Shown: piece after piece, positions 1 through 64,000 of the stretch
Layout of the letters: every line of letters begins with the position of its first letter
Numbering within the stretch: position 1 is the first letter of the stretch
Assembly: GCF_017114865.1 (NCBI RefSeq)
Contig: NZ_JADEYH010000018.1
Coordinates: 1 to 64,000 of the forward strand
Direction: 5' to 3'
DNA: 64,000 nucleotides
From: Streptomyces verrucosisporus
Lineage (GTDB): Bacteria > Actinomycetota > Actinomycetes > Streptomycetales > Streptomycetaceae
Notes under the pieces: model-generated
What the model was told of the DNA's origin: nothing
What the model saw: the letters and a program-made list of their open reading frames with translations, nothing else
Databases searched by the model: none
Made by a program: the position numbers and the translations under genes

Positions 1-1
1 A

Positions 2-88
2 GGTGCCGGGGCGGGCGGCGCGGACGACGACGTGGTGGACGCCGAGATCCTCGACGAGGACCGCGACGACAGGGGGAGGGCGGCGTAG
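2..88 (+). CDS. dnaK: Probable DnaK (Hsp70) C-terminal tail, 5' end outside window
   Basis: Only the last 28 codons before a TAG at 86-88 lie in the window. The peptide is glycine-rich and then acidic (DDDVVDAEILDEDRDD), which is how actinobacterial DnaK chaperones end: a disordered GA-rich stretch followed by a DDVVDAEI-type tail. The ATPase and substrate-binding domains would lie to the left of the window. The call rests on this tail alone; another acidic-tailed protein cannot be excluded. Confidence 0.55.
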   Translation, partial: GAGAGGADDDVVDAEILDEDRDDRGRAA

Positions 89-335
89 TGGGGCCGGGCG
101 GGCCGGCCCCGGCCGGTCCGCCCGAACGGGGGCGGGCGCGTAGCACGAGTGGCCGGGGGCATGCGGCACTTGCTGGACTTACCGCACCTGGTGCCGGAGG
201 ATCGCGGTACCGCCTGTTCGCGGTTGCCGAGGCACGGGAGCAGGATCCGGCCGTATGCCAGGACCCCGTCCGGGGCGGAGCCGGCCGGGGGCCGGCAGTG
301 AAGTGGGGAACACCTATGAGGGGCAGGCGACGCGG

Positions 336-2537
336 ATGACCGCCGTACCGCCCGAGGCCGCCGCGGTGCTGGCGGAGAGACCGCACCCCGGCCCGCCCGG
401 CGACGACGAGACGCGCGGCCTGTTCCGGGCCTCCGACGCCGTCTTCGCCGAACTGTCGGGCCCGCGCCACGTCGTGGAGACGGCCAACCCCGCCTTCTTC
501 CGGGCGCTGGGCCGGAAGAAGGCCACCGGCGTCCCCCTGGCCGAGCTGGCCCCCGAACTCACCGAGCAGGGGATCATCGACCTGCTCGACGGCGTCTACC
601 GCACCGGCCGCCCCTACACCGCGCAGGACGCCAGGATCCTGCTGGGGCCGCCGGGCGCGATGAACGAGGCGTACTACGACTTCACCTACGAACCGCGCCG
701 GGAGCCGGGCGGCCGGGTGGCCGGCGTCACCGCCCTGGGCGTGGACACCACCGCCGTCCGGCAGGCCCGGCAGCTCGCCGCCGAGCAGCGCGCACTGCTG
801 GAGCAGATCGCCCTGGACGCGCCCATAGGGGACATCCTGCGCGCCATGACCGCCGCCATCGAGGAACTCGACCCCGGGGTCCTGGTCTCGGTGCTCCTCG
901 CCGACACCGACGGCCGCCATCTGCGGCACGGCGCCGCACCCAGCCTGCCGGACTTCTACAACCGGGCCATCGACGGCGTCGCCACGGGGGAGGGCGTCGG
1001 CTCGTGCGGCACCGCGGCCCACCGCCGCGAGACGGTCGTCGTCGCCGACATCGCCACCCACCCGTACTGGGAGGAGTTCCGCGAGCCGGCTCTGCGGGCG
1101 GGACTTGCCGCCTGCTGGTCCACCCCGATCACGGGCACGGACGGACGGCTGCTGGGCACCTTCGCGATGTACCACCGCGAACCGCTCATGCCCCGCGAGG
1201 CCGACCTGGCCCTGGCCGCCGCCTTCGCCCGCACCGCCGCCCTGGCGGTGGAGCGCCACCAGACCAAGCAGGCCCGCGAGCGGGCCGAGGCCGAGGAGCG
1301 GGCCGCCCGGCAGGACCTCGCCTTCGTCCTGGAGGCCAGCACCCGCATCGGCCGCGACCTGGACTTCGGCGACAGCCTGCGCCGGCTGGCCGAGCTGAGC
1401 GTCCCGGAGCTGGCGCCGATGAGCGCGGTGGACGTGCTCGAGGGCGGACGGCTGCGGAGGGTCGCCGCGTTCGCCGCCGGGGACCGCGGCGGGCGGTGGC
1501 CGGAGGCGTCCGGGCGGAGCGGGCTCCGCCCGGACGGCGAGATGGCCGCCCGGGTGCTGGCCACCGGGGTGACGGAGGTCGCCCGCCGCGTCCCGACGTC
1601 CCCGGGCCTCTGGCGGGAACTGGGCGTCACCGGTTACGTGTGCGTACCGCTGAGCTGGCGAGGGGGCCCCTTCGCGGTGCTGACCCTGCTGTTCACCGGG
1701 GACCACCCCCTTCAGGGGCGCACCGTCGCCCTCGCCGAGGAGCTCGCCCGGCGCACCGCCGTCATCGCCCACAACGCGCGCCAGTACACCGAGCGCGTCG
1801 AGCTGGCCCGCGACCTCCAGGCCGGCCTGCTGCTGCCCGAGCCGCCCGCCGTTCCCGGGGCCGAGGTCGCCACCTGCTACCGGCCGGCCGGCGAGGGGCT
1901 GGACGTCGGCGGCGACTTCTACGACGTCTTCCCGCTGGGCGGCGGCCGCTGGGCCTTCATGATCGGTGACGTGTGCGGGCGCGGGGCGTCGGCCGCCACC
2001 GTCACCGGGCTGGTCCGCCACACCGCCCGCGCCGTCGCCCGGCTCGTCGAGGATCCGGCCAGGACCGTCGCGGAGGTCAACACCGCCCTGCTGGAGGGCG
2101 TACGGCACGGCAGCGCCTTCGTCACCCTGGTCTACGGCCGGATGACACCGGGCGAGGAGGGGCTGGAGGTCGAACTCGTCCGGGCCGGCCACGTCCCGCC
2201 CCTGGTGCGGCGCGGCGGCAGGCGGGTGGAGGAGATCACGGCCAGGGGGATGCTGCTGGGCATCGTCCCCGATCCGGCGGTCCGCACGGTACGGCTGACC
2301 CTGCGGCCGGAGGAGACCCTGTTCCTGGTCACGGACGGCTTCACCGAGGCCCGCTCGGCCGACGGCCGGTTCCTCGGCGAGGAGGGTCTGGCCGCCGCCC
2401 TCGCCCGCGCGGGCCGCGACGACGGCGCGGGCGCCCGGGAACTCCTGGACGAGGTGGTCGCCTCCGTCGACCGCTTCTCGGACGACGCGACCCCCAGCGA
2501 GGACGACAGCGCGGCCCTGGTCATAACCGCCCGCTGA
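336..2537 (+). CDS. PAS-GAF-GAF-PP2C serine phosphatase (RsbU/SpoIIE type)
   Basis: A 733-residue cytoplasmic protein that should dephosphorylate an anti-anti-sigma factor in a partner-switching cascade. Reading from the N-terminus: a PAS domain (about 30-145), a first GAF domain (about 165-310), a short charged coiled segment, a second GAF domain (about 345-480), and a SpoIIE/PP2C catalytic domain (about 510-730) with the metal-binding motifs GGDFYDVF near 523 and IGDVCGRG near 543. The ATG at 336 is preferred over an in-frame ATG at 255 because the intervening residues are a low-complexity Gly/Pro/Arg run and GAGGGG lies 12 nt upstream of 336. The gene stands alone. The RsbW-like ATPase at 51.1-51.6 kb is a family-level candidate partner but is far away. 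No transmembrane segment is visible, so the signal is probably intracellular. Confidence 0.9.
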   Translation: MTAVPPEAAAVLAERPHPGPPGDDETRGLFRASDAVFAELSGPRHVVETANPAFFRALGRKKATGVPLAELAPELTEQGIIDLLDGVYRTGRPYTAQDARILLGPPGAMNEAYYDFTYEPRREPGGRVAGVTALGVDTTAVRQARQLAAEQRALLEQIALDAPIGDILRAMTAAIEELDPGVLVSVLLADTDGRHLRHGAAPSLPDFYNRAIDGVATGEGVGSCGTAAHRRETVVVADIATHPYWEEFREPALRAGLAACWSTPITGTDGRLLGTFAMYHREPLMPREADLALAAAFARTAALAVERHQTKQARERAEAEERAARQDLAFVLEASTRIGRDLDFGDSLRRLAELSVPELAPMSAVDVLEGGRLRRVAAFAAGDRGGRWPEASGRSGLRPDGEMAARVLATGVTEVARRVPTSPGLWRELGVTGYVCVPLSWRGGPFAVLTLLFTGDHPLQGRTVALAEELARRTAVIAHNARQYTERVELARDLQAGLLLPEPPAVPGAEVATCYRPAGEGLDVGGDFYDVFPLGGGRWAFMIGDVCGRGASAATVTGLVRHTARAVARLVEDPARTVAEVNTALLEGVRHGSAFVTLVYGRMTPGEEGLEVELVRAGHVPPLVRRGGRRVEEITARGMLLGIVPDPAVRTVRLTLRPEETLFLVTDGFTEARSADGRFLGEEGLAAALARAGRDDGAGARELLDEVVASVDRFSDDATPSEDDSAALVITAR

Positions 2538-2547
2538 CCGCCCGCTG

Positions 2548-2564
2548 ACCGCCCCGCAGGCGGT
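2548..2564 (+). terminator. Short stem-loop after the phosphatase gene
   Basis: ACCGCC and GGCGGT pair around a five-base loop, starting 11 bases after the stop codon. There is no T-run. This is a modest terminator candidate, typical in strength for GC-rich actinobacteria. Confidence 0.3.
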
Positions 2565-2713
2565 TCTGCGGCGGCCGACCGCGTCCGCCGATGTCCGCCG
2601 ATGTCCGAAGACCCGTCCCGGCCAGGGGAATCGACCGGCGTCGGCATCGGTTGCACGGACCGTGCCGCGCCACGCCCGGGCGCGGCCTTCCGACGACCGA
2701 AGGCGTATCCCCC

Positions 2714-3832
2714 ATGACCGACAACCCGTCCGCGCGCGCCCGGAACACGCTCGGCCGCCCCTTCTCCCTGGGCGGCCTCACCCTCCGCAACCGCGTCGTG
2801 ATGGCGCCGATGACCCGCCAGTTCTCACCCGGCGGCGTCCCCGGCCCGGACGTGGCCGAGTACTACGCCCGCCGGGCCGCCGCCGAGGTGGGTCTGATCG
2901 TTACCGAGGGAACCTACGTCGACCACCCGTCGGCCGGCACCAGCGACCGGGTGCCCCGCTTCCACGGCGAGGACGCGCTCGCGGGCTGGGAGAAGGTGGC
3001 CGACGCGGTCCACCGCGCGGGCGGGGCGGTCATGCCGCAGCTGTGGCACGTGGGCATGGCGCGTGCCGCCGGGGCTCCGCCGTTCCCCGACGCCCCGCGC
3101 ACGGGCCCCTCCGGCGTCCCCCTGGAAGGTGACGGGACCGGCCGTGCGATGACACGCTCCGACATCGACGACGTGATCGCCGCGTTCGCCGCCGGAGCCG
3201 CCGCGGCCGAGGCCAGAGGCTTCGACGGCGTCGAGATCCACGGCGCCCACGGCTATCTGGTCGACCAGTTCCTGTGGTCGCACACCAACCGGCGCACCGA
3301 CGCCTACGGCGGTGACCCGGCCTCCCGCGTCCGCTTCGCCGCGGAGATCGTGGCGGCCTGCCGTGAGGCCGTATCCCCGCACTTCCCGATCAGCTTCCGC
3401 ACCTCCCAGTGGAAGCTGGGTCACTACCAGGCCAGACTCGCCGAGACGCCCGAGGAGTTGGAGGCCGTCCTCACTCCGCTGGCCGAGGCGGGGGCGGACG
3501 TCTTCCACTGCTCCACGCGCCGCTACTGGCTGCCGGAGTTCGAGGGCTCCGACCTCAACCTGGCGGGCTGGGCGAAGAAGCTGACCGGCCGCCCCACCAT
3601 CACGGTCGGTTCGGTCGGTCTGGACAACGAGTTCTTCGCCGCGTTCCAGGGTGCGGACGGCGGCCTCACGGACATCGACGCTCTGCTGGAGAGGCTGGAG
3701 CGCGACGAGTTCGACCTCGTGGCGGTCGGCCGCTCCCTGCTCGGCGACCCGGAGTGGGCGGCGAAGGTGCTGGCCGGCCGCTTCGGCGACCTGCGTCCCT
3801 TCGACGCGGCCGGGCTCTCCGTCCTCCACTGA
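2714..3832 (+). CDS. Old Yellow Enzyme family NADH:flavin oxidoreductase
   Basis: A 372-residue FMN-dependent ene-reductase-type TIM barrel that should reduce activated C=C bonds with NAD(P)H. The N-terminal LRNRVVMAPMTRQ segment and the paired substrate-binding histidines in GVEIHGAHGYLVDQF, followed by SHTNRRTDAYGG, are family signatures. A C-terminal VAVGRSLLGDPEWAAK segment supplies the phosphate-binding loop of the barrel. Length is normal for the single-domain class; the iron-sulfur extension of 2,4-dienoyl-CoA reductases is absent. The ATG at 2714 is chosen because conservation begins about 15 residues later. The physiological substrate cannot be told from sequence, and no neighbour is obviously linked. 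Confidence 0.92.
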   Translation: MTDNPSARARNTLGRPFSLGGLTLRNRVVMAPMTRQFSPGGVPGPDVAEYYARRAAAEVGLIVTEGTYVDHPSAGTSDRVPRFHGEDALAGWEKVADAVHRAGGAVMPQLWHVGMARAAGAPPFPDAPRTGPSGVPLEGDGTGRAMTRSDIDDVIAAFAAGAAAAEARGFDGVEIHGAHGYLVDQFLWSHTNRRTDAYGGDPASRVRFAAEIVAACREAVSPHFPISFRTSQWKLGHYQARLAETPEELEAVLTPLAEAGADVFHCSTRRYWLPEFEGSDLNLAGWAKKLTGRPTITVGSVGLDNEFFAAFQGADGGLTDIDALLERLERDEFDLVAVGRSLLGDPEWAAKVLAGRFGDLRPFDAAGLSVLH

Positions 3833-3889
3833 GGCCCGCGGGGTGCGGCCGGGGACGGGCCGGGCGGCGGCCCGGCGGTGTTCCCGGTC

Positions 3890-4050
3890 GCACTTCCGGG
3901 GCGGCAGTGCGTAGCCGGGGACGCAGGGCCGGCGGACCGTCGGCAGCGTCGAGTCCTCCTCGGCGGCCCAGGAGTGGTCCACGCCCCGGCCCCACACCAC
4001 GTAGTCGCCCGCTCGGCCAGGACGACGCTGGGCGGGCAGCGGTAACCCCT
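3890..4050 (-). pseudogene. Decayed cupin-like gene remnant
   Basis: Read leftward, the strand gives a cupin-like stretch, GDYVVWGRGVDHSWAAEEDS, then TVRRPCVPGYALPP. This resembles the second half of cupin proteins, where a GDxVxxPPGxxHxW turn precedes a threonine/valine strand and a PSVPGY-type end. The preceding part, RCPPSVVLAER, sits in a different frame, so at least one frameshift separates the two pieces. No start codon or ribosome-binding site goes with it. Inference: leftover of a small single-domain cupin gene. It could instead be chance, since GC-rich antisense reading often yields long frames; the ordered match is what argues for a remnant. Confidence 0.35.
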
Positions 4051-4092
4051 GCCTCGCTCGAACCGCGCCCGCGAGCGCGGACCGCGCACCAC

Positions 4093-4128
4093 GGGCCCGG
4101 CCCTCCGCCACGCCGGAGGGCCGGGCCC
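4093..4128 (+). terminator. Perfect 15-bp stem-loop terminator candidate
   Basis: GGGCCCGGCCCTCCG (4093-4107) pairs perfectly with 4114-4128 around the six-base loop CCACGC. No T-run follows, as is common for streptomycete terminators. It lies in the 454-bp gap between the Old Yellow Enzyme gene and the ACP gene and would insulate the ACP-ketosynthase pair from upstream transcription. Confidence 0.65.
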
Positions 4129-4286
4129 GAGCCCGTGTGCGGCGGGGGCGCGGCCCACTGCCTCGAACGGGTGAAATGCGCCTACCGGGCCGTTCCGCTC
4201 CCGGCCCGGCCGTGCCGAGCCACAAGGATGGGGCGCGGAAAGGGGCCGGTTCCGGCCGGTCCGAGTTGAGCGCGCGAGGAGGCCCG

Positions 4287-4544
4287 ATGGGCAAGGCGTA
4301 CGGTGTCGTTGCGGACATCCTGGTCGGCAAGTTCCAGTTCACCGAGGGTGAGCTGTCGCCCGGCGCCACGCTGGAGGAGATCGACCTGGACTCGTTGGGG
4401 CGGGTCGAGTTCGCCCTGACCCTGCGGGAGAGCACCGGTGTGCCGTTCGCGGACGACCAGATCACCCTGGACACCACGCTGGGGGAGATCGCCGACGCGG
4501 TCGAGGCCGCGTGGGGCGCGGGTACGGCGGTGGCTCCGCGGTGA
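4287..4544 (+). CDS. Acyl carrier protein
   Basis: An 85-residue carrier protein. The motif EIDLDSLGRVEF contains the DSL serine that takes the 4'-phosphopantetheine arm, in the middle of the chain as expected, and the protein is acidic throughout. It would hold acyl groups as thioesters for the ketosynthase encoded directly after it. A clear GAGGAGG lies just ahead of the ATG at 4287. Its TGA overlaps the GTG of the ketosynthase gene, so the two are translationally coupled and form a dedicated pair, not the housekeeping fabD-fabH-acpP-fabF set, which is not seen here. Convergence with the oxoamine synthase operon suggests it delivers the acyl substrate for that enzyme (inference). Confidence 0.93.
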   Translation: MGKAYGVVADILVGKFQFTEGELSPGATLEEIDLDSLGRVEFALTLRESTGVPFADDQITLDTTLGEIADAVEAAWGAGTAVAPR

Positions 4545-5764
4545 CCCGCCCCGACATCGCGGTGACCGGCCTGGGGGCGGCCACCCCGGCCGGGGCCGGG
4601 GTGGAGGAGACCTGGCGCCGGGTCTGCGCCGCCGAGCCCACGGCCTCCCGCGACAGTGAACTGGCCGGTCTGCCGGTCGACTTCAGCTGCCGAGTCCCCG
4701 AGGTGGAGGTCGCCGACCGGAGGCGCCGGCGGCAGTTGTGGCGGCAGGACCGTTTCACCCGGATCGCGCTGGCGGCGGCCGACGAGGCGCTGCGGGACGC
4801 GCGGCTGGACCCGTCCTCCTGGGACGGGGCCCGGATGGGCACGGCCGTCGGGTGCAGTCTGGGCGGGGCCGCCACCTGGGAGGCGGAGTTCGGCCGGATG
4901 CGGCGGGAGGGCCCCGAGGCGGTGTCGCCGGTGGTCATCCCGAGGCTGCTGCCGAACATGGCGGCCGGCGAGGTCGCGCTCGCGCTGGGGGCGCGCGGTC
5001 CGAGTATGGCGGTCTCCACCGCCTGCGCCTCGGGTGCCAGCGCGCTGGCGGTGGCCCGCGACTGGCTGGCCGCCGGTCTGTGCGACGTCGTCCTGGCGGG
5101 CGGTACGGAGGCCGCGGTCACGCCTCTGGTGGTGGCCGGGTTCCAGCGGGCCGGGGCGCTGTCGTCGCGTACCGGCGACCCGGTGGCGGCCTCACGGCCG
5201 TTCGCGGCGGACAGCGACGGGTTCGTCATGGCCGAGGCCGCGGCCGTCCTGGTGCTGGAGCGGCTGGCGGACGCGCGGGCGCGAGGTGTGCGCCCGCGCG
5301 CCCTGCTGGCCGGCTGCGGCACCAGCACCGACGCGCTCCACCCCACCGCACCGCACCCCGAGGGCCGGTTCGCGGAGCTGGCGGTGACCGCGGCGCTGGC
5401 GGACGCGGGTCTGGAGCCGCGGGACGTCGACCACGTCAACGCGCACGCCACCTCCACCCCGCTGGGCGACGCGGCGGAGGCGAGCATGATCGCCAGGGTC
5501 TTCGGCCACGGACCGAGCGTGACCTCGGCCAAGGGCGTCCTGGGGCACTCGCTGGGTGCCGCGGGCGCGGTGGAGGCGGTGCTCACGGCCCTGAGCATCG
5601 AGCGGTCCGCCGTGCCGCCGACGGCCAACACCGACGCGCCCGCCCCGGAGTTCGACATCGACCTGGTGACCAAGGCGGTGCGCGAACAGCGCGTCGGTGC
5701 GGCCGTCAGCAACTCATTCGGGTTCGGCGGCCACAACGTGTCCGTGGTGCTCCGGGCCGTCTGA
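4541..5764 (+). CDS. Beta-ketoacyl-ACP synthase (FabF/KAS II-like)
   Basis: A 407-residue thiolase-fold condensing enzyme with all three catalytic residues visible: the cysteine in STACASGASA near residue 160, the first histidine in NAHATSTPLGD near 300, and the second in KGVLGHSLGAAGA near 335. It should perform decarboxylative Claisen condensation of malonyl-ACP with an acyl group. The GTG at 4541 overlaps the ACP stop codon. An intact Cys-His-His set argues for a chain-elongating synthase, not a chain-length-factor-like partner. Next to a dedicated ACP and opposite an oxoamine synthase operon, it probably builds or extends the long acyl chain used there. A small type II polyketide or unusual fatty acid role is the alternative. 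Confidence 0.93.
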   Translation: MTRPDIAVTGLGAATPAGAGVEETWRRVCAAEPTASRDSELAGLPVDFSCRVPEVEVADRRRRRQLWRQDRFTRIALAAADEALRDARLDPSSWDGARMGTAVGCSLGGAATWEAEFGRMRREGPEAVSPVVIPRLLPNMAAGEVALALGARGPSMAVSTACASGASALAVARDWLAAGLCDVVLAGGTEAAVTPLVVAGFQRAGALSSRTGDPVAASRPFAADSDGFVMAEAAAVLVLERLADARARGVRPRALLAGCGTSTDALHPTAPHPEGRFAELAVTAALADAGLEPRDVDHVNAHATSTPLGDAAEASMIARVFGHGPSVTSAKGVLGHSLGAAGAVEAVLTALSIERSAVPPTANTDAPAPEFDIDLVTKAVREQRVGAAVSNSFGFGGHNVSVVLRAV

Positions 5765-5812
5765 GCCCGGCCGGCTCCCGCTCCCCGTTCCGGCCCGCGT
5801 TCCGTACCCGCG

Positions 5813-6811
5813 TCAGGCGGGCGCGGGCGCGGGTACGGGGCGCAGGGCGTCGGCGAGGCCCGCGGGCCAGACGGCCTCCGGAGTGAAGCCGAGGTCGCGG
5901 GCGGCCCGCTCGTGGCCGCAGATCCAGGCGGGACGGGCCAGTTCGCGGACCTTGTCGCGGCAGAGCACCGACGGCCGTCCCCGTGCCCGCGCCGCCGCCT
6001 CGGCGCACCGGGCGGCGGCGTACGCCACCGGGAGGGGGAGCGGGACGGCTGTGGGCGGGCGGTGGCCGGTCGCAGCCGCCACGGCCGCCGCGAGGTCTTC
6101 GCCGCGGTGTCCGGCGCCGTCGCCGGCGTGGTAGATCCCGCGGGAGCCCTCACCGGGGCCGACGGTCGCGCCGCGGTCGGCCGCGGCGAGTAGCAGGCGG
6201 CACAGGTCGTCGACGTGGATCAGCGAGTAGCGGCGCGGCCCGAAGCCGCACACGGGCAGCACACCGCAGCGCACGGCGGCCAGCAGTGCGGGCAGGAAGT
6301 CGGTGTCGCCGGGGCCGTAGACGATCGGCGGGCGCACGACGGTGCCGGGCAGGGCGCCGGCCACGGCGCGCAGCGCCTCCTCGCCGGCGAGTTTGCTGCG
6401 GCCGTACGCCGACACCGGCGCGGGCGGGTCCTCCTCGCGGCGCGGCCGGCCGGGCGGGGAGGGCCCGGCGGCGGCCAAGGAGGAGCAGTGGACCAGGCGG
6501 GGCGGGCGCGGCAGCGCGGCCAGGGCCTCGCACAGGCGGCGGGTGCCGCCGGCGTTGACGGGGGCGTAGCCGTCCGGGCGGGCGGCCCTGACGGTGCCGG
6601 CCAGGTGGATCACGCGGTCGGCGCCCCAGGCGGCGGCCCGGCGCAGGCCGCGGCCGTCCGCGAGATCGCCGTCCAGCCGCTCCGCCTGTGCCGGGAGCCG
6701 GGCCCGGGCGGGGTCCCGCACCAGGGCGGCGACGGTGTGGCCCTCGGCCAGCAGCCGGTGCACCAGACGGGTGCCGACGAAGCCGGTGGCACCGGTGACC
6801 AGGTATCTCAC
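5813..6811 (-). CDS. NAD-dependent epimerase/dehydratase (CerR-like candidate)
   Basis: A 332-residue extended short-chain dehydrogenase. The N-terminal Rossmann motif TGATGFVGTRL, the LDGDLAD acidic segment, the serine pair in VHCSSLAAAG and the YGRSK catalytic Tyr-Lys pair are all intact. It is the last gene of a leftward operon, starting at a GTG that overlaps the stop of the GNAT-like gene. In Caulobacter a member of this family (CerR) reduces the 3-keto group of ceramide precursors. The same operon here carries an oxoamine synthase and a YghO-like acyltransferase, so a 3-keto-reductase role is a reasonable inference. A nucleotide-sugar epimerase is the generic alternative. It ends 48 bp from the convergent ketosynthase gene. 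Confidence 0.88.
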   Translation of the reverse strand: MRYLVTGATGFVGTRLVHRLLAEGHTVAALVRDPARARLPAQAERLDGDLADGRGLRRAAAWGADRVIHLAGTVRAARPDGYAPVNAGGTRRLCEALAALPRPPRLVHCSSLAAAGPSPPGRPRREEDPPAPVSAYGRSKLAGEEALRAVAGALPGTVVRPPIVYGPGDTDFLPALLAAVRCGVLPVCGFGPRRYSLIHVDDLCRLLLAAADRGATVGPGEGSRGIYHAGDGAGHRGEDLAAAVAAATGHRPPTAVPLPLPVAYAAARCAEAAARARGRPSVLCRDKVRELARPAWICGHERAARDLGFTPEAVWPAGLADALRPVPAPAPA

Positions 6812-8106
6812 CGGCGGACTCCGGGGACGTGCGGGGCGGCGGGCGCGGGGACGGCCGTGGGCAGGGGCGCGGGCGAGAGCGTGGAGGAGGCCGCGGCGGC
6901 GGGGCGCGGGGCGAGGTCGCGCCGGTAGAGGCGGTGTCTGCGGTGGAGGACGCCGCCGAAGGCCTGGGCGTAGCGGTTGGCGTCGCGGTTGTCCTCCAGC
7001 AGCCAGGAGAACTCGCTCTCGGCGCAGCCCAGGCGGAAGGCCGACCGCTGGGCCTCGGCGAGCAGCGCGGCGGTCAGCCCGCGGGCGCGGTGGGCGGCCC
7101 GGACGCCGGTGAGGATCACCCGGGCCCGGTCGACGCGCCGGACGGCCCGGGCCGTGCGCAGCCGTCCCAGGGGCCGCCCCAGAGACCGCCCCGGGGGTGT
7201 GTCGCGGGTGGCGTGCAGCGCCTGGTTGACGTCGGGCAGCCAGAAGGTGAAGGCGACCGGTTCACCGCGCACCTCGGCGAACCACACCAGCTCCGGCCGT
7301 ACCAGCGGGCGCAGCCGGTCCATCGCGTGGGAGAACTCGCGGCCGGTCATGGGGACGGAGGCGTAATTCCCGGACCAGGCGTCGGCGTAGATGTCGCGGA
7401 CGACGGCCAGGTCCGCCTCCAGGCGGCAGGGGTCCAGGTGCCGCAGCCGTACGTCCGGCGCGTCGGCCGCCCAGCGGGCGGCGCGGGCGGCGGGCCCGGG
7501 CGGCTCGCCGCCGGGCGGCACGGGGACCCGCCAGGACAGCAGGTCCTTGGCCTTGGTCAGCCCGCAGGCGGTGTACAGGGCGGGGTAGTAGGCGGGGTTG
7601 TACGGCATCATCACGGTGGGCGGGCCGTCGAAGCCCTCGACGAGGACTCCGCACTCGTCGTGGACGGAGAAGCCCAGCGGGCCGAGCATCGTCTCCAGGC
7701 CGCGTTCGCGCAGCCAGCCGGCGGCGGCGTCGAAGAGGGCGGCGGCGGCTTCGGGGTCGTCGGCGCACTCGAAGAGGCCGAACAGGCCGCCGCGCGCGTC
7801 GTGGAGGGCCTGGTAGCGGGAGTCGACGGCGGCGGCGATCCGCCCGACCGGCTTCCGGCCCCGGCGGGCGAGGAACAGTTCGGCCGTGCCGACCTCGAAG
7901 AACGGGTTGCGCCGCCGGTCGATCAGAGCTCTCTGGTCGCCCTTGGCGGGCGGCAGCCGGTACGGGTCGCCGCGGTGCAGGGTGCGGGGAAGGGCGGCGA
8001 AGGCGGCGGTGTCCGCGCGCCCGCGCACCGGACGGACGGCCAGGGGCGCGGAGGCGACGGGGGAGGAGCTCGCGGTGCTCACGGGGCGCGCGGGGGCGGC
8101 GTTCAC
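6808..8106 (-). CDS. YghO-like GNAT acyltransferase (bCerS-like candidate)
   Basis: A 432-residue protein of the large GNAT-fold family typified by YghO. Recognisable segments are DRRRNPFFEVGTAELFLARR, a glycine-rich LFGLFECADDPEAAAALFDA, the GPLGFSVHDECGVLVEGFD core, VMMPYNPAYYPAL, and a late ARGLTAALLAEAQ segment resembling the acyl-CoA pyrophosphate loop. To my knowledge the Caulobacter ceramide synthase bCerS belongs to this group and acylates the sphingoid amine. The gene starts at a GTG overlapping the stop of the oxoamine synthase gene and ends overlapping the epimerase start, so the three are co-translated. The acyl donor and amine are not deducible from sequence alone. The first 25 residues are Ala/Ser/Pro-rich and poorly conserved. 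Confidence 0.85.
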   Translation of the reverse strand: MNAAPARPVSTASSSPVASAPLAVRPVRGRADTAAFAALPRTLHRGDPYRLPPAKGDQRALIDRRRNPFFEVGTAELFLARRGRKPVGRIAAAVDSRYQALHDARGGLFGLFECADDPEAAAALFDAAAGWLRERGLETMLGPLGFSVHDECGVLVEGFDGPPTVMMPYNPAYYPALYTACGLTKAKDLLSWRVPVPPGGEPPGPAARAARWAADAPDVRLRHLDPCRLEADLAVVRDIYADAWSGNYASVPMTGREFSHAMDRLRPLVRPELVWFAEVRGEPVAFTFWLPDVNQALHATRDTPPGRSLGRPLGRLRTARAVRRVDRARVILTGVRAAHRARGLTAALLAEAQRSAFRLGCAESEFSWLLEDNRDANRYAQAFGGVLHRRHRLYRRDLAPRPAAAASSTLSPAPLPTAVPAPAAPHVPGVRR

Positions 8107-9314
8107 GCCACCACCGCCTCGGTCCGGCCCGGCGCGGGCAGGAGCGGGCCCAGGTCGCGCCGTACCCGGGCGAAGGCGTCCAGGACGCGGGCGATGTGGT
8201 CGTCGGTGTGGATAGCCTGGGGAGTGACCCGGATCAGCGCCCGGTTGCGGGCCACGGCCGGCGCCACCACGGCGTTGGTGAACACCCCGGCGTCCAGCAG
8301 CTCCTGCCACACCCGCAGACACAGCCGCGAGTCGCCCACGTACACCGGCACCACCGGGGTGGTCGAGTCGCCGGTGTCCCAGCCCAGCGACCGCAGCCCG
8401 GCGAGCAGCCGCCGGGCGTGGCCGAACACCCGCTGCCGGCGCCCGGGTTCGGACTCGATGATGTCCAGCGAGGCCAGGGCGGCGGCCGCCGAGGGCGGCG
8501 GCATCGCGGCCGAGAAGAGGACGGAGCGGGCACTGTGGCGCAGGTGCTCGACGACGGGGGCGGGGCCGATCAGCATCCCGCCGACGGAACCGAAGCACTT
8601 CGACAGCGTCCCGGTGACCAGGTCCACCTCGCCGGTCAGCCCGAAGTGCTCGGTCACGCCGCGTCCGCCGGCCCCCAGCAGCCCGATGTCGTGGGCGCCG
8701 TCCACCACCAGCCGGGCGCCGTGGCGCCGGGCCAGCTGCGTGAGGCCCGGCAGCGGGCACAGATCGCCCTCCATGGAGAACATGCCGTCGGTGACGATCA
8801 GACGGCCGCGGCCGGGATCGGAGGTGGCCAGCAGACGGCCCAGGTGGCCGAGGTCGCGGTGGCGGTAGCGGTGGTGGGCGGCGCCGCCGAGCCGGACGGC
8901 GTCCACCAGCGAGGCGTGGTTGGACATGTCGGCGAAGACGGCGTCGCGCTCGTCCAGCAAGGCGGCGAGTGCGAGGTTGGCCTGGAAGCCGGTGGTGGTC
9001 ACCAGTGCCGCCTCGCCGCCGACGAACGCGGCCAGCCGGCCCTCCAACTCCTCGTGGAGCGCGAGCGTGCCGTTGAGCACGCGTGAGCCGGAGCAGGAGA
9101 CGCCGTAACGGCGCAGCGCGCGGGCGGCGGCCTCGGTCACCCGGGGGTCGGCCGACAGTCCCAGATAGTCGTTGCATCCGGCCATGACCACCGTGCGGCC
9201 GTCGATTCCGACCTCCGCGCCCCGGGAGGAGAGAGGGCGGTAGTAGGGCCGGGACGTGCTCTGCGCCGCCAGGCGGTGGAGAGCCGACCGTTCTTTTCCG
9301 AAGACATCCGCCAT
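8103..9314 (-). CDS. Alpha-oxoamine synthase (serine palmitoyltransferase/AONS type)
   Basis: A 403-residue fold-type I PLP enzyme of the AONS/KBL/ALAS/SPT family, which condenses an amino acid with an acyl thioester and releases CO2. The PLP lysine sits in GTLSKCFGSVGG near residue 238. VVDGAHDIGLLG carries the PLP-contacting Asp and His, although the family more often has DDAH or DEAH. VSCSGSRVLNGT is the substrate-pocket glycine/serine segment. The ATG at 9314 follows a purine-rich GGGGAA. It heads the leftward operon with the acyltransferase and epimerase. With a dedicated ACP and ketosynthase converging on it, a long-chain acyl-ACP is the likely partner and serine the likely amino acid (inference). 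A CqsA-like or prodigiosin-type role is possible. Confidence 0.9.
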   Translation of the reverse strand: MADVFGKERSALHRLAAQSTSRPYYRPLSSRGAEVGIDGRTVVMAGCNDYLGLSADPRVTEAAARALRRYGVSCSGSRVLNGTLALHEELEGRLAAFVGGEAALVTTTGFQANLALAALLDERDAVFADMSNHASLVDAVRLGGAAHHRYRHRDLGHLGRLLATSDPGRGRLIVTDGMFSMEGDLCPLPGLTQLARRHGARLVVDGAHDIGLLGAGGRGVTEHFGLTGEVDLVTGTLSKCFGSVGGMLIGPAPVVEHLRHSARSVLFSAAMPPPSAAAALASLDIIESEPGRRQRVFGHARRLLAGLRSLGWDTGDSTTPVVPVYVGDSRLCLRVWQELLDAGVFTNAVVAPAVARNRALIRVTPQAIHTDDHIARVLDAFARVRRDLGPLLPAPGRTEAVVA

Positions 9315-9386
9315 GCTGTTCCCCGAGGAGTTCGCGTCGAGAGGGTTGCGTCGGTTTTTTGACAGGTGTTCGTGTTCTTGTGCGAC

Positions 9387-9416
9387 CGGATGCCGGCTAC
9401 CGGTGTCCGGCATCCG
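9387..9416. promoter_or_regulatory. 30-bp imperfect palindrome in divergent promoter region
   Basis: CGGATGCCGG (9387-9396) and CCGGCATCCG (9407-9416) are perfect inverted arms. The centre is ACCGGT (9399-9404), itself palindromic about the same axis at 9401.5, so 26 of 30 positions are symmetric. It lies 73 bp from the oxoamine synthase start and 290 bp from the acyltransferase start, in the 391-bp divergent spacer. Size and symmetry suit a dimeric TetR- or MarR-type repressor. A 5'-UTR hairpin is the other option. No regulator gene is encoded beside it. Confidence 0.5.
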
Positions 9417-9705
9417 CGATTTCACGTGAAGCGGCTCCGAATTTCCTCCGGTGGCCCCGTGGGCCGGGCTCGGCGCGGCTTCGGGCGGCTTCCGCGGGAG
9501 ACCCCGGACCGCGTGTTCACCGGACCGGTCGCCGCTCTGATCACTGCGCCGTCCGGGGGCGGACGTGCGTCGGTCCTTTTCCCGCCGGGCGTTCCGCCAG
9601 AATACTGACACAGGATCAGAAAAGGCGCGGACAGGTGACTCGTGTGTTTTCCGGGTGGGCCGTCGAAGGTTTGCGCGAGTTCTCGACGAGTGAGCGAGAA
9701 GGCGT

Positions 9706-11130
9706 ATGGAGACAAGCACCGCCCTGTCGCCGGTGGAGGAAGTCCACTGCGGTGCGCGGGGAGTTCCCGAAACGGTCGGAATGGCGGCGCTGTTCGCCGG
9801 CGGGCCGCCGGAGGCGGACGCGCTGCGCGCCCGGGTCGTGGAGCGCTGGGGCCACCATCCCCGGCTGCGGCGGGTACTGCTGCCGCCCGCGCCGCCGGCC
9901 CGGCTGCGCGGGCACCGCTGGCTGCCGCTCGACCGGTTCGACGCCCGCCGCCACGTCACCGTCGTCAACGCCGCCGTCGGCACCGCCGCCGGTGCCGCCG
10001 ACAGCCCTGGCAGCGGCGACGGCGCCGCGTTCACCGCCCTGCTCGGCCGGCTCGTCACCCGCGCCCTGCCCGCCGGGCTGCCGCCCTGGCGGCTGACGCT
10101 GGTACGGGGCGCGGGCCGGGGGCGGTTCGCCGTCGTGCTGACCGCCCACCACGCCCTGCTGGACGGCCGGTCCCTGGAGATCCTGCTCAGCGGCCTGTTC
10201 GACGGCGCCCCCGGGCGCGGCGTCCGCAGAGGGACGGGCGTGCGGGCGGTGGGAGCGCTCAAGGCCGCCGGTCCTGACCGTCCCCGCCCGCCCGCGGCGC
10301 CCGGCGCGGGGCCCGGCCGGTCCCTGCCGCTGCCGCCCGGCCTCCGCCCGCGCCCGGACCTGGCCTGGACGGAGGTGGACGCGGACGCGGTGCGGGCCGC
10401 CCGCCGCGCCCTGCCCGGCCTGGGCGCAACCCTCAACGAGGTGCTGCTGGCCGCCGCCGTGGGCGCCCTGCGCGCCGTCCACGGCGACCCGGACCGCTGG
10501 CCCGGCGCACCGCGCCCGCTGTACGGCTCCTTCCCGGTGGACCTGCGCACGCCGCGGGAGGACCGGATGCTCGGCACCGCCGTCTCGGCGGTACGGGTGC
10601 CGCTCCCCGTGACCGCCACCGACCCCGCGGAGCGGCTGGCGGCCTGCCGGGGCGCGCTGGCGGCCTTCGGCCCTCTCCGCGGCGGCGCGGACACCGTCCG
10701 CCGCGCGGTCGGCGCCGCCGCACTGCTGGGCCCCTGGGCGGTGCGCCTGCTGGCCTCGCTGAGCTGCTCGCCGGGCTTCTGCCCCGTGACCTGCCTGGCC
10801 TTCGGCTGGCCGCGCGGCCCGTGGTCCCTGGACGGTCGGCCGCTGGAGCGGATCGTCCCCCTGCCGCCCGTGCTCGCGCCCGGGACCGTCTGCCTGGCCC
10901 TGACCGACTACGCGGGCGCTTACACCCTTACCGCGGTCACCCGCACCCTCCCCGGCGGCGCCCGGCCGCTGGCCGGCGCCCTCACCCGCGAACTGGCCCT
11001 CCTCGCCCGCCGCCCCGAGCCCGCGCCCGGCGCACCGGGCGGTCCCGCGGGGCCGGGCCCCGTGCGAACGTCCGGCGCCGGACGATTCGCCGGCGCGATC
11101 CGTGGAACGCGGAACGGACCGCCGAGGTGA
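9706..11130 (+). CDS. WS/DGAT-like (wax ester synthase family) acyltransferase
   Basis: A 474-residue condensation-fold acyltransferase. The catalytic HHxxxDG motif is present as TAHHALLDGRS near residue 150, and the C-terminal half carries ATLNEVLLAAAVGALRAVH and GSFPVDLR, which correspond to the ATVNDV and PVDLR landmarks of wax ester synthase/diacylglycerol acyltransferases. Such enzymes move an acyl group from CoA to an alcohol. The ATG at 9706 has GAGAAGG five bases upstream. It diverges from the oxoamine synthase operon across a shared regulatory spacer, suggesting a related lipid substrate such as an O-acylated product (inference). A generic triacylglycerol role or an NRPS-type condensation-like role cannot be excluded. 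Confidence 0.75.
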   Translation: METSTALSPVEEVHCGARGVPETVGMAALFAGGPPEADALRARVVERWGHHPRLRRVLLPPAPPARLRGHRWLPLDRFDARRHVTVVNAAVGTAAGAADSPGSGDGAAFTALLGRLVTRALPAGLPPWRLTLVRGAGRGRFAVVLTAHHALLDGRSLEILLSGLFDGAPGRGVRRGTGVRAVGALKAAGPDRPRPPAAPGAGPGRSLPLPPGLRPRPDLAWTEVDADAVRAARRALPGLGATLNEVLLAAAVGALRAVHGDPDRWPGAPRPLYGSFPVDLRTPREDRMLGTAVSAVRVPLPVTATDPAERLAACRGALAAFGPLRGGADTVRRAVGAAALLGPWAVRLLASLSCSPGFCPVTCLAFGWPRGPWSLDGRPLERIVPLPPVLAPGTVCLALTDYAGAYTLTAVTRTLPGGARPLAGALTRELALLARRPEPAPGAPGGPAGPGPVRTSGAGRFAGAIRGTRNGPPR

Positions 11131-11160
11131 CGTCCGCCGATCGACGAGGATGGGGTGGCG

Positions 11161-11553
11161 ATGAGGTACGACGAGTTCCTCGCCCGGGTCCGGGAGCTGG
11201 GGGAGTACGAGGACCGGCGGGAGGCCGAGGAGGTGACCACGGCCGTGCTGGAAGTGCTCGCCTCCCGCATCACCCCGGGGGAGAGCGAGGATCTCGCCGC
11301 CCAGCTACCAGGCCCGCTGGGCGACTTCCTCATGGAGAGCAGCCCCGAGCGGCCCGGGACGTACGGCGTGGAGGAGTTCTGCCGCCGGGTGGGCGAGCGG
11401 ACCGGATCGCGGCCCAGGACCGCGGAGTGGGACGCCAGCGCCGTGCTGTCCACCACTGCCGGGGCGATCTCCGGGGGCGAGCTCAACCAGGTCCTGAGCC
11501 AGCTGCCCTCCGGCTACGCCGTGCTGTTCGGCAAGCCGGAGCTGAGCGACTGA
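11161..11553 (+). CDS. DUF2267 family protein
   Basis: A 130-residue acidic helical protein opening MRYDEFLARVRELGEYEDRR, as DUF2267 proteins do, with the repeated pattern of an approximately 60-residue unit (a second unit begins near TYGVEEFCRRVGERTG). LASRITPGESEDLAAQLPG is the typical first-unit end. DUF2267 proteins have no assigned biochemical role; they often occur near stress or envelope genes. The ATG at 11161 is used; an in-frame GTG at 11155 would add two residues. It starts 30 bp after the acyltransferase gene and might be cotranscribed with it, but nothing links the functions. Confidence 0.8.
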   Translation: MRYDEFLARVRELGEYEDRREAEEVTTAVLEVLASRITPGESEDLAAQLPGPLGDFLMESSPERPGTYGVEEFCRRVGERTGSRPRTAEWDASAVLSTTAGAISGGELNQVLSQLPSGYAVLFGKPELSD

Positions 11554-11560
11554 GCCCGCC

Positions 11561-11584
11561 GGGAGCCGGGAGCCGGGAGCCGGG
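11561..11584. repeat. Short tandem repeat, three 7-bp units
   Basis: GGGAGCC is repeated three times head to tail directly after the DUF2267 stop codon and is followed by GGG. No function is evident; slippage during replication explains such tracts. Confidence 0.6.
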
Positions 11585-11685
11585 TTCGGGCGTCGAGGGG
11601 TGAGAGGCGGCGGAGTCGCGGCGTGACGGCGCGCGGCGCACGCCGCGCCACCTCCCGGCGCACACAACAACCGCATTCGCTCTGC

Positions 11686-11702
11686 GTGACCACTTGTCAC
11701 TC
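11686..11702 (+). promoter_or_regulatory. Upstream element shared with the 18.6-kb paralogue
   Basis: GTGACCACTTGTCACTC matches the sequence at 18575-18591 in 14 of 17 positions. The presumed GTG start lies exactly 44 bases downstream of the first base in both genes. It may be a promoter/operator retained after gene duplication. No obvious -10 hexamer accompanies it. Confidence 0.4.
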
Positions 11703-11729
11703 TGAGCTATCAGGGGTCACCGTGGGGGC

Positions 11730-12377
11730 GTGACGAACGAACCCGCGACTTCCTCCGTCCGCTCCGACCGCCCCGCCGGGCCCGTACGGCACCTGCCGTG
11801 GCCCGGCGCGCGCCCGGCCGTGCCCGGTCCGGCACGGGCCGTGCCCCGCCCGGGCCGGTGGGACGGGCGCGTGCGCGCCTACCGGGCCGACGTCACCGCC
11901 GAGGGGCCGGTGGACGGCGCCCCCGTCGCCGTGCTGCTGGGCAGCTACACCGGCCCCAGCGGGGGCCTCGCGCTGCGGTGGCTGCGCGGGCAGGCCCGCC
12001 GGATCGCCGACGGGCTCGACCCCGACCCGGTGACGGCCCGCTGGGCGGCGGAGGGCACGCTCGGCCGCGTGCCGGACCGGCCCGGACGGAGCGCCGACGT
12101 GCCCGCCGAGCTGCGGCGGTGGTGCGCGGACGAGGAGTCGCAGGAGGCCGCGGCCGAACGGCTCGCCGAGGGGCTGTCGTTCCGGCTCACCGCCGCCGAC
12201 CACACCGGGAGCTACATGCTGCGGGTGTGGCCCGTCGGCGTGGTCGTCCCCCGGTCGGGCACGTCGCCGTTCACCTATGTGCGGTGGCCCCACCAGCTCC
12301 CGCCCTGGTCACCGGAGCCCCGTCCCGCAGCGGCCTCCCCGCACCGGGGGACGGGATCGCGCCTCCGCTCCCGGTGA
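11730..12377 (+). CDS. Hypothetical protein, paralogue of the 18.6-kb gene
   Basis: A 215-residue protein of unknown function. Its core shares long identical segments with the protein at 18619-19176: QARRIADGLDPDP, AELRRWC-DEE-Q, and a closing ADHTGSYMLRVWPVG. The N-terminal third is Pro/Arg-rich. The last 40 residues (VVVPRSG onward) have no counterpart in the paralogue and are low complexity, so they may be a degenerate extension. No signal peptide or membrane segment is visible. The GTG at 11730 follows a G-rich tract. The gene converges on a TerB-like gene. Function unknown; the duplication with matching upstream DNA is the notable point. Confidence 0.6.
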   Translation: MTNEPATSSVRSDRPAGPVRHLPWPGARPAVPGPARAVPRPGRWDGRVRAYRADVTAEGPVDGAPVAVLLGSYTGPSGGLALRWLRGQARRIADGLDPDPVTARWAAEGTLGRVPDRPGRSADVPAELRRWCADEESQEAAAERLAEGLSFRLTAADHTGSYMLRVWPVGVVVPRSGTSPFTYVRWPHQLPPWSPEPRPAAASPHRGTGSRLRSR

Positions 12378-12423
12378 CCGGGGCGGGCCCGGCGCCGGCC
12401 GCCCGGACGGTGCGGCGGGCCGC

Positions 12424-12879
12424 TCAGAGCCCGAACTCGTGGAGTGGCAGGTCGAGCAGGTGGCAGACCTCGCGGACCACCACCAGTTCGGCCGCGTCGA
12501 AGTAGCCGTCGGCCCCGCCGACGGCTATGCCGATACGGATGACGGCGCGGGCCTCGGAGGGTCTGCGCGCGGTCTTTGCGACCTCCCGCAGGGCCTCGGC
12601 CCGGTTGAGGTGGAAGTCGGTGGTGAGCCGGTCCAGCCAGCCCTCGAAGCGGCCGCGCAGTTCACCGGCGGGGAAGCTCCGCAGTACCTCGTCGTGTTCG
12701 ATCAGCTGGGCGACGCGGCGTCGTTCGGCTGGGTCGACCGTCCCGTCCGCCGCGGCGACCAGCGCGCACATCGCCATGGACGCGTCGCGGAACGCGCCGC
12801 CCGTCAGCTCGTTCCTCTTGGCCGCCAGCCGGACCCGCACAGTCCGGGCGGACTCCGCGAGGCGGTTCCACAGGGGCAT
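12424..12879 (-). CDS. TerB-like tellurite resistance family protein
   Basis: A 151-residue all-helical cytoplasmic protein. The segment ASMAMCALVAAADGTVDPAE followed by RRRVAQLIEHDEVL, and the later IRIGIAVGGADGYFDAAE, reproduce the two acidic metal-site helices (AxADGxxDxxE) of TerB. TerB proteins act in tellurite resistance and in calcium-linked stress complexes, usually beside TerD proteins; none is seen here, so a stand-alone role is likely. The ATG at 12879 has GGAG five bases upstream. It is convergent with the preceding hypothetical gene, and a GC-rich gap of 46 bp separates their ends. Confidence 0.85.
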   Translation of the reverse strand: MPLWNRLAESARTVRVRLAAKRNELTGGAFRDASMAMCALVAAADGTVDPAERRRVAQLIEHDEVLRSFPAGELRGRFEGWLDRLTTDFHLNRAEALREVAKTARRPSEARAVIRIGIAVGGADGYFDAAELVVVREVCHLLDLPLHEFGL

Positions 12880-13219
12880 GAACACTCCGGGTGTCGGGAG
12901 GAGGCCGGGCCGCGCCGACGCGATCGGACGGAAATGGTAAGGGCTCGTCCCCGCCTCCGCGTCCTGGTTCCCGGGATTTCTACAGAATCGTAGAATCAGG
13001 GAGGTGTCGCACTGCCGCCGGGGTGCCCCGGAGGGGAGTGGGGTGCCCTCCCGGAGCTCCGGGATCCCGGCGTTGGGGCGGGGTCGGCATCGAGGGCGGA
13101 TGTATGGCTCCGGCCCCCGCGGTTGCTGTTTTGCCAATCCTTTACACTTCGTCTGGAGGCCTCGGCCCCACCCGAGGTACCCGGATTCTGACCGACACAG
13201 AAGGAGCAGCACACCCGCC
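12880..13219. other. 340-bp spacer before the CNNM leader, no gene recognised
   Basis: No convincing coding frame is present. The spacer separates the divergent TerB-like gene from the CNNM/CBS genes. It has a relatively AT-rich patch around 13123-13150 (TTGCTG, TTTACACTT) where a promoter for the rightward operon is plausible, although the spacing of the two hexamers is too short to be standard. CCTCGG (13159-13164) and CCGAGG (13171-13176) form a small hairpin. Confidence 0.4.
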
Positions 13220-13297
13220 ATGGGCGAACCTCCCAGTACCAGCCGTGCCACCCGCGGCCGCTCCGCGACGACTCAGGGAGCGGGGGTGGCACGGTGA
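13220..13297 (+). CDS. 25-residue leader peptide overlapping the CNNM gene start
   Basis: ATG at 13220 opens a 25-codon frame (beginning MGEPPSTSRATRG, ending GAGVAR) whose TGA at 13295-13297 overlaps the GTG start of the CNNM gene at 13294. An AAGGAG lies about 13 bases upstream of the ATG, rather far for an ideal site. The last two thirds of the frame lie inside the hairpin that masks the next start codon, so ribosomes translating it would have to open that structure. This arrangement is typical of translational coupling or leader-peptide attenuation. The peptide has no recognisable domain. It could be a chance frame, but the exact GTGA overlap argues otherwise. Confidence 0.4.
   Translation: MGEPPSTSRATRGRSATTQGAGVAR
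13243..13294 (+). promoter_or_regulatory. Two-part hairpin sequestering the CNNM ribosome-binding site and start
   Basis: CCGTGCCACCC (13243-13253) pairs perfectly with GGGTGGCACGG (13284-13294), and inside it CCGCTCC (13258-13264) pairs with GGAGCGG (13277-13283) around a 12-base loop, leaving a four-base bulge on one side only. The right arm contains the G-rich Shine-Dalgarno region and ends on the first base of the GTG start. Such a structure should keep translation low unless opened by a ribosome on the leader frame or by another factor. Confidence 0.6.
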
Positions 13298-14661
13298 TCG
13301 AAGTCCTGCTTCTGCTGGCGGCCCTGGCCCTCGTTCTGGCCTGCGGGGTCTTCGTGGCCGCCGAGTTCTCCCTGACCACCGTCGAGCGCGGCGAGCTGGA
13401 GCGCGCCGCCCGCCAGGGGGAGCGCGGCGCCGAAGGCGCGCTCAAGGCCGTCCGGCAGCTCACCCTCCAGCTCTCCGGTGCCCAGCTGGGCATCACCGTC
13501 ACCTCGCTGGTCATCGGCATGCTCGCCGAGCCGTCCCTGGCCGCGCTGCTGCGCGGGCCGCTGCGCGACGCCGGACTGGGCTCCGCCGCCTCCTCGGTGG
13601 CCACCGTGCTGGGCGTGGCCGTCTCCACGGTCGTGCTGATGGTGGTCGGCGAGCTGGTGCCCAAGAACTGGGCCATCTCCAGCCCGCTGGCGGTCGCCCG
13701 CGTCGTCGCCGGCCCGCAGCGCGGCTTCACGGCCGTCTTCGGGCCCTTCATCCGCCATCTGAACGGCACCGCGAACCGCTTCGTGCGCCGCTTCGGCCTG
13801 GAGCCCACCGAGGAACTGGCCTCCGCCCGCAGCCCGGACGAACTGGTCTCCCTGGCCCGCCGCTCCGCCAGGGAGGGCGCGATCGAGGAGGACTCCGCCG
13901 AGCTGTTCGTCCGCACCCTCCACCTGAGCGAGCTGAGCGCGGAGAACGTGATGACGCCGCGCGTGGACGTCCGCGCACTGGAGGCGCACGCCACCGCCGC
14001 CGACGCCGAGAACCTCACCCTCGCCACCGGCCTGTCGGTCTTCCCCGTCTACCGCGACGCCCTGGACGAGGTGATCGGCACCGTCCACATCCGCGACGTG
14101 CTGGCCCTCCCGGCCGACCGGCGGCCCGCCACCCCCGTCACCGATCTGCTCGGCGAACCGCTGCTGGTCCCCGAGACCCTGCCGGTGGACAGGCTGCTGG
14201 AGCGCCTGCGCGCCCGCCGCACCATCGCGGTCGTCATCGACGAGTACGGCGGCACCGCCGGGGTCGCCTCCGTGGAGGACATCGTCGAGGAGGTCGTCGG
14301 CGAGGTCCGCGACGAGCACGACCCGCTGGAGGAGCCCGACCTGCGCCCCCTCGCCTCCGCACCCGGCGGACGGGCGCGCTGGGAGGCCGACGGCGGCGCC
14401 CGCCTGGACGAGCTGGCCGCGATCGGGCTGGCCGCCCCCGAGGGCCCCTACGAGACCGCCGCCGGCCTGATCGCCGCCCGCCTGGAGCGCATCCCCGCAC
14501 CCGGCGACACCGTCGAGATCGGCGGCTGGGAGCTGCGCGTCCTCGACGTCGAGCACCACCGTGCCGACCGCATACGGATCACCGCCCCCGAGGAGACCGC
14601 CCCCGAGGAGACCGCCTCCGCCGGGGCGGCGGGCCGCACCCACCGGGAGGACGCCCGATGA
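13294..14661 (+). CDS. CNNM/CBS transporter-like membrane protein (HlyC/CorC family), copy 1
   Basis: A 455-residue membrane protein of the CNNM/CorB family, implicated in Mg2+ or other divalent cation efflux. The N-terminal DUF21 region (about 1-190) has hydrophobic segments at roughly 2-24, 60-80 and 95-120 and the landmarks FVAAEFSLTTVERG, LSGAQLGITVTSL and VVGELVPKNWA. A CBS pair follows (about 205-340; NVMTPRVDVRAL, VVIDEYGGTAGVASVEDIVE), then a CorC_HlyC C-terminal domain (about 360-440). The GTG start overlaps a leader peptide and is buried in a hairpin, suggesting translational control. Its stop overlaps the ATG of a second CNNM gene. The protein ends in a short Ala/Glu-rich tail. Confidence 0.92.
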   Translation: MIEVLLLLAALALVLACGVFVAAEFSLTTVERGELERAARQGERGAEGALKAVRQLTLQLSGAQLGITVTSLVIGMLAEPSLAALLRGPLRDAGLGSAASSVATVLGVAVSTVVLMVVGELVPKNWAISSPLAVARVVAGPQRGFTAVFGPFIRHLNGTANRFVRRFGLEPTEELASARSPDELVSLARRSAREGAIEEDSAELFVRTLHLSELSAENVMTPRVDVRALEAHATAADAENLTLATGLSVFPVYRDALDEVIGTVHIRDVLALPADRRPATPVTDLLGEPLLVPETLPVDRLLERLRARRTIAVVIDEYGGTAGVASVEDIVEEVVGEVRDEHDPLEEPDLRPLASAPGGRARWEADGGARLDELAAIGLAAPEGPYETAAGLIAARLERIPAPGDTVEIGGWELRVLDVEHHRADRIRITAPEETAPEETASAGAAGRTHREDAR

Positions 14662-15680
14662 CACCCCTGCAGCTGACCATCGGCGCCCTGATGATCCTGG
14701 TGAACGCCTTCTTCGTCGGCGCCGAGTTCGCCCTGATCTCGGTGCGCCGCAGCCAGATCGAGCCGCACGCCGAGAAGGGCGTCAGGCGCGCCCGCACCAC
14801 CCTGTGGGGCCTGGAGCACCTGTCGGCGATGATGGCCACCGCCCAGCTGGGCATCACCGCGTCCTCCCTGGTGCTGGGCGCGGTCGCCGAACCGGCGATC
14901 GCGCACCTGCTGGAGCCGCCCTTCGAGGCCGTCGGCGTCCCCGGCGCCCTGGTCCACCCGGTCGCCTTCGTCATCGCGCTGGCCCTGGCGACCTATCTGC
15001 ACATGCTCATCGGCGAGATGGTGCCCAAGAACATCGCCCTGGCCGCCCCCGTGCCCACCGCACTGCTGCTCGGGCCGCCGCTGGTCGCCCTCACCCGGGC
15101 CCTGCGGCCGGTGATCTTCGGCATCAACGCCTTCGCCAACGCCCTGCTGCGCCTGCTCAGGGTCGAGCCCAAGGACGAGGTCGCATCGATCTTCACCGAT
15201 GCCGAGCTCACCCGCATGGCGCGGGAGGCCAGCGAGGCCGGACTGATCGAACCGGGCGGTCACGAGCGGCTGCGCGAGGCCCTGGAGCTGGGCAGCCGCC
15301 CGGCGTCCGAGGTGCTGGTGCCCCTGGCCGAGATGCACACCGTCGGCCACACCGTCACCCCCGACCAGCTGGAGCGCACCGCCACCACGGTCGGCTTCTC
15401 CCGGCTGCCGGTCACCGGCCCCGGCGGTACGGTGCTGGGATATCTGCACGTCAAGGACGCCATCGGCGTCGTGCACCGCGACCGGCCCTTCCCGCCCGAG
15501 GCGCTGCGCGCCGTCGTACGCGTCGGGTCCGGCACTCCGCTGGACGACGTCCTCACCACCATGCGCGCCGGCGGCACCCACCTGGCCGCCGTCACCGGCG
15601 ACCGCGGCGAGCTGCTGGGCTTCGTCACCATGGAGGACGTCCTGGAGAAGCTGGTCGGCCCGGCCCCGGCCGCGCACTGA
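14658..15680 (+). CDS. CNNM/CBS membrane protein, copy 2 (no CorC_HlyC domain)
   Basis: A 340-residue partner of the preceding gene, overlapping it by ATGA and preceded by GGGAGG. It has the same DUF21 membrane domain (FFVGAEFALISVRRSQIEPH, TAQLGITASSLVLG, IGEMVPKNIALAAP), then a linker helix and a CBS pair (RPASEVLVPLAEMHT; LLGFVTMEDVLEKLVG at the end), but stops before any CorC_HlyC domain. Tandem long/short CNNM genes suggest a heteromeric complex or specialised subunits (inference). Cation specificity is unknown. Confidence 0.9.
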   Translation: MTPLQLTIGALMILVNAFFVGAEFALISVRRSQIEPHAEKGVRRARTTLWGLEHLSAMMATAQLGITASSLVLGAVAEPAIAHLLEPPFEAVGVPGALVHPVAFVIALALATYLHMLIGEMVPKNIALAAPVPTALLLGPPLVALTRALRPVIFGINAFANALLRLLRVEPKDEVASIFTDAELTRMAREASEAGLIEPGGHERLREALELGSRPASEVLVPLAEMHTVGHTVTPDQLERTATTVGFSRLPVTGPGGTVLGYLHVKDAIGVVHRDRPFPPEALRAVVRVGSGTPLDDVLTTMRAGGTHLAAVTGDRGELLGFVTMEDVLEKLVGPAPAAH

Positions 15681-15773
15681 GCGTCCGCCCGGGACGTCCC
15701 CGGGCGGACCGCTCCAGGGAGCCGGCCCGTCCGGCTGCGGCGGCCGGGCGACGGTCGCCCCGGAAGCCGGGAC

Positions 15774-15805
15774 GGTGGGGGAGCGGTGCCTACCGCTCCC
15801 CCACC
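15774..15805. terminator. Perfect 14-bp stem-loop, bidirectional terminator
   Basis: GGTGGGGGAGCGGT (15774-15787) pairs perfectly with ACCGCTCCCCCACC (15792-15805) around the four-base loop GCCT. It sits between the convergent CNNM operon and the following leftward gene, and overlaps that gene's TAG stop codon (15790-15792), so it can serve both directions. Confidence 0.8.
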
Positions 15806-16239
15806 CCCTCCGGGTCCTTGTCCTCTCCTTCGTTCAGGTCGTTCCACTTGGCCACGTAGACCAGCGCATGGTCGTGACCGGGCCAGACCGCGGGGCAGGG
15901 CGGGCCGATGTGGACCTCGGTCGTGATGTCGGACTGGTCTTCGGGACTCCCCATCAGGAGCATCTTCAGTTCGGAGACGATCTCCTGCAGGTTCTGCGCG
16001 GCCTCGGGTGTCTCCCGGGGAACCGCCGCGTGGATGACGACCTCGCCGGGGCGCGGTTCCACCGACAGCCCCAGGACGTCCCCGCCGACGCGGCCCAGTG
16101 CCGCCTGGCAGGTCCGCAGGAGGAGTTGGTCGCGGCGGAGCAGTGCCTGTACCTCGTCGGGCGGCAGACTGGGCGCGTAGTACAGCTCAGCGGGGTGGCG
16201 CATGCGCGTACGGTAGGGGCTCGCCGCGTGCTCCGCCAC
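15790..16239 (-). CDS. Hypothetical protein
   Basis: A 149-residue soluble acidic protein with no family that I recognise. It reads as a compact globular domain: a helical segment (LPPDEVQALLRRDQLLLRTC), alternating strands (GLSVEPRPGEVVIHAAVP), a helix (QNLQEIVSELKMLLM) and a final stretch ALVYVAKWNDL with a charged tail. The GTG at 16239 is the longest start; an in-frame ATG at 16203 (MRHPAELYY) is an equally good candidate, and neither has a strong ribosome-binding site. Its stop codon lies within the strong hairpin shared with the CNNM operon. It lies 56 bp from the inositol phosphatase gene stop, but no functional link is evident. Confidence 0.5.
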   Translation of the reverse strand: MAEHAASPYRTRMRHPAELYYAPSLPPDEVQALLRRDQLLLRTCQAALGRVGGDVLGLSVEPRPGEVVIHAAVPRETPEAAQNLQEIVSELKMLLMGSPEDQSDITTEVHIGPPCPAVWPGHDHALVYVAKWNDLNEGEDKDPEGVGER

Positions 16240-16295
16240 GGGAACGCACGCATCCGTATCGCACCGTCACCGAGCCCGCCCCGGCCCCCGGCCGG

Positions 16296-17117
16296 CTACC
16301 GGAGCCGGGCCCGGCTCAGGGCGGCCAGCTCCCGGGCCAGCGGCCCGTTCGCCGCCACCAGGACCGGGGCGCCGAAGACGTACGGCCGCCCGTCGCCGTC
16401 CAGCACCGTCCATCCACGGCGGCGCAGCAGCGCCATCCCGGCGGCCACGTCCCACGGCTTGGCGCCGACGCACACGCAGGCGTCCAGCCAGCCCTCGGCC
16501 ACGCCGATCAGGTCCAGGCTCATGCAGCCCTGCATCCGCACCCGGTAGGCCCCGTCCAGCAGAGCGGCCAGCAGCCTCCCGGACGGGGAGCCGACGCCCC
16601 CGGCGCCCGTGACGCCGATCACCGCCCGCGACACCTCCCGGGCGCCTTCCCCCGCCGCGTCCCCGCCCTCGGCCGCGTCCCCGCCCGCACTGCCCGCGCC
16701 CGTGCTCCAGCGCCGGTCCAGGGCGGGGGCGTGGAGCACGCCCAGCGCGGGCTCACCGCCGTCCACCAGCCCCAGGGAGACGGCGTACAGCGGGGCGCCG
16801 CGGGTGAAGTTCATCGTGCCGTCGATCGGATCCAGCAGCCAGCAGCGGGACGGCACCGAATCCCCGTCCTCCCGGTCGGTCTCCTCGCCGACGACCGGGA
16901 TGCCGGGCGTGCGCTCCCGCAGCACACGCGTGATGCGCCGCTCCACCTCGGCGTCGGCGTCCGTGACCTCCTCGCCCGACGCCTTGAACCTCCGCTTCGA
17001 CCACTCGTCCCCCGCCTCCGTGAGCCATCCGACCCCGGCGTCGACGGCCGCCTCGGCGGCGTCGAGCAGACGGGCGAGCGGCTCGCGGTCGGATCCCACA
17101 TCAGGTTCGGTGCGCAT
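16296..17117 (-). CDS. Inositol monophosphatase family protein
   Basis: A 273-residue Mg2+-dependent sugar/inositol phosphatase. The three metal-binding motifs are intact: VVGEETD near 75, LLDPIDGTMNF near 95, and KPWDVAAGMALL near 225. Length is normal. A Gly/Ala/Glu-rich loop (roughly 140-165) is longer than usual and likely disordered. The ATG at 17117 gives the typical N-terminus, a helix ending DAGVGWLTEAG. Possible substrates include inositol-1-phosphate, histidinol phosphate and fructose-1,6-bisphosphate; no neighbouring pathway genes decide between them. Confidence 0.9.
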   Translation of the reverse strand: MRTEPDVGSDREPLARLLDAAEAAVDAGVGWLTEAGDEWSKRRFKASGEEVTDADAEVERRITRVLRERTPGIPVVGEETDREDGDSVPSRCWLLDPIDGTMNFTRGAPLYAVSLGLVDGGEPALGVLHAPALDRRWSTGAGSAGGDAAEGGDAAGEGAREVSRAVIGVTGAGGVGSPSGRLLAALLDGAYRVRMQGCMSLDLIGVAEGWLDACVCVGAKPWDVAAGMALLRRRGWTVLDGDGRPYVFGAPVLVAANGPLARELAALSRARLR

Positions 17118-17415
17118 TCCACCAGTGTTTCCGAGGACCCGTCTCCCATCCGCGCCGGGCGGGCCGTACGCCGGGGAGGGGCTCGGGCATGCGGCCGTAC
17201 ACGCGCATGACGACCTCGCGGCAACTTGGTTGATGCAGTCCGTAGTCGTTGTAGCTGTGAACTCAGTTTCCTTGTTCTGTGGTTCTTCGTGGAGCGCACA
17301 CCCGTGGCTGTCGGGCGAACCGGCCCGGCGGATGCACCGGGGTCCGGCCCCGGCCGAGCGCCGTGCCTCTGAGGTCCGGAGGCAGTGGCACAGACAGGAA
17401 GAGGGGGGTCCTCCG
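17118..17415. other. 298-bp divergent spacer
   Basis: Between the leftward phosphatase and the rightward DUF4352-like gene no coding frame is convincing. The patch 17226-17275 is less GC-rich than its surroundings and contains TTGATG (17230-17235) and TAGCTG (17252-17257) 16 bases apart, a weak vegetative-promoter resemblance for the rightward gene. Confidence 0.3.
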
Positions 17416-18012
17416 ATGGCCCAGCACAATCCCGGCCCGCAGTACCAGCAGTGGGGTCCCGGTCAACCGCAGCAGCCGGTGCCGCCCGTGCCGCGGAAGA
17501 AGTCCGGAGCGGGGAAGATCATCGGCTTCGGCTGCCTGGGCGTCATCGCCCTCTTCGTCGTGATCGGCGTCATCGGCGCGGCTCTCGGCGCGGGCGGCGA
17601 CGAGAGCGCGGAGAAGCCCGCCGCGTCGGCGGCGCCGAAGGAGCCCGGCGGCGGGGAGAAGAAGGACAAGGGTGAGGAGGCTCCCGCGCCGATCCGGGTC
17701 ACGGCGGAGGCCGCCGACTTCCGGCCCACCATCCTCGCCGACGGCGGGGAGTACACCTCCGTGCTGGTCGCGGTCGTCAACAACGGTGCGGAGAAGGTCG
17801 GCGTCAATCCGCTGTACTTCGAGGTCACGGCCGCGGACGGCTCCAAGTACGACGTCGAACTCGCCGCGGACGAGCGCCAGATCGACACGGTCGAACTGGC
17901 CGAGGGTGAGAAGGCGACCGGCACCGTCACCGTCAAGGGGAAGATCGAGCCGAGGACGGTCACCTTCACCGACGGTCTCTTCGGTGACTCGATCAGGGCG
18001 GATGTCGGATAG
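17416..18012 (+). CDS. Membrane-anchored DUF4352-like extracellular protein
   Basis: A 198-residue protein. A Gln/Pro-rich cytoplasmic N-terminus (NPGPQYQQWGPGQPQQP) and a short basic patch precede a single membrane segment (about residues 36-58, IIGFGCLGVIALFVVIGVIG). An Ala/Lys/Glu-rich spacer leads into an extracellular beta domain (about 92-198: YTSVLVAVVNNGAEKVGVNP, EGEKATGTVTVKG) resembling DUF4352 or TRF2-like immunoglobulin-type folds of actinobacterial surface proteins. The ATG at 17416 has GAGGGGGG eight bases upstream. Function unknown; such proteins often assist surface or lipoprotein complexes. Confidence 0.75.
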   Translation: MAQHNPGPQYQQWGPGQPQQPVPPVPRKKSGAGKIIGFGCLGVIALFVVIGVIGAALGAGGDESAEKPAASAAPKEPGGGEKKDKGEEAPAPIRVTAEAADFRPTILADGGEYTSVLVAVVNNGAEKVGVNPLYFEVTAADGSKYDVELAADERQIDTVELAEGEKATGTVTVKGKIEPRTVTFTDGLFGDSIRADVG

Positions 18013-18116
18013 CGGCCGGACGGGGCCACGGGAACCCGCCCTCACCCCAACGCCCTTCCGGGCGCGGCGGCTTGTACGGTGACCGGAGACGAGGTCGGCC
18101 GGACGGGGGGCGCGGA

Positions 18117-18425
18117 GTGGGGCGGCGGGCGAGGGCGTACGCGGTGACGGCGGCGCTCGTGGTGGGCGGCGCCGGACACGCGGCGACGGAGATCCTCGAC
18201 CACAGCACCCGGTACGTTCCCCCGCCCGAGCCGGCCCCCACCGCCGCCGACGACCCCCACGGCGGGAGCGAGCGGTGGAGGGCGCCGTGCGAGGGGAAGG
18301 CTGTGCCCGGCCCGGACCCGAACTCGGGGCTCGGCCCGGACTCGGGGCCCGGACCGGACTCGGACATGCGGCCGGACCCGGCCCGGACCCGAGCGGCGAC
18401 GGACAGGTGGTGCGGGAACCGGTAG
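18117..18425 (+). CDS. Possible small secreted hypothetical protein
   Basis: A GTG at 18117 preceded by a G-rich tract opens a 102-codon frame. The start, GRRARAYAVTAALVVGGAGH, resembles a short signal peptide (Arg-rich n-region, hydrophobic core); the rest is Pro/Asp/Gly-rich and low complexity (GPDPNSGLGPDSGPGPDSD). No family recognised. The low-complexity tail and lack of a strong start make this doubtful; it may be non-coding. Confidence 0.3.
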   Translation: MGRRARAYAVTAALVVGGAGHAATEILDHSTRYVPPPEPAPTAADDPHGGSERWRAPCEGKAVPGPDPNSGLGPDSGPGPDSDMRPDPARTRAATDRWCGNR

Positions 18426-18618
18426 TGGTGGACACGCTGGTGTGGTGTCCCGGGGAGCCGCTCGACCGGGGGAGTGGTGCTGACCGGCAGCCCCGCGCGG
18501 TGCCCCGGTGCCGCCGTGGTGGACAGCGCGTACAGCGCCGCCCGCGGGCGCGTACACCGCCTTCCTGGACGTGTGTGATCGCTTGTCCCTCCCGGCGGCG
18601 GGAGCCACGGTGGAGGGT

Positions 18619-19176
18619 GTGATCGACGTTTTCGCACTCTCCGCCCGCCCCGGCCGCCCCGCCGGAACCGCGGGGAACTTCTCATGGCGCGGCGCGCGCC
18701 TGGTCGTACGCGACTCCGCGCGGACGGTGGGCCGTTCGGGCCTCCGGGGTCACCTCGGAGGCGGGGTGGACGGGGAAATCGCCCGGCTCCCGGCCTACCG
18801 GGCCGAGGCCGTCGCCGTAGGGGCGGTGAGCGGCGGCACCGTCGCAGTTCACCTCGGTGCCTGCGAGGCGGTCGACCGCCACCGGGTGGTGGACTGGCTG
18901 CGGGAGCAGGCCCGCCGGATCGCCGACGGGCTCGACCCCGATCCGCGAACGGCCCGCTGGGCGCCGGGCGGAGCCCTCGTTCCCCTGCCGGACGGACCCG
19001 CCGAAGCCGCCGGGCCCGACGACGCACCCGCGGAACTGCGCCGGTGGTGCGGGGACGAGGAGCGGCAGCGGGCCGCCTGCGAACTGCTGGCACGGGGAGC
19101 GCCGTTCCACCTCGCCGTCGCCGATCACACCGGCACGTACGTGCTGAGTGCCCGTCCCGTCGGCGCCGCCCCGTAG
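18619..19176 (+). CDS. Hypothetical protein, paralogue of the 11.7-kb gene
   Basis: A 185-residue unknown protein. Aligned with the protein at 11730-12377 it shares WxGAR near the N-terminus, AYRAE, REQARRIADGLDPDPRTARW, AELRRWCGDEERQ and ADHTGTYVLSARPVG, and ends just where the paralogue's extension begins. The GTG at 18619 is chosen because the upstream DNA lines up with the paralogue and puts both starts 44 bases from a shared element. A GTG at 18610 has the better-spaced GGGAG and would add three residues. No domain, signal peptide or membrane segment is seen. A strong hairpin terminates it. Confidence 0.6.
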   Translation: MIDVFALSARPGRPAGTAGNFSWRGARLVVRDSARTVGRSGLRGHLGGGVDGEIARLPAYRAEAVAVGAVSGGTVAVHLGACEAVDRHRVVDWLREQARRIADGLDPDPRTARWAPGGALVPLPDGPAEAAGPDDAPAELRRWCGDEERQRAACELLARGAPFHLAVADHTGTYVLSARPVGAAP

Positions 19177-19184
19177 GTCCGCTG

Positions 19185-19219
19185 CCCAGCCGGGCCGGTC
19201 GTCGGCCGGCCCGGCTGGG
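19185..19219 (+). terminator. Perfect 14-bp stem-loop terminator
   Basis: CCCAGCCGGGCCGG (19185-19198) pairs perfectly with CCGGCCCGGCTGGG (19206-19219) around a seven-base loop, starting nine bases after the stop codon of the preceding gene. Confidence 0.7.
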
Positions 19220-19254
19220 GAGGCCTCCGCGGCCCGGCTGGTAGACCTGGGTCC

Positions 19255-19755
19255 GTGAAAGACGGACAGATGCACGCAAGCGGCGGGGACGGCGGGGGCG
19301 TCGAAGGCGGCCGGGGGAGGGGGCGCCGTCCGGTGCCGTACGGGCGGCCCGAGGGGAGGGTGGGTGAACTCCAGCGTGAACTGGCCGAGTTCGCGGCGGC
19401 GCGACGGTGGGAGCCGTACCACACGCCGAAGAACCTGGTGACGGCGCTGGGCGTGGAGGTCGCCGAACTGGCCGAGATCTTCCAGTGGCTCACCCCCGAG
19501 GAGTCGGCGCGGGTGATGGAGGACCCGGGCACCGCGGAGCGGGTCGCGGACGAGGTCGCCGACGTCCTCGCCTATCTGCTGCAGTTCTGCGAGGTGCTGG
19601 GCATCGACGCGCCGGCCGCGCTGGAGGCGAAGATCGAACGGAACGAACGACGCTTCCCCGTTACCGTGAGTGATGAGAAGGGCGGCGGGGCGGTGGGCGA
19701 GACGGACGGTTGCGACGCCGCTCCGGGGAAGGCCAATCGTCACTCTTCGGAGTGA
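19255..19755 (+). CDS. MazG-like nucleotide pyrophosphohydrolase
   Basis: A 166-residue protein of the MazG/RS21-C6 (dCTPase-like) superfamily, which hydrolyses non-canonical or excess NTPs to NMP and pyrophosphate. The Mg2+-binding helices are intact: VEVAELAEIFQWL (ExxE-type) near 65 and DEVADVLAYLLQF (ExxD-type) near 100. The segment EPYHTPKNLVTALG before them is typical of the RS21-C6 group. The first 25-30 residues are Gly/Arg-rich, so the true start could be the GTG at 19255 or the in-frame ATG at 19270. The end of the gene forms a hairpin with a TTCG loop. Confidence 0.85.
   Translation: MKDGQMHASGGDGGGVEGGRGRGRRPVPYGRPEGRVGELQRELAEFAAARRWEPYHTPKNLVTALGVEVAELAEIFQWLTPEESARVMEDPGTAERVADEVADVLAYLLQFCEVLGIDAPAALEAKIERNERRFPVTVSDEKGGGAVGETDGCDAAPGKANRHSSE
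19740..19755 (+). terminator. UUCG-loop hairpin at the end of the MazG-like gene
   Basis: TCACTC, loop TTCG, GAGTGA: a six-base perfect stem with an extra-stable tetraloop that includes the TGA stop (19753-19755). It can act as a weak terminator or an RNA 3'-end stabiliser. Confidence 0.35.
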
Positions 19756-19760
19756 TGAAG

Positions 19761-19787
19761 TTCTCCACAGTGTCGAGTTTTTCCACA
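19761..19787. promoter_or_regulatory. Two DnaA-box-like repeats
   Basis: TTCTCCACA (19761-19769) and TTTTCCACA (19779-19787) are in the same orientation, 18 bases apart. Each differs by one base from TTATCCACA/TTGTCCACA-type DnaA boxes. They lie 78-104 bases upstream of the next gene start. Possible DnaA-dependent regulation; too few for a replication origin. Confidence 0.35.
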
Positions 19788-19864
19788 GTTTTCCCGAACC
19801 CTCTAGCCAAGTGCGGCCTTGGGTATCACGCTGGGTAGCGAATGATTGCGGAGGGAAAAGGTGG

Positions 19865-20434
19865 ATGGATGCGGTACCACTCATTGAGATCACGCGGCGA
19901 GCGCTCGCACACAGTGAGGAAGCGGCTGACGTCGTTACCGAGGCGTGGCAGGCGCAGGCGCTCGCGGAGGCGATAGGAGTCCACCTGGCCACGGCGGGTC
20001 CGCCCGAGGTGCGGGCCCAGGCCGGTGGACTGCGTGAGGCGAGCGGACGCGCCTGCGGTTCGCTGCGCGGCCCCGGGCAGCGGTCCGACGGGGCGCGCGC
20101 CGCCCGCCTGACGGAGATGAGCGACCCCCTCTCGGCCCTGCGCGAACTGGGCGGTCTGCTGGGCGAGGCCGGGGGCGCGCTGGTGCGGGTGGCGGTCGAC
20201 GCGGAGGAGGAGGGGCTCTACTGGAGGTGCATCGAGGGCATCGACGCGGCCGACGAGTGCGGCGACAGGGTGACGGCGATCCGCAGGCGGCTCGCCCTCA
20301 GGCCCCGGCCCTTCCGCCGGGCCCCGCCGGCGGGCGAGGCGGGGGCCCCGCCCGTACAGGGGGGAGTCGCGCCGGTGTGCGAGGGCGCCGCGCCGGTGTG
20401 CGGGGACGGCCCGCCGGTGAGGGAGGAGGCGTAG
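19865..20434 (+). CDS. DUF6099-like streptomycete protein of unknown function
   Basis: A 189-residue mostly helical protein. It opens MDAVPLIEITRRALAHSEEA and contains EAWQAQALAEAIGVHLATAG and a late LYWRCIEGIDAADECGDRV, which I recall from a streptomycete-specific family (DUF6099). The last 45 residues are Pro/Gly-rich repeats (PVREEA end) and probably disordered. The ATG at 19865 has GGAGGG eight bases upstream, which fixes the start despite a longer open frame. Two DnaA-box-like repeats lie in its promoter region. No role is known. Confidence 0.7.
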   Translation: MDAVPLIEITRRALAHSEEAADVVTEAWQAQALAEAIGVHLATAGPPEVRAQAGGLREASGRACGSLRGPGQRSDGARAARLTEMSDPLSALRELGGLLGEAGGALVRVAVDAEEEGLYWRCIEGIDAADECGDRVTAIRRRLALRPRPFRRAPPAGEAGAPPVQGGVAPVCEGAAPVCGDGPPVREEA

Positions 20435-20446
20435 CGAAGGTGCAGG

Positions 20447-21379
20447 ATGGAGGGCATGGATCTGCGCATCTTCACCGAACCCCAGCAGGGCGCCTCCTAC
20501 GAAACCCTCCTCGCGGTCGCCAAGGCCACCGAGGACCTGGGCTTCGACGCCTTCTTCCGTTCCGATCACTACCTGAAGATGGGCGACGTCGACGGGCTCC
20601 CCGGCCCGACGGACGCCTGGATCACCCTGGCGGGACTCGCCCGCGAGACCAGGCGCATCCGGCTGGGCACCCTGATGACCGCGGCCACCTTCCGGCTGCC
20701 GGGCGTACTGGCCGTCCAGGTGGCACAGGTCGACGCCATGTCGGGCGGGCGGGTCGAACTCGGTCTGGGAGCTGGGTGGTTCGAGGCGGAGCACACCGCG
20801 TACGGCATCCCGTTCCCCCGGGAGAAGTTCTCCCGGCTCCAGGAGCAGCTGGAGATCGTCACCGGGCTGTGGGCCACCGAGCCGGGCAAGACGTTCTCCT
20901 ACGACGGCGCCCACTACAAGCTCGCCGACTCGCCCGCGCTGCCCAAGCCCGCGCAGGACAGGGTGCCCGTGCTCATCGGGGGCATGGGAGCCAAGCGCAC
21001 CCCGGCGCTGGCCGCGCGCTTCGCCGACGAGTTCAACGTCCCCTTCGTCTCCGTCGAGGACAGCGAGCGGCAGTTCGGCCGGGTACGGGCCGCCGCCGAG
21101 GAGCACGGCCGCGCCGCGGACGACCTGGTCTACTCCAACGCCCTGGTCGCCTGCGTGGGCCGGGACGACGCCGAGGTGGCGCGGCGCGCGGCGGCCATCG
21201 GCCGCGAGGTGGACGAGCTGAAGGAGAACGGACTGGCCGGCACACCGGCCGAGGTCGTCGACAAGATCGGCCGCTACGCGGAGGCGGGCTCCTCCCGGAT
21301 CTACCTGCAGATCCTGGACCTGCACGACCTGGACCACCTGGAGCTGATCTCCTCCCAGGTGCAGAGCCGACTGGGATGA
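20447..21379 (+). CDS. F420-dependent LLM-class oxidoreductase
   Basis: A 310-residue luciferase-like TIM-barrel oxidoreductase, very probably using coenzyme F420. Family landmarks are LRIFTEPQQGASYETLLAVA at the start, FFRSDHYLKMGD, the RLGTLMTAATFRLPGVLA strand, and LGLGAGWFEAEHTAYG near residue 105. The ATG at 20447 is used because GAAGG sits five bases upstream; the ATG at 20456 would put the core closer to the N-terminus but its purine tract is only two bases away. Substrate unknown. The homocysteine methyltransferase gene follows after seven bases, so the two are likely cotranscribed. Confidence 0.9.
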   Translation: MEGMDLRIFTEPQQGASYETLLAVAKATEDLGFDAFFRSDHYLKMGDVDGLPGPTDAWITLAGLARETRRIRLGTLMTAATFRLPGVLAVQVAQVDAMSGGRVELGLGAGWFEAEHTAYGIPFPREKFSRLQEQLEIVTGLWATEPGKTFSYDGAHYKLADSPALPKPAQDRVPVLIGGMGAKRTPALAARFADEFNVPFVSVEDSERQFGRVRAAAEEHGRAADDLVYSNALVACVGRDDAEVARRAAAIGREVDELKENGLAGTPAEVVDKIGRYAEAGSSRIYLQILDLHDLDHLELISSQVQSRLG

Positions 21380-21386
21380 ACCCGGC

Positions 21387-22385
21387 GTGAGCACACCGCC
21401 CGCGCCGCCGCCCGGCCCCGTGCCCGTTCCCGCGCTTCCGCTCGCGGACGCCCTGGCGCGCGGCCCCCTCGTCCTCGACGGCGGGCTGTCCAACCAGCTC
21501 CAGGCACAGGGTTGCGACCTGTCCGACGAGTTGTGGTCGGCCCGGCTGCTCGCCGACGACCCCGCCCAGGTGGAGGCGGCCCACACCGCCTATGTGCGGG
21601 CGGGGGCGCGGGTGCTCATCACCGGCAGCTACCAGGCATCCCACCCCGGCTTCGCCCGGCGCGGGCTGGGAGGCGCCGAGACCGACGCCCTGCTGCGCCG
21701 CAGCGTGACCCTGGCCCGCGCCGCGGCGGGCGCGGCCGGCGGGCCGGTGTGGGTGGCCGCCTCGGTCGGCCCGTACGGCGCGGTGCTCGCCGACGGCGGC
21801 GAGTACCGCGGCCGGTACGGCCTGACGGTCGCCGAGCTGGAGCGCTTCCACCGGCCCCGGATCGAGGCGCTGGCGGCGGCCGCCCCGGACGCCCTGGCCC
21901 TGGAGACGGTGCCCGACGCCGACGAGGCCGAGGCCCTGCTGCGCGCGGCGGCCGGCTGCGGGGTGCCGGTGTGGCTGTCGTACACCGTCGCCGGGCCGCG
22001 TACCCGGGCCGGGCAGCCGCTGGCGGACGCCTTCGCCGTCGCCGCCGGCAACGACCAGGTGATCGCGGTCGGCGTCAACTGCTGCGATCCGCGCGACGCC
22101 GCGCCCGCCGTACGCCTGGCGGCGCGGGCCACGGGCAAGCCGGTGGTCGTCTATCCCAACAGCGGCGAGGGCTGGGACGCGGCGCGCGGGTCCTGGACGG
22201 GCGGGGCCGCCTTCGACCCGGCCGCCGCCCGCGCGTGGGTGCGCGACGGCGCCCGGCTGGTCGGCGGCTGCTGCCGGGTGGGCCCGGCGGAGATCGCCGC
22301 CCTGGCGGCGGAACTCGCGGCAGGGGCGGGACGGGAGGCGGGACCGGGGACAGAACCGGGACCGGGGCCGGGGCCGGGAGGATAG
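21387..22385 (+). CDS. mmuM: Homocysteine S-methyltransferase (MmuM-like)
   Basis: A 332-residue zinc-dependent methyltransferase that converts homocysteine to methionine with S-methylmethionine or SAM as donor. The zinc cysteines are present in AVGVNCCDPRDA (about 228) and LVGGCCRVGP (about 292), after the usual LDGGLSNQLQAQG start and the LITGSYQASHPGF segment. The GTG at 21387 follows the LLM gene by seven bases. The N-terminal 20 residues are Pro-rich, and the C-terminal tail is a Gly/Pro repeat (GPGTEPGPGPGPGG), both typical of GC-rich drift. No SAM riboswitch is seen in front of it. Confidence 0.9.
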   Translation: MSTPPAPPPGPVPVPALPLADALARGPLVLDGGLSNQLQAQGCDLSDELWSARLLADDPAQVEAAHTAYVRAGARVLITGSYQASHPGFARRGLGGAETDALLRRSVTLARAAAGAAGGPVWVAASVGPYGAVLADGGEYRGRYGLTVAELERFHRPRIEALAAAAPDALALETVPDADEAEALLRAAAGCGVPVWLSYTVAGPRTRAGQPLADAFAVAAGNDQVIAVGVNCCDPRDAAPAVRLAARATGKPVVVYPNSGEGWDAARGSWTGGAAFDPAAARAWVRDGARLVGGCCRVGPAEIAALAAELAAGAGREAGPGTEPGPGPGPGG

Positions 22386-22454
22386 TCGTACCAGCACCCC
22401 GTCCTGTGGAAAACCGCTGGGTGCGGCCCGCCCGAACGGGCCATACTCGCTCAG

Positions 22455-23957
22455 GTGTTCCTGACGATGACCACCACCGGCAGCGCCGAGCGGCCCGCCA
22501 CCGACCTCGGATTCCTGCTGCACAAACACCCCGACCGGGCGCAGGAGTTCTCCACCTCCCACGGCACCGCGCACGTCTTCTACCCCGAGGCGGGGCCCGA
22601 GCGCTGCACCGCGGCGCTGCTGCTGGAGGTCGACCCCGTCGCCCTGGTCCGCCGCGGCCGGGGCAAGGGGCGCGGCGGCGCACCCGACTCGGCCCTGGCG
22701 CAGTACGTCAACGACCGCCCGTACGTGGCCTCCTCGCTGCTGGCCGTGGCGCTGGGCGCGGTGTTCTCCAGCGCGCTCAAGGGCCAGTGCCGCGCCCGGC
22801 CCGAACTGCCCGAGCGGAGAAGGTACCTGCGGATCGAGGTGCCGGCGCTGCCCGCTCGCGGTGGCCCCGAGCTGGTCCGCCGCCTCTTCGAGCCGCTGGG
22901 CTGGACGGTGGGCGCCCAGCCGGTACCGCTGGACACCCGCTTCCCCGAGTGGGGCGACTCCCGCTGTGTGTCGCTGGTGCTGGAGGGCGAGACGCGGCTC
23001 GCCGACGCGCTGCGCCACCTGTACGTCCTGCTGCCGGTGCTGGACGACGCCAAGCACTACTGGGCCGCCCCCGACGAGGTGGACAAGCTGCTGCGCGCCG
23101 GGGAGGGCTGGCTGGAGCGCCACCCCGAGCAGGAGCTCATCGCCGACCGCTACCTCGCCCGCCGCCGGCGCCTGACCCGCGAGGCCCTGGAGCGCCTGGA
23201 GCTCGCCCGTCTGGCCGAGGCCGACGGCAGCGAGCCCGAGGAGCTGGACAACGCCGTGGACGAGGGCGCCGACACCGACGAGCGCCCCGCCCCGCTGGCC
23301 GTCCGGCGCCGTGAGGCGATCCTGGCCGCCCTGCGCGAGAGCGGCGCCGCCCGCGTCCTGGACCTGGGCTGCGGACAGGGCCAGTTGGTGCAGGCGCTGC
23401 TGAAGGACACCCGCTTCACCGAGATCGCGGGCGTGGACGTGTCGATGCGCGCCCTGCACGAGGCGCGGCGCAGACTGCGCCTTGAGCGGATGCCGGAGCG
23501 GCAGGCCGCCCGCGTCACCCTCACCCAGGGCTCGCTGACGTACACCGACCCCCGGCTGTCCGGCTACGACGCGGCCGTGCTCAGCGAGGTGATCGAGCAC
23601 ATCGACCCGCCGCGCCTGCCCGCGGCCGAGTACGCCGTCTTCGGCGCGGCCCGGCCGGGGACGGCCGTGGTCACCACGCCCAACGCCGAGTACAACGTGC
23701 GCTGGGAGACCCTGCCCGCGGGCCGGGTGCGTCACCACGACCACCGCTTCGAGTGGACCCGCGAGGAGTTCCGCACCTGGGCCGAGGGTGTGGCCGAGCG
23801 GCACGGCTACACCGTGGAGTTCCGGCCCGTCGGCGAGGACGATCCCGATGTCGGCCCGCCCACCCAGCTCGCCCTGTTCCGCCTGGCCGCCGAGGCACCG
23901 GCCACCGGGGCACCGAAGGCCGGCGCCCCGGCCACCGCGAAGGAGGCAGCCGCATGA
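22455..23957 (+). CDS. hen1: 3'-terminal RNA ribose 2'-O-methyltransferase Hen1
   Basis: A 500-residue bacterial Hen1. The N-terminal half (about 1-270), starting MFLTMTTTG and ATDLGFLLHKHPDRAQEF, is the domain that activates the Pnkp ligase in characterised systems. The C-terminal half is a SAM methyltransferase with DLGCGQGQLVQALL near 302 and the Mn2+ site residues in SEVIEHID near 378 and HHDHRFEW near 428. It 2'-O-methylates the 3' ribose at a cleaved RNA end before ligation, so the repaired site resists further cutting. The GTG at 22455 gives the family-typical N-terminus. Its stop overlaps the Pnkp ATG, so the two-gene repair operon is intact. Confidence 0.95.
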   Translation: MFLTMTTTGSAERPATDLGFLLHKHPDRAQEFSTSHGTAHVFYPEAGPERCTAALLLEVDPVALVRRGRGKGRGGAPDSALAQYVNDRPYVASSLLAVALGAVFSSALKGQCRARPELPERRRYLRIEVPALPARGGPELVRRLFEPLGWTVGAQPVPLDTRFPEWGDSRCVSLVLEGETRLADALRHLYVLLPVLDDAKHYWAAPDEVDKLLRAGEGWLERHPEQELIADRYLARRRRLTREALERLELARLAEADGSEPEELDNAVDEGADTDERPAPLAVRRREAILAALRESGAARVLDLGCGQGQLVQALLKDTRFTEIAGVDVSMRALHEARRRLRLERMPERQAARVTLTQGSLTYTDPRLSGYDAAVLSEVIEHIDPPRLPAAEYAVFGAARPGTAVVTTPNAEYNVRWETLPAGRVRHHDHRFEWTREEFRTWAEGVAERHGYTVEFRPVGEDDPDVGPPTQLALFRLAAEAPATGAPKAGAPATAKEAAA

Positions 23958-26590
23958 CGGACCGCACCCCGGCACCCGCCCCCGCGTCCACCCCGACCGG
24001 TACGGCGGGCCCCGCCCCGGCCCGTACGACGGCCCTCGCCGTACCCGACCTGTCCCTGGTGGTGCTGGTCGGCACCACGGGCGCGGGCAAGTCCACCTTC
24101 GCCCGCACCCACTTCGCGCCCACCCAGGTCGTCTCCTCCGACTTCTGCCGGGGCCTGGTCGCCGACGACGAGAACGACCAGAGCGCCAGCTCCGACGCCT
24201 TCGACGTACTGCACTACATCACCGGCAAGCGGCTGGCCGCCGGGCGCCTGACCGTGGTGGACGCCACCAACGTGCAGACCGAGGCCCGCCGGCGGCTGGT
24301 GAGGCTGGCCCGCGAGCACGACGTGCTGCCCGTGGCGATCGTCCTGGACGTCCCGGAGCGCGTCTGCGCCGAGCGCAACGCCGCCCGCCCCGACCGCGCG
24401 GACATGCCCGCCCACGTCATCCCGCGCCAGCGGCGCGAACTGCGCCGCTCCCTGCGCTCCCTGGAACGCGAGGGCTTCCGCAAGGTGCACATCCTGCGCG
24501 GGGTGGAGGAGGTGGCCGCCGCCCGGATCGAGCTGGAGCGGCGCTACAACGACCTGCGGCACCTGACCGGCCCGTTCGACATCGTCGGCGACGTCCACGG
24601 CTGCCGTGCCGAGCTGGAGGCCCTGCTGGGCCGGCTCGGCTACGCGGTCGAGCGCGACGCGGCCGGCCGCGCGGTGGACGCGAGCCACCCCGAGGGGCGC
24701 ACCGCCGTCTTCGTCGGCGACCTCGTCGACCGCGGCCCCGACAGCCCCGGGGTGCTGCGCCTGGTCATGGGCATGGTCGCAGCCGGGCACGCGCTGTGCG
24801 TCCCAGGCAACCACGAGAACAAGCTCGGCCGGCACCTGAGGGGCCGCAACGTCCGGCACACCCACGGGCTCGCCGAGACGATCGAGCAGCTGGGGAAGGA
24901 GACCGCCGCCGACCCGGAGTTCCCCGCGCGGGTGGGGGAGTTCATCGGCTCGCTCGTCAGCCACTACGTCCTCGACGGCGGCGCGCTGGTCGTCTGCCAC
25001 GCCGGACTGCCCGAGAAGTACCACGGCCGCACCTCCGGCCGGGTCCGCAGCCACGCCCTGTACGGCGACACCACCGGCGAGACCGACGAGTTCGGCCTGC
25101 CCGTGCGCTACCCGTGGGCCGAGGACTACCGGGGCCGGGCCGCCGTCGTCTACGGCCACACCCCCACCCCGCGCGCGACCTGGCTGAACAACACCATCTG
25201 CCTGGACACCGGCTGCGTCTTCGGCGGCTCCCTGACCGCCCTGCGCTGGCCCGAGCGCGAACTGGTGGACGTCCCCGCCGAGCGGGTCTGGTACGAGCCG
25301 GCGAGACCGCTGACGGCGGACGCGCCCGGCGGGCACGAGGGCCGCCCGCTCGCCCTGGCCGACGTGCACGGCCGCCGTGTGGTGGAGACCCGCCACGCCG
25401 GCCGCGTCGCGGTGCGCGAGGAGAACGCCGCCGCCGCGCTGGAGGTGATGAGCCGCTTCGCGATCGACCCGCGCCTGCTGCCCTACCTCCCGCCGACGAT
25501 GGCGCCCTGCGCCACCTCGAGGCTGGAGGGCTACCTGGAGCACCCGGCCGAGGCGTTCGCCGAGTACCGGTCGGCGGGCGTGGCGGAGGTGGTGTGCGAG
25601 GAGAAGCACATGGGTTCGCGCGCCGTCGCCCTGGTCTGCCGCGACGCGGGCACCGCGGCCGAGCGGTTCGGCGTGACCGGCGGGGAGACGGGCGCGCTCC
25701 ACACCCGCACCGGACGCCCGTTCTTCGACGACCGGGCCGTCACCGAGGAGGTCCTCGCCCGGGTGCGCGCCGCCGCCGACGGCGCCGGGCTGTGGGAGGA
25801 GCTGGACACCGACTGGCTGCTGCTGGACGCCGAGCTGCTGCCCTGGTCGCTGAAGTCGGCCGGGCTGCTGCGGCGGCAGTACGCGGCGGTCGGCGCCGCC
25901 GCCGGAGCCGTCTTCCCCGGTGCGCTGGCCGCCCTGGAGGCGGCGGCCTCCCGGGGCTCGAAGGTGGACGGGCTGCTGGCACGGCAGCGGGAGCGCGCGG
26001 CTGACGCGGCGGCGTTCGCCGAGGCGTACGGCCGCTACTGCCGGCCGGTGGACGGGCTCGACGGCGTGGAACTCGCCCCTTTCCAGATCCTCGCCGTCCG
26101 CGGCCGCAGCCTGGCCGCCGTACCGCACGTCGACCAGCTCGCCTGGCTGGACCGCCTGGCCGGCGCCGACGGCACCGGGCTGCTGCGCCGCACCGGGCGC
26201 CTGGTGGTGGACACCGGCGACGAGGCGTCCGTCGCGGCGGGCACCGACTGGTGGCTGGAGCTGACGGAGGCCGGGGGCGAGGGCATGGTCGTCAAGCCGC
26301 TGGACGCCCTGGTGCGCGGCCCGGACGGGCGGCTGGTCCAGCCGGGCGTCAAGTGCCGGGGACGGGAGTACCTGCGGATCGTCTACGGCCCGGAGTACGC
26401 CCGCGAGGAGAACCTGCGGCGGTTGCGGGAACGCCACCTGGGCCACAAGCGCTCCCTGGCCCTGCGCGAGTACGCCCTCGGCCTGGAGGCGCTGGACCGG
26501 CTGGCTGACGGCGAGCCGCTGTGGCGGGTGCACGAGGCGGTCTTCGCCGTCCTCGCCCTGGAGTCCGAGCCGGTCGACCCCAGGCTGTGA
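23954..26590 (+). CDS. pnkp: Polynucleotide kinase-phosphatase-ligase Pnkp (RNA repair)
   Basis: An 878-residue three-domain RNA-end-healing enzyme. The kinase has P-loop GTTGAGKST near 39-47; the 2',3' phosphatase is a binuclear metallophosphoesterase (VGDVHGC near 209, GDLVDRGPDSP near 255, PGNHENK near 285); the C-terminal adenylyltransferase/ligase carries nucleotidyl lysine in VCEEKHMGSRA near 551 and later GGEGMVVKPLD. With Hen1 it repairs RNAs such as tRNAs cleaved by ribotoxins. All active sites look intact. The gene overlaps hen1 by ATGA. The N-terminal 30 residues are Pro/Ala-rich and additional to the usual start. The neighbouring genes are metabolic, so the pair may be ancestral rather than part of the defence island at 46-64 kb. 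Confidence 0.95.
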   Translation: MTDRTPAPAPASTPTGTAGPAPARTTALAVPDLSLVVLVGTTGAGKSTFARTHFAPTQVVSSDFCRGLVADDENDQSASSDAFDVLHYITGKRLAAGRLTVVDATNVQTEARRRLVRLAREHDVLPVAIVLDVPERVCAERNAARPDRADMPAHVIPRQRRELRRSLRSLEREGFRKVHILRGVEEVAAARIELERRYNDLRHLTGPFDIVGDVHGCRAELEALLGRLGYAVERDAAGRAVDASHPEGRTAVFVGDLVDRGPDSPGVLRLVMGMVAAGHALCVPGNHENKLGRHLRGRNVRHTHGLAETIEQLGKETAADPEFPARVGEFIGSLVSHYVLDGGALVVCHAGLPEKYHGRTSGRVRSHALYGDTTGETDEFGLPVRYPWAEDYRGRAAVVYGHTPTPRATWLNNTICLDTGCVFGGSLTALRWPERELVDVPAERVWYEPARPLTADAPGGHEGRPLALADVHGRRVVETRHAGRVAVREENAAAALEVMSRFAIDPRLLPYLPPTMAPCATSRLEGYLEHPAEAFAEYRSAGVAEVVCEEKHMGSRAVALVCRDAGTAAERFGVTGGETGALHTRTGRPFFDDRAVTEEVLARVRAAADGAGLWEELDTDWLLLDAELLPWSLKSAGLLRRQYAAVGAAAGAVFPGALAALEAAASRGSKVDGLLARQRERAADAAAFAEAYGRYCRPVDGLDGVELAPFQILAVRGRSLAAVPHVDQLAWLDRLAGADGTGLLRRTGRLVVDTGDEASVAAGTDWWLELTEAGGEGMVVKPLDALVRGPDGRLVQPGVKCRGREYLRIVYGPEYAREENLRRLRERHLGHKRSLALREYALGLEALDRLADGEPLWRVHEAVFAVLALESEPVDPRL

Positions 26591-26668
26591 CCGCGGCTCC
26601 GGCCGCCGGGCCGGGGGCCGGACGGTGCGCCGGGGTGTAGCCGCCCGGCTCGGGGTGAGGATGGTGGC

Positions 26669-27937
26669 ATGGGATTCCACGTCGACTCCGAGACCGGGCG
26701 GCTGCGCCGCGTCATCCTGCACCGTCCCGACCTGGAACTGAAACGGCTCACCCCGACCAACCGGGACGACCTGCTCTTCGACGACGTGCTGTGGGTGCGG
26801 CGGGCCCGCCAGGAACACGACGGCTTCGCCGACGTCCTGCGCGACCGGGGCGTGGAGGTCCACCTGTTCGGCGACCTGCTGGCGGAGTCGCTGGAGGTCC
26901 CCGCGGCCCGCGCGTTCGTCCTGGACCGAACCTTCCACGAGAAGGAGTACGGGCCGCTGGCCGCCGACCACCTGCGGGCCGTCTTCGACGAGATGTCCGG
27001 AGCGGAGCTGGCCGAGGCGCTGGTGGGCGGGATGACCAAGCGCGAGTACCTGGAGCGGCACCCCGAACCGGTCTCGGTACGCTTCCACGTGATGGACCTG
27101 GACGACTTCCTGGTCGCCCCGCTGCCCAACCACCTGTTCACCCGCGACACCTCCGCCTGGATCTACGACGGGGTGTCCATCAACGCCATGCGCTGGCCGG
27201 CCCGGCAGCGCGAGACGATCCACTTCGAGGCGATCTACCACCACCACCCGCTGTTCGCCGCAGCCTCCGGCGCACCCGGCTCCCCGGAGCCCGGCGCCCC
27301 GGAGAGCAAGGGTTTCCACGTCTGGTCCGAGGGTCAGGGCGCCTACCCCTCCACCATCGAGGGCGGGGACGTGCTGGTCATCGGAGGCGGCGCGGTGCTC
27401 ATCGGGATGAGCGAGCGCACCACTCCGCAGGCGGTGGAGATGCTCGCCCAGGGCCTGTTCGCGGCGGGCTCGGCCCGCACCATCGTGGCCCTGGACATGC
27501 CCAAGAAGCGCGCCCTGATGCACCTGGACACGGTGATGACGATGGTCGACGGCGACACCTTCACCCAGTACGCGGGCCTGGGCATGCTCCGCTCCTACAC
27601 CATCGAGCCCGGCGCTGCCGAGTCGGAGCTGAAGGTCACCGACCACCCGCCCGAGCACATGCACCGCGCCATCGCCGCGGCCCTCGGCCTGGACGGCATC
27701 CGGGTGCTCACCGCGACCCAGGACGTGCACGCGGCCGAGCGCGAGCAGTGGGACGACGGCTGCAACGTGCTGGCCGTCGAACCGGGGGTGGTCATCGCCT
27801 ACGAGCGCAACGTCACCACCAACACGCATCTGCGCAAGCGCGGGATCGAGGTCATCACGATCCCCGGCAGCGAGCTGGGCCGGGGCCGGGGCGGGCCGCG
27901 CTGCATGAGCTGCCCGGTCGAGCGCGACGCGGTGTAG
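26669..27937 (+). CDS. arcA: Arginine deiminase
   Basis: A 422-residue guanidino-group hydrolase converting arginine to citrulline and ammonia. The N-terminal [20 protein letters not shown], the FTRDTSAWI loop, [14 protein letters not shown], the [10 protein letters not shown] catalytic His/Asp region and the nucleophilic cysteine in [13 protein letters not shown] near the end are all present. It lies upstream of an ornithine carbamoyltransferase gene in the same orientation, as in the arginine deiminase pathway, but 189 bp apart and with a separate ARG-box-like promoter for the second gene. Carbamate kinase and an ArcD antiporter are not next to it, so citrulline/ornithine interconversion rather than a full ATP-yielding pathway is supported. 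Confidence 0.95.
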
Positions 27938-28047
27938 GCGCGGGCGCGGGCGCTGGGGAGGCCGGGGGAGAGCACGGGCGCGGCGGGGGAAGGGCGCGGG
28001 AGCGGAGACGCCCGTACGGGTACGGTCCGGGCACGAGGACACCCCTC

Positions 28048-28077
28048 TCTGCATAGAGATGCGAATGCTCGTATAGA
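28048..28077 (+). promoter_or_regulatory. ARG-box-like operator overlapping a promoter
   Basis: TCTGCATAGAGATGCGAA (28048-28065) resembles the 18-bp ArgR ARG box (TNTGAATWWWWATTCANW); GCAT-AGAG-ATGC is its symmetric core. TATAGA at 28072-28077 is a good -10 hexamer, and the box covers the -35 region. Start of the carbamoyltransferase gene is 50 bases further. The local drop in GC supports a promoter. ArgR repression in arginine-rich conditions is the inference. Confidence 0.6.
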
Positions 28078-28126
28078 CTTCCAGCTTTCCCGCCGTATCC
28101 GACGCGACAGTCCCCAGGAGACCTCC

Positions 28127-29131
28127 ATGGCGATCGATCTCACTGGCCGCCACTTCCTCAAGGAGCTGGACTTCACCCCCGAGGAGTTCCGCCACCTGAT
28201 CGAGCTGGCCGCCGAGCTGAAGGCGGCCCGGGGGGCGGGCACCGAGGAGCAGCGGCTGCGCGGACGCGGCATCGCGCTGATCTTCGAGAAGACCTCCACC
28301 CGCACCCGCTGCGCCTTCGAGACCGCCGCCGCCCAGCAGGGCGCCCACACCACCTACCTCGACCCGTCCGGCTCCCAGATCGGCCACAAGGAGTCGGTAC
28401 GCGACACCGCCCGGGTGCTGGGGCGGATGTACGACGCGATCGAGTACCGGGGCAGCAGCCAGGACGCGGTGGAGGAACTGGCGGCCCACGCCGGCGTCCC
28501 CGTCTACAACGGGCTCACCGACGACTGGCACCCCACCCAGATGCTCGCCGACGCGCTCACCATGACCGAGCACTGCGACAAGCCGCTGACGCGGACCGCC
28601 TACGCCTACCTCGGCGACGCCCGCAACAACATGGGCAACTCCTATCTGGTCACCGGCGCCCTGCTCGGCATGGACGTGCGCATCGCGGCACCGCGGAGCC
28701 TGTGGCCCGAGGAGCCGGTGATCGCCGCCGCCCGCTCCCTGGCGAAGACCACCGGCGCGCGCGTCACCCTCACCGAGAAGGTCGAGGAGGGTGTGCTGGG
28801 GGCTGACTTCGTCGCCACCGACGTGTGGGTGTCGATGGGCGAGCCCAAGGAGGTCTGGGAGGAGCGCATCGAGCTGCTGCGGCCGTACGCCGTCACCATG
28901 GACGTCCTGCGCGCCACCGGCAACCCGCGCGTCCGCTTCCTGCACTGCCTGCCGGCCTTCCACGACCTGGGCACGGCAGTGGGCCGGGAGATCCACCAGC
29001 GGTACGGCCTGGAGTCGCTGGAGGTGACGGACGAGGTGTTCGAGTCGGAGCACTCGGTGGTCTTCGACGAGGCGGAGAACCGCATGCACACCATCAAGGC
29101 GGTCATGGTCGCCACCCTCGCGGGGGCGTAG
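28127..29131 (+). CDS. argF: Ornithine carbamoyltransferase
   Basis: A 334-residue enzyme joining ornithine and carbamoyl phosphate to citrulline, or the reverse phosphorolysis in arginine catabolism. The carbamoyl-phosphate loop [13 protein letters not shown], the [12 protein letters not shown] segment and the ornithine-binding [10 protein letters not shown] are intact. AGGAGA lies nine bases before the ATG at 28127. The long N-terminus and 334-residue size fit the ArgF/ArcB long class. Association with arginine deiminase suggests the catabolic direction (arcB), whereas the ARG-box-like promoter suggests biosynthetic control (argF); sequence alone does not decide. Confidence 0.95.
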
Positions 29132-29291
29132 GGGCTGCCACCCCCGCGGGGGCGTAGGACGCTGCCGCTTTCGCTGGGCGCGGGGGCCCCGTCCTCGCGA
29201 GGGCATGGTGCTCACCGCGGGCGCACGGGCATTGTCAGAGGGTGCGCCTAGGGTTCGAGGCGACACCCGCCGTCCTGCCCGGAAGGCCCCC

Positions 29292-29996
29292 ATGCCCGCC
29301 CAGCGAACCCCGCGCCCCCGGCGCACACCCCCCGCCCCGCCGACTCCACGGGAGCTGGCCGACCTGCCCTACGCGCAGTACCTCCGGCCGTTCGACGGCG
29401 GCGGGCGGCTGGAGCGGGAGCGCACCTACGACACCGTCCACTTCGACGGGGACGGCTTCCACGGCGCGGACGCCGGCGGCGCCGGCTTCATGGAGTCCGC
29501 CTTCACCTCGGTCGGGTTCGAGGGCGGTCGCTACCGGCGGGCGCGCTTCAACGACGTGTGGCTGCACACCGTGCGGTGGGTGGGCGCCGACCTGGCCGAG
29601 ACCGACTGGACGGACACCGAGGCCGTCTCCGGCGCCCTGGCCGGGGTGGAGGCGTTCGAGGCGCGGATGCGCCGCGTGACGTTCTTCAACTGCAAGCTCG
29701 ACTCGGTCAACCTCCGCGCCGCGCGCCTGCGCGACGTGTACTTCGTGGACTGTCTGCTGCGCGATGTGGACTTCGGCGAGGCGGCCCTGGAGGGCGTGGC
29801 GTTCCCCGGCTCGGTCCTGGACGGGGTGCGGCTGGAGAAGGCGAGGCTCACGCGGGTCGATCTGCGCGACGCGGCCGGGCTGGGGATCGCGGCGGGCCAC
29901 GACTCGCTCAGGGGCGCGATCGTCGGCCCGGCGCAACTGCTGGACCTCGCCCCCGCCCTCGCACGGGCGCTGGGCATCGAGGTCCGCGACGACTGA
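29292..29996 (+). CDS. Pentapeptide-repeat protein
   Basis: A 234-residue protein whose middle (about 45-210) is built of degenerate A(D/N)LxX five-residue turns: VRWVGADLAETDW, CKLDSVNLRAARLRDVYFVDC, LLRDVDFGEAALEGVAF, VRLEKARLTRVDLRDA. Such repeats fold as a right-handed quadrilateral beta-helix; some members mimic DNA and protect gyrase. Here the repeats are irregular and the N-terminal 25 residues are Pro/Arg-rich. GGAAGG is five bases before the ATG at 29292. The function cannot be deduced. It precedes a drug-type ABC transporter after a 234-bp spacer containing a tandem repeat. Confidence 0.8.
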   Translation: MPAQRTPRPRRTPPAPPTPRELADLPYAQYLRPFDGGGRLERERTYDTVHFDGDGFHGADAGGAGFMESAFTSVGFEGGRYRRARFNDVWLHTVRWVGADLAETDWTDTEAVSGALAGVEAFEARMRRVTFFNCKLDSVNLRAARLRDVYFVDCLLRDVDFGEAALEGVAFPGSVLDGVRLEKARLTRVDLRDAAGLGIAAGHDSLRGAIVGPAQLLDLAPALARALGIEVRDD

Positions 29997-30050
29997 GGAC
30001 GACCGAGGAGGCGCACCGTGCCCGCACATCCGTTACGACCCCGCCGACCG

Positions 30051-30131
30051 GGGAGACCCGGAACCTCCGGGAGATCCGGGAGATCCGGGAGACCCGGGAG
30101 ACCTGGGACATCCGGAAGATCCGGGAGATCC
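30051..30131. repeat. Nine tandem 9-bp repeats
   Basis: Nine head-to-tail units with consensus GGGAGATCC (variants GGGAGACCC, GGGAGACCT, GGGACATCC, GGAAGATCC) fill 81 bp between the pentapeptide gene and the ABC ATPase gene. Being a multiple of three, the array keeps any reading frame open but is unlikely to be translated, because the ATPase start is downstream at 30231. Too short and regular for CRISPR; a replication-slippage minisatellite. Confidence 0.8.
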
Positions 30132-30230
30132 GGCGGGGGAGATCCCCGGGAAGCGATGAGTCCGGCGCCCCCGGACGGTCCGAAGGCCGAGAGAGAAAAC
30201 GGAACCGACGAGCGACGAGGACGACGGAGC

Positions 30231-31247
30231 ATGGGCGAGAGCGCATCCGGCCTGGCGATCGAGACATCCGGGCTGGTCAAGGTGTTCGGGGAGACCCGCG
30301 CGGTGGACGGCGTGGACCTCGCCGTCCCGGCGGGCACGGTCTACGGGGTCCTCGGCCCCAACGGGGCGGGCAAGACCACCACGGTCAAGATGCTCGCCAC
30401 CCTGCTGCGCCCCGACGGCGGCCGGGCCCGGGTCTTCGGGCACGACGTGCTGCACGAGGCCGACGCCGTGCGTGCCCGGGTGAGCCTGACCGGGCAGTAC
30501 GCCTCGGTGGACGAGGACCTGACCGGCGCGGAGAACCTGGTCCTGCTGGGCAGGCTGCTGGGCCACCGCAAGCCCGCCGCCCGGCGGCGGGCCGAGCAGC
30601 TGCTGGAGGCCTTCGGGCTCGCCGAGGCGGCGGGCAAACAGGTCAAGAACTACTCGGGCGGCATGCGGCGCCGCATCGACATCGCCGCGTCCATCCTCAA
30701 CACCCCCGACCTGCTCTTCCTGGACGAGCCGACCACCGGCCTGGACCCGCGCAGCCGCAACCAGGTGTGGGACATCGTGCGGGCGGTGGTGGCCCGGGGC
30801 ACCACGGTGCTGCTGACCACCCAGTACCTCGACGAGGCCGACCAGCTCGCCTCCCGCATCGCCGTCATCGACCACGGCAAGGTCATCGCCGAGGGCACCA
30901 AGGGCGAGCTGAAGGCATCGGTGGGCGCCGGCGCGGTGCATCTGCGGCTGCGGGACGCCGAGCGGCGGCCCGAGGCCGAGCGGCTGCTCGCCCGCGTCCT
31001 GGAGGCGCGGATCCAGCTCGACCCCGACCCGGTGGCCCTGACCGCCCGCGTCGGCCTGCACGGCGACGGCGCGGGAGCGGCGGAGCAGGCCTCCCGGGCG
31101 CTGGCGGAACTGGCCCGCTCCGGCATCATCGTCGACACCTTCTCGCTGGGCCAGCCCAGTCTGGACGAGGTATTCCTCGCCCTCACCGACCGCCCCGCCG
31201 CCCGTACCGGCGCGTCCGCGAACGAGGAAGAGGAGATCCCGGCATGA
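30231..31247 (+). CDS. ABC transporter ATP-binding protein (DrrA type)
   Basis: A 338-residue ATPase of the daunorubicin-resistance (DrrA) class. Walker A is [14 protein letters not shown], the signature is [14 protein letters not shown], Walker B is [15 protein letters not shown], with the D-loop and switch His region following. After the ATPase core (about 1-225) comes the DrrA-type C-terminal extension (about 235-325, ending [16 protein letters not shown]). The ATG at 30231 is chosen by conservation; the open frame upstream runs through the 9-bp repeats. It overlaps the permease gene by ATGA. Substrate is unknown; lipophilic drugs or lipids are typical. Confidence 0.93.
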
Positions 31248-32107
31248 GCACCGCCACGACCCGCGGACAGCGCACCGGAGAGGTCGGCGAGCCGGCCCCC
31301 GCGGCGGCCGACGCCCTGGCAGGCCTGCTGGTCTCCGGGGAGCGCCCGCCCCGCCCAAGCGCCTGGGCCGCCTCCGCCGCCTTCGGATGGCGGGCGGTGC
31401 TGAAGATCAAGCACGTGCCCGAGCAGCTCTTCGACGTCACCGTCTTCCCGGTGATGATGGTGCTGATGTTCACCTACCTCTTCGGGGGCGCGCTGGCCGG
31501 ATCGACCGACCAGTACGTGCAGTTCCTGCTGCCGGGCATCCTGGTGATGAACATCGTGATGATCACCATGTACACCGGTGTGGCGGTCAACATAGACATC
31601 GCCAAGGGCGTCTTCGACCGGTTCCGCACCCTGCCGGTCTGGCGCCCCTCGGCGATGGTCGGCTATCTGCTCGGCGACATGCTGCGCTACACCATCGCCT
31701 GCGCGGTGATGCTGGCCCTCGGCCTGGTGCTGGGCTTCCGCCCGGCCGGCGGCGTGCCCGGAGTGGCGGCCGGGGTGGCGCTGCTGATCGTCTTCGCGTT
31801 CGCCTTCTCGTGGATCTGGACGATGTTCGGCCTGATGCTGCGCACCGAGAAGTCGGTGATGGGCGTCAGCATGATGGTGATCTTTCCGCTGACGTTCCTC
31901 AGCAACGTCTTCGTCGACCCGTCCACCATGCCCGGCTGGCTCCAGGCCTTCGTCAACAACAGCCCCGTGACCCATCTGGCCTCGGCGGTGCGCGCACTGA
32001 TGGCGGGCGACTGGCCCGCCACCGAGATCGCCTGGTCGCTGGGGTGGGGCGCGGTGCTGGTGGCCGTCTTCGGAACGGCCACCATGCGCCTGTACAACCG
32101 CAAGTGA
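31244..32107 (+). CDS. ABC-2 type permease (DrrB type)
   Basis: A 287-residue membrane subunit for the preceding ATPase. After a 45-residue cytoplasmic N-terminus, about six hydrophobic segments can be read (near 65-85, 95-120, 145-165, 170-195, 205-230 and 258-280). The landmarks [29 protein letters not shown] and [20 protein letters not shown] are typical of DrrB and related ABC-2 permeases. Start overlaps the ATPase stop. A strong bidirectional hairpin follows. Confidence 0.93.
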
Positions 32108-32115
32108 GTTCCGCG

Positions 32116-32167
32116 CCGCCCCCGGACGGAGGGGAGAGGCCTCAGCCCCCCTCCGCCCAGGGGGCGG
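32116..32167. terminator. Bidirectional terminator between convergent genes
   Basis: Outer arms CCGCCCCC (32116-32123) and GGGGGCGG (32160-32167) and inner arms GGAGGGG (32128-32134) and CCCCTCC (32148-32154) form an interrupted stem. It begins nine bases after the permease stop and covers the stop codon of the convergent PEP-mutase-like gene. Confidence 0.65.
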
Positions 32168-32969
32168 TCAGGGCGCAGGTCTCGTCGTAGGTGGGCAGCG
32201 GCGGGGGCGGGGCGGCCGGGTCGGCGAGGGAGGCGGCCAGCTCCACGGCCCGCTGGAGGGCGGCGCGGAACAGCAGCGACCCCAGGCTGATCCGGGCCGC
32301 GCCGAGCTCGGCCAGCCGCTCGCGGGCGGGGCCGCCGGGGGAGTACAGGACGTTCAGCGGCACGTCGAGCTCGCCCGCCAGCGCCCGGATGCCGTCCTCG
32401 TCGGTGAGGCCGGGCACGAAGACGCCGTCCGCCCCGGCCTCCCGGTAGGCGCGGGCCCGGCGGGACGCGGCGGCCGTGGTGGGGTCGGCGGCCAGCCAGT
32501 GGGTGTCGGTGCGGGCGTTGACGAACAGCGCCGGGGCGGCCTCCTTGACGGCCGTGATCTTCTCCGCGTGGTGCGCCGGGTCGGCCAGGCGCCCGCCGGG
32601 CAGACCGTCCTCCAGGTTCACCCCGGCCACCCCCGCCCTGGCCAGCTCCCGTGCCAGGCGGGCGACCTGCGCGGGGTCCTCGCAGAACCCGCCCTCGACG
32701 TCCACGCTGACGGGCACCGGCAGCCGTGCCAGCCGCCGCCCCAGCGCCAGGGTCCGCTCCCGCGTGGCCCCCGCGGCGTCGGGCAGTCCGGCCGCGGCGG
32801 CAACGCCCAGGCTGCTGGTCCCGACGGCGGGGAAGCCGTGCGCGGCCAGGGCGGCGGCCGAGGCGTGGTCCCAGGCACAGGGCAGCAGCAGCGGCCGCCC
32901 GCGGCGGTGCAGCGCGCGGAAGGCGGCGGACGCGGCGGAGTCGACGGATGCGGCGGACGTGTTCACCAT
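32142..32969 (-). CDS. Isocitrate lyase/PEP mutase superfamily protein
   Basis: A 275-residue TIM-barrel enzyme. Landmarks: LLLPCAWDHASAAALAAHG and GTSSLGVAAAAGLPD at the start, the Mg2+-binding SVDVEGGFCEDPA, AGVNLEDGLPGG, and VNARTDTHWLA. The lyase cysteine motif of isocitrate lyase (KKCGH) is absent, so a phosphonomutase-like or 2-methylisocitrate-lyase-like C-C or P-C bond reaction on a small oxo acid is more likely. GGGGAG lies six bases before the ATG at 32969. No phosphonate genes adjoin it, so substrate is open. Confidence 0.88.
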   Translation of the reverse strand: MVNTSAASVDSAASAAFRALHRRGRPLLLPCAWDHASAAALAAHGFPAVGTSSLGVAAAAGLPDAAGATRERTLALGRRLARLPVPVSVDVEGGFCEDPAQVARLARELARAGVAGVNLEDGLPGGRLADPAHHAEKITAVKEAAPALFVNARTDTHWLAADPTTAAASRRARAYREAGADGVFVPGLTDEDGIRALAGELDVPLNVLYSPGGPARERLAELGAARISLGSLLFRAALQRAVELAASLADPAAPPPPLPTYDETCALTAPWAEGG

Positions 32970-33021
32970 GGACGGCTCCCCTCTCCCACGACGCCCTCTC
33001 CGGCGCCGGTCCCTGCGGGGC

Positions 33022-33579
33022 TCAGCCCAGGGCGGAGGTGTCCAGCTCCACCGCGAACGGCTCGGGCAGCCGTACGGGCGTGCCGAACGGATGCGGCCCC
33101 TCCACCCGGGTGTAGCCGAGTTCGCCCGGCTCGGCGAAGAGCGTGCAGGCCCGCTCCTGCCGGTCGACCAGCAGGTACAGCGGCGCTCCGTACTCGGCGT
33201 AGCGGCGGCGCTTGGCGGTGCGGTCGGTATCGGCGTTCGACTCGGAGGTGACCTCGACCACCAGCAGTGTCTGGTCCGGAAGCAGGGCGCCCGCCCCCTT
33301 GGCCAGGTCCCGGGGGACGACGGCCAGATCCGGCACGTACCAGTTGCTGCTTCCGGGCAGATCCAGGTTGCCCGATCCCGCGACACAGCCGAGCCGCCGT
33401 ACGGCCGGGCCGATCTGCTCGCGGACGACGTCCGCCGCGGCCTCGTGGTCCCAACTCGGTGACACCGGCTCGATGACCCCCTCCACGATCTGCACCCGGT
33501 CCCCCCGGATGTGCTGGATCGCGTACTTCAGCGCTGTTTCCGGGTCGGCGGCTGCATACGAGTGCGACTGGGCGCTCAT
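33022..33579 (-). CDS. Uma2 family (DUF820) putative endonuclease
   Basis: A 185-residue PD-(D/E)XK-fold protein of the Uma2 family. The nuclease core reads YVPDLAVV, then TLLVVEVTSES (the D and E of the motif), followed by RTAKRRRYAEYGAPLYLLVD. An ATG at 33579 with GGAGG four bases upstream marks an independent start. The reading frame is nevertheless open upstream into the ArsR-like regulator (see next entry). Uma2 proteins are very numerous in actinobacteria and cyanobacteria; their role is unproven. It might act with the regulator or stand alone. Confidence 0.85.
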   Translation of the reverse strand: MSAQSHSYAAADPETALKYAIQHIRGDRVQIVEGVIEPVSPSWDHEAAADVVREQIGPAVRRLGCVAGSGNLDLPGSSNWYVPDLAVVPRDLAKGAGALLPDQTLLVVEVTSESNADTDRTAKRRRYAEYGAPLYLLVDRQERACTLFAEPGELGYTRVEGPHPFGTPVRLPEPFAVELDTSALG

Positions 33580-34512
33580 CGGTCCTCCACGGACGGTGTG
33601 GGTGCAGCATGACGACATTCCCGGGTCTACCGCAATCCGGGACGGCCCGCCGCTTCCCAGCGCTCGTGTCGCCCGTACGGGGGAACGCCCCGGCGGCGGT
33701 CCTCGTGCCGTGACCTCCGCCGTCTCCGCCGTGCCGGAAGTGCCCGCCGGCTCGCCGTCCAGGTCGGCGCCGGTCAGGCCCAGCAGTTCGCGCAGGGCGT
33801 GCCGCCCGGCAGCGGTCACGCGCAGCGCCCGCCGGGTGCCGATCCGCTCGCACCAGCCAGCCTCCAGGGCGTGCCGGCACAGCGCGGCCCCGGCGGCGCC
33901 GGCCAGGTGGTGGCGGCGCTCGGTCCAGTCCAGGCAGGAGCGGGCCCGCGGGCGGCGGCCGTACGGGCGGGCCTCCAGGTCGATGCCGAGCCCACCGAAC
34001 CACCGCAGCCCGGCCCCGGTCACCGCGAACCCGGCCTCCTGCCGCAGCAGCCCCCGCTCCAGCAGGGCGTCGGTGACCGCGACCCCCAGGCGCCCGGCCA
34101 GATGGTCGTAGCAGGTGCGGGCCCGGGCCATCGCCGTGTTCGCGGAGGCCTCCCGCAGGGAGCGCGCGGCGGGCGGGGGCCCCGCGTGCGCGGCCAGCTC
34201 CTCGACCAGGCGCGCGGACGAGGGGTCTGCCAGCCGCACGTAGCGGTGCCGCCCCTGGCGCTCCTGGGCCAGCAGGCCCCCGGCCACCAGTTTGTCCAGG
34301 TGCTCGCCGGCCGTGGACGGTGCGACGTGGGCCAGCCGGGCCAGCTCGCCCGCCGTCCACGCCCGGCCGTCCAGCAGCGCCAGGCAGAACAGGGCCCGGG
34401 TGTCGTCGGCGAGCAGCCCGGCGAGCCGGGCGAGACCGGAGCCGGCGTGCCCGGGGCGCCGTGCGGAGGGGGACGGGCGTGCGAGGCCGGGGGAGTCCAT
34501 GGCGCCCATCAT
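33022..34512 (-). CDS. ArsR-type winged-helix regulator, frame continuous with Uma2
   Basis: The first about 250 residues are a winged-helix repressor: RLAGLLADDTRALFCLALLD, then AGELARLAHVAPSTAGEHLD as the recognition helix, GRHRYVRLADP as the wing, and a C-terminal region (ARTCYDHLAGRLGVAVTDAL; SCLDWTERRHHLAGAAGAAL; AAGRHALRELLGL) found in regulators of this subgroup. After about residue 255 the frame passes without a stop through a low-complexity linker of about 55 residues into the Uma2 sequence, giving a 496-codon frame. Either a genuine regulator-nuclease fusion or loss of the regulator's stop codon; the Uma2 ribosome-binding site suggests both products are possible. Starts at 34512, 34509 and 34500 are available. 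A 34-bp palindrome sits directly upstream. Confidence 0.75.
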   Translation of the reverse strand: MMGAMDSPGLARPSPSARRPGHAGSGLARLAGLLADDTRALFCLALLDGRAWTAGELARLAHVAPSTAGEHLDKLVAGGLLAQERQGRHRYVRLADPSSARLVEELAAHAGPPPAARSLREASANTAMARARTCYDHLAGRLGVAVTDALLERGLLRQEAGFAVTGAGLRWFGGLGIDLEARPYGRRPRARSCLDWTERRHHLAGAAGAALCRHALEAGWCERIGTRRALRVTAAGRHALRELLGLTGADLDGEPAGTSGTAETAEVTARGPPPGRSPVRATRALGSGGPSRIAVDPGMSSCCTHTVRGGPMSAQSHSYAAADPETALKYAIQHIRGDRVQIVEGVIEPVSPSWDHEAAADVVREQIGPAVRRLGCVAGSGNLDLPGSSNWYVPDLAVVPRDLAKGAGALLPDQTLLVVEVTSESNADTDRTAKRRRYAEYGAPLYLLVDRQERACTLFAEPGELGYTRVEGPHPFGTPVRLPEPFAVELDTSALG

Positions 34513-34516
34513 GCGG

Positions 34517-34550
34517 GCCGGTCGTTTCGGCGGGCACCGAAACGACCGGC
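34517..34550. promoter_or_regulatory. 34-bp palindromic operator before the ArsR-like gene
   Basis: GCCGGTCGTTTCGG (34517-34530) and CCGAAACGACCGGC (34537-34550) are perfect 14-bp inverted arms with a six-base centre. It ends four bases from the regulator start codon at 34512. A homodimeric winged-helix protein binding its own promoter is the obvious reading (inference). Confidence 0.75.
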
Positions 34551-34587
34551 AGTACCGCGGCAGTACCCCGGCGTTGCCCGGGCCCCC

Positions 34588-35160
34588 TCAGACGGTCGAC
34601 TCCCTGACCGCCACGTTGTAACCGGAGGGCGTGGGCGAGGTGACCTCGATCTGGGAGCGGAAGGAGTCGCCGGTGAAGACCACGGTCAGCTCCCTGGGCC
34701 CGCCGCGCTGGGTGGCCGCGGTGAAGCCGCCGGCCGGCAGCGCCGAGACCAGGCAGGCGCCGCTGCTGCCGAACCGGATGGACGCCCGTCCTCCCGTGGT
34801 CTGGAAGGTGCGCACCTCGGCACCGGCCGTACGGCAGCCCTCCTCGCCGCCCTCGGTGTTCGCGGAGGGGGACGGGGTGGGGCGGGCGGCGGGACGGGTG
34901 GTGGGGGAGAGAGTCGGCTTCGGCGCGGGGGCGGGGGAGGAGGCGCGCCGGGTGGGCGAGGGGGTGGGCCTGGGCGTGGGGGACCTGCTCGGCTCGGCGC
35001 TCGCCGTCGCGGAGGAGACGACCGTACCCGGGGTGTCGCGGGCGACGGGCGGGGTGGGCCGGGTCGTCCCGACCACGAACTGGACGGTGAGGCTCACCGT
35101 CGTCACGCTGAGGGACGTGCACGACAGCCACAGCAGTACGTAGCGCAGGTAGCGGGGCAC
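34588..35160 (-). CDS. Hypothetical membrane-anchored protein
   Basis: A 190-residue protein. One membrane segment near the N-terminus (about 6-30, VLLWLSCTSLSVTTVSLTV) is followed by a long Pro/Ser/Thr-rich extracellular stalk (repeats such as PTPRPTPSPT, about 50-100) and a C-terminal domain of about 75 residues with two cysteines (EEGCRTAG, GACLVSAL), probably a disulfide. No family recognised; the end domain looks like a small beta sandwich. The GTG at 35160 is chosen because it puts the hydrophobic segment at the N-terminus. It is divergent from the two-component system, sharing a promoter region of 110 bp. Confidence 0.65.
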   Translation of the reverse strand: MPRYLRYVLLWLSCTSLSVTTVSLTVQFVVGTTRPTPPVARDTPGTVVSSATASAEPSRSPTPRPTPSPTRRASSPAPAPKPTLSPTTRPAARPTPSPSANTEGGEEGCRTAGAEVRTFQTTGGRASIRFGSSGACLVSALPAGGFTAATQRGGPRELTVVFTGDSFRSQIEVTSPTPSGYNVAVRESTV

Positions 35161-35270
35161 CGCCCCATACTGCCCGACCGCCCGCCGCGGCCCGTGCGGG
35201 GGCCCGCGAGCCCCCCTTGGCGGGACGCTGGTTGCGGAGGCGCCGGCGGCACCCGTTACCGTCCCTGGCC

Positions 35271-35978
35271 ATGGCATCGGTACTTCTGGTCGAGGACGAC
35301 CCCGTGATACGGGCCAGGCTCATCGACGTCCTGTCCCGGCACGACCACGTGGTGCGCAGCTCCCCCTACGGCTTCGAGGCCCTGCGGGAGGTGACGCGGC
35401 AGCCGCCGGACGCGGTGGTGCTCGACCTGGGGCTGCCCGACCTCGACGGCGTCGACGTCCTGCGCATGCTGCGCAGCATCTCGCAGGTGCCGGTGCTGGT
35501 GGCCACCGCGCGCGACGACGAGGACGGGATCATCCGGCTGCTCAACGCCGGAGCCGACGACTACCTGGTCAAGCCCTTCTCCGGCGGGCAGTTGGCGGCC
35601 CGGCTCGGAGCGGTGCTGCGCCGCTCCGCCGCCGCGGCCGAGCGCCCGGGCGCCTTGGAGGCGGAGCCCCGGGACGGCGCGATACGCGTGGGCGGCCTGG
35701 TCATCGACCGGCAGGCGCGGTCGGTCTTCCTGGACGGCAGTGAACTGCGCCTGACCAGGCGCGAGTTCGACCTACTGGCCTATCTCGCCGAGCGCGCGGA
35801 CCGGGTGGTGCCGCGCCGCCGCGTCCTGGCGGACGTGTGGCGCCAGTCCTACGTCGAGGAGCAGACCCTGGACGTGCACGTGTCCTCCCTGCGCCGCAAG
35901 CTCGGCGAGCGGGCGAGCCGGCCGCGCTATCTGCACACCGTGCGGGGCGTGGGCATCAAGCTGGTGACGCCGCGATGA
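35271..35978 (+). CDS. OmpR-family response regulator
   Basis: A 235-residue two-component regulator. The receiver domain (1-118) has the acidic pair in LLVEDDPVI, the phospho-accepting Asp in VVLDLGLPDLDG near 52, and the Lys in DDYLVKPFSGG near 101. The winged-helix DNA-binding domain (about 140-235) has LTRREFDLLAYLAERADRVV and LDVHVSSLRRKLG. Phosphorylation by the kinase encoded next (ATGA overlap) should drive dimer binding to direct repeats. Such repeats with 11-bp phasing lie at 37458-37477, in front of a secreted protease gene. Confidence 0.95.
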   Translation: MASVLLVEDDPVIRARLIDVLSRHDHVVRSSPYGFEALREVTRQPPDAVVLDLGLPDLDGVDVLRMLRSISQVPVLVATARDDEDGIIRLLNAGADDYLVKPFSGGQLAARLGAVLRRSAAAAERPGALEAEPRDGAIRVGGLVIDRQARSVFLDGSELRLTRREFDLLAYLAERADRVVPRRRVLADVWRQSYVEEQTLDVHVSSLRRKLGERASRPRYLHTVRGVGIKLVTPR

Positions 35979-37462
35979 GACGGACGCTGGCCGGCGTCGC
36001 GCTGGCCGTCACCTCCATGGTCGCGCTGTCCTTCCTGATCCCGCTGGCCCTGCTGGTCAAGTCCGAGGTGAGGTCCCGGGCGATCACGGTGGCCGAGCAG
36101 CGGGCGGCGGCGCTGGCCCCGGTACTGGCCCTGACCACCCGCCCGGACGAGGTCCAGCAGGCGGTGGCCGAGGTCGACGACACCGGCCGGCTGGGCGTCC
36201 ACCTGCCCGGCGGACGGCTGGTGGGCGCCTCGTACGCGCCCGCCGACGCGTGGCGGCGGGCGGCCCGGCAGCAGCGGACCTTCTCCCAGGACACCGAGGG
36301 GGGCTGGGTCCATCTGCAGCCGGTGGTGCTGGCCAGGGACCGGGTGGCGGTGGTCGAGTCCTTCGTGCCGCGCGCCGAGTTCGAGCGCGGCGTGGGCACT
36401 TCCTGGATGGTGATGTCGGCGCTGGCGCTGGCCCTGGTGGCGGGGTCGGTGCTGGTCGCCGACCGGCTGGCCGCACGGGTGGTGCGCGCCTCGCGGGACC
36501 TCTCGCGCGCCGCCAACGCCCTGGGCGAGGGGGACCTGGACAGGAGGCTGGAGCCGAAGGGGCCTCCCGAACTTCAGGAGGCCGGCGCCGCGTTCAACAC
36601 CATGGCCGACCGCGTCGTCGAGCTGCTGGCGATGGAACGCGAGCTGGTGGCCGACCTCTCCCACCGCCTCAGGACACCGCTGACGGCGCTGCACCTGGAG
36701 TCCGAGCGCATCGCCTCCGGCCTGCACCGGGAGGACGCCGACCGGCTGGAGACGGCCGTCACCCATCTGGAGGAGGAACTCGACTCCATCATCAAGGCGG
36801 CCCGCACGCCCCTGTCGGCGGCCTCGTTCGCCCCGGTCTCACCGGAGTCGAAGGCCTCGTGCGAGGCGGCGCGCGTGGTGTCGGCGCGGACCGACTTCTG
36901 GTCGGTCCTGGCCGCCCAGCAGGACCGGGACTGCGCGGTGACGGTGACGGACGAGCCCACTCCCGTGACGCTGCCGGAGGAGGATCTGGCCGCGGCCGTC
37001 GACGCCCTGGTCGGCAACGTCTTCCGGCACACCCCGGAGGGCACGGCCCTGGCGGTGGGGGTGCACCGCACGGCGCACGCGGTGGTGGTGACCGTGGACG
37101 ACGCCGGCCCCGGCATCCCCGATCCCGAGCAGGCGCTCGCCCGGGGCGCGAGCGTCGGCGGCTCCACCGGCCTGGGCCTGGACATAGCCCACCGCGCCGC
37201 CGACACCGGACGGGGCCGGCTGGAGGTCGGCCGCGCGCCGCTGGGCGGGGCGCGGGTGCGGATGGAACTGGAACTGGCCCCCGAGCGCGCCCCGGACGGC
37301 GAGCGCGCCTCCCACGGGCGGCGGCGCCGGCCCTGGCTCCGCATTCCCCGGCTCCCCCGTATCCCGCCTCCCCGCCCCGGACGGCCGCGGGGAGCGGAGG
37401 CGGGCAAGCAGGGGGCCGGGAAGCGGGGGGCCGGGGAGCAGGGGACGGAGGGCCCGCCTTAG
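35975..37462 (+). CDS. Sensor histidine kinase
   Basis: A 495-residue membrane sensor kinase. Two membrane segments (about 6-28 and 146-168) enclose an extracytoplasmic sensor of about 115 residues. HAMP follows (about 168-222), then the HisKA box with the phospho-accepting His in VADLSHRLRTPLTAL near 229, and an HATPase domain with N box LVGNVFRHTP, G1 box DDAGPGIPDP and G2 box GSTGLGLDIAHR. The last 55 residues are basic and low complexity (PRIPPPRPGRPRG, then Gly/Lys repeats) and probably dispensable. The signal is unknown. The gene's TAG overlaps the first of two direct repeats ahead of the protease gene. Confidence 0.95.
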   Translation: MRRTLAGVALAVTSMVALSFLIPLALLVKSEVRSRAITVAEQRAAALAPVLALTTRPDEVQQAVAEVDDTGRLGVHLPGGRLVGASYAPADAWRRAARQQRTFSQDTEGGWVHLQPVVLARDRVAVVESFVPRAEFERGVGTSWMVMSALALALVAGSVLVADRLAARVVRASRDLSRAANALGEGDLDRRLEPKGPPELQEAGAAFNTMADRVVELLAMERELVADLSHRLRTPLTALHLESERIASGLHREDADRLETAVTHLEEELDSIIKAARTPLSAASFAPVSPESKASCEAARVVSARTDFWSVLAAQQDRDCAVTVTDEPTPVTLPEEDLAAAVDALVGNVFRHTPEGTALAVGVHRTAHAVVVTVDDAGPGIPDPEQALARGASVGGSTGLGLDIAHRAADTGRGRLEVGRAPLGGARVRMELELAPERAPDGERASHGRRRRPWLRIPRLPRIPPPRPGRPRGAEAGKQGAGKRGAGEQGTEGPP

Positions 37463-37477
37463 CTGTTCCTTAGCTGT
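37458..37477. promoter_or_regulatory. Direct repeats with 11-bp phase, candidate OmpR-type site
   Basis: CTTAGCTGT occurs at 37458-37466 and again at 37469-37477, exactly 11 bases apart. This is the centre spacing at which OmpR-type regulators bind as tandem dimers. The first copy overlaps the kinase stop codon; the protease gene starts 105 bases downstream. Repeats are AT-richer than the surroundings. Confidence 0.5.
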
Positions 37478-37582
37478 CCCTGAGGGCACTTTGAAACCCG
37501 CTCACCTCGCTGATCTGCGGCGATAGCGTCCCCTCGGACATCGCCCCAGGGCGATCCCCCCACGAGCGAACGGAGCGGATCT

Positions 37583-39187
37583 GTGAAGGTGAAGCAGCAG
37601 CGAGGACGCCGGGCGCGCAGACGGCCGATGGTGCTGAAGGCGGCCGTCGGCGCCGCCGCCGCGTCCGTGGCGGCCACCACGTTCGTCGTGCTGCAGCCCG
37701 AGGCGGACGCCATCCCCGCGCCCTCGCTCCTCAGCGCGGCCCAGGCGAGCACCCTGGCCCACCGGCTGGAGGCGAGGCTGGGCGAGGAGGCGGCCGGGTC
37801 CTACTACGACTCCGCCGGGAAGAAGCTGGTCGTCAACGTCGTCGACGGCGGCGACCTGACGGCGGTCCGCAAGGCGGGAGCCGTGGCGAAGGAGGTGGAG
37901 AGCACCACCGAGGAGCTCGCCAGGGCCAAGTCGTCGCTGGACCGCAGCACCCGCACCCCCGGCACCTCCTGGGCCGTGGACCCCCGCACCAACAAGGTGC
38001 TGGTCACGGTGGACTCGACCGTGACCGGGAAGAAGTGGCGCGAGCTGCGCGAGAAGGTCGCCGAGCTGGGCGGCAAGGCCCGAATGGAGCGGATCGAGGG
38101 CGTCTTCGAGCCCTTCGTCGCCGGCGGGGACGCCATCACCTCCGGCGGCTCCCGCTGCTCGGCCGGCTTCAACGCCCGCAAGGGGGACGAGTACTTCATC
38201 GTCACCGCGGGCCACTGCACGAAGAAGGGCGCCACCTGGAGCAGCGGGGACTCCTCGCGGCAGCGGGTGGGCAAGGCCGTGGAGAGCAGCTTCCCCGGCG
38301 ACGACTACGCGCTGATCCGCTACGACGACCCCGACGTCCCGCGCCCCGCCGCCGTGAACCTCTACAACGGCAGGAGCCAGGAGATCACCGGCGCGGGCGA
38401 TGCGTTCGTCGGCCAGCGCGTCCAGCGCAGCGGCAGCACCACGGGCCTGCACGGTGGCACCGTCACCGGACTGAACGCCACGGTCAACTACCCGCAGGGC
38501 CGGGTCCACGGCCTGATCCGCACCAACGTGTGCGCCCAGCCCGGCGACAGCGGCGGAGCCCTCTTCGCGGGCAGCATCGCCGTCGGCCTCACCTCGGGCG
38601 GCAACGGCGACTGCAGCAGGGGCGGCACCACCTTCTTCCAGCCCGTCACCGAGGTCCTGGACAAGTTCGGCCTGACCGTCGGCCTCGGCTCGAAGCCCCC
38701 GGCGGACGGCGAGCCCGGCACCCCGCGGCCCACCGCGCCGGAGCGGACCACCGCGCCCGAGCCGACCACCTCCCGTCCGGCCGAGCCGGAGCCGGAGACG
38801 GACGGCGCGGCCGCGCGGCGGGTGCTCCAGCTGGTCAACGCCGAGCGGGCCGAGGCCGGTTGCCGGCCGCTGACGGTGGACGAGAGGCTGGCCCGCGCCG
38901 CCCAGGCCTACGCCGGGACCATGGCCGAGCGCGGCGTGCTCTCCCACGTCGGCCCCGACGGCTCCACCATGGCCTCGCGGGTCGAGGCCGCCGGATACTC
39001 CTGGTCCGCGCTGGCGGAGAACATCGCAAGGGGCCAGAGGACCCCGGAGCAGGTGATGAACGGCTGGATGAACAGTTCCGGCCACCGCAGGAACATCCTC
39101 AACTGCTCCTACCAGGACATAGGCATCGGGGTGAGCGAGAAGGCAGGCGGCCCCTGGTGGGTCCAGAACTTCGGCAAGCGCCGCTGA
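37583..39187 (+). CDS. Secreted S1-family (streptogrisin-like) protease fused to a CAP domain
   Basis: A 534-residue exported protein. A basic n-region and hydrophobic segment (about 17-42) form the signal sequence. An alpha-lytic-type prodomain follows (about 60-165; SWAVDPRTNKVLVTVDSTVT). The protease domain has the catalytic His in VTAGHCTKKG near 208, Asp in GDDYALIRY near 241 and Ser in CAQPGDSGGALF near 320, so it should be active after prodomain removal. A Pro/Thr/Glu linker (about 375-410) joins a C-terminal CAP/SCP domain (about 412-532) with LAENIARG and SGHRRNILNCSYQDIGIGV. Start is the GTG at 37583 with GGAG upstream. The combination with CAP is unusual. It lies downstream of a two-component system. 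Confidence 0.93.
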   Translation: MKVKQQRGRRARRRPMVLKAAVGAAAASVAATTFVVLQPEADAIPAPSLLSAAQASTLAHRLEARLGEEAAGSYYDSAGKKLVVNVVDGGDLTAVRKAGAVAKEVESTTEELARAKSSLDRSTRTPGTSWAVDPRTNKVLVTVDSTVTGKKWRELREKVAELGGKARMERIEGVFEPFVAGGDAITSGGSRCSAGFNARKGDEYFIVTAGHCTKKGATWSSGDSSRQRVGKAVESSFPGDDYALIRYDDPDVPRPAAVNLYNGRSQEITGAGDAFVGQRVQRSGSTTGLHGGTVTGLNATVNYPQGRVHGLIRTNVCAQPGDSGGALFAGSIAVGLTSGGNGDCSRGGTTFFQPVTEVLDKFGLTVGLGSKPPADGEPGTPRPTAPERTTAPEPTTSRPAEPEPETDGAAARRVLQLVNAERAEAGCRPLTVDERLARAAQAYAGTMAERGVLSHVGPDGSTMASRVEAAGYSWSALAENIARGQRTPEQVMNGWMNSSGHRRNILNCSYQDIGIGVSEKAGGPWWVQNFGKRR

Positions 39188-39217
39188 CCGGCTGACCCCC
39201 GCGCCCGCCGCCCCGAG

Positions 39218-39261
39218 CCCGCCCCGCCCCTCCCCGGCTCGGCGGGGAGGGGCGGGGCGGG
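39218..39261 (+). terminator. Perfect 18-bp stem-loop terminator
   Basis: CCCGCCCCGCCCCTCCCC (39218-39235) pairs perfectly with 39244-39261 around an eight-base loop; a further GAG/CTC pairs beyond a one-base bulge. It starts about 30 bases after the protease stop codon. Confidence 0.75.
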
Positions 39262-39448
39262 GCTCACGGCCCGGGCCCGGGATGATCACATCACCGTCAC
39301 GATCGAACGCCGGTCCGGAACTTCCCGTCTCCGCCGCGACGCGGACTCCTAGAGTTGGCCCGTCACAGGGACCTGTGGCGGGCCTGCTGCCGGACACGCC
39401 CTCCGGGCGACGGCGCCGGAGCCGTCAACGGAGCAGAAAGAGCACACG

Positions 39449-40270
39449 ATGCGATCCACCGCCGTACGCCGTACCGCCCTCGCCGCCTCCGCGGCCTGCC
39501 TGGCCCTGCTGGCCACCGCCTGCGGTGGCTCGGACGCCGGCGGGGGCGACGAGGAGAAGGCCAAGGGCGGCAAGTCCGAGAAGTCCTCCCCCGCCGGGCC
39601 GGCCGCGGGGGCGGAGACCTCCGCCGAGCTGGAGAAGCTCGTCCTCGCCGACGGCGATGTGGAGGGCCACAAGGTCGAGGAGCTGGGCGCCGGGGACAGC
39701 GTCTCCGCCAAGGACGTCTCCTCCGACAAGGACGAGTGCGCGCCCCTGGCCCACGCCCAGCTCGGCGTGCCGCTGGGCGACCCGGCGGCGACCGCCCAGC
39801 GCATCGTCACCCAGGAGCCCGAGAAGCCGGCCGACGGCGGCACGGGCGGCTCCGGGGAGCTGACCGAGGAGGACCTGGAGAACTTCGAGGACGCGATCAT
39901 GGGCGCCCTCGACGCCACGACGACGATGCTCACCCTCACCTCCTACGAGGACGGGGGAGCACAGAAGGCCCTCGCCGACCTGCGCACCGCCGCCGAGTCC
40001 TGCTCCGGCGGGTTCACCGGGGGCATCAAGGGCGACGGGCAGAAGGTGACCGGCATCGAGGAGGAGAAGGTCACCGGTGGCGAGGAGGCCGCCGCCTGGA
40101 CTGTGACCACCGAGCAGGAGGGCGAGAAGGTTCCGCTCAAGCTGGCCGTGGTCCGCCAGGGCGCCACGCTGGCCGTCTTCTCCTCCTTCAACATCGCCGC
40201 CGCCGGCAGCGGCGAGGACTTCGACCTCCCGACCGCCGTCATCGAGGCCCAGACGGACAAGCTCGGCTGA
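39449..40270 (+). CDS. Secreted lipoprotein of unknown function
   Basis: A 273-residue lipoprotein. The signal peptide ends in a lipobox, LLATAC, with the acylated cysteine near residue 25, followed by a Gly/Asp-rich and Lys/Glu-rich spacer (CGGSDAGGGDEEKAKGGKSE). The mature domain (about 60-273) is acidic with two cysteines (DECAPL; AESCSGGF). It resembles the sensor-like lipoprotein domains common in streptomycetes (LppX/DUF-type), but I cannot name the family. The ATG at 39449 follows an A/G-rich tract. It is bounded on both sides by strong hairpins, so it is a single-gene transcript. Confidence 0.8.
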   Translation: MRSTAVRRTALAASAACLALLATACGGSDAGGGDEEKAKGGKSEKSSPAGPAAGAETSAELEKLVLADGDVEGHKVEELGAGDSVSAKDVSSDKDECAPLAHAQLGVPLGDPAATAQRIVTQEPEKPADGGTGGSGELTEEDLENFEDAIMGALDATTTMLTLTSYEDGGAQKALADLRTAAESCSGGFTGGIKGDGQKVTGIEEEKVTGGEEAAAWTVTTEQEGEKVPLKLAVVRQGATLAVFSSFNIAAAGSGEDFDLPTAVIEAQTDKLG

Positions 40271-40290
40271 CGCCTCCCGCACCCGCCCGC

Positions 40291-40330
40291 GCATCGGCCC
40301 TCCGGCGCTTTCGCGCCGGAGGGCCGATGC
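40291..40330. terminator. Perfect 18-bp stem-loop, bidirectional terminator
   Basis: GCATCGGCCCTCCGGCGC (40291-40308), loop TTTC, then a perfect complement at 40313-40330. It separates the convergent lipoprotein and SulP genes and is the strongest hairpin in the window. Confidence 0.9.
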
Positions 40331-40352
40331 GGTTCCGGGAGCGTCCCGCCGG

Positions 40353-41855
40353 TCAGTGGCTGTCGGCGAGCTGCCCGGCGAGCTTGCCGTGGATGGCGGC
40401 GCTGGCCTTGTTGAGACCGACGATGGTGACCTTCTTGCCGCGGGCGGCGTACTTGGTCTCGATCGCGTCCAGGGCGGCGACCGAGGAGGCGTCCCAGATG
40501 TGGGCGTCGGACAGGTCGATGACGACGTCGTCGGGGTCGCCGGCGTAGTCGAACTGGTAGACCAGGTCGTTGGAGGAGGCGAAGAACAGCTCGCCGGTGA
40601 CCGCGTAGACGGCCTGCTTGCCGTCGGGGTCGACGACGCCGGAGACCTCGGCGAGGTGGGCGACGCGGCGGGCGAAGATCACCATGGCGGTGATGACGCC
40701 GACGACGACGCCGATGGCGAGGTTGTGGGTGGCCACGACCACGGCGACGGTGACGGCCATCACGGCGGTCTCGCCGACGGGCAGCCGCCTGAGCGTCCTC
40801 GGCTGGACGGAGTGCCAGTCGAAGGTGGCGAAGGAGACCAGGATCATCACCGCGACCAGGGCGGCCATCGGGATGGTGGAGACGACGGGTCCGAAGGTGA
40901 CCACCAGGATCAGCAGGAAGACGCCGGCGAGGAAGGTCGACAGCCGGGTGCGGGCGCCGGAGGTCTTCACGTTGATCATGGTCTGGCCGATCATCGCGCA
41001 GCCGCCCATGCCGCCGAAGAGGCCGGTGACGACGTTGGCGATCCCCTGGCCGATGGACTCGCGGGTCTTGTTGGAGTGGGTGTCGGTGATGTCGTCGACC
41101 AGCTTGGCCGTCATCAGCGACTCCATCAGCCCCACCAGGGCGAGGGCGAACGCGTAAGGAGCGATGGTGATCAGCGCGTCGGTGGTGAAGGGGATGTCGG
41201 GCAGACCCGGGACGGGCAGGGCGGAGGGCAGCTCGCCCTTGTCGCCGACGGTGGGCACCGCGATGCCGGCCGCGATGGTGATGACGGTCAGGACGACGAT
41301 GGACACCAGCGGTGCGGGCACCACCGTGGTGACCTTCGGGAAGAGCACCATCAGGGCCAGCCCGCCGACCACCAGCGGGTAGACCGCCCAGGGCACGTCG
41401 GTGATCTCCGGCACCTGCGCCATGAAGATCAGAATGGCGAGCGCGTTGACGAAGCCGACCATCACGCTGCGGGGGACGAACCGCATCAGCTTGGCCACCC
41501 CGAGCGCGCCGAGCGCGATCTGCATCAGACCGCCCAGGATGACCGCGGCGACCAGGTAGCCCAGGCCGTGCTCGCGGTTGAGCGGGGCGATGACCAGGGC
41601 GATGGCACCGGTGGCGGCCGAGATCATCGCCTTGCGGCCGCCCACGATCGAGATCACCACGGCCATGGTGAAGGAGGCGAACAGGCCGACGGCCGGGTCC
41701 ACCCCGGCGATGATCGAGAAAGAGATCGCCTCGGGGATCAGGGCCAGGGCGACGACCAGGCCGGCCAGCACCTCGGTGCGGAGGACCTTGGGTGAGGCGA
41801 GCCAGTCGGGGCGGGAGATGCGCAGCCGCGAGGCTGCGGAGGTATCAGCGGACAT
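40353..41855 (-). CDS. SulP family inorganic anion transporter
   Basis: A 500-residue membrane transporter of the SLC26/SulP family (sulfate, bicarbonate or other anions). About eleven hydrophobic segments occupy residues 25-385, with the family landmarks [20 protein letters not shown] near the start and [18 protein letters not shown] cytoplasmic STAS domain ends the protein (about 395-495; [20 protein letters not shown]). Start is the ATG at 41855. The divergent MerR-type regulator and the palindrome between them (42064-42077) suggest regulated expression. The ion cannot be told from sequence; carbonic anhydrase or sulfate genes are not adjacent. Confidence 0.93.
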
Positions 41856-42002
41856 GCATCCGTTTCCGTATCGGGCGCGCAGGCGTCGGACATGCGCGCG
41901 CAGCGTGCGCGACTCCGGGTGGGAGCGGGAGGGACCGGTCGGCCGCGGCCGTCGTCGGCGACGGGGGCGCAACCGGGGATCGGCGGACGTGGGGGGCCGC
42001 CG

Positions 42003-42022
42003 GTCGGGCATCATTGCCCGAC
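42003..42022. promoter_or_regulatory. Hairpin in the SulP leader region
   Basis: GTCGGGCA, loop TCAT, TGCCCGAC: an eight-base perfect stem with a four-base loop, in what should be the long 5' untranslated region of the leftward SulP gene. Possible attenuation or RNA-stability element. Confidence 0.35.
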
Positions 42023-42063
42023 GGGATTCGGGAGGGCGGTGTTCCGCCCGGAAACAAACTCTA

Positions 42064-42077
42064 CCCTGACGTGAGGG
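42064..42077. promoter_or_regulatory. MerR-type palindromic operator candidate
   Basis: CCCTGACGTGAGGG is symmetric in 12 of 14 positions. Read leftward it stands directly before TAGAGT, a good -10 hexamer for the SulP gene, which is the position MerR regulators occupy between promoter hexamers. A near-identical palindrome occurs at 45241-45256. The adjacent regulator at 42203 is the obvious ligand (inference). Confidence 0.5.
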
Positions 42078-42129
42078 ATGACTGCGACCGCTGCCCTGTA
42101 AATCGCAGGTAAACACCGCGCGGGATCTT

Positions 42130-42143
42130 GTGATTCATATCAC
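42130..42143. promoter_or_regulatory. Crp-like site GTGA-N6-TCAC
   Basis: GTGATTCATATCAC has the exact GTGA-N6-TCAC symmetry bound by actinobacterial Crp proteins and lies 60 bp upstream of the MerR gene start, in an AT-rich patch of the divergent spacer. Confidence 0.45.
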
Positions 42144-42202
42144 GCGGTAGGGTTGGGATTTAAGAATCCGAAAAATGTTCGGGCATCAGAGGGGAATCGG
42201 CA

Positions 42203-42604
42203 GTGACGGACGAGCAGCGGATGCAGATCGGTGAGGTGGCCGACCGGACGGGACTGTCGCTGCGCACCATCCGGCACTACGAGGAGGTCGGCCTCGTCGT
42301 CCCCTCCGCCCGCACCAAGGGGGGCTTCAGGCTCTACACCGCCGCCGACGTCGACCGCCTGATGGTCATCCGCCGGATGAAGCCGCTGGACTTCTCCCTG
42401 GAGGAGATGCGCGACCTGCTGTCGATCACCGACCGGCTCTCGGCCGCCGAACCGCCGGAGGAGGCCGAACGAGAGCGGCTGCGGGAGCGCCTGGACACCT
42501 ACCGCAAGGTCGCCGACGCCCGCTGCGAGACCCTGCGCGCCCAGCTCATGGCCGCCGAGGACTTCGCCGCCACCCTGCGCCGCAGACTCGGCCCGCGGGG
42601 CTGA
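42203..42604 (+). CDS. MerR family transcriptional regulator
   Basis: A 133-residue regulator. The N-terminal winged-helix reads MQIGEVADRTGLSLRTIRHY, then EEVGLVVPSARTKGGFRLYT, followed by DVDRLMVIRRMKPLDFSLEE, all diagnostic of MerR. A C-terminal coiled coil (about 85-125, RERLDTYRKVADARCETLRAQ) would form the antiparallel dimer. No dedicated effector domain is present beyond one cysteine in DARCET, so this is a short-form sensor. GAGGGG is eight bases before the GTG at 42203. It is divergent from the SulP gene and likely controls it. Confidence 0.92.
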   Translation: MTDEQRMQIGEVADRTGLSLRTIRHYEEVGLVVPSARTKGGFRLYTAADVDRLMVIRRMKPLDFSLEEMRDLLSITDRLSAAEPPEEAERERLRERLDTYRKVADARCETLRAQLMAAEDFAATLRRRLGPRG

Positions 42605-42710
42605 GCCCCGCCCGCGGCCACTCGCGTCCGCCCGCGTCCGCCGCCTCGTCTCCGCCCCCGCTCGGCCCGCCTTCGCCGTGCGGCGCGAAGCGGCTGGTGG
42701 CAGGGGCGAT

Positions 42711-42739
42711 GGGACAGCCCGGCCGCCCTCGGATAGCGT
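42711..42739 (+). promoter_or_regulatory. Promoter for a leaderless RNase J transcript
   Basis: GGGACA (42711-42716) and TAGCGT (42734-42739) are separated by 17 bases. The expected transcription start, about seven bases downstream, coincides with the A of the ATG at 42746. No Shine-Dalgarno sequence lies at a usable distance, which supports leaderless translation. Confidence 0.5.
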
Positions 42740-42745
42740 CAGGGT

Positions 42746-44431
42746 ATGAGCCATCCACACCCTGAGCTGAAGCCCGCCCCCAAGCTGCCCGAGGGAGGGC
42801 TGAGGGTCGTCGCCCTGGGCGGCCTGGGGGAGATCGGCCGCAACATGACCGTCTTCGAGTACGGCGGCAAGCTGCTGATCGTCGACTGCGGCGTGCTCTT
42901 CCCCGAGGAGCACCAGCCCGGCGTGGACGTGATCCTGCCGGACTTCACCTCCATCCGCGACCGCCTGGACGACGTGGTGGCCCTGGTGCTCACCCACGGC
43001 CACGAGGACCACATCGGCGGCGTGCCCTACCTGCTGCGCGAGCGGGCGGACATCCCCGTCGTCGGCTCCAAACTGACGCTGGCCTTCCTGGAGGCCAAGC
43101 TCAAGGAGCACGGCATCAAGCCGCGCACGGCGCGGGTGCGCGAGGGCGACCGGCGGGGCTTCGGCCCCTTCGACTGCGAGTTCGTCGCGGTCAACCACTC
43201 CATCCCCGACAGCCTGGCCGTCGCCATCCGCACCGGCGCGGGCCTGGTGCTGCACACCGGCGACTTCAAGATGGACCAGTTCCCGCTGGACGGCCGCATC
43301 ACCGACCTGCGCGCCTTCGCCCGGCTCGGCGAGGAGGGCGTCGACCTCTTCCTCACCGACTCCACCAACGCCGAGGTCCCCGGCTTCACCACCGCCGAGG
43401 CCGATCTGAACCCCGCGATCGAGCAGGTGATGCGCACCGCGCCCCGGCGGGTCATCGTCTCCAGCTTCGCCAGCCATGTGCACCGCATCCAGCAGGTGCT
43501 GGACGCCGCCCACGCCTACGGCCGCAAGGTCGCCTTCGTGGGACGGTCGATGGTCCGCAACATGGGCATCGCCCGTGAGCTGGGCTATCTGAAGGTCCCC
43601 TCCGGCCTGGTGGTCGGGATGAAGGAACTGGAGAAGCTGCCCGACCACAAGGTCACGCTGGTGTGCACCGGCTCCCAGGGCGAGCCGATGGCCGCGCTGT
43701 CGCGCATGGCCAACCGCGACCACATGATCCGCATCGGCAAGGGCGACACCGTCCTGATGGCCTCCTCCCTCATCCCCGGCAACGAGACCGCCATCTACCG
43801 GGTGATCAACGGGCTGACCCGCTGGGGCGCCAACGTCGTCCACAAGGGCAACGCCAAGGTCCACGTCTCCGGCCACGCCAGCGCCGGCGAGCTCGTGTAC
43901 TGCTACAACATCGTCAGGCCCCGCAACGTCATGCCGGTGCACGGCGAGTTCAAGCACCTCAGGGCCAACGCGGACCTCGCCATCCGCACCGGCGTCGACC
44001 CCGACCGGGTCGTCGTCGCCGAGGACGGCGTCGTCGTCGACCTCGTCGACGGGCGCGCCTCCATCGCGGGCAAGGTGCCCGCGGGCAACGTCTACGTCGA
44101 CGGCATGGAGGTCGGCGGCGCCACCGAGGCGTCCCTGAAGGACCGGCTCACCCTCGCCTCCGAGGGCGTGGTGACGGTCGTCGCCATCGTCGACGCCGAC
44201 ACCGGGGCGCTGGCCGAGCCCCCGGACTTCCTGGCCCGCGGCTTCGTCCACGACGAGGAGACGTTCGCCTCGGCCATTCCGGTGATCGAGAAGACCCTGG
44301 CCTCGGCGGCCGAGGAGGGGGTGGGGGACGCGCAGCAGCTCGAGCAGCTCATCGCCCGCTCCGTGGCCTCCTGGGCCTTCCGCACCTACCGCCGCAAGCC
44401 CCTGGTCATCCCCGTCGTCATCGACGCCTGA
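42746..44431 (+). CDS. rnj: Ribonuclease J
   Basis: A 561-residue metallo-beta-lactamase/beta-CASP ribonuclease acting in mRNA decay and rRNA maturation with endo- and 5'-exonuclease activity. Zinc motifs: LTHGHEDHIGGVPYLL near 83, HTGDFKMDQFPLDG, and the beta-CASP motifs TDSTNAEVPGFT, SSFASHVHRIQQVLDAA, CTGSQGEPMAAL and VSGHASAGELV, then NVMPVHGEFKHL. The C-terminal RNase J domain (about 460-561) is complete. In S. coelicolor rnj lies next to dapA; here it is not, so this is either a rearranged locus or a second copy. It seems leaderless (promoter at 42711). A spermidine synthase-like gene follows. Confidence 0.95.
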   Translation: MSHPHPELKPAPKLPEGGLRVVALGGLGEIGRNMTVFEYGGKLLIVDCGVLFPEEHQPGVDVILPDFTSIRDRLDDVVALVLTHGHEDHIGGVPYLLRERADIPVVGSKLTLAFLEAKLKEHGIKPRTARVREGDRRGFGPFDCEFVAVNHSIPDSLAVAIRTGAGLVLHTGDFKMDQFPLDGRITDLRAFARLGEEGVDLFLTDSTNAEVPGFTTAEADLNPAIEQVMRTAPRRVIVSSFASHVHRIQQVLDAAHAYGRKVAFVGRSMVRNMGIARELGYLKVPSGLVVGMKELEKLPDHKVTLVCTGSQGEPMAALSRMANRDHMIRIGKGDTVLMASSLIPGNETAIYRVINGLTRWGANVVHKGNAKVHVSGHASAGELVYCYNIVRPRNVMPVHGEFKHLRANADLAIRTGVDPDRVVVAEDGVVVDLVDGRASIAGKVPAGNVYVDGMEVGGATEASLKDRLTLASEGVVTVVAIVDADTGALAEPPDFLARGFVHDEETFASAIPVIEKTLASAAEEGVGDAQQLEQLIARSVASWAFRTYRRKPLVIPVVIDA

Positions 44432-44451
44432 CCGCACCGGAGGGCGACCGC

Positions 44452-45198
44452 ATGAGCATGCGCTTCGAGGAGATCGACTGGCGCCCCACGCCGATGGGCG
44501 ACATCAGCCTGCGCCGCCGCCGGGACCCGGTGACGGGCCGGGAGGTGTACGAGGTCAAGCTCGGCGACGAGTTCCTCATGTCCAGCCTCTTCACGGCCGG
44601 CGAGACGGAGCTGGCGCGCCTCGGTCTGGCAGCGCTCCCGGAGGACGGGACCGGGGTCGGCGCCGGGCTGGACGTGGCCGTGGGCGGGCTCGGCCTCGGC
44701 CACACCGCGCGGGCCGTGCTGGAGGACCGGCGGGTGCGCTCGCTGGTCGTCGTCGACGCCCTCCCCGACGTCATCCGCTGGCACGAGGAGAGGCTGGTGC
44801 CGCTGGGTGAGACGCTGGTGTCGGACGGGCGCTGCCGGCTCGTCCGGGGGGACTTCTTCGAGCGGGCCGCGGGCACCGAGGGGCTGGACCCGGAGCGGCC
44901 CGGTGGCCGCTTCCACGCGATCCTGCTGGACGTCGACCACTCGCCGCGCCATGTGCTGCACCCCGGCCACGCCCCGTTCTACGAGGAGGCCGGGCTGCGG
45001 GCCCTGTCGGAGCACCTCCACCCCGGCGGCGTCTTCGCCCTGTGGTCGGACGACCCGCCGGACGAGGACTTCACCGCCGTACTGGCGAAGGTCTTCGCCG
45101 GCGCCGAGTCCCATGTCGTCCGCTTCGGCAACCCCTACCGGCCGGGGGAGGAGTCGGCCAACACCGTCTACGTGGCCGGGAAGGGCGCGGGGGCGTAG
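44452..45198 (+). CDS. Spermidine synthase-like SAM-binding protein
   Basis: A 248-residue Rossmann-fold protein of the spermine/spermidine synthase-like group. Landmarks are LDVAVGGLGLGHTARAVLED (nucleotide loop), VVVDALPDVIRWHEE (acidic ribose-binding residue), FHAILLDVDHSPRHVLHPGH and HLHPGGVFALWSDDPPDEDF. The N-terminal strand domain that precedes the fold in true polyamine synthases is short, so the aminopropyl-acceptor reaction is uncertain; it may be a methyltransferase. GGAGGG is seven bases upstream of the ATG at 44452. It follows RNase J by 20 bp and may share its transcript. Confidence 0.8.
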   Translation: MSMRFEEIDWRPTPMGDISLRRRRDPVTGREVYEVKLGDEFLMSSLFTAGETELARLGLAALPEDGTGVGAGLDVAVGGLGLGHTARAVLEDRRVRSLVVVDALPDVIRWHEERLVPLGETLVSDGRCRLVRGDFFERAAGTEGLDPERPGGRFHAILLDVDHSPRHVLHPGHAPFYEEAGLRALSEHLHPGGVFALWSDDPPDEDFTAVLAKVFAGAESHVVRFGNPYRPGEESANTVYVAGKGAGA

Positions 45199-45240
45199 CG
45201 GCGGGCGGAGGCCGGGAGGTCGTTCCGCCCTTGGAGATCA

Positions 45241-45256
45241 ACCCTTACGTCAGGGT
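45241..45256. promoter_or_regulatory. Second MerR-type palindrome
   Basis: ACCCTTACGTCAGGGT is symmetric in 14 of 16 positions and shares the pattern CCCT-N-ACGT-N-AGGG with the site at 42064. It precedes the MerR C-terminal remnant at 45368, suggesting the autoregulatory operator of a lost gene. Confidence 0.4.
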
Positions 45257-45367
45257 GGTTCCGCGTGCGGCGGGGACGCCGGGCACCCGGGGACGGCGGG
45301 CCGATGGGCCGCCGCCCGGGGCCGGCGAGGAGACGCACGACGCACGAGGACCGCACACGAGGAACGG

Positions 45368-45442
45368 ATGGAACGGTTGCGCGGGTACAGGGGCGAGGCG
45401 GACGCGCGGTGCGGGGCACCGCGCCGGGAGCCGGCGCGGTGA
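45368..45442 (+). pseudogene. Possible MerR C-terminal remnant
   Basis: A 24-codon frame reads [20 protein letters not shown] and ends with the TGA that overlaps the prfC start. It resembles the coiled-coil end of the MerR protein at 42203 (RERLDTYRKVADARCETLRA). Only about 110 bp separate it from the MerR-type palindrome, too little for a full regulator, so an internal deletion is inferred. It could instead act as a leader peptide coupled to prfC. Confidence 0.3.
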
Positions 45443-45966
45443 GCGCGGTGGGTGCGGAGGACCGGCGGGCGGCCGGCGAGGCGGCCCGGCGGCGGACGTT
45501 CGCGGTGATCAGCCACCCGGACGCGGGCAAGTCGACGCTGACCGAGGCGCTGGCCCTGCACGCGCGGGCGATCACCTCGGCCGGTGCGGTGCACGGCAAG
45601 GCCGGCCGGCGCGGAGTGGCCTCGGACTGGATGGAGATGGAGAAGGCCCGCGGCATCTCGGTGACCTCGGCGGTGCTGCAGTTCGCCCACCGCGACGCGG
45701 TGCTGAACCTGCTGGACACCCCCGGCCACGCGGACTTCTCCGAGGACACCTACCGGGTGCTGGCCGCCGTGGACTGCGCGGTGATGCTCATCGACGCCGC
45801 CAAGGGCCTGGAGGAGCAGACCCGCAAGCTGTTCGACGTCTGCCGCCACCGCGGCATCCCCGTCATGTTCTTGTACATGTTGGGCATCCACGCGAGCATG
45901 ATCAGCCCCATGGTGCCGCCCATGGTGAGTGCCATGAACAGGCGGCTCTCGCTCCACTGCACGTGA
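45439..45966 (+). pseudogene. prfC: Peptide chain release factor 3, truncated in the G domain
   Basis: From the GTG at 45439 the frame matches bacterial RF3 for about 143 codons: G1 [34 protein letters not shown] (G2 and switch region), G3 [18 protein letters not shown], then [14 protein letters not shown]. At about 45866 the match stops abruptly; the next expected element, the G4 NKWDR, is missing, and the remaining 33 codons are antisense to another gene. Domains II and III (about 380 residues) are gone, so the product could not work as a GTPase recycling RF1/RF2. The GTG overlaps the preceding small frame. This is a rearrangement breakpoint or an assembly join. Confidence 0.85.
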
Positions 45967-46112
45967 CTCCACTTCCGCGTGCCGACGAACATGGTCCAGT
46001 ACATGACGACCATGGCGGTCAGGATCATGGCTGCGAAGCGCAGGTACATCCTGGTCTGGTGCGACAACCCGCCGCCGTGCCGGTGCTCGTTTCCCTCGGC
46101 GTCCTTCGCCAT
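45866..46112 (-). pseudogene. Truncated small membrane protein gene joined to prfC
   Basis: Reading leftward from ATG 46112, about 82 codons form a recognisable membrane protein: a His-rich start (EGNEHRHGGGLSHQTRM), a first membrane helix (YLRFAAMILTAMVVMYWTMF), a loop ([14 protein letters not shown]), and a second ([20 protein letters not shown]) ending MYKN. Proteins of this type continue, often into a DUF305-like domain. Here the frame enters antisense prfC at about 45866 and runs on to a stop at 45750. The gene therefore lacks its 3' half, and its breakpoint coincides with that of prfC. Confidence 0.7.
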
Positions 46113-46566
46113 GGATGGGTCTCCGTTCCGTCGTCATCGGTGGAAGGGGTCACACGCGCCCACCCCGCCGTCCTGCGCTTCCCGCCTCATCCGGTGACGC
46201 GGGATCAGAACGTGGTGGACGGGGCCCCATACAACGCCGAGGACCGCGTGGCACGGGCGACGACGCGCTGGGGGCGAACCCGGTGACCGGATGTCCGTAC
46301 GAGCGAACGGGTAAACCGGCCCTGACCGGTCATCCCGGGGTGAGACCGGCACGTCGGCCGGTGGACGGGCGGTCACCGCGGACGGGATCCGCGGAATGCC
46401 CGACGGTCCCGCCCCTGACCGCCTCCCGTCCTGGGCGTGGCGTGGGGCCGCGACCGGCCCCCCGGTCCGGTCGCGGCCCCGCGGCTGTGAGGGGTGGTCA
46501 CGCGCCGCAGCAGCCGCCGTCCGGGCCGTGCCGTCCGGGCCGTGCCGTCCGATGCCGCCGCGCCGG
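46113..46566. other. 454-bp spacer, no gene recognised
   Basis: Between the truncated membrane protein gene and mcrC no frame has convincing codon order on either strand. The stretch lies at the border of the accessory region and may hold the promoter for the truncated leftward gene. No hairpin or repeat of note was seen. Confidence 0.4.
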
Positions 46567-47856
46567 TCAGGGGCGCGGGGCGGAGCCGGCCAGATGCCGG
46601 GCGATCTCCCGCAGGGCCGACAGCAGCTCCCCCGGCTCGCGGGAGAGGTCCAGGCCGTGCCGGTACAGCCGCACCCCCAGCCCGTCCGGACCGGCCGCCG
46701 TCCCGCGCACCTCGTGGAAGCGCGCGGGCAGAGCCCCGCCCGCGTACACCAGATGCGCCTCGCGCAGGCCGAGGACGGTGGCGTAGGCCAGCGCCTGGTA
46801 CAGGTCGGCGCCTGGCGGCCCGCCGCTCTCCCCGGTGACCTTGTACTTGGCGTCGGCGACGGCGAGCGGGGTGCGGCCGTCGCCGCCGCGCACGACGAGG
46901 TCGGGGCGTATCCGCACCAGGCCGGCGGTGTCGAGGTGGTGGGGGTCCTGGAGGCGCGCGGTCAGGCCGTGCTCCTTCAGCGCCTCGCGCAGGGCGGCGG
47001 TCACGAAGTCCTCGAACAGCCGGTTCATGTCCAGCAGGAAGCCGTCCAGGGCGAGCGGTTCGGCCCCGGCGGGCCGGTGCTCGGGCGAGGAGCCGCGCAG
47101 CAGGGCCTCGGCCAGCCGCAGCGCCGGCCGGTAGCGGGAGTTCAGGCGCGAGGGCCGCCATCGCGGCGGCTCCTGACCCCGTGTCAGCGGCGCGGCGCCC
47201 GCCAGGCGCAGACGCTGGTGGGCCAGGCGCCGCCGCACGGGCCCGGGCACCCCCGGCAGCCGCAGCAGCCGTTCGGCGGCGGCGCGCAGTAAGCGGTTCT
47301 CGGCGATGTCCTCGGTGTACGCGTCGTAGGCGATCTCCACGGGCGGGGTGCGGCCGAAGTGCCGCCGGATCTGCTCGGCCTCGCGTATCCGCCCGCGTAC
47401 CACCAGCGCGGACTCCTCCACCTCCCGGTAGCCCTGGAGGACCCCGCGCCGCAGCGCCGCGTCCACCTGCCGCTCCACGGCGTGCGCGAGCGCGGGGACG
47501 ACGTCGTCGTACGCGCCGGTGTCGACGGTGCCCTCCCGGCCGTCGCGCCAGGCGCGCTCCGGGTCGAGGCTGAAGCCGAGCAGGAAGAACAGCCGGCGCA
47601 CCGGCGTCTTGGGGACGATCCGCAGAACCGGTCCGCCCCCGGGGACGCGTACGGCGCCGACCCGGCTGCCCGCCCGCAGCAGCCAGTGCCCGTCCCGGCC
47701 GGGGTCGGGGGCCGCGCCGTGCAGGATGCCGGAGGCGGCCAGCGCACGCCCCGCCGACGCGTCCAGGCAGACGGAGACGGCGGGCCCGTACTCGCGCAGC
47801 ACCACCTCGCGCGCGGGCACGGGGGCGGCCACCGGTGTGGGCACGGACCCGGTCAC
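46567..47856 (-). CDS. mcrC: McrC, nuclease subunit of type IV McrBC restriction
   Basis: A 429-residue McrC. The N-terminal half (about 15-180) is the McrB-stimulating region (REYGPAVSVCLD; GVLQGYREVEESALVVRGRI). The C-terminal PD-(D/E)XK nuclease has LFEDFVTAALREAL, then VRIRPDLVVRGGD near 315 and LAVADAKYK near 335, so the catalytic D-(x)n-DAK pattern is intact. It should cut DNA carrying modified cytosines once recruited by the GTPase McrB. The GTG at 47856 overlaps the McrB stop. Such systems are a well-known barrier in Streptomyces against methylated DNA. Confidence 0.92.
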   Translation of the reverse strand: MTGSVPTPVAAPVPAREVVLREYGPAVSVCLDASAGRALAASGILHGAAPDPGRDGHWLLRAGSRVGAVRVPGGGPVLRIVPKTPVRRLFFLLGFSLDPERAWRDGREGTVDTGAYDDVVPALAHAVERQVDAALRRGVLQGYREVEESALVVRGRIREAEQIRRHFGRTPPVEIAYDAYTEDIAENRLLRAAAERLLRLPGVPGPVRRRLAHQRLRLAGAAPLTRGQEPPRWRPSRLNSRYRPALRLAEALLRGSSPEHRPAGAEPLALDGFLLDMNRLFEDFVTAALREALKEHGLTARLQDPHHLDTAGLVRIRPDLVVRGGDGRTPLAVADAKYKVTGESGGPPGADLYQALAYATVLGLREAHLVYAGGALPARFHEVRGTAAGPDGLGVRLYRHGLDLSREPGELLSALREIARHLAGSAPRP

Positions 47857-49691
47857 GGGTGCTGCCCGCGCAGCGCGCCGAGGCCGTAGCGGGCGGCGAC
47901 GTCGAGACCGTCGCCGTAGTGGTGCTCCTCCAGCAGCGGCAGGATCTTCGTGCGCCAGGTCCGCTCCAGTCCGCCGTCGCGGTACACCCCCGGCTTCATC
48001 AGGTACGAGGGCCCGATGGCGAAGTCGGGGTCGTCGATCAGGGAGTTGAGGGCGTCCAGCAGGCGGGCGGGCTCCGCATCCCGGCCCTCGCGCTCCAGCC
48101 AGCGCGCGAGCAGCCCGGCGGTCGGTTCGGTGCGCGGGGACAGCTCCACGAACGCGAAGCGGCGCCGCATCGCCGTGTCAACCAGCGCGATGGAGCGGTC
48201 GGCGGTGTTCATCGTGCCGATGACGAAGAGGTTGGGCGGCAGCGCGAAGTCGTCGCCGGAGTAGGTCAGCCGCACGGACCGGTCCCGGTACTCCAGGAGG
48301 AAGTACAGCTCGCCGAAGACCTTCGCCAGATTGGCGCGGTTGATCTCGTCGACGATCAGGAAGTGCGGGACGTGCCGGTTGCCCTCGCGGGAGGCGAGGT
48401 CGGCCAGTTCCCGCAGCGGGCCCGCCGTCAGCCGGAAGGCCACCTCCCGTGTCTCGGGGTCCGCCGCGGGACGGAAGCCCTCGAAGAAGTCCTCGTAGGC
48501 GTAGGAGGGGTGGAACTGCACGGTCTTTACCTGTTCCGGACCGCCCCCGAAGTGCTCGGCCAGCCTCATCGCCAGATACGTCTTGCCCGTGCCCGGCGGG
48601 CCGTAGAACACCAACTGCTTCTCGTCCAGAAGCAGTTCGCGTACCTCATCCAGCCAGGCCCGGTCGTGGACGAGGAGGTCGGCGGCCAGCTCCGCGGTGA
48701 CCTGCGGCAGCGTCAGTTCCCGCTGCGCCGGCCGCTCGCCGGTGTCCCCGGCCGCCGACGGCTCCGCGCCACTCGCCCGCCCGGCGGGCCCGTCCGGTGC
48801 GTCCGGCGCGTCCAGCCCGTCCAGCGCCTCCAGGACGCCGGTCAGATCGACCACGTCGTGCTGCACCGACAGCTTCTGCTGCACTTCCCCCGGCAGCTCC
48901 TCGTACGGGTGGCCGCCGGGCCGCCAGACGACGGTGCGGCGCAGGTTGGACAGCCCGCCTGGCGAGGCGGTCTGCACGGCCTCCCCGGTGATCCGCCCGG
49001 TGTACAGCCGGTCGTCGTCGAAGGTGGCGACGGTGTCGCCGACGCGCATCTGCGTCAGGAAGGCGTGCAACTCGTCGACCAGGCCCTGCTTCTGGTGGTA
49101 CGAGGCCGCCCCCTCGTACCCCTCCTCGACGAAGCGGCGCAGCGCGCTCCTGGTCGGGTCGCTCTCCTCCAGCGGCGGCAGGTGCGCGCCGGAGAGCGAG
49201 ACGATCCCCTCCGCCAGCCACAGCCTCCGCACCAGGTTGTGCCCCGAGACGTTGGCGCCGCGCACCAGCCACGCCTTGCGCGGGGTGCGCCAGGCGGTGG
49301 ACAGGTAGTCGGCCAGCGGATGGCCCTCGTCGGTGCGCCAGGACTCCGGACCGGAGGCGTCGTAGCCGTACACCAGCGTGGCCGCGGCCGAGGAGGAGTT
49401 GCACTCCACGTCCCGGGTCACCACCCGGCGCGGCGGCCCCTGCGGCCGGCCGGGATCGGCGGGTGCGTCGACGAGCCCGCCGCCCGCGCGCAGTTCGGCG
49501 CGCAGACGGCGTGCGTGGTCGCCGATCCTGGAGGACGTCTCGACGGCCACCTCCGAGCCCTTGAGCAGGAGGAACCTGTTCGTGCCGTTGTTGCCGAACT
49601 CGGTGAGCAGGCAGCCGCGCGCCTCACCGCCGCCCCCGGGGAGCCTGATGCGGAACTCGGGGGCGCCGGGGAGGCGTTCGGGCTGCGGCAT
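47853..49691 (-). CDS. mcrB: McrB, AAA+ GTPase of type IV McrBC restriction
   Basis: A 612-residue protein. The C-terminal AAA+ module (about 340-600) has Walker A YGPPGTGKTYLAMRLA near 363, Walker B with the McrB consensus LIVDEINRANLAKVFGEL near 446, and the nucleotide-specificity motif GTMNTADRSIALVDTAMRRR. The N-terminal 300 residues are the modified-DNA sensing part; they start EFRIRLPGG and contain VVTRDVECNSSSAAATLVYG and a later beta-rich module (VGDTVATFDDDRLYTG). It is not the DUF3578 domain of E. coli McrB as far as I can see, so specificity may differ. GGAGGG is seven bases before the ATG at 49691. McrC follows with GTGA overlap. Confidence 0.92.
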   Translation of the reverse strand: MPQPERLPGAPEFRIRLPGGGGEARGCLLTEFGNNGTNRFLLLKGSEVAVETSSRIGDHARRLRAELRAGGGLVDAPADPGRPQGPPRRVVTRDVECNSSSAAATLVYGYDASGPESWRTDEGHPLADYLSTAWRTPRKAWLVRGANVSGHNLVRRLWLAEGIVSLSGAHLPPLEESDPTRSALRRFVEEGYEGAASYHQKQGLVDELHAFLTQMRVGDTVATFDDDRLYTGRITGEAVQTASPGGLSNLRRTVVWRPGGHPYEELPGEVQQKLSVQHDVVDLTGVLEALDGLDAPDAPDGPAGRASGAEPSAAGDTGERPAQRELTLPQVTAELAADLLVHDRAWLDEVRELLLDEKQLVFYGPPGTGKTYLAMRLAEHFGGGPEQVKTVQFHPSYAYEDFFEGFRPAADPETREVAFRLTAGPLRELADLASREGNRHVPHFLIVDEINRANLAKVFGELYFLLEYRDRSVRLTYSGDDFALPPNLFVIGTMNTADRSIALVDTAMRRRFAFVELSPRTEPTAGLLARWLEREGRDAEPARLLDALNSLIDDPDFAIGPSYLMKPGVYRDGGLERTWRTKILPLLEEHHYGDGLDVAARYGLGALRGQHP

Positions 49692-49792
49692 GGGAGGACC
49701 CTCCGGACATGGCGGTACCTGAGCGAACGCCCCACACCTTAACTTGTTGACACAGTCAAGCTGTTCCGCCGTGTCCGGCGGCGGCGCCGGCC

Positions 49793-49939
49793 GCCGCGCC
49801 GCGCCTCATGCCCCGGCGGGCGGGGTGGTGAGGACCGCGCGGACGGTCTTGCCGCCGGGCGGGTGGGGGACGGTCTCCCAGTGGTCGGTGAGGGCGGCGA
49901 CGAGGGCGAGGCCGTGCCCGCCGGTGCGGAGCGGCCCGG
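49793..49939 (-). repeat. Direct repeat copy A: displaced 3' end of an anti-sigma-type gene
   Basis: This segment matches 51096-51242 at a constant offset of 1,303 bp: 127 of 130 bases across 49810-49939, and two more mismatches plus a short shift in the next 17. Read leftward it encodes the last about 44 residues of an RsbW-like ATPase (TGGHGLALVAALTDHWETV, ending TTPPAGA) with a TGA at 49806-49808. It has no start or N-terminus: a detached gene end, matching a site-duplication product. Confidence 0.9.
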
Positions 49940-49988
49940 AGTCCCGTATCCGTCGTACCGCTCTCCCACCACCGGCGATACTGGAAGC

Positions 49989-50354
49989 ATGAACTCGATG
50001 ACCACCACACCACACGCCGAGGTGCTGCGGGACCGCCACCGCAACCGGCTGCCGCAGCGTCTGCGGGAACTGACCGGCCCTGTCGATGGGACTGTCGAGC
50101 TGCCGCTCCACATCGCCTGGTCCGGGCGTACGAGCTACAGCCTGGACCGTCCGAAGTCCCGTATGACGCTCTACCGGACCGTCCTCGCCGAGGGCCGGCG
50201 CGAGGACCTGGAGAGGTTCCTCCATCACCGGCTGCTCGCCGAGCAGTGGCCTGTCCTGCGCCGCCTGGTCAGCCCCTACATCCGCGAGGTCTGGGAGGCG
50301 GCCTTCCCCGAGCTGCTGCCCCGCACCGCCCCGGCCGCCGCGAACGCCGCGTGA
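49989..50354 (+). CDS. Putative antitoxin/partner protein of the AbiEii-like gene
   Basis: A 121-residue protein, mostly helical: TPHAEVLRDRHRNRLPQRLR, then a short beta segment (GTVELPLHIAWSGRTSYSLD), and GRREDLERFLHHRLLAEQWP plus YIREVWEAAFPEL. I recall proteins of this type upstream of AbiEii-family nucleotidyltransferase genes in streptomycetes, but they are not the classical AbiEi winged helix. Its stop overlaps the GTG of the toxin-like gene, as expected for a cognate pair. GATACT at 49977-49982, seven bases from the start codon, suggests a leaderless transcript. The antitoxin role is inference from position. Confidence 0.75.
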   Translation: MNSMTTTPHAEVLRDRHRNRLPQRLRELTGPVDGTVELPLHIAWSGRTSYSLDRPKSRMTLYRTVLAEGRREDLERFLHHRLLAEQWPVLRRLVSPYIREVWEAAFPELLPRTAPAAANAA

Positions 50355-51010
50355 GGCTCACCCCGCTCCACCGGCGTCTCCTCGCCGACATCATCGACCT
50401 CGGCTCCCCCTATCCCCTGGTCCTCACCGGCGGATACGCGGTGCAGGCCCACGGTCTGGTCGAACGCTTCAGCCGCGACCTCGATGTCGCCACCGAGAAC
50501 CCCGCTCCGATGGACGAGATCGTCGCCTCGCTCACCGAGGGCCTCACCGCGCGCGGATGGCGGACCACGCACGTACAGACCGACCCGCTCAGCGGGCGGT
50601 TCCTCGTCACCGACTCCCGGACCGGTGAGGAGTGCGAGGTCGATGTCCTCAAAGAGCCGTTCTGGGCGCCGCCCGCCCAGACCCCTTACGGCCCCGTCCT
50701 CTCTCTCGACGATGTGATCGGCACCAAGGTGCGTGCCCTCGCCGACCGTGGCGCTGTCCGAGACCTCATCGACGTCCGGGCCGCCTCCCGCCACCGGTCC
50801 GCCGCCGACCTCGAGAACCTCGGCCGCCGCTGCGCTCATGAGGAGTTCAGCCTCGAAGACCTCCGTGACCGGCTCATCGGCGCGAACTGGTATGAGGACG
50901 AGGACTACACCGCGTACGGGCTCGCCCTCGGGGAGATCGAAGAACTCAAGAAGTGGGCCGTGCGGTGGGCGGAGGACCTGGAAGCGCGGATTCACGCAGG
51001 GAGCGCCTGA
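50351..51010 (+). CDS. AbiEii/AbiGii-family nucleotidyltransferase toxin
   Basis: A 219-residue protein with the DNA-polymerase-beta-type core LTGGYAVQAHGLVERFSRDL, in which the GG, the H and the R-S-D-D pattern of AbiEii are intact, followed by EECEVDVLKEPFW and the DDVIGTKVRALADRGAVRD segment (K-A-L-x-D-R, RD-x-x-D). AbiEii proteins nucleotidylate cellular targets and cause abortive phage infection in type IV toxin-antitoxin systems. Length is typical of short members. Starting at a GTG that overlaps the partner gene, it forms a two-gene cassette of about 1 kb, flanked by 147-bp direct repeats. Confidence 0.85.
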   Translation: MRLTPLHRRLLADIIDLGSPYPLVLTGGYAVQAHGLVERFSRDLDVATENPAPMDEIVASLTEGLTARGWRTTHVQTDPLSGRFLVTDSRTGEECEVDVLKEPFWAPPAQTPYGPVLSLDDVIGTKVRALADRGAVRDLIDVRAASRHRSAADLENLGRRCAHEEFSLEDLRDRLIGANWYEDEDYTAYGLALGEIEELKKWAVRWAEDLEARIHAGSA

Positions 51011-51095
51011 CGGGGCCCGGCCGCCGCGTCGGCCTGAGAGGCCGCACGATGCGGCCGGAGCGCGCCGAGCATGCCGAGAACCTGTGCCGGCCGCC

Positions 51096-51242
51096 GCCGC
51101 GCCGCGCCTTACGCCCCGGCGGGCGGGGTGGTGAGGACCGCGCGGACGGTCTTGCCGCCGGGCGGGTGGGGGACGGTCTCCCAGTGGTCGGCGAGGGCGG
51201 TGACGAGGGTGAGGCCGTGCCCGCCGGTGCGGAGCGGCCCGG
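51096..51242 (-). repeat. Direct repeat copy B: 3' end of the intact anti-sigma-type gene
   Basis: This is the other copy of the 147-bp repeat (see 49793-49939). Here it forms the natural 3' end of the intact ATPase gene, including the TAA stop (51109-51111). The two copies bracket the AbiE-type cassette in direct orientation. Confidence 0.9.
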
Positions 51243-51576
51243 CCTCGGCGTCCGGCCCGTCATCCGGCGCGGGGACGCGCGGCTCGCACTCCCCGCGGGC
51301 GTCGGTCACCTCGACGGTCAGGCGGCCGGCCGTCCGGTCGTAGGTGAGCGCCAGCCGGAAGCAGCGGCCGGGCACGTGCCCGTGGAGGACGGCGTTGGCG
51401 GCCAGTTCCGCGACGACGAGTTCGGCGCGCTCGGCGAGGTCCTGCGGCACCTCCCAGGAGAGCATCTCGGTCACGGTCAGGAGCCGGGCCAGCCGGGCCC
51501 CGCGTCGCGTGGACGACAGCAGTTGTGTGAAGGCGGCGAGGGCGGGTCCGGCCTGCGGTGGTGTCGCTCGGTTCAT
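51109..51576 (-). CDS. RsbW-like ATP-binding regulator (anti-sigma factor type)
   Basis: A 155-residue GHKL ATPase. N box ELVVAELAANAVLHGH, G1 region VEVTDARGECEPR, and G2 GGHGLTLVTALADHWETV are in order, giving the stand-alone HATPase_c_2 domain used by streptomycetes as Ser/Thr-type anti-sigma kinases. The N-terminal 20 residues are poorly conserved. The C-terminus after GKTVRAVL is the segment duplicated at 49.8 kb. It is divergent from a dienelactone hydrolase-like gene by position but read leftward like it. Partner anti-sigma antagonists are not adjacent; the PP2C protein at 0.3-2.5 kb belongs to the opposing class. Confidence 0.88.
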   Translation of the reverse strand: MNRATPPQAGPALAAFTQLLSSTRRGARLARLLTVTEMLSWEVPQDLAERAELVVAELAANAVLHGHVPGRCFRLALTYDRTAGRLTVEVTDARGECEPRVPAPDDGPDAEAGPLRTGGHGLTLVTALADHWETVPHPPGGKTVRAVLTTPPAGA

Positions 51577-51863
51577 GCGGGCCAGGGTGGGGGTCGCGCG
51601 GGGGCGCGAACGAGTGCGCGGCCGTGTACGCGGGGGTCGTGTACGAGCGCTCCGGGTGGACGGTACGGAAGCGTTCCGTCACCCTGGGCGGTGACCGCGA
51701 GCGCCTTCGGGGCCGAGGACGAAGAGACGAGAACCCGGCCGAGGCCGTGATGCGGGCCGCGCCGGCGACCCGGTACGCCACGGTCCGGCCGTTCCCGTCG
51801 CTGCCGGGCGAGTCGAAGGCGCTGGACGCGGTGGGCAGGAGCGGGTATCAGGAGCCGACCGGA

Positions 51864-52589
51864 TCAATCCGTGACGGGCAGACACTCGGCGAGCAGGGCG
51901 ACGATGTCACGCCAGGCTCGCTGTGCGTGCCGTGGGTGGTGGCCGACGCCGGGGACCGTAGGGTGGTCGACCGGTGGGTGGTGGAAGGCGTGAAGGGCCC
52001 CTCCGTAGACCACGAGGCGCCAGTCGACGCCCGCGGCCTGCATCTCTTCGGTGAACGCATCCCGTTGGGCGGGCGGCATGATCGGATCCTCCGACCCGAC
52101 CCCGGCCCACACCGGGCAGCGGATGCGCGCCGCTTCGCCCGGTCGGCCCGTGGTAGTTGCGTTGACCGTCCCGATCGCGCGCAGGTCGACGCCGTCGCGA
52201 CCGAGTTCCAGTGCGACCGCGCCCCCGGTGCCGTAGCCGACGGCGGCGATCCGGTCGGGGTCGGCCCGTGGTTCGGCACGCAGCACGTCGAGCGCGGCGT
52301 GACCGATCCCCCGCATCCGGTCGGGGTCGGCGAGCAGCGGCATGCAACGGGCCAGCATCTCCTCCGGGTCTTCCAGATAGCGTCCGCCGTGGAGGTCGAA
52401 AGCCAGCGCCACGTACCCCAGCTCGGCCAGAGCCTCGGCCCGGCGGCGCTCGACATCGCTGAGCCCCATGCCCTCGGGTCCGATCAGGACCGCGGGCCGA
52501 CGCCCGGCACCGGCCGGGAGCGCGAGGTGTCCGATCATCGTCAGGTCGTCGGCCGGGTATTCGACCGTACGGGTTGTGACCGTCGTCAT
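51864..52589 (-). CDS. Dienelactone hydrolase family protein without usual nucleophile
   Basis: A 241-residue alpha/beta hydrolase: TMIGHLALPAGAGRRPAVL, an oxyanion region (LIGPEGMGLSDVERRRAEAL), ALAFDLHGG, and the elbow segment RIAAVGYGTGGAVALELG. Family enzymes have Cys or Ser at the middle of G-x-[C/S]-x-G-G; here it reads G-Y-G-T-G-G, so the nucleophile position is glycine. Late motifs PVWAGVGSEDPIMP (Asp) and GGALHAFHHPP (His) remain. Either the protein is inactive as a hydrolase or another residue serves. I faintly recall related actinobacterial sequences with the same elbow. The ATG at 52589 lacks a clear ribosome-binding site and may be leaderless. Confidence 0.85.
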   Translation of the reverse strand: MTTVTTRTVEYPADDLTMIGHLALPAGAGRRPAVLIGPEGMGLSDVERRRAEALAELGYVALAFDLHGGRYLEDPEEMLARCMPLLADPDRMRGIGHAALDVLRAEPRADPDRIAAVGYGTGGAVALELGRDGVDLRAIGTVNATTTGRPGEAARIRCPVWAGVGSEDPIMPPAQRDAFTEEMQAAGVDWRLVVYGGALHAFHHPPVDHPTVPGVGHHPRHAQRAWRDIVALLAECLPVTD

Positions 52590-53256
52590 ACGACTGGACG
52601 GTAATGACCGTCGAGCCCGCTCGGGGTGGTGTTCACCGACGGCGGAGCGGTCTGTCCCGACTGCGTAACCCGGATGTGTCTCCCCCTGCCGTCGAACGGC
52701 AGCCGGTTCGCGCGTCCGGTGAACCCGTGCAGTACGGGGGGCCGTAGCGGCTCGAACGCAGTCGGACCCGATGGTGACCGATGACAGGGGTCGATGACGG
52801 GCAGGACCGTTCCTCCGTGCGGCCGTCGCCGGCCTTCTGTCCGAGCACACCGCCATCGAGGAGGCCGCTCCGACGCCGGGCGACCGTGACCGGGCACTTC
52901 GCCGACCTCAAGGGTGAACGCTTCGGCCGCCCCGTCCCGGAGTGGTGGCCGACCGGCCGTCGAGTGGCCGTTGGCCGTGAGATCCGGCCGCGCAATCCGA
53001 GATCCCGCGCCAGGGATACGCCTCGTCGTCGGCGGGGGAGCGGTCCGGGATGCGGTGTTGTTCGGGGCGTGCGGGGCGAGGTGGGGGCGCGCGGGGGGCG
53101 TGAACGAGCGCGGAATCGCGTACGCGGGGTGAGCGTACGAGCACGTGGGGTGGACGGTGCGGGATGTGTTCGGTCACGCTGAATGGAGGTCGCTGACACT
53201 TTCGGTAGTCGTCGCGGCCTGGGCACGCAGCACGGAGCAAGCGGAGAGGGCGGCGG
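52590..53256. other. 667-bp spacer with possible gene debris
   Basis: No complete gene could be supported. Short rightward pieces such as AVAGLLSEHTAIEEAAPTPG and, in another frame, VTGHFADLKGERFGRPVPEW look more ordered than random but match no family I can name. They may be the eroded remains of a gene. The region separates the leftward hydrolase from the rightward DUF5753 regulator and must contain both promoters. Confidence 0.35.
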
Positions 53257-54258
53257 ATGGACAACGTCGACAGGGCCGGGGTCGGGGTCGAGGTCGGGTT
53301 CGAAGTCGAGGGCGAAGTCGGAGCCGGGGACGAGGCCGACGACGAGGCCGGAGCTGGGACCGGGGCCGGGACCGGCGACGGGGGCGAGACCGCGCGGGAG
53401 GCCGCGGGCGACGAGGAGCGCTCGGGCCCGGAACGGGAGTGGGACCGGGAGCCGCATCCTTCGGACAGCATGCGCACCTTCGGTGCGGTCGTGCAGGCGT
53501 TGCGCGAGCACAACGGCCTCAGCCGCGCCGAACTCGGCACCTGGGTGCGCTACTCCAAGCACACCGTGGCGTCGGTGGAGCTGGGTCGCCGGATGCCGGA
53601 CCGGGCGTTCGTGGAACGCGCGGAACTCGCCCTCGGCAACACCGGCGCCCTGCGCAAGGCCGCCCGCCACCTGACGCGCGGCGAGGTGGGACTCGCCGCG
53701 TGGTTCCGCCAGTGGGCACGGCTGGAACGGAAGGCGGTGAGCCTGTCCACCTACGAGTGCCGGCTGGTGCCGGGCTTGTTGCAGTCCGAGGCGTACGCGC
53801 GGGCTGTGTTCGACAACAGCATCCCGCTGCTGATCGACGAGCAGGCGGAAGCTCAGGTCACCGCGCGAATGGACCGACAGCGGATGATGAGGGAGCGGCC
53901 GACCGTGCCGTTCAGCTTCATCGTTGAGGAGGCGGTCCTCCGGCGCGGGCTGGGCGGACCGCAGGTGCAGGCGAGCATGCTGGACCACGTGCTCGAACTC
54001 ACCGCACCGCGCAACGTGACGTTCCAGGTCGTGCCGCTGTGGCTGGAGTTCCACGGCTGCTTGGACGGATCTCTGCAGATCCTGGAGACGCCGGAGGGGC
54101 GGTGGCTCGGGTACTCCGAAGGGCAGCAGAACGGACGGCTGATCTCGGACCGAAAAGAGATGCGACTGCTCTGTCAGCGCTATGAAACACTGCGCTCGCA
54201 GGCCCTCAACCCCAAGGAATCCCGGGACCTGCTGGAGCGACTGCGAGGAGAGCTGTGA
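53257..54258 (+). CDS. XRE-type helix-turn-helix regulator with DUF5753
   Basis: A 333-residue regulator of the class paired with DUF397 proteins in actinomycetes. An HTH (about 68-125) reads RTFGAVVQALREHNGLSRAE, then LGTWVRYSKHTVASVELGRR, followed by the DUF5753 domain (about 150-325; STYECRLVPGLLQSEAYARA; DHVLELTAPRNVTFQVVPLW). The first 65 residues are an unusual acidic Gly/Glu/Asp/Ala run with short Val-Glu repeats, absent from most family members. The alternative start inside it, MRTFGAVV near residue 72, would give a normal-sized protein, but the GAGAGG upstream favours 53257. The stop overlaps the DUF397 gene start. These pairs influence development and antibiotic production; the target is unknown. 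Confidence 0.9.
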   Translation: MDNVDRAGVGVEVGFEVEGEVGAGDEADDEAGAGTGAGTGDGGETAREAAGDEERSGPEREWDREPHPSDSMRTFGAVVQALREHNGLSRAELGTWVRYSKHTVASVELGRRMPDRAFVERAELALGNTGALRKAARHLTRGEVGLAAWFRQWARLERKAVSLSTYECRLVPGLLQSEAYARAVFDNSIPLLIDEQAEAQVTARMDRQRMMRERPTVPFSFIVEEAVLRRGLGGPQVQASMLDHVLELTAPRNVTFQVVPLWLEFHGCLDGSLQILETPEGRWLGYSEGQQNGRLISDRKEMRLLCQRYETLRSQALNPKESRDLLERLRGEL

Positions 54259-54440
54259 AGACGACGGAACTCGACTGGTTCAAGTCCAGCTACAGCGGTA
54301 CCCAGGGCGACAGCTGTGTGGAGGTCGCGATCGCCGAGCGGGCCGTCTACGTGCGGGACTCCAAGGACCTGGCCCTCCCCGCCTTCAAGATCGGCCGTGA
54401 GGGCTGGACCCGGTTCGTGCGCTTCGCGTCGGAGCGCTGA
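54255..54440 (+). CDS. DUF397 family small protein
   Basis: A 61-residue DUF397 protein: LDWFKSSYSGTQGDSCVEVA, then VYVRDSKDLALPAFKI and a WTRFVRFA end, all canonical. Starts at a GTG overlapping the stop of the DUF5753 regulator, so the pair is co-translated. DUF397 proteins are thought to act with their XRE partner, perhaps as an antitoxin-like or modulatory subunit (BldB-like), without an established biochemical role. Confidence 0.92.
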   Translation: MKTTELDWFKSSYSGTQGDSCVEVAIAERAVYVRDSKDLALPAFKIGREGWTRFVRFASER

Positions 54441-54454
54441 CCGACTTCGGCTGT

Positions 54455-54491
54455 GCCGTCCGCCGCGCCGGCACCCGGCGTGGCGGACGGC
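54455..54491 (+). terminator. 17-bp stem-loop followed by a T-run
   Basis: GCCGTCCGCCGCGCCGG (54455-54471) pairs with CCGGCGTGGCGGACGGC (54475-54491) around a three-base loop; one pair is G-U in RNA. CGTCTTTT follows, making this the one classical intrinsic terminator in the window. Confidence 0.85.
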
Positions 54492-54699
54492 CGTCTTTTC
54501 GGGCTTTGTCAGTCAGCAGCGGTTCCAGCGCTCGAACTCGAAGCCCTCAATCGCACTTCTCCTCGCCATGCATATGTCCGGATTTCCTCCTCGGAGGAGT
54601 GCAGAGGTGGCCGCCCGAAAATTGGGTCAACACGGTCGGATTCCCCTGGGATTCTCATGAAAAGTCGAGGTTGGGGGCATGGGGCAGGAGAGAGGAATC

Positions 54700-55341
54700 A
54701 TGGAACATCCACGCACTCGCGCTGCGTCGATCACGGTATCCCTCACCGCGGGCTTATTGCTCGGCCTGGTAGGCCCAGTTTCCGAAAATTGGGATAATCT
54801 TGATTCTGTGAGTCTCGTGTTTTCCGGCGGATGGTCGTGGGTCTGCTACGCGTTCTTGGTAGGATATTTCTATAAATCCAAGATCGATTCAGCTCTGATG
54901 TCATCTTTGGGGCTGGTCATCGGTGTGGTTGCGTACTATCTTTTCAAATATGTGAATCCCGCTGCTCCGGCCGGACTGGAATTTGGTGCCTCCAGCGAAG
55001 GGCTTCTCTCCAGAATTCTCGCATGGGGGATCGCGGCTTTTGTTCTTGGGGTTCCCGTGGGGATTATGGGTAACCTGGCGCGGGTATCGGGTGTTCGCGG
55101 CCTCCCCTTCCGGCTGATCGTTCCGCTTGCGGCTTTCCTCGAAACCTCCATGCGGCTGGCTGTAGAGGCGGATGGACAAGGTCCGGTCGTCGGAGTGACT
55201 TGGAGCGTGATCCGGTTCGCCGCAGGTGTTGTCGCTTTGGCGCTGGTCAGTCACACCGGCTGGAGTTGGTGGCACGCTCGGCGTGTTCGCTCTCCAGAGG
55301 GGGAGGAGCATCACGCCAAAGAGAGTGTTGCGTCTGTGTGA
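54700..55341 (+). CDS. Integral membrane protein of unknown function, low GC, TTA codon
   Basis: A 213-residue membrane protein with five or six hydrophobic segments (about 10-30, 42-62, 68-90, 110-130, 143-160 and 172-192; examples SALMSSLGLVIGVVAYYLFK and AWGIAAFVLGVPVGIMGNLA). It resembles the DUF6518-type family, but that is from memory. The ATG at 54700 with AGAGG four bases upstream is better than the upstream ATG at 54679. Base composition is clearly poorer in GC than neighbours, and codon 19 is TTA (54754-54756), which in Streptomyces needs the bldA tRNA. Both point to transfer and/or developmental expression. Confidence 0.75.
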   Translation: MEHPRTRAASITVSLTAGLLLGLVGPVSENWDNLDSVSLVFSGGWSWVCYAFLVGYFYKSKIDSALMSSLGLVIGVVAYYLFKYVNPAAPAGLEFGASSEGLLSRILAWGIAAFVLGVPVGIMGNLARVSGVRGLPFRLIVPLAAFLETSMRLAVEADGQGPVVGVTWSVIRFAAGVVALALVSHTGWSWWHARRVRSPEGEEHHAKESVASV

Positions 55342-55378
55342 TCTTTCCTCATGTGTCTCTTGCCGGAATGGCAGCAGT

Positions 55379-55810
55379 TCATGCTGAGCGGTCTTTACCG
55401 CTGCCGAGTTTCCTGTCAGTCGAAACGTAGCCGAGTTTCGCACGGTCTATGAAACGATTGCCGAGGTCGCGAACGGGCGCGGGCTTCGGAACCCGTGCGG
55501 CCTTCGCCGCGACCTTCTTCGCAGCGGTCTTCGCGGCCGAATTCTTGCCACCCGTGCGTGCGGTGGACTTCTGCTGCGGCTTTTTGCCGCTCCTCGCGGT
55601 CGGCGTGTCGCGCGCCGCGTATTTCTTGCGGAGCTGCGAGAGCTGTTCGCGTTCCTGAGCGGTCAGATTGGCGGGAAGGGCGTTGACGAGGGCCTGCGCC
55701 CGGCTGAGCGCGTAACGTGCCTGCGGCCAGCGCTTCCGGTTGATCGCCGTGCGGAACACCTCGATGGTCTGACGCAAGGCTTTGATCTTCGCGGATTGCC
55801 GCCGGGGCAT
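55379..55810 (-). CDS. Basic protein with histone-like Lys/Ala-rich tail
   Basis: A 143-residue strongly basic protein. The N-terminal half (MPRRQSAKIKALRQTIEVFR through TAQEREQLSQLRKK) is helical and looks like a small folded unit; the second half (KKPQQKSTARTGGKNSAAKT, then AAKKVAAKAARV) is a Lys/Ala-rich tail of the kind found in bacterial H1-like, nucleic-acid-binding proteins. The end, RDLGNRFIDRAKLGYVSTDR, is ordered again. Start at ATG 55810; a GTG at 55924 would add 38 residues. It follows the methylase gene in the same leftward direction after 186 bp, so it could be co-transcribed with the DISARM-like operon. No family recognised. Confidence 0.6.
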   Translation of the reverse strand: MPRRQSAKIKALRQTIEVFRTAINRKRWPQARYALSRAQALVNALPANLTAQEREQLSQLRKKYAARDTPTARSGKKPQQKSTARTGGKNSAAKTAAKKVAAKAARVPKPAPVRDLGNRFIDRAKLGYVSTDRKLGSGKDRSA

Positions 55811-55996
55811 GGGGGACTCGGCTCCGCTGCCGCGCCGCTGGGACGCCGCACGGGCAACCCAGCCCGCGCCCGAAGTCAGGACGACGGGTGAGCGCGGATT
55901 GCTGCTCTGGCTTCTGCGTACCACGTGGTGCCGTTCCTTGCGTGAGGTCCAGCCGTCTCTGGGTGGCCGCGCTCGCAGCCACCCAGGAGCGGCGGA

Positions 55997-58900
55997 TCAA
56001 CCGTGCCGGGGCCCCTGGCCTGGGGGCGGAGTGAGGGTGGAGCGGTACGTGCCGGACTCGCCCTCAACGAGCGGGTTCTCCAGCGTCAGGCCGGCGGCGG
56101 CCATCCGGTCGTACTCGGCGAGGATCAGCCGCTTGGTGCGGTACTCGCCGTGCGCCTTGATGTCGTTGTCGCGCGTGACGTTGAAGGTGTCGAGGATGTA
56201 CGCGGCATCGTCGCGATTGATCCCGTACAGGTGGAAGAAGAGTGCGTCCAGTTCGGCGCGAATCACGGCACGGCGATCCTCGTCCCAGCGGAACGGCGCT
56301 CCTGTGTCACCGAGGTCGCGGGCGAACGGCGCCATGTCGTGAGCGGTGTAGGCGAGTTCGAGGACCCGAGGTGTGATGAATGGGGTATGGGGATCGACCT
56401 GTTCAGGCGCAACGACTGGGAGTTGGTGGGCGGTGAAAAACTTGAGATGAGTGCCACCAACCTTCTGTCGTGTAACGAAATCTAGAACGAAGGAAGATAG
56501 GCAAGGGGCGAGACCTTCGATCGGTCCTGCATGAGGCAGCATGAGCAGAGTGCCATCAGGTGCCGCGACGCGCGGGAAGACGAAATTGATCATCGTTCGC
56601 TCGTCGCTTGACCGGCAAATATCCCGCCAGCCCATCAGCCAGTCCCGGTCCCATCCCTTGGCGTGCAGGCGGCTACACACGCCGGGAATCTTGGCCTCTT
56701 TGCCGCCCTTGTCGAACTTGCCGGTGGGTACGTCCTGTTCGGGAATCCAGTAACGAGGCAGCGGGTAGGTGTGCGGGTCCTGATGCTGGTCGGAGGTAAG
56801 GCGGGGCAGCATGCCCACCGCGAGTTGCTTCTCCGTGGCGCCCTCGTAGGTGGAGAAGCGGTGGTCGTAGTGGTGGAGCATCTTCGCCTCGTAGAGCGGC
56901 AGCAGGCGCTCCTTTCCGCGCACCAGTACGTTGCCGTGCAGCTCCCATCCCTCTTTCAGGAGGTCGTCGAAGGTTTCGCCGTTCTGGGCGTCGGGGCGGA
57001 AGAGGTGGGAGTCGTTGGACATGTCGAACATGCGCATGAAGGAGACTCCCCACGGATTGCCCGCTTCCCCCTTCGCTTCTTCGAGCAGTACCGGGACACG
57101 GTGATAGATGCCCAGGGTGATCTCGGCGTCGCGGCGGCTGCGGAAGACAGGGCACGTGCCGGTGTTCGGGTTGAGAAGCTGGATGTCGCGGCCGGTCAGG
57201 GTGTAGGCGCGCTCGGCGATCTGCGCCACCTGGCGGGCCCGGAAGGCGATGGAGATCGGGGAGTCGGGGGAACCAGATCCCGCCATGCAGAACAAGGCGA
57301 AGTTCACGCGGTGGTCAACGCCAGGGAAGATCTTCTCCTCGTTCTCGAAACCGTAGAGCGCGGCCAAGTGCCCCTTCGTGACCAGATCCTTGAAGAAGAA
57401 CTGTGTCGTCGCGTCCGTCGCGATGCCGGTCGGAACGATCACGCCGGTCCGGCCACGCGGACCCGTGAGCGTGCGGTCCGTCTCTGCGAAGACCGCGTAC
57501 GTATTGATGTCGCCGCGCCCCGTCAGCGGGAAGCGGTTGCTCATGCGCAGGAAGTGGCTCTCGCCTTCCGCGCGGCGCTTGGCGGCGCCGAACTCGGCGA
57601 ACAGGCGCGCCCCGTCCGGGTCGTCGGCCAGTGCGGCGATGAGCTTCTTACGGGCCGCCGCGTTCTTGGCCTCGGCGATGCGCGGGTCGCGCTGGGCGAA
57701 GAACTCCTGCTCCTGGAGCTTGACCCGCTCCCACGGCGGGTTGCCGACCACTGCGCCGAAACCGCCGACCCACCCCGTTTCCGGCTGGACGCCGGCGCCC
57801 GACTCGGGGACGGCGAAGACTTCCGGGAACTCCAGGTGCCAGTGGAAGAAGCGGTACTGGTCGCGCAGGCGCAGGATCTCGGCGTGCGTGGTGTCCGGCA
57901 CGGCCGACTGGTCGCGGCCGCGCAGGGAGCGGAACACCTGGTCGGTCGGGGCCTCGGGGGCGCCCTCGCGCTTGGGCCAGACGAAGGCCGCGCACCAGGC
58001 GTCGGCGGCGTGCAGGTCCTGCACGTACGACGTGGACTCCATGTACGCCCGGTAGGCGTTCTCCTGGGCTCGCACCTGCTCCAGCTTGTCGGCCGGGGCG
58101 GTGACGATGCGGGTCAGTTCGGCGGCGTAGCGGTCGTTACCGGGCAGCGTCTCCGTGTCGAAGGTCAGCTCGTCCTGGCCGGAGCGCTGGGCCCGGTTGC
58201 GCTTGACGAGGGCCGCCGCGTACTTCCTGTCGTCGCCCTCGATGGGCTTGAACGCGTCGTCCGGAACGCCGTCCGCCAGCAGCTTCGGGGTCGCGCCGAT
58301 CAGGCCGTTGCCGTGCTTGACGTGGGCGTCCAGGAAGCCGAGCGCCTTGCCCGGCTCCAGGGCCTCCAGCCACAGCGAGACCTTGGCAAGCTCGACGGCC
58401 ATCGGGTTGAGATCGACACCGTAGACGCAGCGGGCGACGACCTCGTGCAGGGCGTGGCGCACCGCGTCTACCGTCGGCTCCGGGTTGCGCTCGCGCACCG
58501 AGGCCACACGCTTGGCGATACGGCGGGCGGAGGCGACCAGGAAGTGCCCGGAGCCGCAGGCGGGGTCGCAGACGGTCAGGGAGAGCAGTTCACCGACAAT
58601 GTCCTCGGCCGGGTCGGTGCGGCCGGCCTCGGCGGCGCGCCGCTCGCCGCGCTTGACGGCGTCGTCCACGACCGGGTCCAGCGTCGTGTCCAGCAGGCAC
58701 TCGATGAGCGAGGACGGGGTGTAGTAACTGCCGGTCGTCTTGCGGCTGTTGCCCGCGACCTCGATCAGCTCGAAGGTGCGGTCCGCAGCGGAGTGCTTGG
58801 GCTCCAGCTCCAGCAGCGACTCGTAGACCGAGCCCAGCTCCTCGGCGTCCAGGTGGCGGTAGTCGACCGCGCGCCACCGCCGCGCGCCGGGGTCGCGGAC

Positions 58901-60115
58901 CTGGGCGAGGTGGCGGACGGCGGCGAGCAGCGACTCGTTGGACAGCCTAAGGCCGTCCAGCGGCGCATCGGCCTCGGTGCGGGAGAACAGGCCGCCCAGG
59001 CCCGGCAGGCCCAGCTCGGGACGGCCGCCCTCGGTGCCGAGGGCGTCCAGGACGATGCGCAGCGCCTCGTACTGGTCGCCGTGGGCCGTGCCCTGGCGGC
59101 GGCGGGCGCGTTCGCGCAGCCGGGCGGAGGAGAAGTACCGCTCGTACGCCGCCCGCTGCCGCTCACCGGCGGCCGGGTCGAGCAGGGCGTCGCGATCCTC
59201 GGCGACGAAGACGAACAGCAGGCGGTAGACCAGGCGCAGCAGGGCGTCCCGCAGCGCCTTGGGGTCGGTGTCCTCGCGCAGCCTGACGTTCTCCGGGTGG
59301 CGCAGGAAGCCGGTGCCCAGCACCGTCAGCGCGTTCTGCACGCCCAGGCGGAGCTGGTCCAGGGCGCGGGCGCCGGAGGTGACGGCCTCGGTGCGCCACC
59401 TCTCCAGCCAGCAGCCGGAGGGCGCGGCGCCCTCGGGGACCTCGAAGCGGGAGGCGTGCAGCACGCAGTACAGCAGCACGAACTCGCTGAACAGCTCGCC
59501 GTCGAAGATCGCCTCCAGGTCGAAGTCGACGTAGGCGGCGGTGGCGAAGGACGAGGAGTCGCGCAGCAGGCGCAGGCGGCGGCCGTTGGTGAGGACGGCC
59601 CACAGGTGGGCCTCGGTGCGGTTGAGGCAGTCCTGGAGCATCGACTGCGCCGGGACCTGCCCGGCCGCCGGGCGCTTGTCCAGCTCCTGGTTCCAGGGGA
59701 TGAGGTGGACCAGGGCCGGGCCGTGGCGGTGGGAGACGGGGAAGCGCTTGTCGGGGTCGGAGTCGGCGGCGACGCCCGCCGCGCCGATCTCGGTGAGCGC
59801 GCCGAAGTCCAGCTTGCGGAAGAGCTGGGAGAGCCAGTCGGAGCCGGCCCGGCCGGTGGGGTCGGCGGCGGGCGCGCCCGTGGCCGGGTCGGAGGGCAGG
59901 GCGGCGCGCAGTTCGCGCCACAGCGGCTTGAGGTACTCCCAGGCGCGCTCGGCCTCGTCGCGCACGGGGACGGAGGAGGGCAGACCGTAGTCGGCCGACC
60001 TGGTGCCCGGCAGGTTCCGCGCCTCGGCGATGCGCAGCAGCATGTCGGCGGGGAGCAGTCCGCCGACCGTGGTGACGGCGGTGAAGGCCAGGGCGGTGCG
60101 GGTGGCGGCGGACAT
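55997..60115 (-). CDS. drmMI: Large N6-adenine DNA methylase (DrmMI-like, DISARM type)
   Basis: A 1,372-residue modification enzyme. The first about 420 residues are helical and carry EAHLWAVLTNGRRLRLLRDS, like the N-terminal region of Eco57I-type fusions. The methylase core has TTGSYYTPSSLIECLLDTTL near 480, motif I LTVCDPACGSGHFLVASARR near 516, VYGVDLNPMAVELAKVSLWL near 560, and motif IV VVGNPPWERV near 791. The C-terminal third should recognise the target sequence (HYDHRFSTYEGAT; PRVAAPDGTLLMLPHAGP). No PD-(D/E)XK nuclease motif was noticed. It overlaps the helicase gene by ATGA. As in class 1 DISARM it would mark host DNA while helicase/DUF1998 proteins act on unmodified phage DNA. A BREX PglX-like role is the alternative. 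Confidence 0.88.
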   Translation of the reverse strand: MSAATRTALAFTAVTTVGGLLPADMLLRIAEARNLPGTRSADYGLPSSVPVRDEAERAWEYLKPLWRELRAALPSDPATGAPAADPTGRAGSDWLSQLFRKLDFGALTEIGAAGVAADSDPDKRFPVSHRHGPALVHLIPWNQELDKRPAAGQVPAQSMLQDCLNRTEAHLWAVLTNGRRLRLLRDSSSFATAAYVDFDLEAIFDGELFSEFVLLYCVLHASRFEVPEGAAPSGCWLERWRTEAVTSGARALDQLRLGVQNALTVLGTGFLRHPENVRLREDTDPKALRDALLRLVYRLLFVFVAEDRDALLDPAAGERQRAAYERYFSSARLRERARRRQGTAHGDQYEALRIVLDALGTEGGRPELGLPGLGGLFSRTEADAPLDGLRLSNESLLAAVRHLAQVRDPGARRWRAVDYRHLDAEELGSVYESLLELEPKHSAADRTFELIEVAGNSRKTTGSYYTPSSLIECLLDTTLDPVVDDAVKRGERRAAEAGRTDPAEDIVGELLSLTVCDPACGSGHFLVASARRIAKRVASVRERNPEPTVDAVRHALHEVVARCVYGVDLNPMAVELAKVSLWLEALEPGKALGFLDAHVKHGNGLIGATPKLLADGVPDDAFKPIEGDDRKYAAALVKRNRAQRSGQDELTFDTETLPGNDRYAAELTRIVTAPADKLEQVRAQENAYRAYMESTSYVQDLHAADAWCAAFVWPKREGAPEAPTDQVFRSLRGRDQSAVPDTTHAEILRLRDQYRFFHWHLEFPEVFAVPESGAGVQPETGWVGGFGAVVGNPPWERVKLQEQEFFAQRDPRIAEAKNAAARKKLIAALADDPDGARLFAEFGAAKRRAEGESHFLRMSNRFPLTGRGDINTYAVFAETDRTLTGPRGRTGVIVPTGIATDATTQFFFKDLVTKGHLAALYGFENEEKIFPGVDHRVNFALFCMAGSGSPDSPISIAFRARQVAQIAERAYTLTGRDIQLLNPNTGTCPVFRSRRDAEITLGIYHRVPVLLEEAKGEAGNPWGVSFMRMFDMSNDSHLFRPDAQNGETFDDLLKEGWELHGNVLVRGKERLLPLYEAKMLHHYDHRFSTYEGATEKQLAVGMLPRLTSDQHQDPHTYPLPRYWIPEQDVPTGKFDKGGKEAKIPGVCSRLHAKGWDRDWLMGWRDICRSSDERTMINFVFPRVAAPDGTLLMLPHAGPIEGLAPCLSSFVLDFVTRQKVGGTHLKFFTAHQLPVVAPEQVDPHTPFITPRVLELAYTAHDMAPFARDLGDTGAPFRWDEDRRAVIRAELDALFFHLYGINRDDAAYILDTFNVTRDNDIKAHGEYRTKRLILAEYDRMAAAGLTLENPLVEGESGTYRSTLTPPPGQGPRHG

Positions 60116-63102
60116 CAGGCTTCGGCTCCGGAGGCGGTAGAGGCGGTGGCGGAGGAGACGGCGGTGGCGGACGCGGGGGCGGCGGGCGGCAGGTAGACGT
60201 ACACGCCCAGCACGTCGGCGGGCTCCTGGGGCACGACCTTCAGGCCGCGCACGATCTCCTCGTTCGCCTTGCGCACGCGGCGGTGGGAGGCGTCGAGTTC
60301 GGCGGCCAGGCGCCTGCCGTACCCGGCCAGGTGATCGGCCAGCTCCGGCAGGGCGTCCAGGTCGCGGGTGATCTGGTTGCGGGCCCGCTGCTCGTGGGTG
60401 TTGGCGGTGGCGCGGGCGTCCAGGAGGGCGGTGGCCGCCTCGTCCTCCAGCCAGCGGGCGCGCCGCGGCAGGCCCTCGTACGCCAGCAGGCGGGCGTCCT
60501 CGGCCACCAGCTGCCGCTCGCCGGTGCGGGAGGGCAGGGTGAGGTGGAAGCGGTAGCGCACCAGCAGCAGCGTGGTGCGGGTGGCGACCGCGTCGGTGGT
60601 GACCACGCCGCAGCGCCGGGCCGGGCGGGGGCCCAGGGCGTTGGTGTCCAGGGCGGAGTCCAGGACGTAGGAGGCGATGGCGCCGATCGCCGGATCGGTG
60701 CGCACCAGGGCGGCCTCGCCGCGGGCGATGGCGGGGGAGGAGCGGAAGGGGATCTCGCGGTCCTCCTCCACCAGCCGGCCGCCCAGCGTCGCGGCGAGCG
60801 CGTCGCGCAGGCCCGCCGGGGTGCCGCCGACCTGGGCGGTGAAGTCGCCGCCGTCGCGTGGATCGCGTACCAGGGCGTCCAGGTCGCGCAGCGCCTCCAG
60901 GGCGAACTCGCGGACCTCCCCGGCCCCGCCGAGCGCGGCCCGTACGGCGGCGACCTCGCGGGCCACCTCCTCGGGGTGGATGGCGCGCTGGGCGTACTTG
61001 GACCGGGAGGTCTTCTCCCGCTCGGCGGCCGAGTTCCACTCGCGCTCGACGCGCTCGAAGGACTCCTGGTGGCCGTCCATCTCGAACAGGCTCTCCTGGC
61101 TGCCCCGCCGACCGTGCACCAGCAGCCACTCCACCACGGCGTCGGTCACGCCGGAGGCGGTCTCGTCGGGCACGGAGACGGAGATGCCCAGGTCCTTCTT
61201 GATCTGCCGGTGCTTGGCGAACAGCACCTCCAGCACCTTGCCGTCGATGCCGTTGTCCTCGCCGTACATGGTGATGACGCGGACCTGGTCGCGGCGCTGG
61301 CCGTAGCGGTCGACGCGGCCCTCGCGCTGGTCGTGGCGGGTGGGGTTCCAGGCCAGGTCGTAGTGGACGACGGCGTCGAAGTGGTGCTGGAGGTTGACGC
61401 CCTCGGACAGGCAGTCGGTGGCGATCAGCACCCGGCGCGCGGCCGGGTCGTCGCCGGACCGCGCCGCCTCCGCCGCCTCGGCGGCGAGCCGCTCGATGCG
61501 CTCGATGCGCTGCTGCGGGGAGAGGGTGCCGGTGACGGCGGCGATCCTCGTCTTCTTCCCCAGCTTGCCCTCAAGCTGCTCGGCCAGGTACTCGGCGGTG
61601 GGGATGTAGCGGCAGAAGACGATGGGGTGGTAGCCCTCGGCGAGCAGGCCCTTCAGATGCCGGGTGAGGGCCCTGAGCTTGGCGTCCTCGGCCGGGCCGG
61701 TCAACTGCCCGGCGCGCTCGGCCAGTTCCAGCAGGCGGGCGCCGGCGTCCTCGGACTCGGCCGCGCCGGGGGCCACGTCCATGCCCTCCAGGCGGTCCAT
61801 CTCGGCGGAGTCGGCGGCGACCGGCGCGCCCAGCACGTCCGCCTCGTACGCGGTGCGGGCGGCGGCGGACTCCGAACGGGTCTTGAGCGTCTGCGCGGCG
61901 GCGGCCGGGGAGGAGACCATCGAACGCAGCAGCGCGATCACCGACCACCAGGCGATACGGGCCTCCCGGCGGCCCTGCTCCCCGGCCCGCTCGACGCGGT
62001 CGCGGGCGTAGGCGATGGCGTCGTCCAGCAGTGCCCGGTAGGCGGGGGTGAGCCGGTAGGGCTCGTCCTTGGTCCGGCGGTCGGAGGGGAAGGCGGTGCG
62101 CTCGGCCAGGGAGTCGTCGGCCAGGCCGTCCTCGCGGGTGAGGTAGCTGCGCACGTCCGCGCGCTTGCGGGCCACGAAGTGCTCGGCCAGCCTCGCCCGC
62201 CCGGCCGCCGTCTCCAGGTCCAGCGTGGCCAGCTCGGGGCGCACCAGGCCCAGCAGGTTGCGGAAGGCGGACTCCTTGCCCGAGTGCGGGGTGGCCGTCA
62301 GCAGCAGCAGATGGCGGTCGGCGTCGGCCGAGACCCTGCGCAGCAGCTCGTAGCGCAGCTGGCCCGCGGCGGCGGACGCGCCGCCGTGGGCGGCGTCGTC
62401 GGCGGCCACGCAGGTGTGCGCCTCGTCCACGATCACCAGGTCGGGACAGTGGCGGACGAAGTCCTCGCGGTGGCGGGTGGACTTGATGAAGTCCGTGGAG
62501 ATGATCGTGAACGGGTGCCGGTCGAACAGCGACTGGCCCAGCTCCAGGCCGCGCTCCAGCCGCGAGACGGTGGAGGCCAGCACCAGCTCGGCGTCGATGC
62601 CGAACTTCTCCCGCAGCTCGCCCTGCCACTGCTCGGCCAGCGCCGGGGAGCACAGCACCGCCAGCCCGGACGCCTCGCCCTGCGCCAGCAGCTCCCTGGC
62701 GATCAGGCCCGCCTCGACCGTCTTGCCGATGCCGACGTCGTCGGAGATCAGCAGCCGCACGGTGCGCTGCCGCAGCGCCATCAGCAGCGGCACCAGCTGG
62801 TAGGCGCGCGGCTCCACCGCGATCGACGCCAGCGAGCGGAACGGGCCCGCGCCCGACCGGAAGCCGATGCGCAGCGCCGTGCGCAGCAGACCGGCGGCGC
62901 GCTGGTCGCCCAGGTCGTCCGGGCTCGGCGCCGCGAACTCGGCCGGGCGCACCTCCTCGAAGGAGGGGAAGACCGCCGCGATGTCGTCCTCGCTCCCGCC
63001 CAGCGGGCGCAGCACCAGCATGTCGGGGGCGCTCTCGGGCAGCACCACCCACTCGCGGCCGCGGGCGGCGACCAGCGAACCGGCCGTGTACGTGAGGCTC
63101 AT
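60115..63102 (-). CDS. drmD: SNF2-family helicase (DrmD-like, DISARM class 1)
   Basis: A 995-residue helicase. After an N-terminal beta segment (SLVAARGREWVVLPES) come motif I LLISDDVGIGKTVEAGLIAR near 119, the DEAH box VIVDEAHTCV near 224, motif III LLLTATPHSGK, and in the second RecA domain LIATDCLSEGVNLQHHFDAV and RHDQREGRVDRYGQ near 590. The C-terminal third is an all-helical, Arg/Glu-rich extension. It should translocate on dsDNA using ATP. The ATG at 63102 is chosen from the conserved start; an upstream ATG at 63165 would add a Pro/Arg-rich leader. Gene order DUF1998 - SNF2 - methylase resembles DISARM class 1 components although in rearranged order. Confidence 0.88.
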   Translation of the reverse strand: MSLTYTAGSLVAARGREWVVLPESAPDMLVLRPLGGSEDDIAAVFPSFEEVRPAEFAAPSPDDLGDQRAAGLLRTALRIGFRSGAGPFRSLASIAVEPRAYQLVPLLMALRQRTVRLLISDDVGIGKTVEAGLIARELLAQGEASGLAVLCSPALAEQWQGELREKFGIDAELVLASTVSRLERGLELGQSLFDRHPFTIISTDFIKSTRHREDFVRHCPDLVIVDEAHTCVAADDAAHGGASAAAGQLRYELLRRVSADADRHLLLLTATPHSGKESAFRNLLGLVRPELATLDLETAAGRARLAEHFVARKRADVRSYLTREDGLADDSLAERTAFPSDRRTKDEPYRLTPAYRALLDDAIAYARDRVERAGEQGRREARIAWWSVIALLRSMVSSPAAAAQTLKTRSESAAARTAYEADVLGAPVAADSAEMDRLEGMDVAPGAAESEDAGARLLELAERAGQLTGPAEDAKLRALTRHLKGLLAEGYHPIVFCRYIPTAEYLAEQLEGKLGKKTRIAAVTGTLSPQQRIERIERLAAEAAEAARSGDDPAARRVLIATDCLSEGVNLQHHFDAVVHYDLAWNPTRHDQREGRVDRYGQRRDQVRVITMYGEDNGIDGKVLEVLFAKHRQIKKDLGISVSVPDETASGVTDAVVEWLLVHGRRGSQESLFEMDGHQESFERVEREWNSAAEREKTSRSKYAQRAIHPEEVAREVAAVRAALGGAGEVREFALEALRDLDALVRDPRDGGDFTAQVGGTPAGLRDALAATLGGRLVEEDREIPFRSSPAIARGEAALVRTDPAIGAIASYVLDSALDTNALGPRPARRCGVVTTDAVATRTTLLLVRYRFHLTLPSRTGERQLVAEDARLLAYEGLPRRARWLEDEAATALLDARATANTHEQRARNQITRDLDALPELADHLAGYGRRLAAELDASHRRVRKANEEIVRGLKVVPQEPADVLGVYVYLPPAAPASATAVSSATASTASGAEA

Positions 63103-63192
63103 GGGGTCTCTCGGTTCCTGAGGAGTCGATATGTCGGGAAGTCGGGGTGCGGGGCGGGTGGTCACGGGGCGGGTGGTTCGGGGGCGGGCGGG

Positions 63193-64000
63193 TCAGCGCA
63201 GGCGGAGGTAGGAGGCGTGGTTGTCGATGACGGCCTCCCAGTCCGCTTCCGCTTCCGCGCCTGCGGGGAAGCGCAGGACTTCCCAGCCGGCCTCCACCAG
63301 GCGGTCCTCGGCGTCGGTGTCGCGGGTGGGGTCGGCCGGGTGGCCGGGGAGGTCGACGAACACGGCCAGGTGGACGTCCTCCACGTGGAAGACCAGGTCC
63401 GGGCGCGCGTCCGCCGCGTCGACGAAGGCGCCGGCCTCGTCCGGCGGGCGGTAGCCCTTGGCGCGCAGCCAGCCCAGCAGGTCTCCCCGGGCGACGAGGT
63501 CCGCGAGATCCGCCTCCGCCGGGGTGGGGGAGGCGGGCGCGGTGTCCGGGGCGCCCGCTGTGTCCGGGGCGCTCGGGCCGCTCGTCGTGCCGACCGCCGG
63601 GGCGAGGCGGCGGAACCGCTCGCTGCGCGACTCGCCCCGGTCCTCCCGCTCGGTGCGGGCACCGGCCAGCCGCAGCAGCAGCGGGCGGGCGGCGTGCCGG
63701 CTGAGCCTGCGGTGGTGCGTCTGGTTGCCGTAGGTCAGCAGGCAGGCGTAGCAGCCGCGGGCGCACTCCTCGCCGTCGGCCGGGCCGCCAAGGTCCTCGC
63801 CGGTGTCCGGGTCGAAGTGGCAGATCTCCAGGGCCGTGCGGGCGGCCTGCGCCAGCGCGCCCCTCTCGTGCTGGACACGGCGCAGCACACCCGCGCCGCC
63901 CTCGGCGGCCTCGGTGAACAGCATGCGGCGGCGCGGGCCGTCGTCCGGCGGCAGCAGCTCCGCCGTCAGCTCCGAGTCCTCCAGCTCGAACGCCGCCTCG
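63193..64000 (-). CDS. drmB: DUF1998/MZB protein (DrmB-like), 5' end outside window
   Basis: Only the C-terminal 268 residues are inside the window; the coding frame is open to the edge (EAAFELEDSELTAELLPPDD at the far end), so the ATG at 63924 is not the start. A DUF1998 zinc cluster is seen: EECARGCYACLLTYGNQTHH with the four-cysteine pattern completed by EICHF upstream. After an Ala/Pro/Thr-rich linker, the last about 95 residues read RPDLVFHVEDVHLAVFVDLP, then DRLVEAGWEVLRFPAG, which resembles the PD-(D/E)XK fold of DUF559/Vsr-type nucleases. DrmB binds with DrmA in DISARM. The rest, and DrmA/DrmC if present, lie to the right. Confidence 0.8.
   Translation of the reverse strand, partial: EAAFELEDSELTAELLPPDDGPRRRMLFTEAAEGGAGVLRRVQHERGALAQAARTALEICHFDPDTGEDLGGPADGEECARGCYACLLTYGNQTHHRRLSRHAARPLLLRLAGARTEREDRGESRSERFRRLAPAVGTTSGPSAPDTAGAPDTAPASPTPAEADLADLVARGDLLGWLRAKGYRPPDEAGAFVDAADARPDLVFHVEDVHLAVFVDLPGHPADPTRDTDAEDRLVEAGWEVLRFPAGAEAEADWEAVIDNHASYLRLR

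Follow-up and report, generated by a model that had tools for sequence, protein, structure and literature searches.

In Streptomyces, defence-type genes have most likely been added time and again behind one regulatory gene, with severed pieces of its tail left in place, and the repeat R1 described here is most likely such a leftover. The window, i.e. the whole stretch of 64,000 nucleotides analysed (positions 1 to 64,000 of contig NZ_JADEYH010000018.1 of Streptomyces verrucosisporus), carries an AbiE-type gene pair between the end of an intact RsbW/AbaA-type gene (R2) and a detached copy of that end (R1). R1 is probably a 3' stump that homologous recombination displaced, much as happens in Rhs and T6SS arrays, rather than a trace of att-type integration. 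The evidence lies in the layout of the window, in before and after alleles found in other genomes, in a stump/AbiE junction common to different species and in the homogenisation of R1 with R2.

Organization of the RsbW locus

The locus comprises the following features (positions in the window).

46567-47856, minus strand: McrC-like gene, left part of the island (PF10117 McrBC, 156.7 bits)
47853-49691, minus strand: McrB-like AAA ATPase gene, current left neighbour of R1 (AAA_5, 66 bits)
49785-49939, minus strand: R1, 3' stump of the RsbW/AbaA gene, a 155-nt direct repeat whose junction with AbiE recurs in other genomes
49940-49988, plus strand: DNA 5' of the AbiE-type pair, carrying GATACT at 49977-49982; its left end is the stump junction
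49989-50354, plus strand: partner gene of 121 aa, putative antitoxin, which precedes the toxin gene in related loci
50351-51010, plus strand: predicted AbiEii-type nucleotidyltransferase toxin gene (PF08843, 63.2 bits for a cut-off of 22.5)
51088-51242, minus strand: R2, right copy of the 155-nt repeat: the intact RsbW gene's 3' end and the 21 nt that follow
51109-51576, minus strand: intact RsbW/AbaA-type HATPase gene, the anchor (PF13581, HATPase_c_2, 57 bits)
51534-51686, no strand: promoter-side repeat copy 1, covering the RsbW start and the DNA upstream of it, 75.6% identical to 53030-53181 in direct orientation
53030-53181, no strand: promoter-side repeat copy 2, upstream of XRE, 75.6% direct repeat with 51534-51686
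53257-54258, plus strand: XRE/DUF5753 regulator of WhiJ type (PF19054, 149 bits; HTH_31, 42 bits)
54255-54440, plus strand: DUF397 protein of BldB type (PF04149, 63 bits)

R1 and R2 form a direct repeat of 155 nt with 148 identical positions (95%). A first-pass annotation of this DNA had reported a duplicated gene end at a constant offset of 1,303 bp with 127 of 130 core positions identical, and the recount is exact: 127/130 for the core 49810-49939 and 142/147 for the subframe 49793-49939 against its counterpart at +1303. It had also described one copy as the end of an intact gene and the other as a detached fragment with its own stop, as is the case here. R2 terminates the HATPase_c_2 gene, and R1 consists of 131 coding nt followed by its own stop TGA at 49806-49808 and 21 nt of downstream DNA. 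A search of the genome itself returned the two copies with E values of 4.8e-76 and 1.0e-66 and a far weaker next match (E 1.0e-5 over 32 bases), so that chance is excluded as the source of the repeat. R1 most likely has no function of its own today.

The enclosed genes had been called an antitoxin-toxin pair of AbiE type. The predicted toxin gene does carry the AbiEii domain; the partner, which matches no Pfam family, is a putative antitoxin. No match to this 121-aa protein was obtained in Pfam at E 1 or in PADLOC, its best NCBIfam match has E 0.13, and its structure model (mean pLDDT 57.4) is too poor for use. A sequence-based search for the nearest solved structure of the AbiEii-type protein gave none at E 1.

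The left side of the locus is occupied by McrB and McrC, a region with 93% identity to Streptomyces pini DNA, and to the right of RsbW lie a DLH-type hydrolase, the XRE/DUF5753 regulator and the DUF397 protein. The window's RsbW, XRE/DUF5753 and DUF397 genes thus have the composition by which the AbaA-WhiJ-BldB paralogue clusters of Streptomyces are defined, with HATPase, XRE and DUF397 genes side by side (PMC10294661); the parts of that account available to us mention neither defence cargo nor AbaA fragments.

The surroundings of RsbW were compared in a hub set of 45 distinct loci (885,626 bp) chosen by their likeness to the window's RsbW and not for the presence of a second copy. Seven of the 52 initial locus identifiers (L072, L079, L083, L084, L086, L088 and L094) were dropped because none contained an RsbW match of sufficient length in a single frame; in six of the seven, RsbW is in pieces. 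Among the 45 hub stretches, which are of unequal length, an XRE match is present in 39, McrB or a piece of it in 18, a methyltransferase on the right in 17, the Hsp70 protein in 11, at least one of the two AbiE genes in nine and a gene for an 876-aa protein, or a piece of it, in eight. PADLOC recognizes McrB (as REase_II), AbiEii, an Mrr-type gene (PDC-S02) and the methyltransferase (DrmMI/type IIG). McrC, the Hsp70 protein, a 402-aa gene and the 876-aa gene gave no PADLOC match, nor did the AbiE partner, so that their designation as defence genes is a guess based on position. The RsbW-XRE-DUF397 cluster is best explained as the fixed edge of a variable, defence-rich island.

Stumps and intact copies of RsbW in other genomes

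In two genomes (G177 and G111), an intact RsbW stands tail to tail with a homologue of the 876-aa gene of a third (G151). In G099, the end of such a homologue and the intergenic DNA are followed by the last 29 nt of RsbW; this segment is 93.7% identical over 127 bp to G177, where RsbW is intact, and 72% identical to G111. Behind the 29-nt stump come the AbiE 5' flank and partner gene, with a DNA match that begins at window base 49940, then other genes and an intact RsbW. The comparison of G099 with G177 implies that the inner side received cargo together with a complete RsbW and that the old RsbW was cut to a stump. The G099 stump ends a few bases at most from the AbiE junction of the window, and probably represents that junction after a small deletion between two CCG motifs. 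AbiEii is absent from G099, cut after its start, and its space (8726-9520 of locus L073) is filled by a small reverse gene, which we take to be a PIN-type toxin, and a small partner; G099 therefore shows the layout of the window incompletely. The cargo at this spot thus keeps changing, AbiEii having been replaced by other genes.

A second series involves AbiEii as the displaced neighbour. In G196 a decayed AbiEii gene (63% match, probably frameshifted, with its partner gene cut) is tail to tail with an intact RsbW. In G085 and G177 the end of AbiEii is followed by a stump and then by the cargo of an Hsp70 operon, with one common junction. The AbiEii-RsbW neighbourhood seen in G196 has therefore itself been displaced elsewhere. 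A second stump in G085 lies between the 402-aa gene and the Mrr-type gene; the same spacer is found in G177 with most of the stump gone and its tail kept, as read by eye. The first-pass annotation had proposed looking for other cargo between identical repeats, and the Hsp70 operon and Mrr-type gene of G085 are other cargo that lies between RsbW ends. As a side observation, a fragment of the 402-aa gene, a neighbour of the Hsp70 operon, recurs upstream of AbiE in G085 (locus L040, 7808-7994 and 14127-14314), and a comparable piece is present in G177, which would suit the displacement of an older operon prior to the arrival of AbiE.

Further loci are less complete. AbiEii adjoins a stump in G382, G334 has two stumps 13 kb apart with no intact RsbW within the stretches examined, and the stump of G151 is short and weak (E 2.8e-5). 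McrB, the window's left neighbour of R1, adjoins an intact RsbW in the distant species G284, as judged by gene order; this arrangement was found in no close relative. A stump beside cargo that elsewhere adjoins the intact anchor is hence seen at the DNA level in G099 and in G085/G177 (for AbiEii), and for the McrB of the window by gene order alone. S. pini has a single R with another gene beside it and no AbiE, and was rejected as a clean empty site because about 4.3 kb of other DNA separates the McrB promoter from RsbW. In S. barkulensis the partner gene alone adjoins RsbW and there is no R1. Either a loss of R1 or a former AbiE without R1 would fit the two species.

Repeats were also counted in the hub loci as a whole. 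Of 35 repeat pairs whose copies are separated by 400 bp or more, 16 involve the RsbW zone, although this zone makes up 3.3% of the sequence (binomial 1.3e-10, a generous value since pairs are treated as independent). All 16 are direct; the other 19 comprise 18 direct pairs and one inverted. The partners of 3'-end repeats are on the 3' side of an intact RsbW in five of five cases, all direct. These five pairs occur in four of the 45 loci, which means that most hub loci are without a stump at this threshold. The duplicated part of RsbW varies by locus, from 3' ends of several lengths to the whole gene (G279) and 5' parts (G142 and S. barkulensis).

In S. barkulensis (locus L099, reverse-complement 15583-18450), a 955-aa ORF starts with approximately the first 73 residues of RsbW. 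The DNA of this part is 96.5-97.7% identical, over 342-373 bp, to that of the intact gene some 8 kb away. The remainder of the ORF is unrelated to RsbW and presumably an Rhs-looking protein.

Age of the junction and likeness of R1 to R2

A genus survey covered 295 genomes, one per species, drawn from a larger group. Among the matches listed, the whole R1-AbiE-R2 layout was found besides the window in one genome, that of S. radiopugnans (G214); a search of 61 genomes of relatives added no further copy among the matches listed. S. radiopugnans has the same R1/AbiE junction as the window, even though the two stumps differ by 11%. Its R1 has a pyridine nucleotide-disulphide oxidoreductase gene as left neighbour in place of McrB, so that the left flank has changed at the outer edge of R1. 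This neighbour was not found adjoining an intact RsbW in the hub loci.

The same stump/AbiE junction occurs once more in G356, in a segment of about 1.0 kb that comprises the stump and AbiE, with AbiEii cut and no R2. This segment is at a different site, within an insert of about 3.8 kb that is missing there in the window's genome and in S. radiopugnans; for S. pini there is no alignment to the right of the insert site. In the insert, stump and AbiE accompany another AbaA-type/XRE/DUF397 cluster. The G356 assembly is 96% complete and 7% contaminated, and the flanking genes on the same contig match other genomes. A junction common to the window, S. radiopugnans and G356, together with a G099 stump that ends at nearly the same AbiE base, indicates that the event is old.

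The high identity of R1 and R2 is accounted for by homogenisation of the copies. In 133 gap-free columns of R1 and R2 from the window and S. radiopugnans, eight sites are concerted, R1 being equal to R2 within each genome and different between genomes, as opposed to one site at which the two R1 copies agree and the two R2 copies agree; nine columns differ in a single copy and 115 are identical. At the lone site that keeps the identity of R1, the G356 stump carries the same base. The natural reading of the concerted sites is gene conversion between R1 and R2, and repeated excision and re-entry would yield the same pattern. The stump is 97.7% identical to the local intact RsbW in the window and 95.3% in S. 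radiopugnans. G356, where no intact RsbW stands beside the stump, serves as a control for why an old copy may look young: its stump is 78.9% and 79.5% identical to the other two, its AbiE 90.1% and 94.0%.

AbiE genes are found well beyond this arrangement. At 14 AbiE loci with 85-86% identity, the homology to the window starts at 49937-49943 in 13 cases and at 49903 in one. The RsbW model has no match within the stretch examined at 13 of the 14, and the upstream DNA of the eight in the right orientation is not RsbW-like by eye. Partial matches to the query, at 60-80% identity, occur in 63 plasmid records, and the 20 matches listed concern the AbiE part only. A plasmid or phage origin of the whole unit was rejected, since no plasmid covers 80% of it at one place and no phage match was obtained. 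The AbiE-like DNA on Streptomyces plasmids and the 13 loci with no RsbW match indicate that AbiE itself spreads without RsbW ends.

Origin of R1 and related systems

Displacement by homologous recombination is the explanation that we favour. New cargo linked to RsbW sequence would recombine at a resident RsbW gene, which would yield a complete RsbW followed by the new cargo, the old RsbW being cut to its 3' end and left next to the gene that it adjoined before. For the window, this cargo would be the AbiE-type pair and the stump R1, which presumably arose as in G099, G085 and G177. Two kinds of donor proposed for comparable arrays may apply here: a circle that carries stump and cargo (Rhs), or a linear piece homologous at one end and joined illegitimately at the other (Vibrio T6SS). 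The exchange was probably of the RecA type. The first-pass annotation was thus right to see recombination at the gene's 3' end, with incoming DNA that supplies a complete gene and an old end left behind, as the explanation of the layout. It went on to suggest that the unit may be a minimal mobile cassette with att sites that docks at the 3' end of such genes, a view that the age and interspecies distribution of the junction, the homogenisation and the AbiE loci with no RsbW match in the stretch examined do not sustain.

In its explicit form, this att reading would make R1 and R2 the attL and attR of a minimal non-autonomous element, a recombinase acting in trans to insert a 1.3-kb AbiE circle into RsbW-type 3' ends. 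Direct repeats of a gene's 3' end do enclose cargo here, stump and AbiE recur in G356 at another site beside another AbaA-type cluster, and AICEs of Streptomyces are described, in the parts of the source available, as having direct repeats of 2-94 nt, decayed ones being at times without int (PMC9513070). The absence of an integrase from the unit, already pointed out in the earlier annotation, extends to the 125.6-kb contig (C16), which has no match to PF00589 or PF00239, the two families searched; the 13 PF00589 and three PF00239 matches of the genome, which might act in trans, are all on other contigs. The duplicated RsbW parts share no core, the G356 match starts inside the stump and ends inside AbiEii instead of at the repeat edges, and the window and S. 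radiopugnans have the same junction although their stumps have diverged. The variable extent of the duplicated parts, combined with the lack of PF00589 and PF00239 on the contig, favours homologous recombination over site-specific integration. Att-type integration was rejected on these recombinase searches and on the comparison of the duplicated parts, and is judged quite improbable.

R1 might instead descend from a tandem duplication of the whole RsbW gene, after which AbiE was inserted and the distal copy decayed until its 3' end was left, a course of events that we regard as unlikely. Tandem complete copies had been named as an observation that would speak against the cassette, and they do exist: G279 (locus L058) has two complete RsbW genes, at 3055-3468 and 7429-7842, 4.4 kb apart with other genes between them and 86.8% identical over 577 bp. 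That locus has no AbiE match and is the only one of the 45 with two full copies. The 5' fragments of RsbW in G142 and S. barkulensis would also suit a history of whole-gene duplication, but in G099, G085 and G177 the stump stands beside the old neighbour of the intact gene with new cargo inside, so that no tandem stage is needed, and one abrupt stump/AbiE junction is common to three genomes. It is very improbable that selection has preserved R1, say in a regulatory or antisense role before the AbiE promoter. Selection would account for the near-identity of R1 to R2 in two species, but not for a G356 stump that has fallen to about 79% identity beside an AbiE at 90-94%, for the 29-nt length of the G099 stump, or for the 13 of 14 AbiE loci that have no RsbW match.

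Displacement by homologous recombination has precedents. C-terminal displacement arrays of Rhs genes were described by Jackson et al. 2009 (PMC2935791), who proposed homologous recombination with circular intermediates. As far as the parts of that paper available to us go, those arrays resemble the present loci in having an intact anchor gene, behind which lie cut pieces of it that vary in length, are almost identical to the local intact copy and each adjoin older cargo. Rhs loci exchange the C-terminal tip of the protein itself; here the C-termini of RsbW are conserved between hub loci, and separate neighbour genes (AbiE, the Hsp70 operon, the Mrr-type gene) are exchanged. In the T6SS immunity gene arrays of Vibrio cholerae, sequential displacement is attributed to homology-facilitated illegitimate recombination with no specific integration site, cargo is added at the anchor and older cargo, in one step the 3' end of a displaced gene, is shifted downstream (PMC5361080, available parts). 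The present loci differ in their anchor, the anti-sigma-type ATPase gene belonging to a WhiJ-BldB cluster, and in their cargo of restriction or toxin-antitoxin type. The exchanged part of the Rhs and T6SS arrays is a variable C-terminal tip or its immunity gene. The RsbW loci, where the cargo consists of separate genes and the RsbW C-termini are conserved, work like such arrays and are not classed as members. What is seen looks like the displacement of a gene end known from Rhs and T6SS arrays, both the anchor and the type of cargo being new; stumps of an RsbW/AbaA gene with defence cargo were not described in the open-licence literature searched.

The tandem genomic islands at ssrA in Dehalococcoides (PMC3146451) and the AICEs (PMC9513070) likewise have cargo bounded by direct repeats of a gene's 3' end. 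In the available parts of these sources, the elements have a serine or tyrosine recombinase and repeats of 20 bp and 2-94 nt, respectively; the repeat of the window measures 155 nt, on a contig with no match to PF00589 or PF00239. Direct repeats of a 3' end are easily mistaken for att sites, and the relatives compared here indicate another origin through their before and after alleles. The anti-sigma-type gene is thereby marked as a place where a Streptomyces defence-type island grows, and the order of acquisition may be readable from the stumps. A broader proposal, possible but doubtful, would make AbaA-WhiJ-BldB clusters general accretion points for Streptomyces defence genes. Short units of cargo plus AbaA 3' end, such as a 1,303-bp AbiE-R circle, would move between AbaA genes by RecA alone. 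The stumps and old cargo left behind would form an ordered record, and collapse of the repeats would be prevented by the toxin-antitoxin pair.

The other end of RsbW is duplicated as well. Eight of the 16 RsbW-zone pairs in the hub loci are promoter-side repeats before XRE, which may be kept as regulatory sites. The cargo between these repeats differs among the window (the hydrolase), S. radiopugnans and S. pini, and in compact loci RsbW and XRE have one promoter-side region in common.
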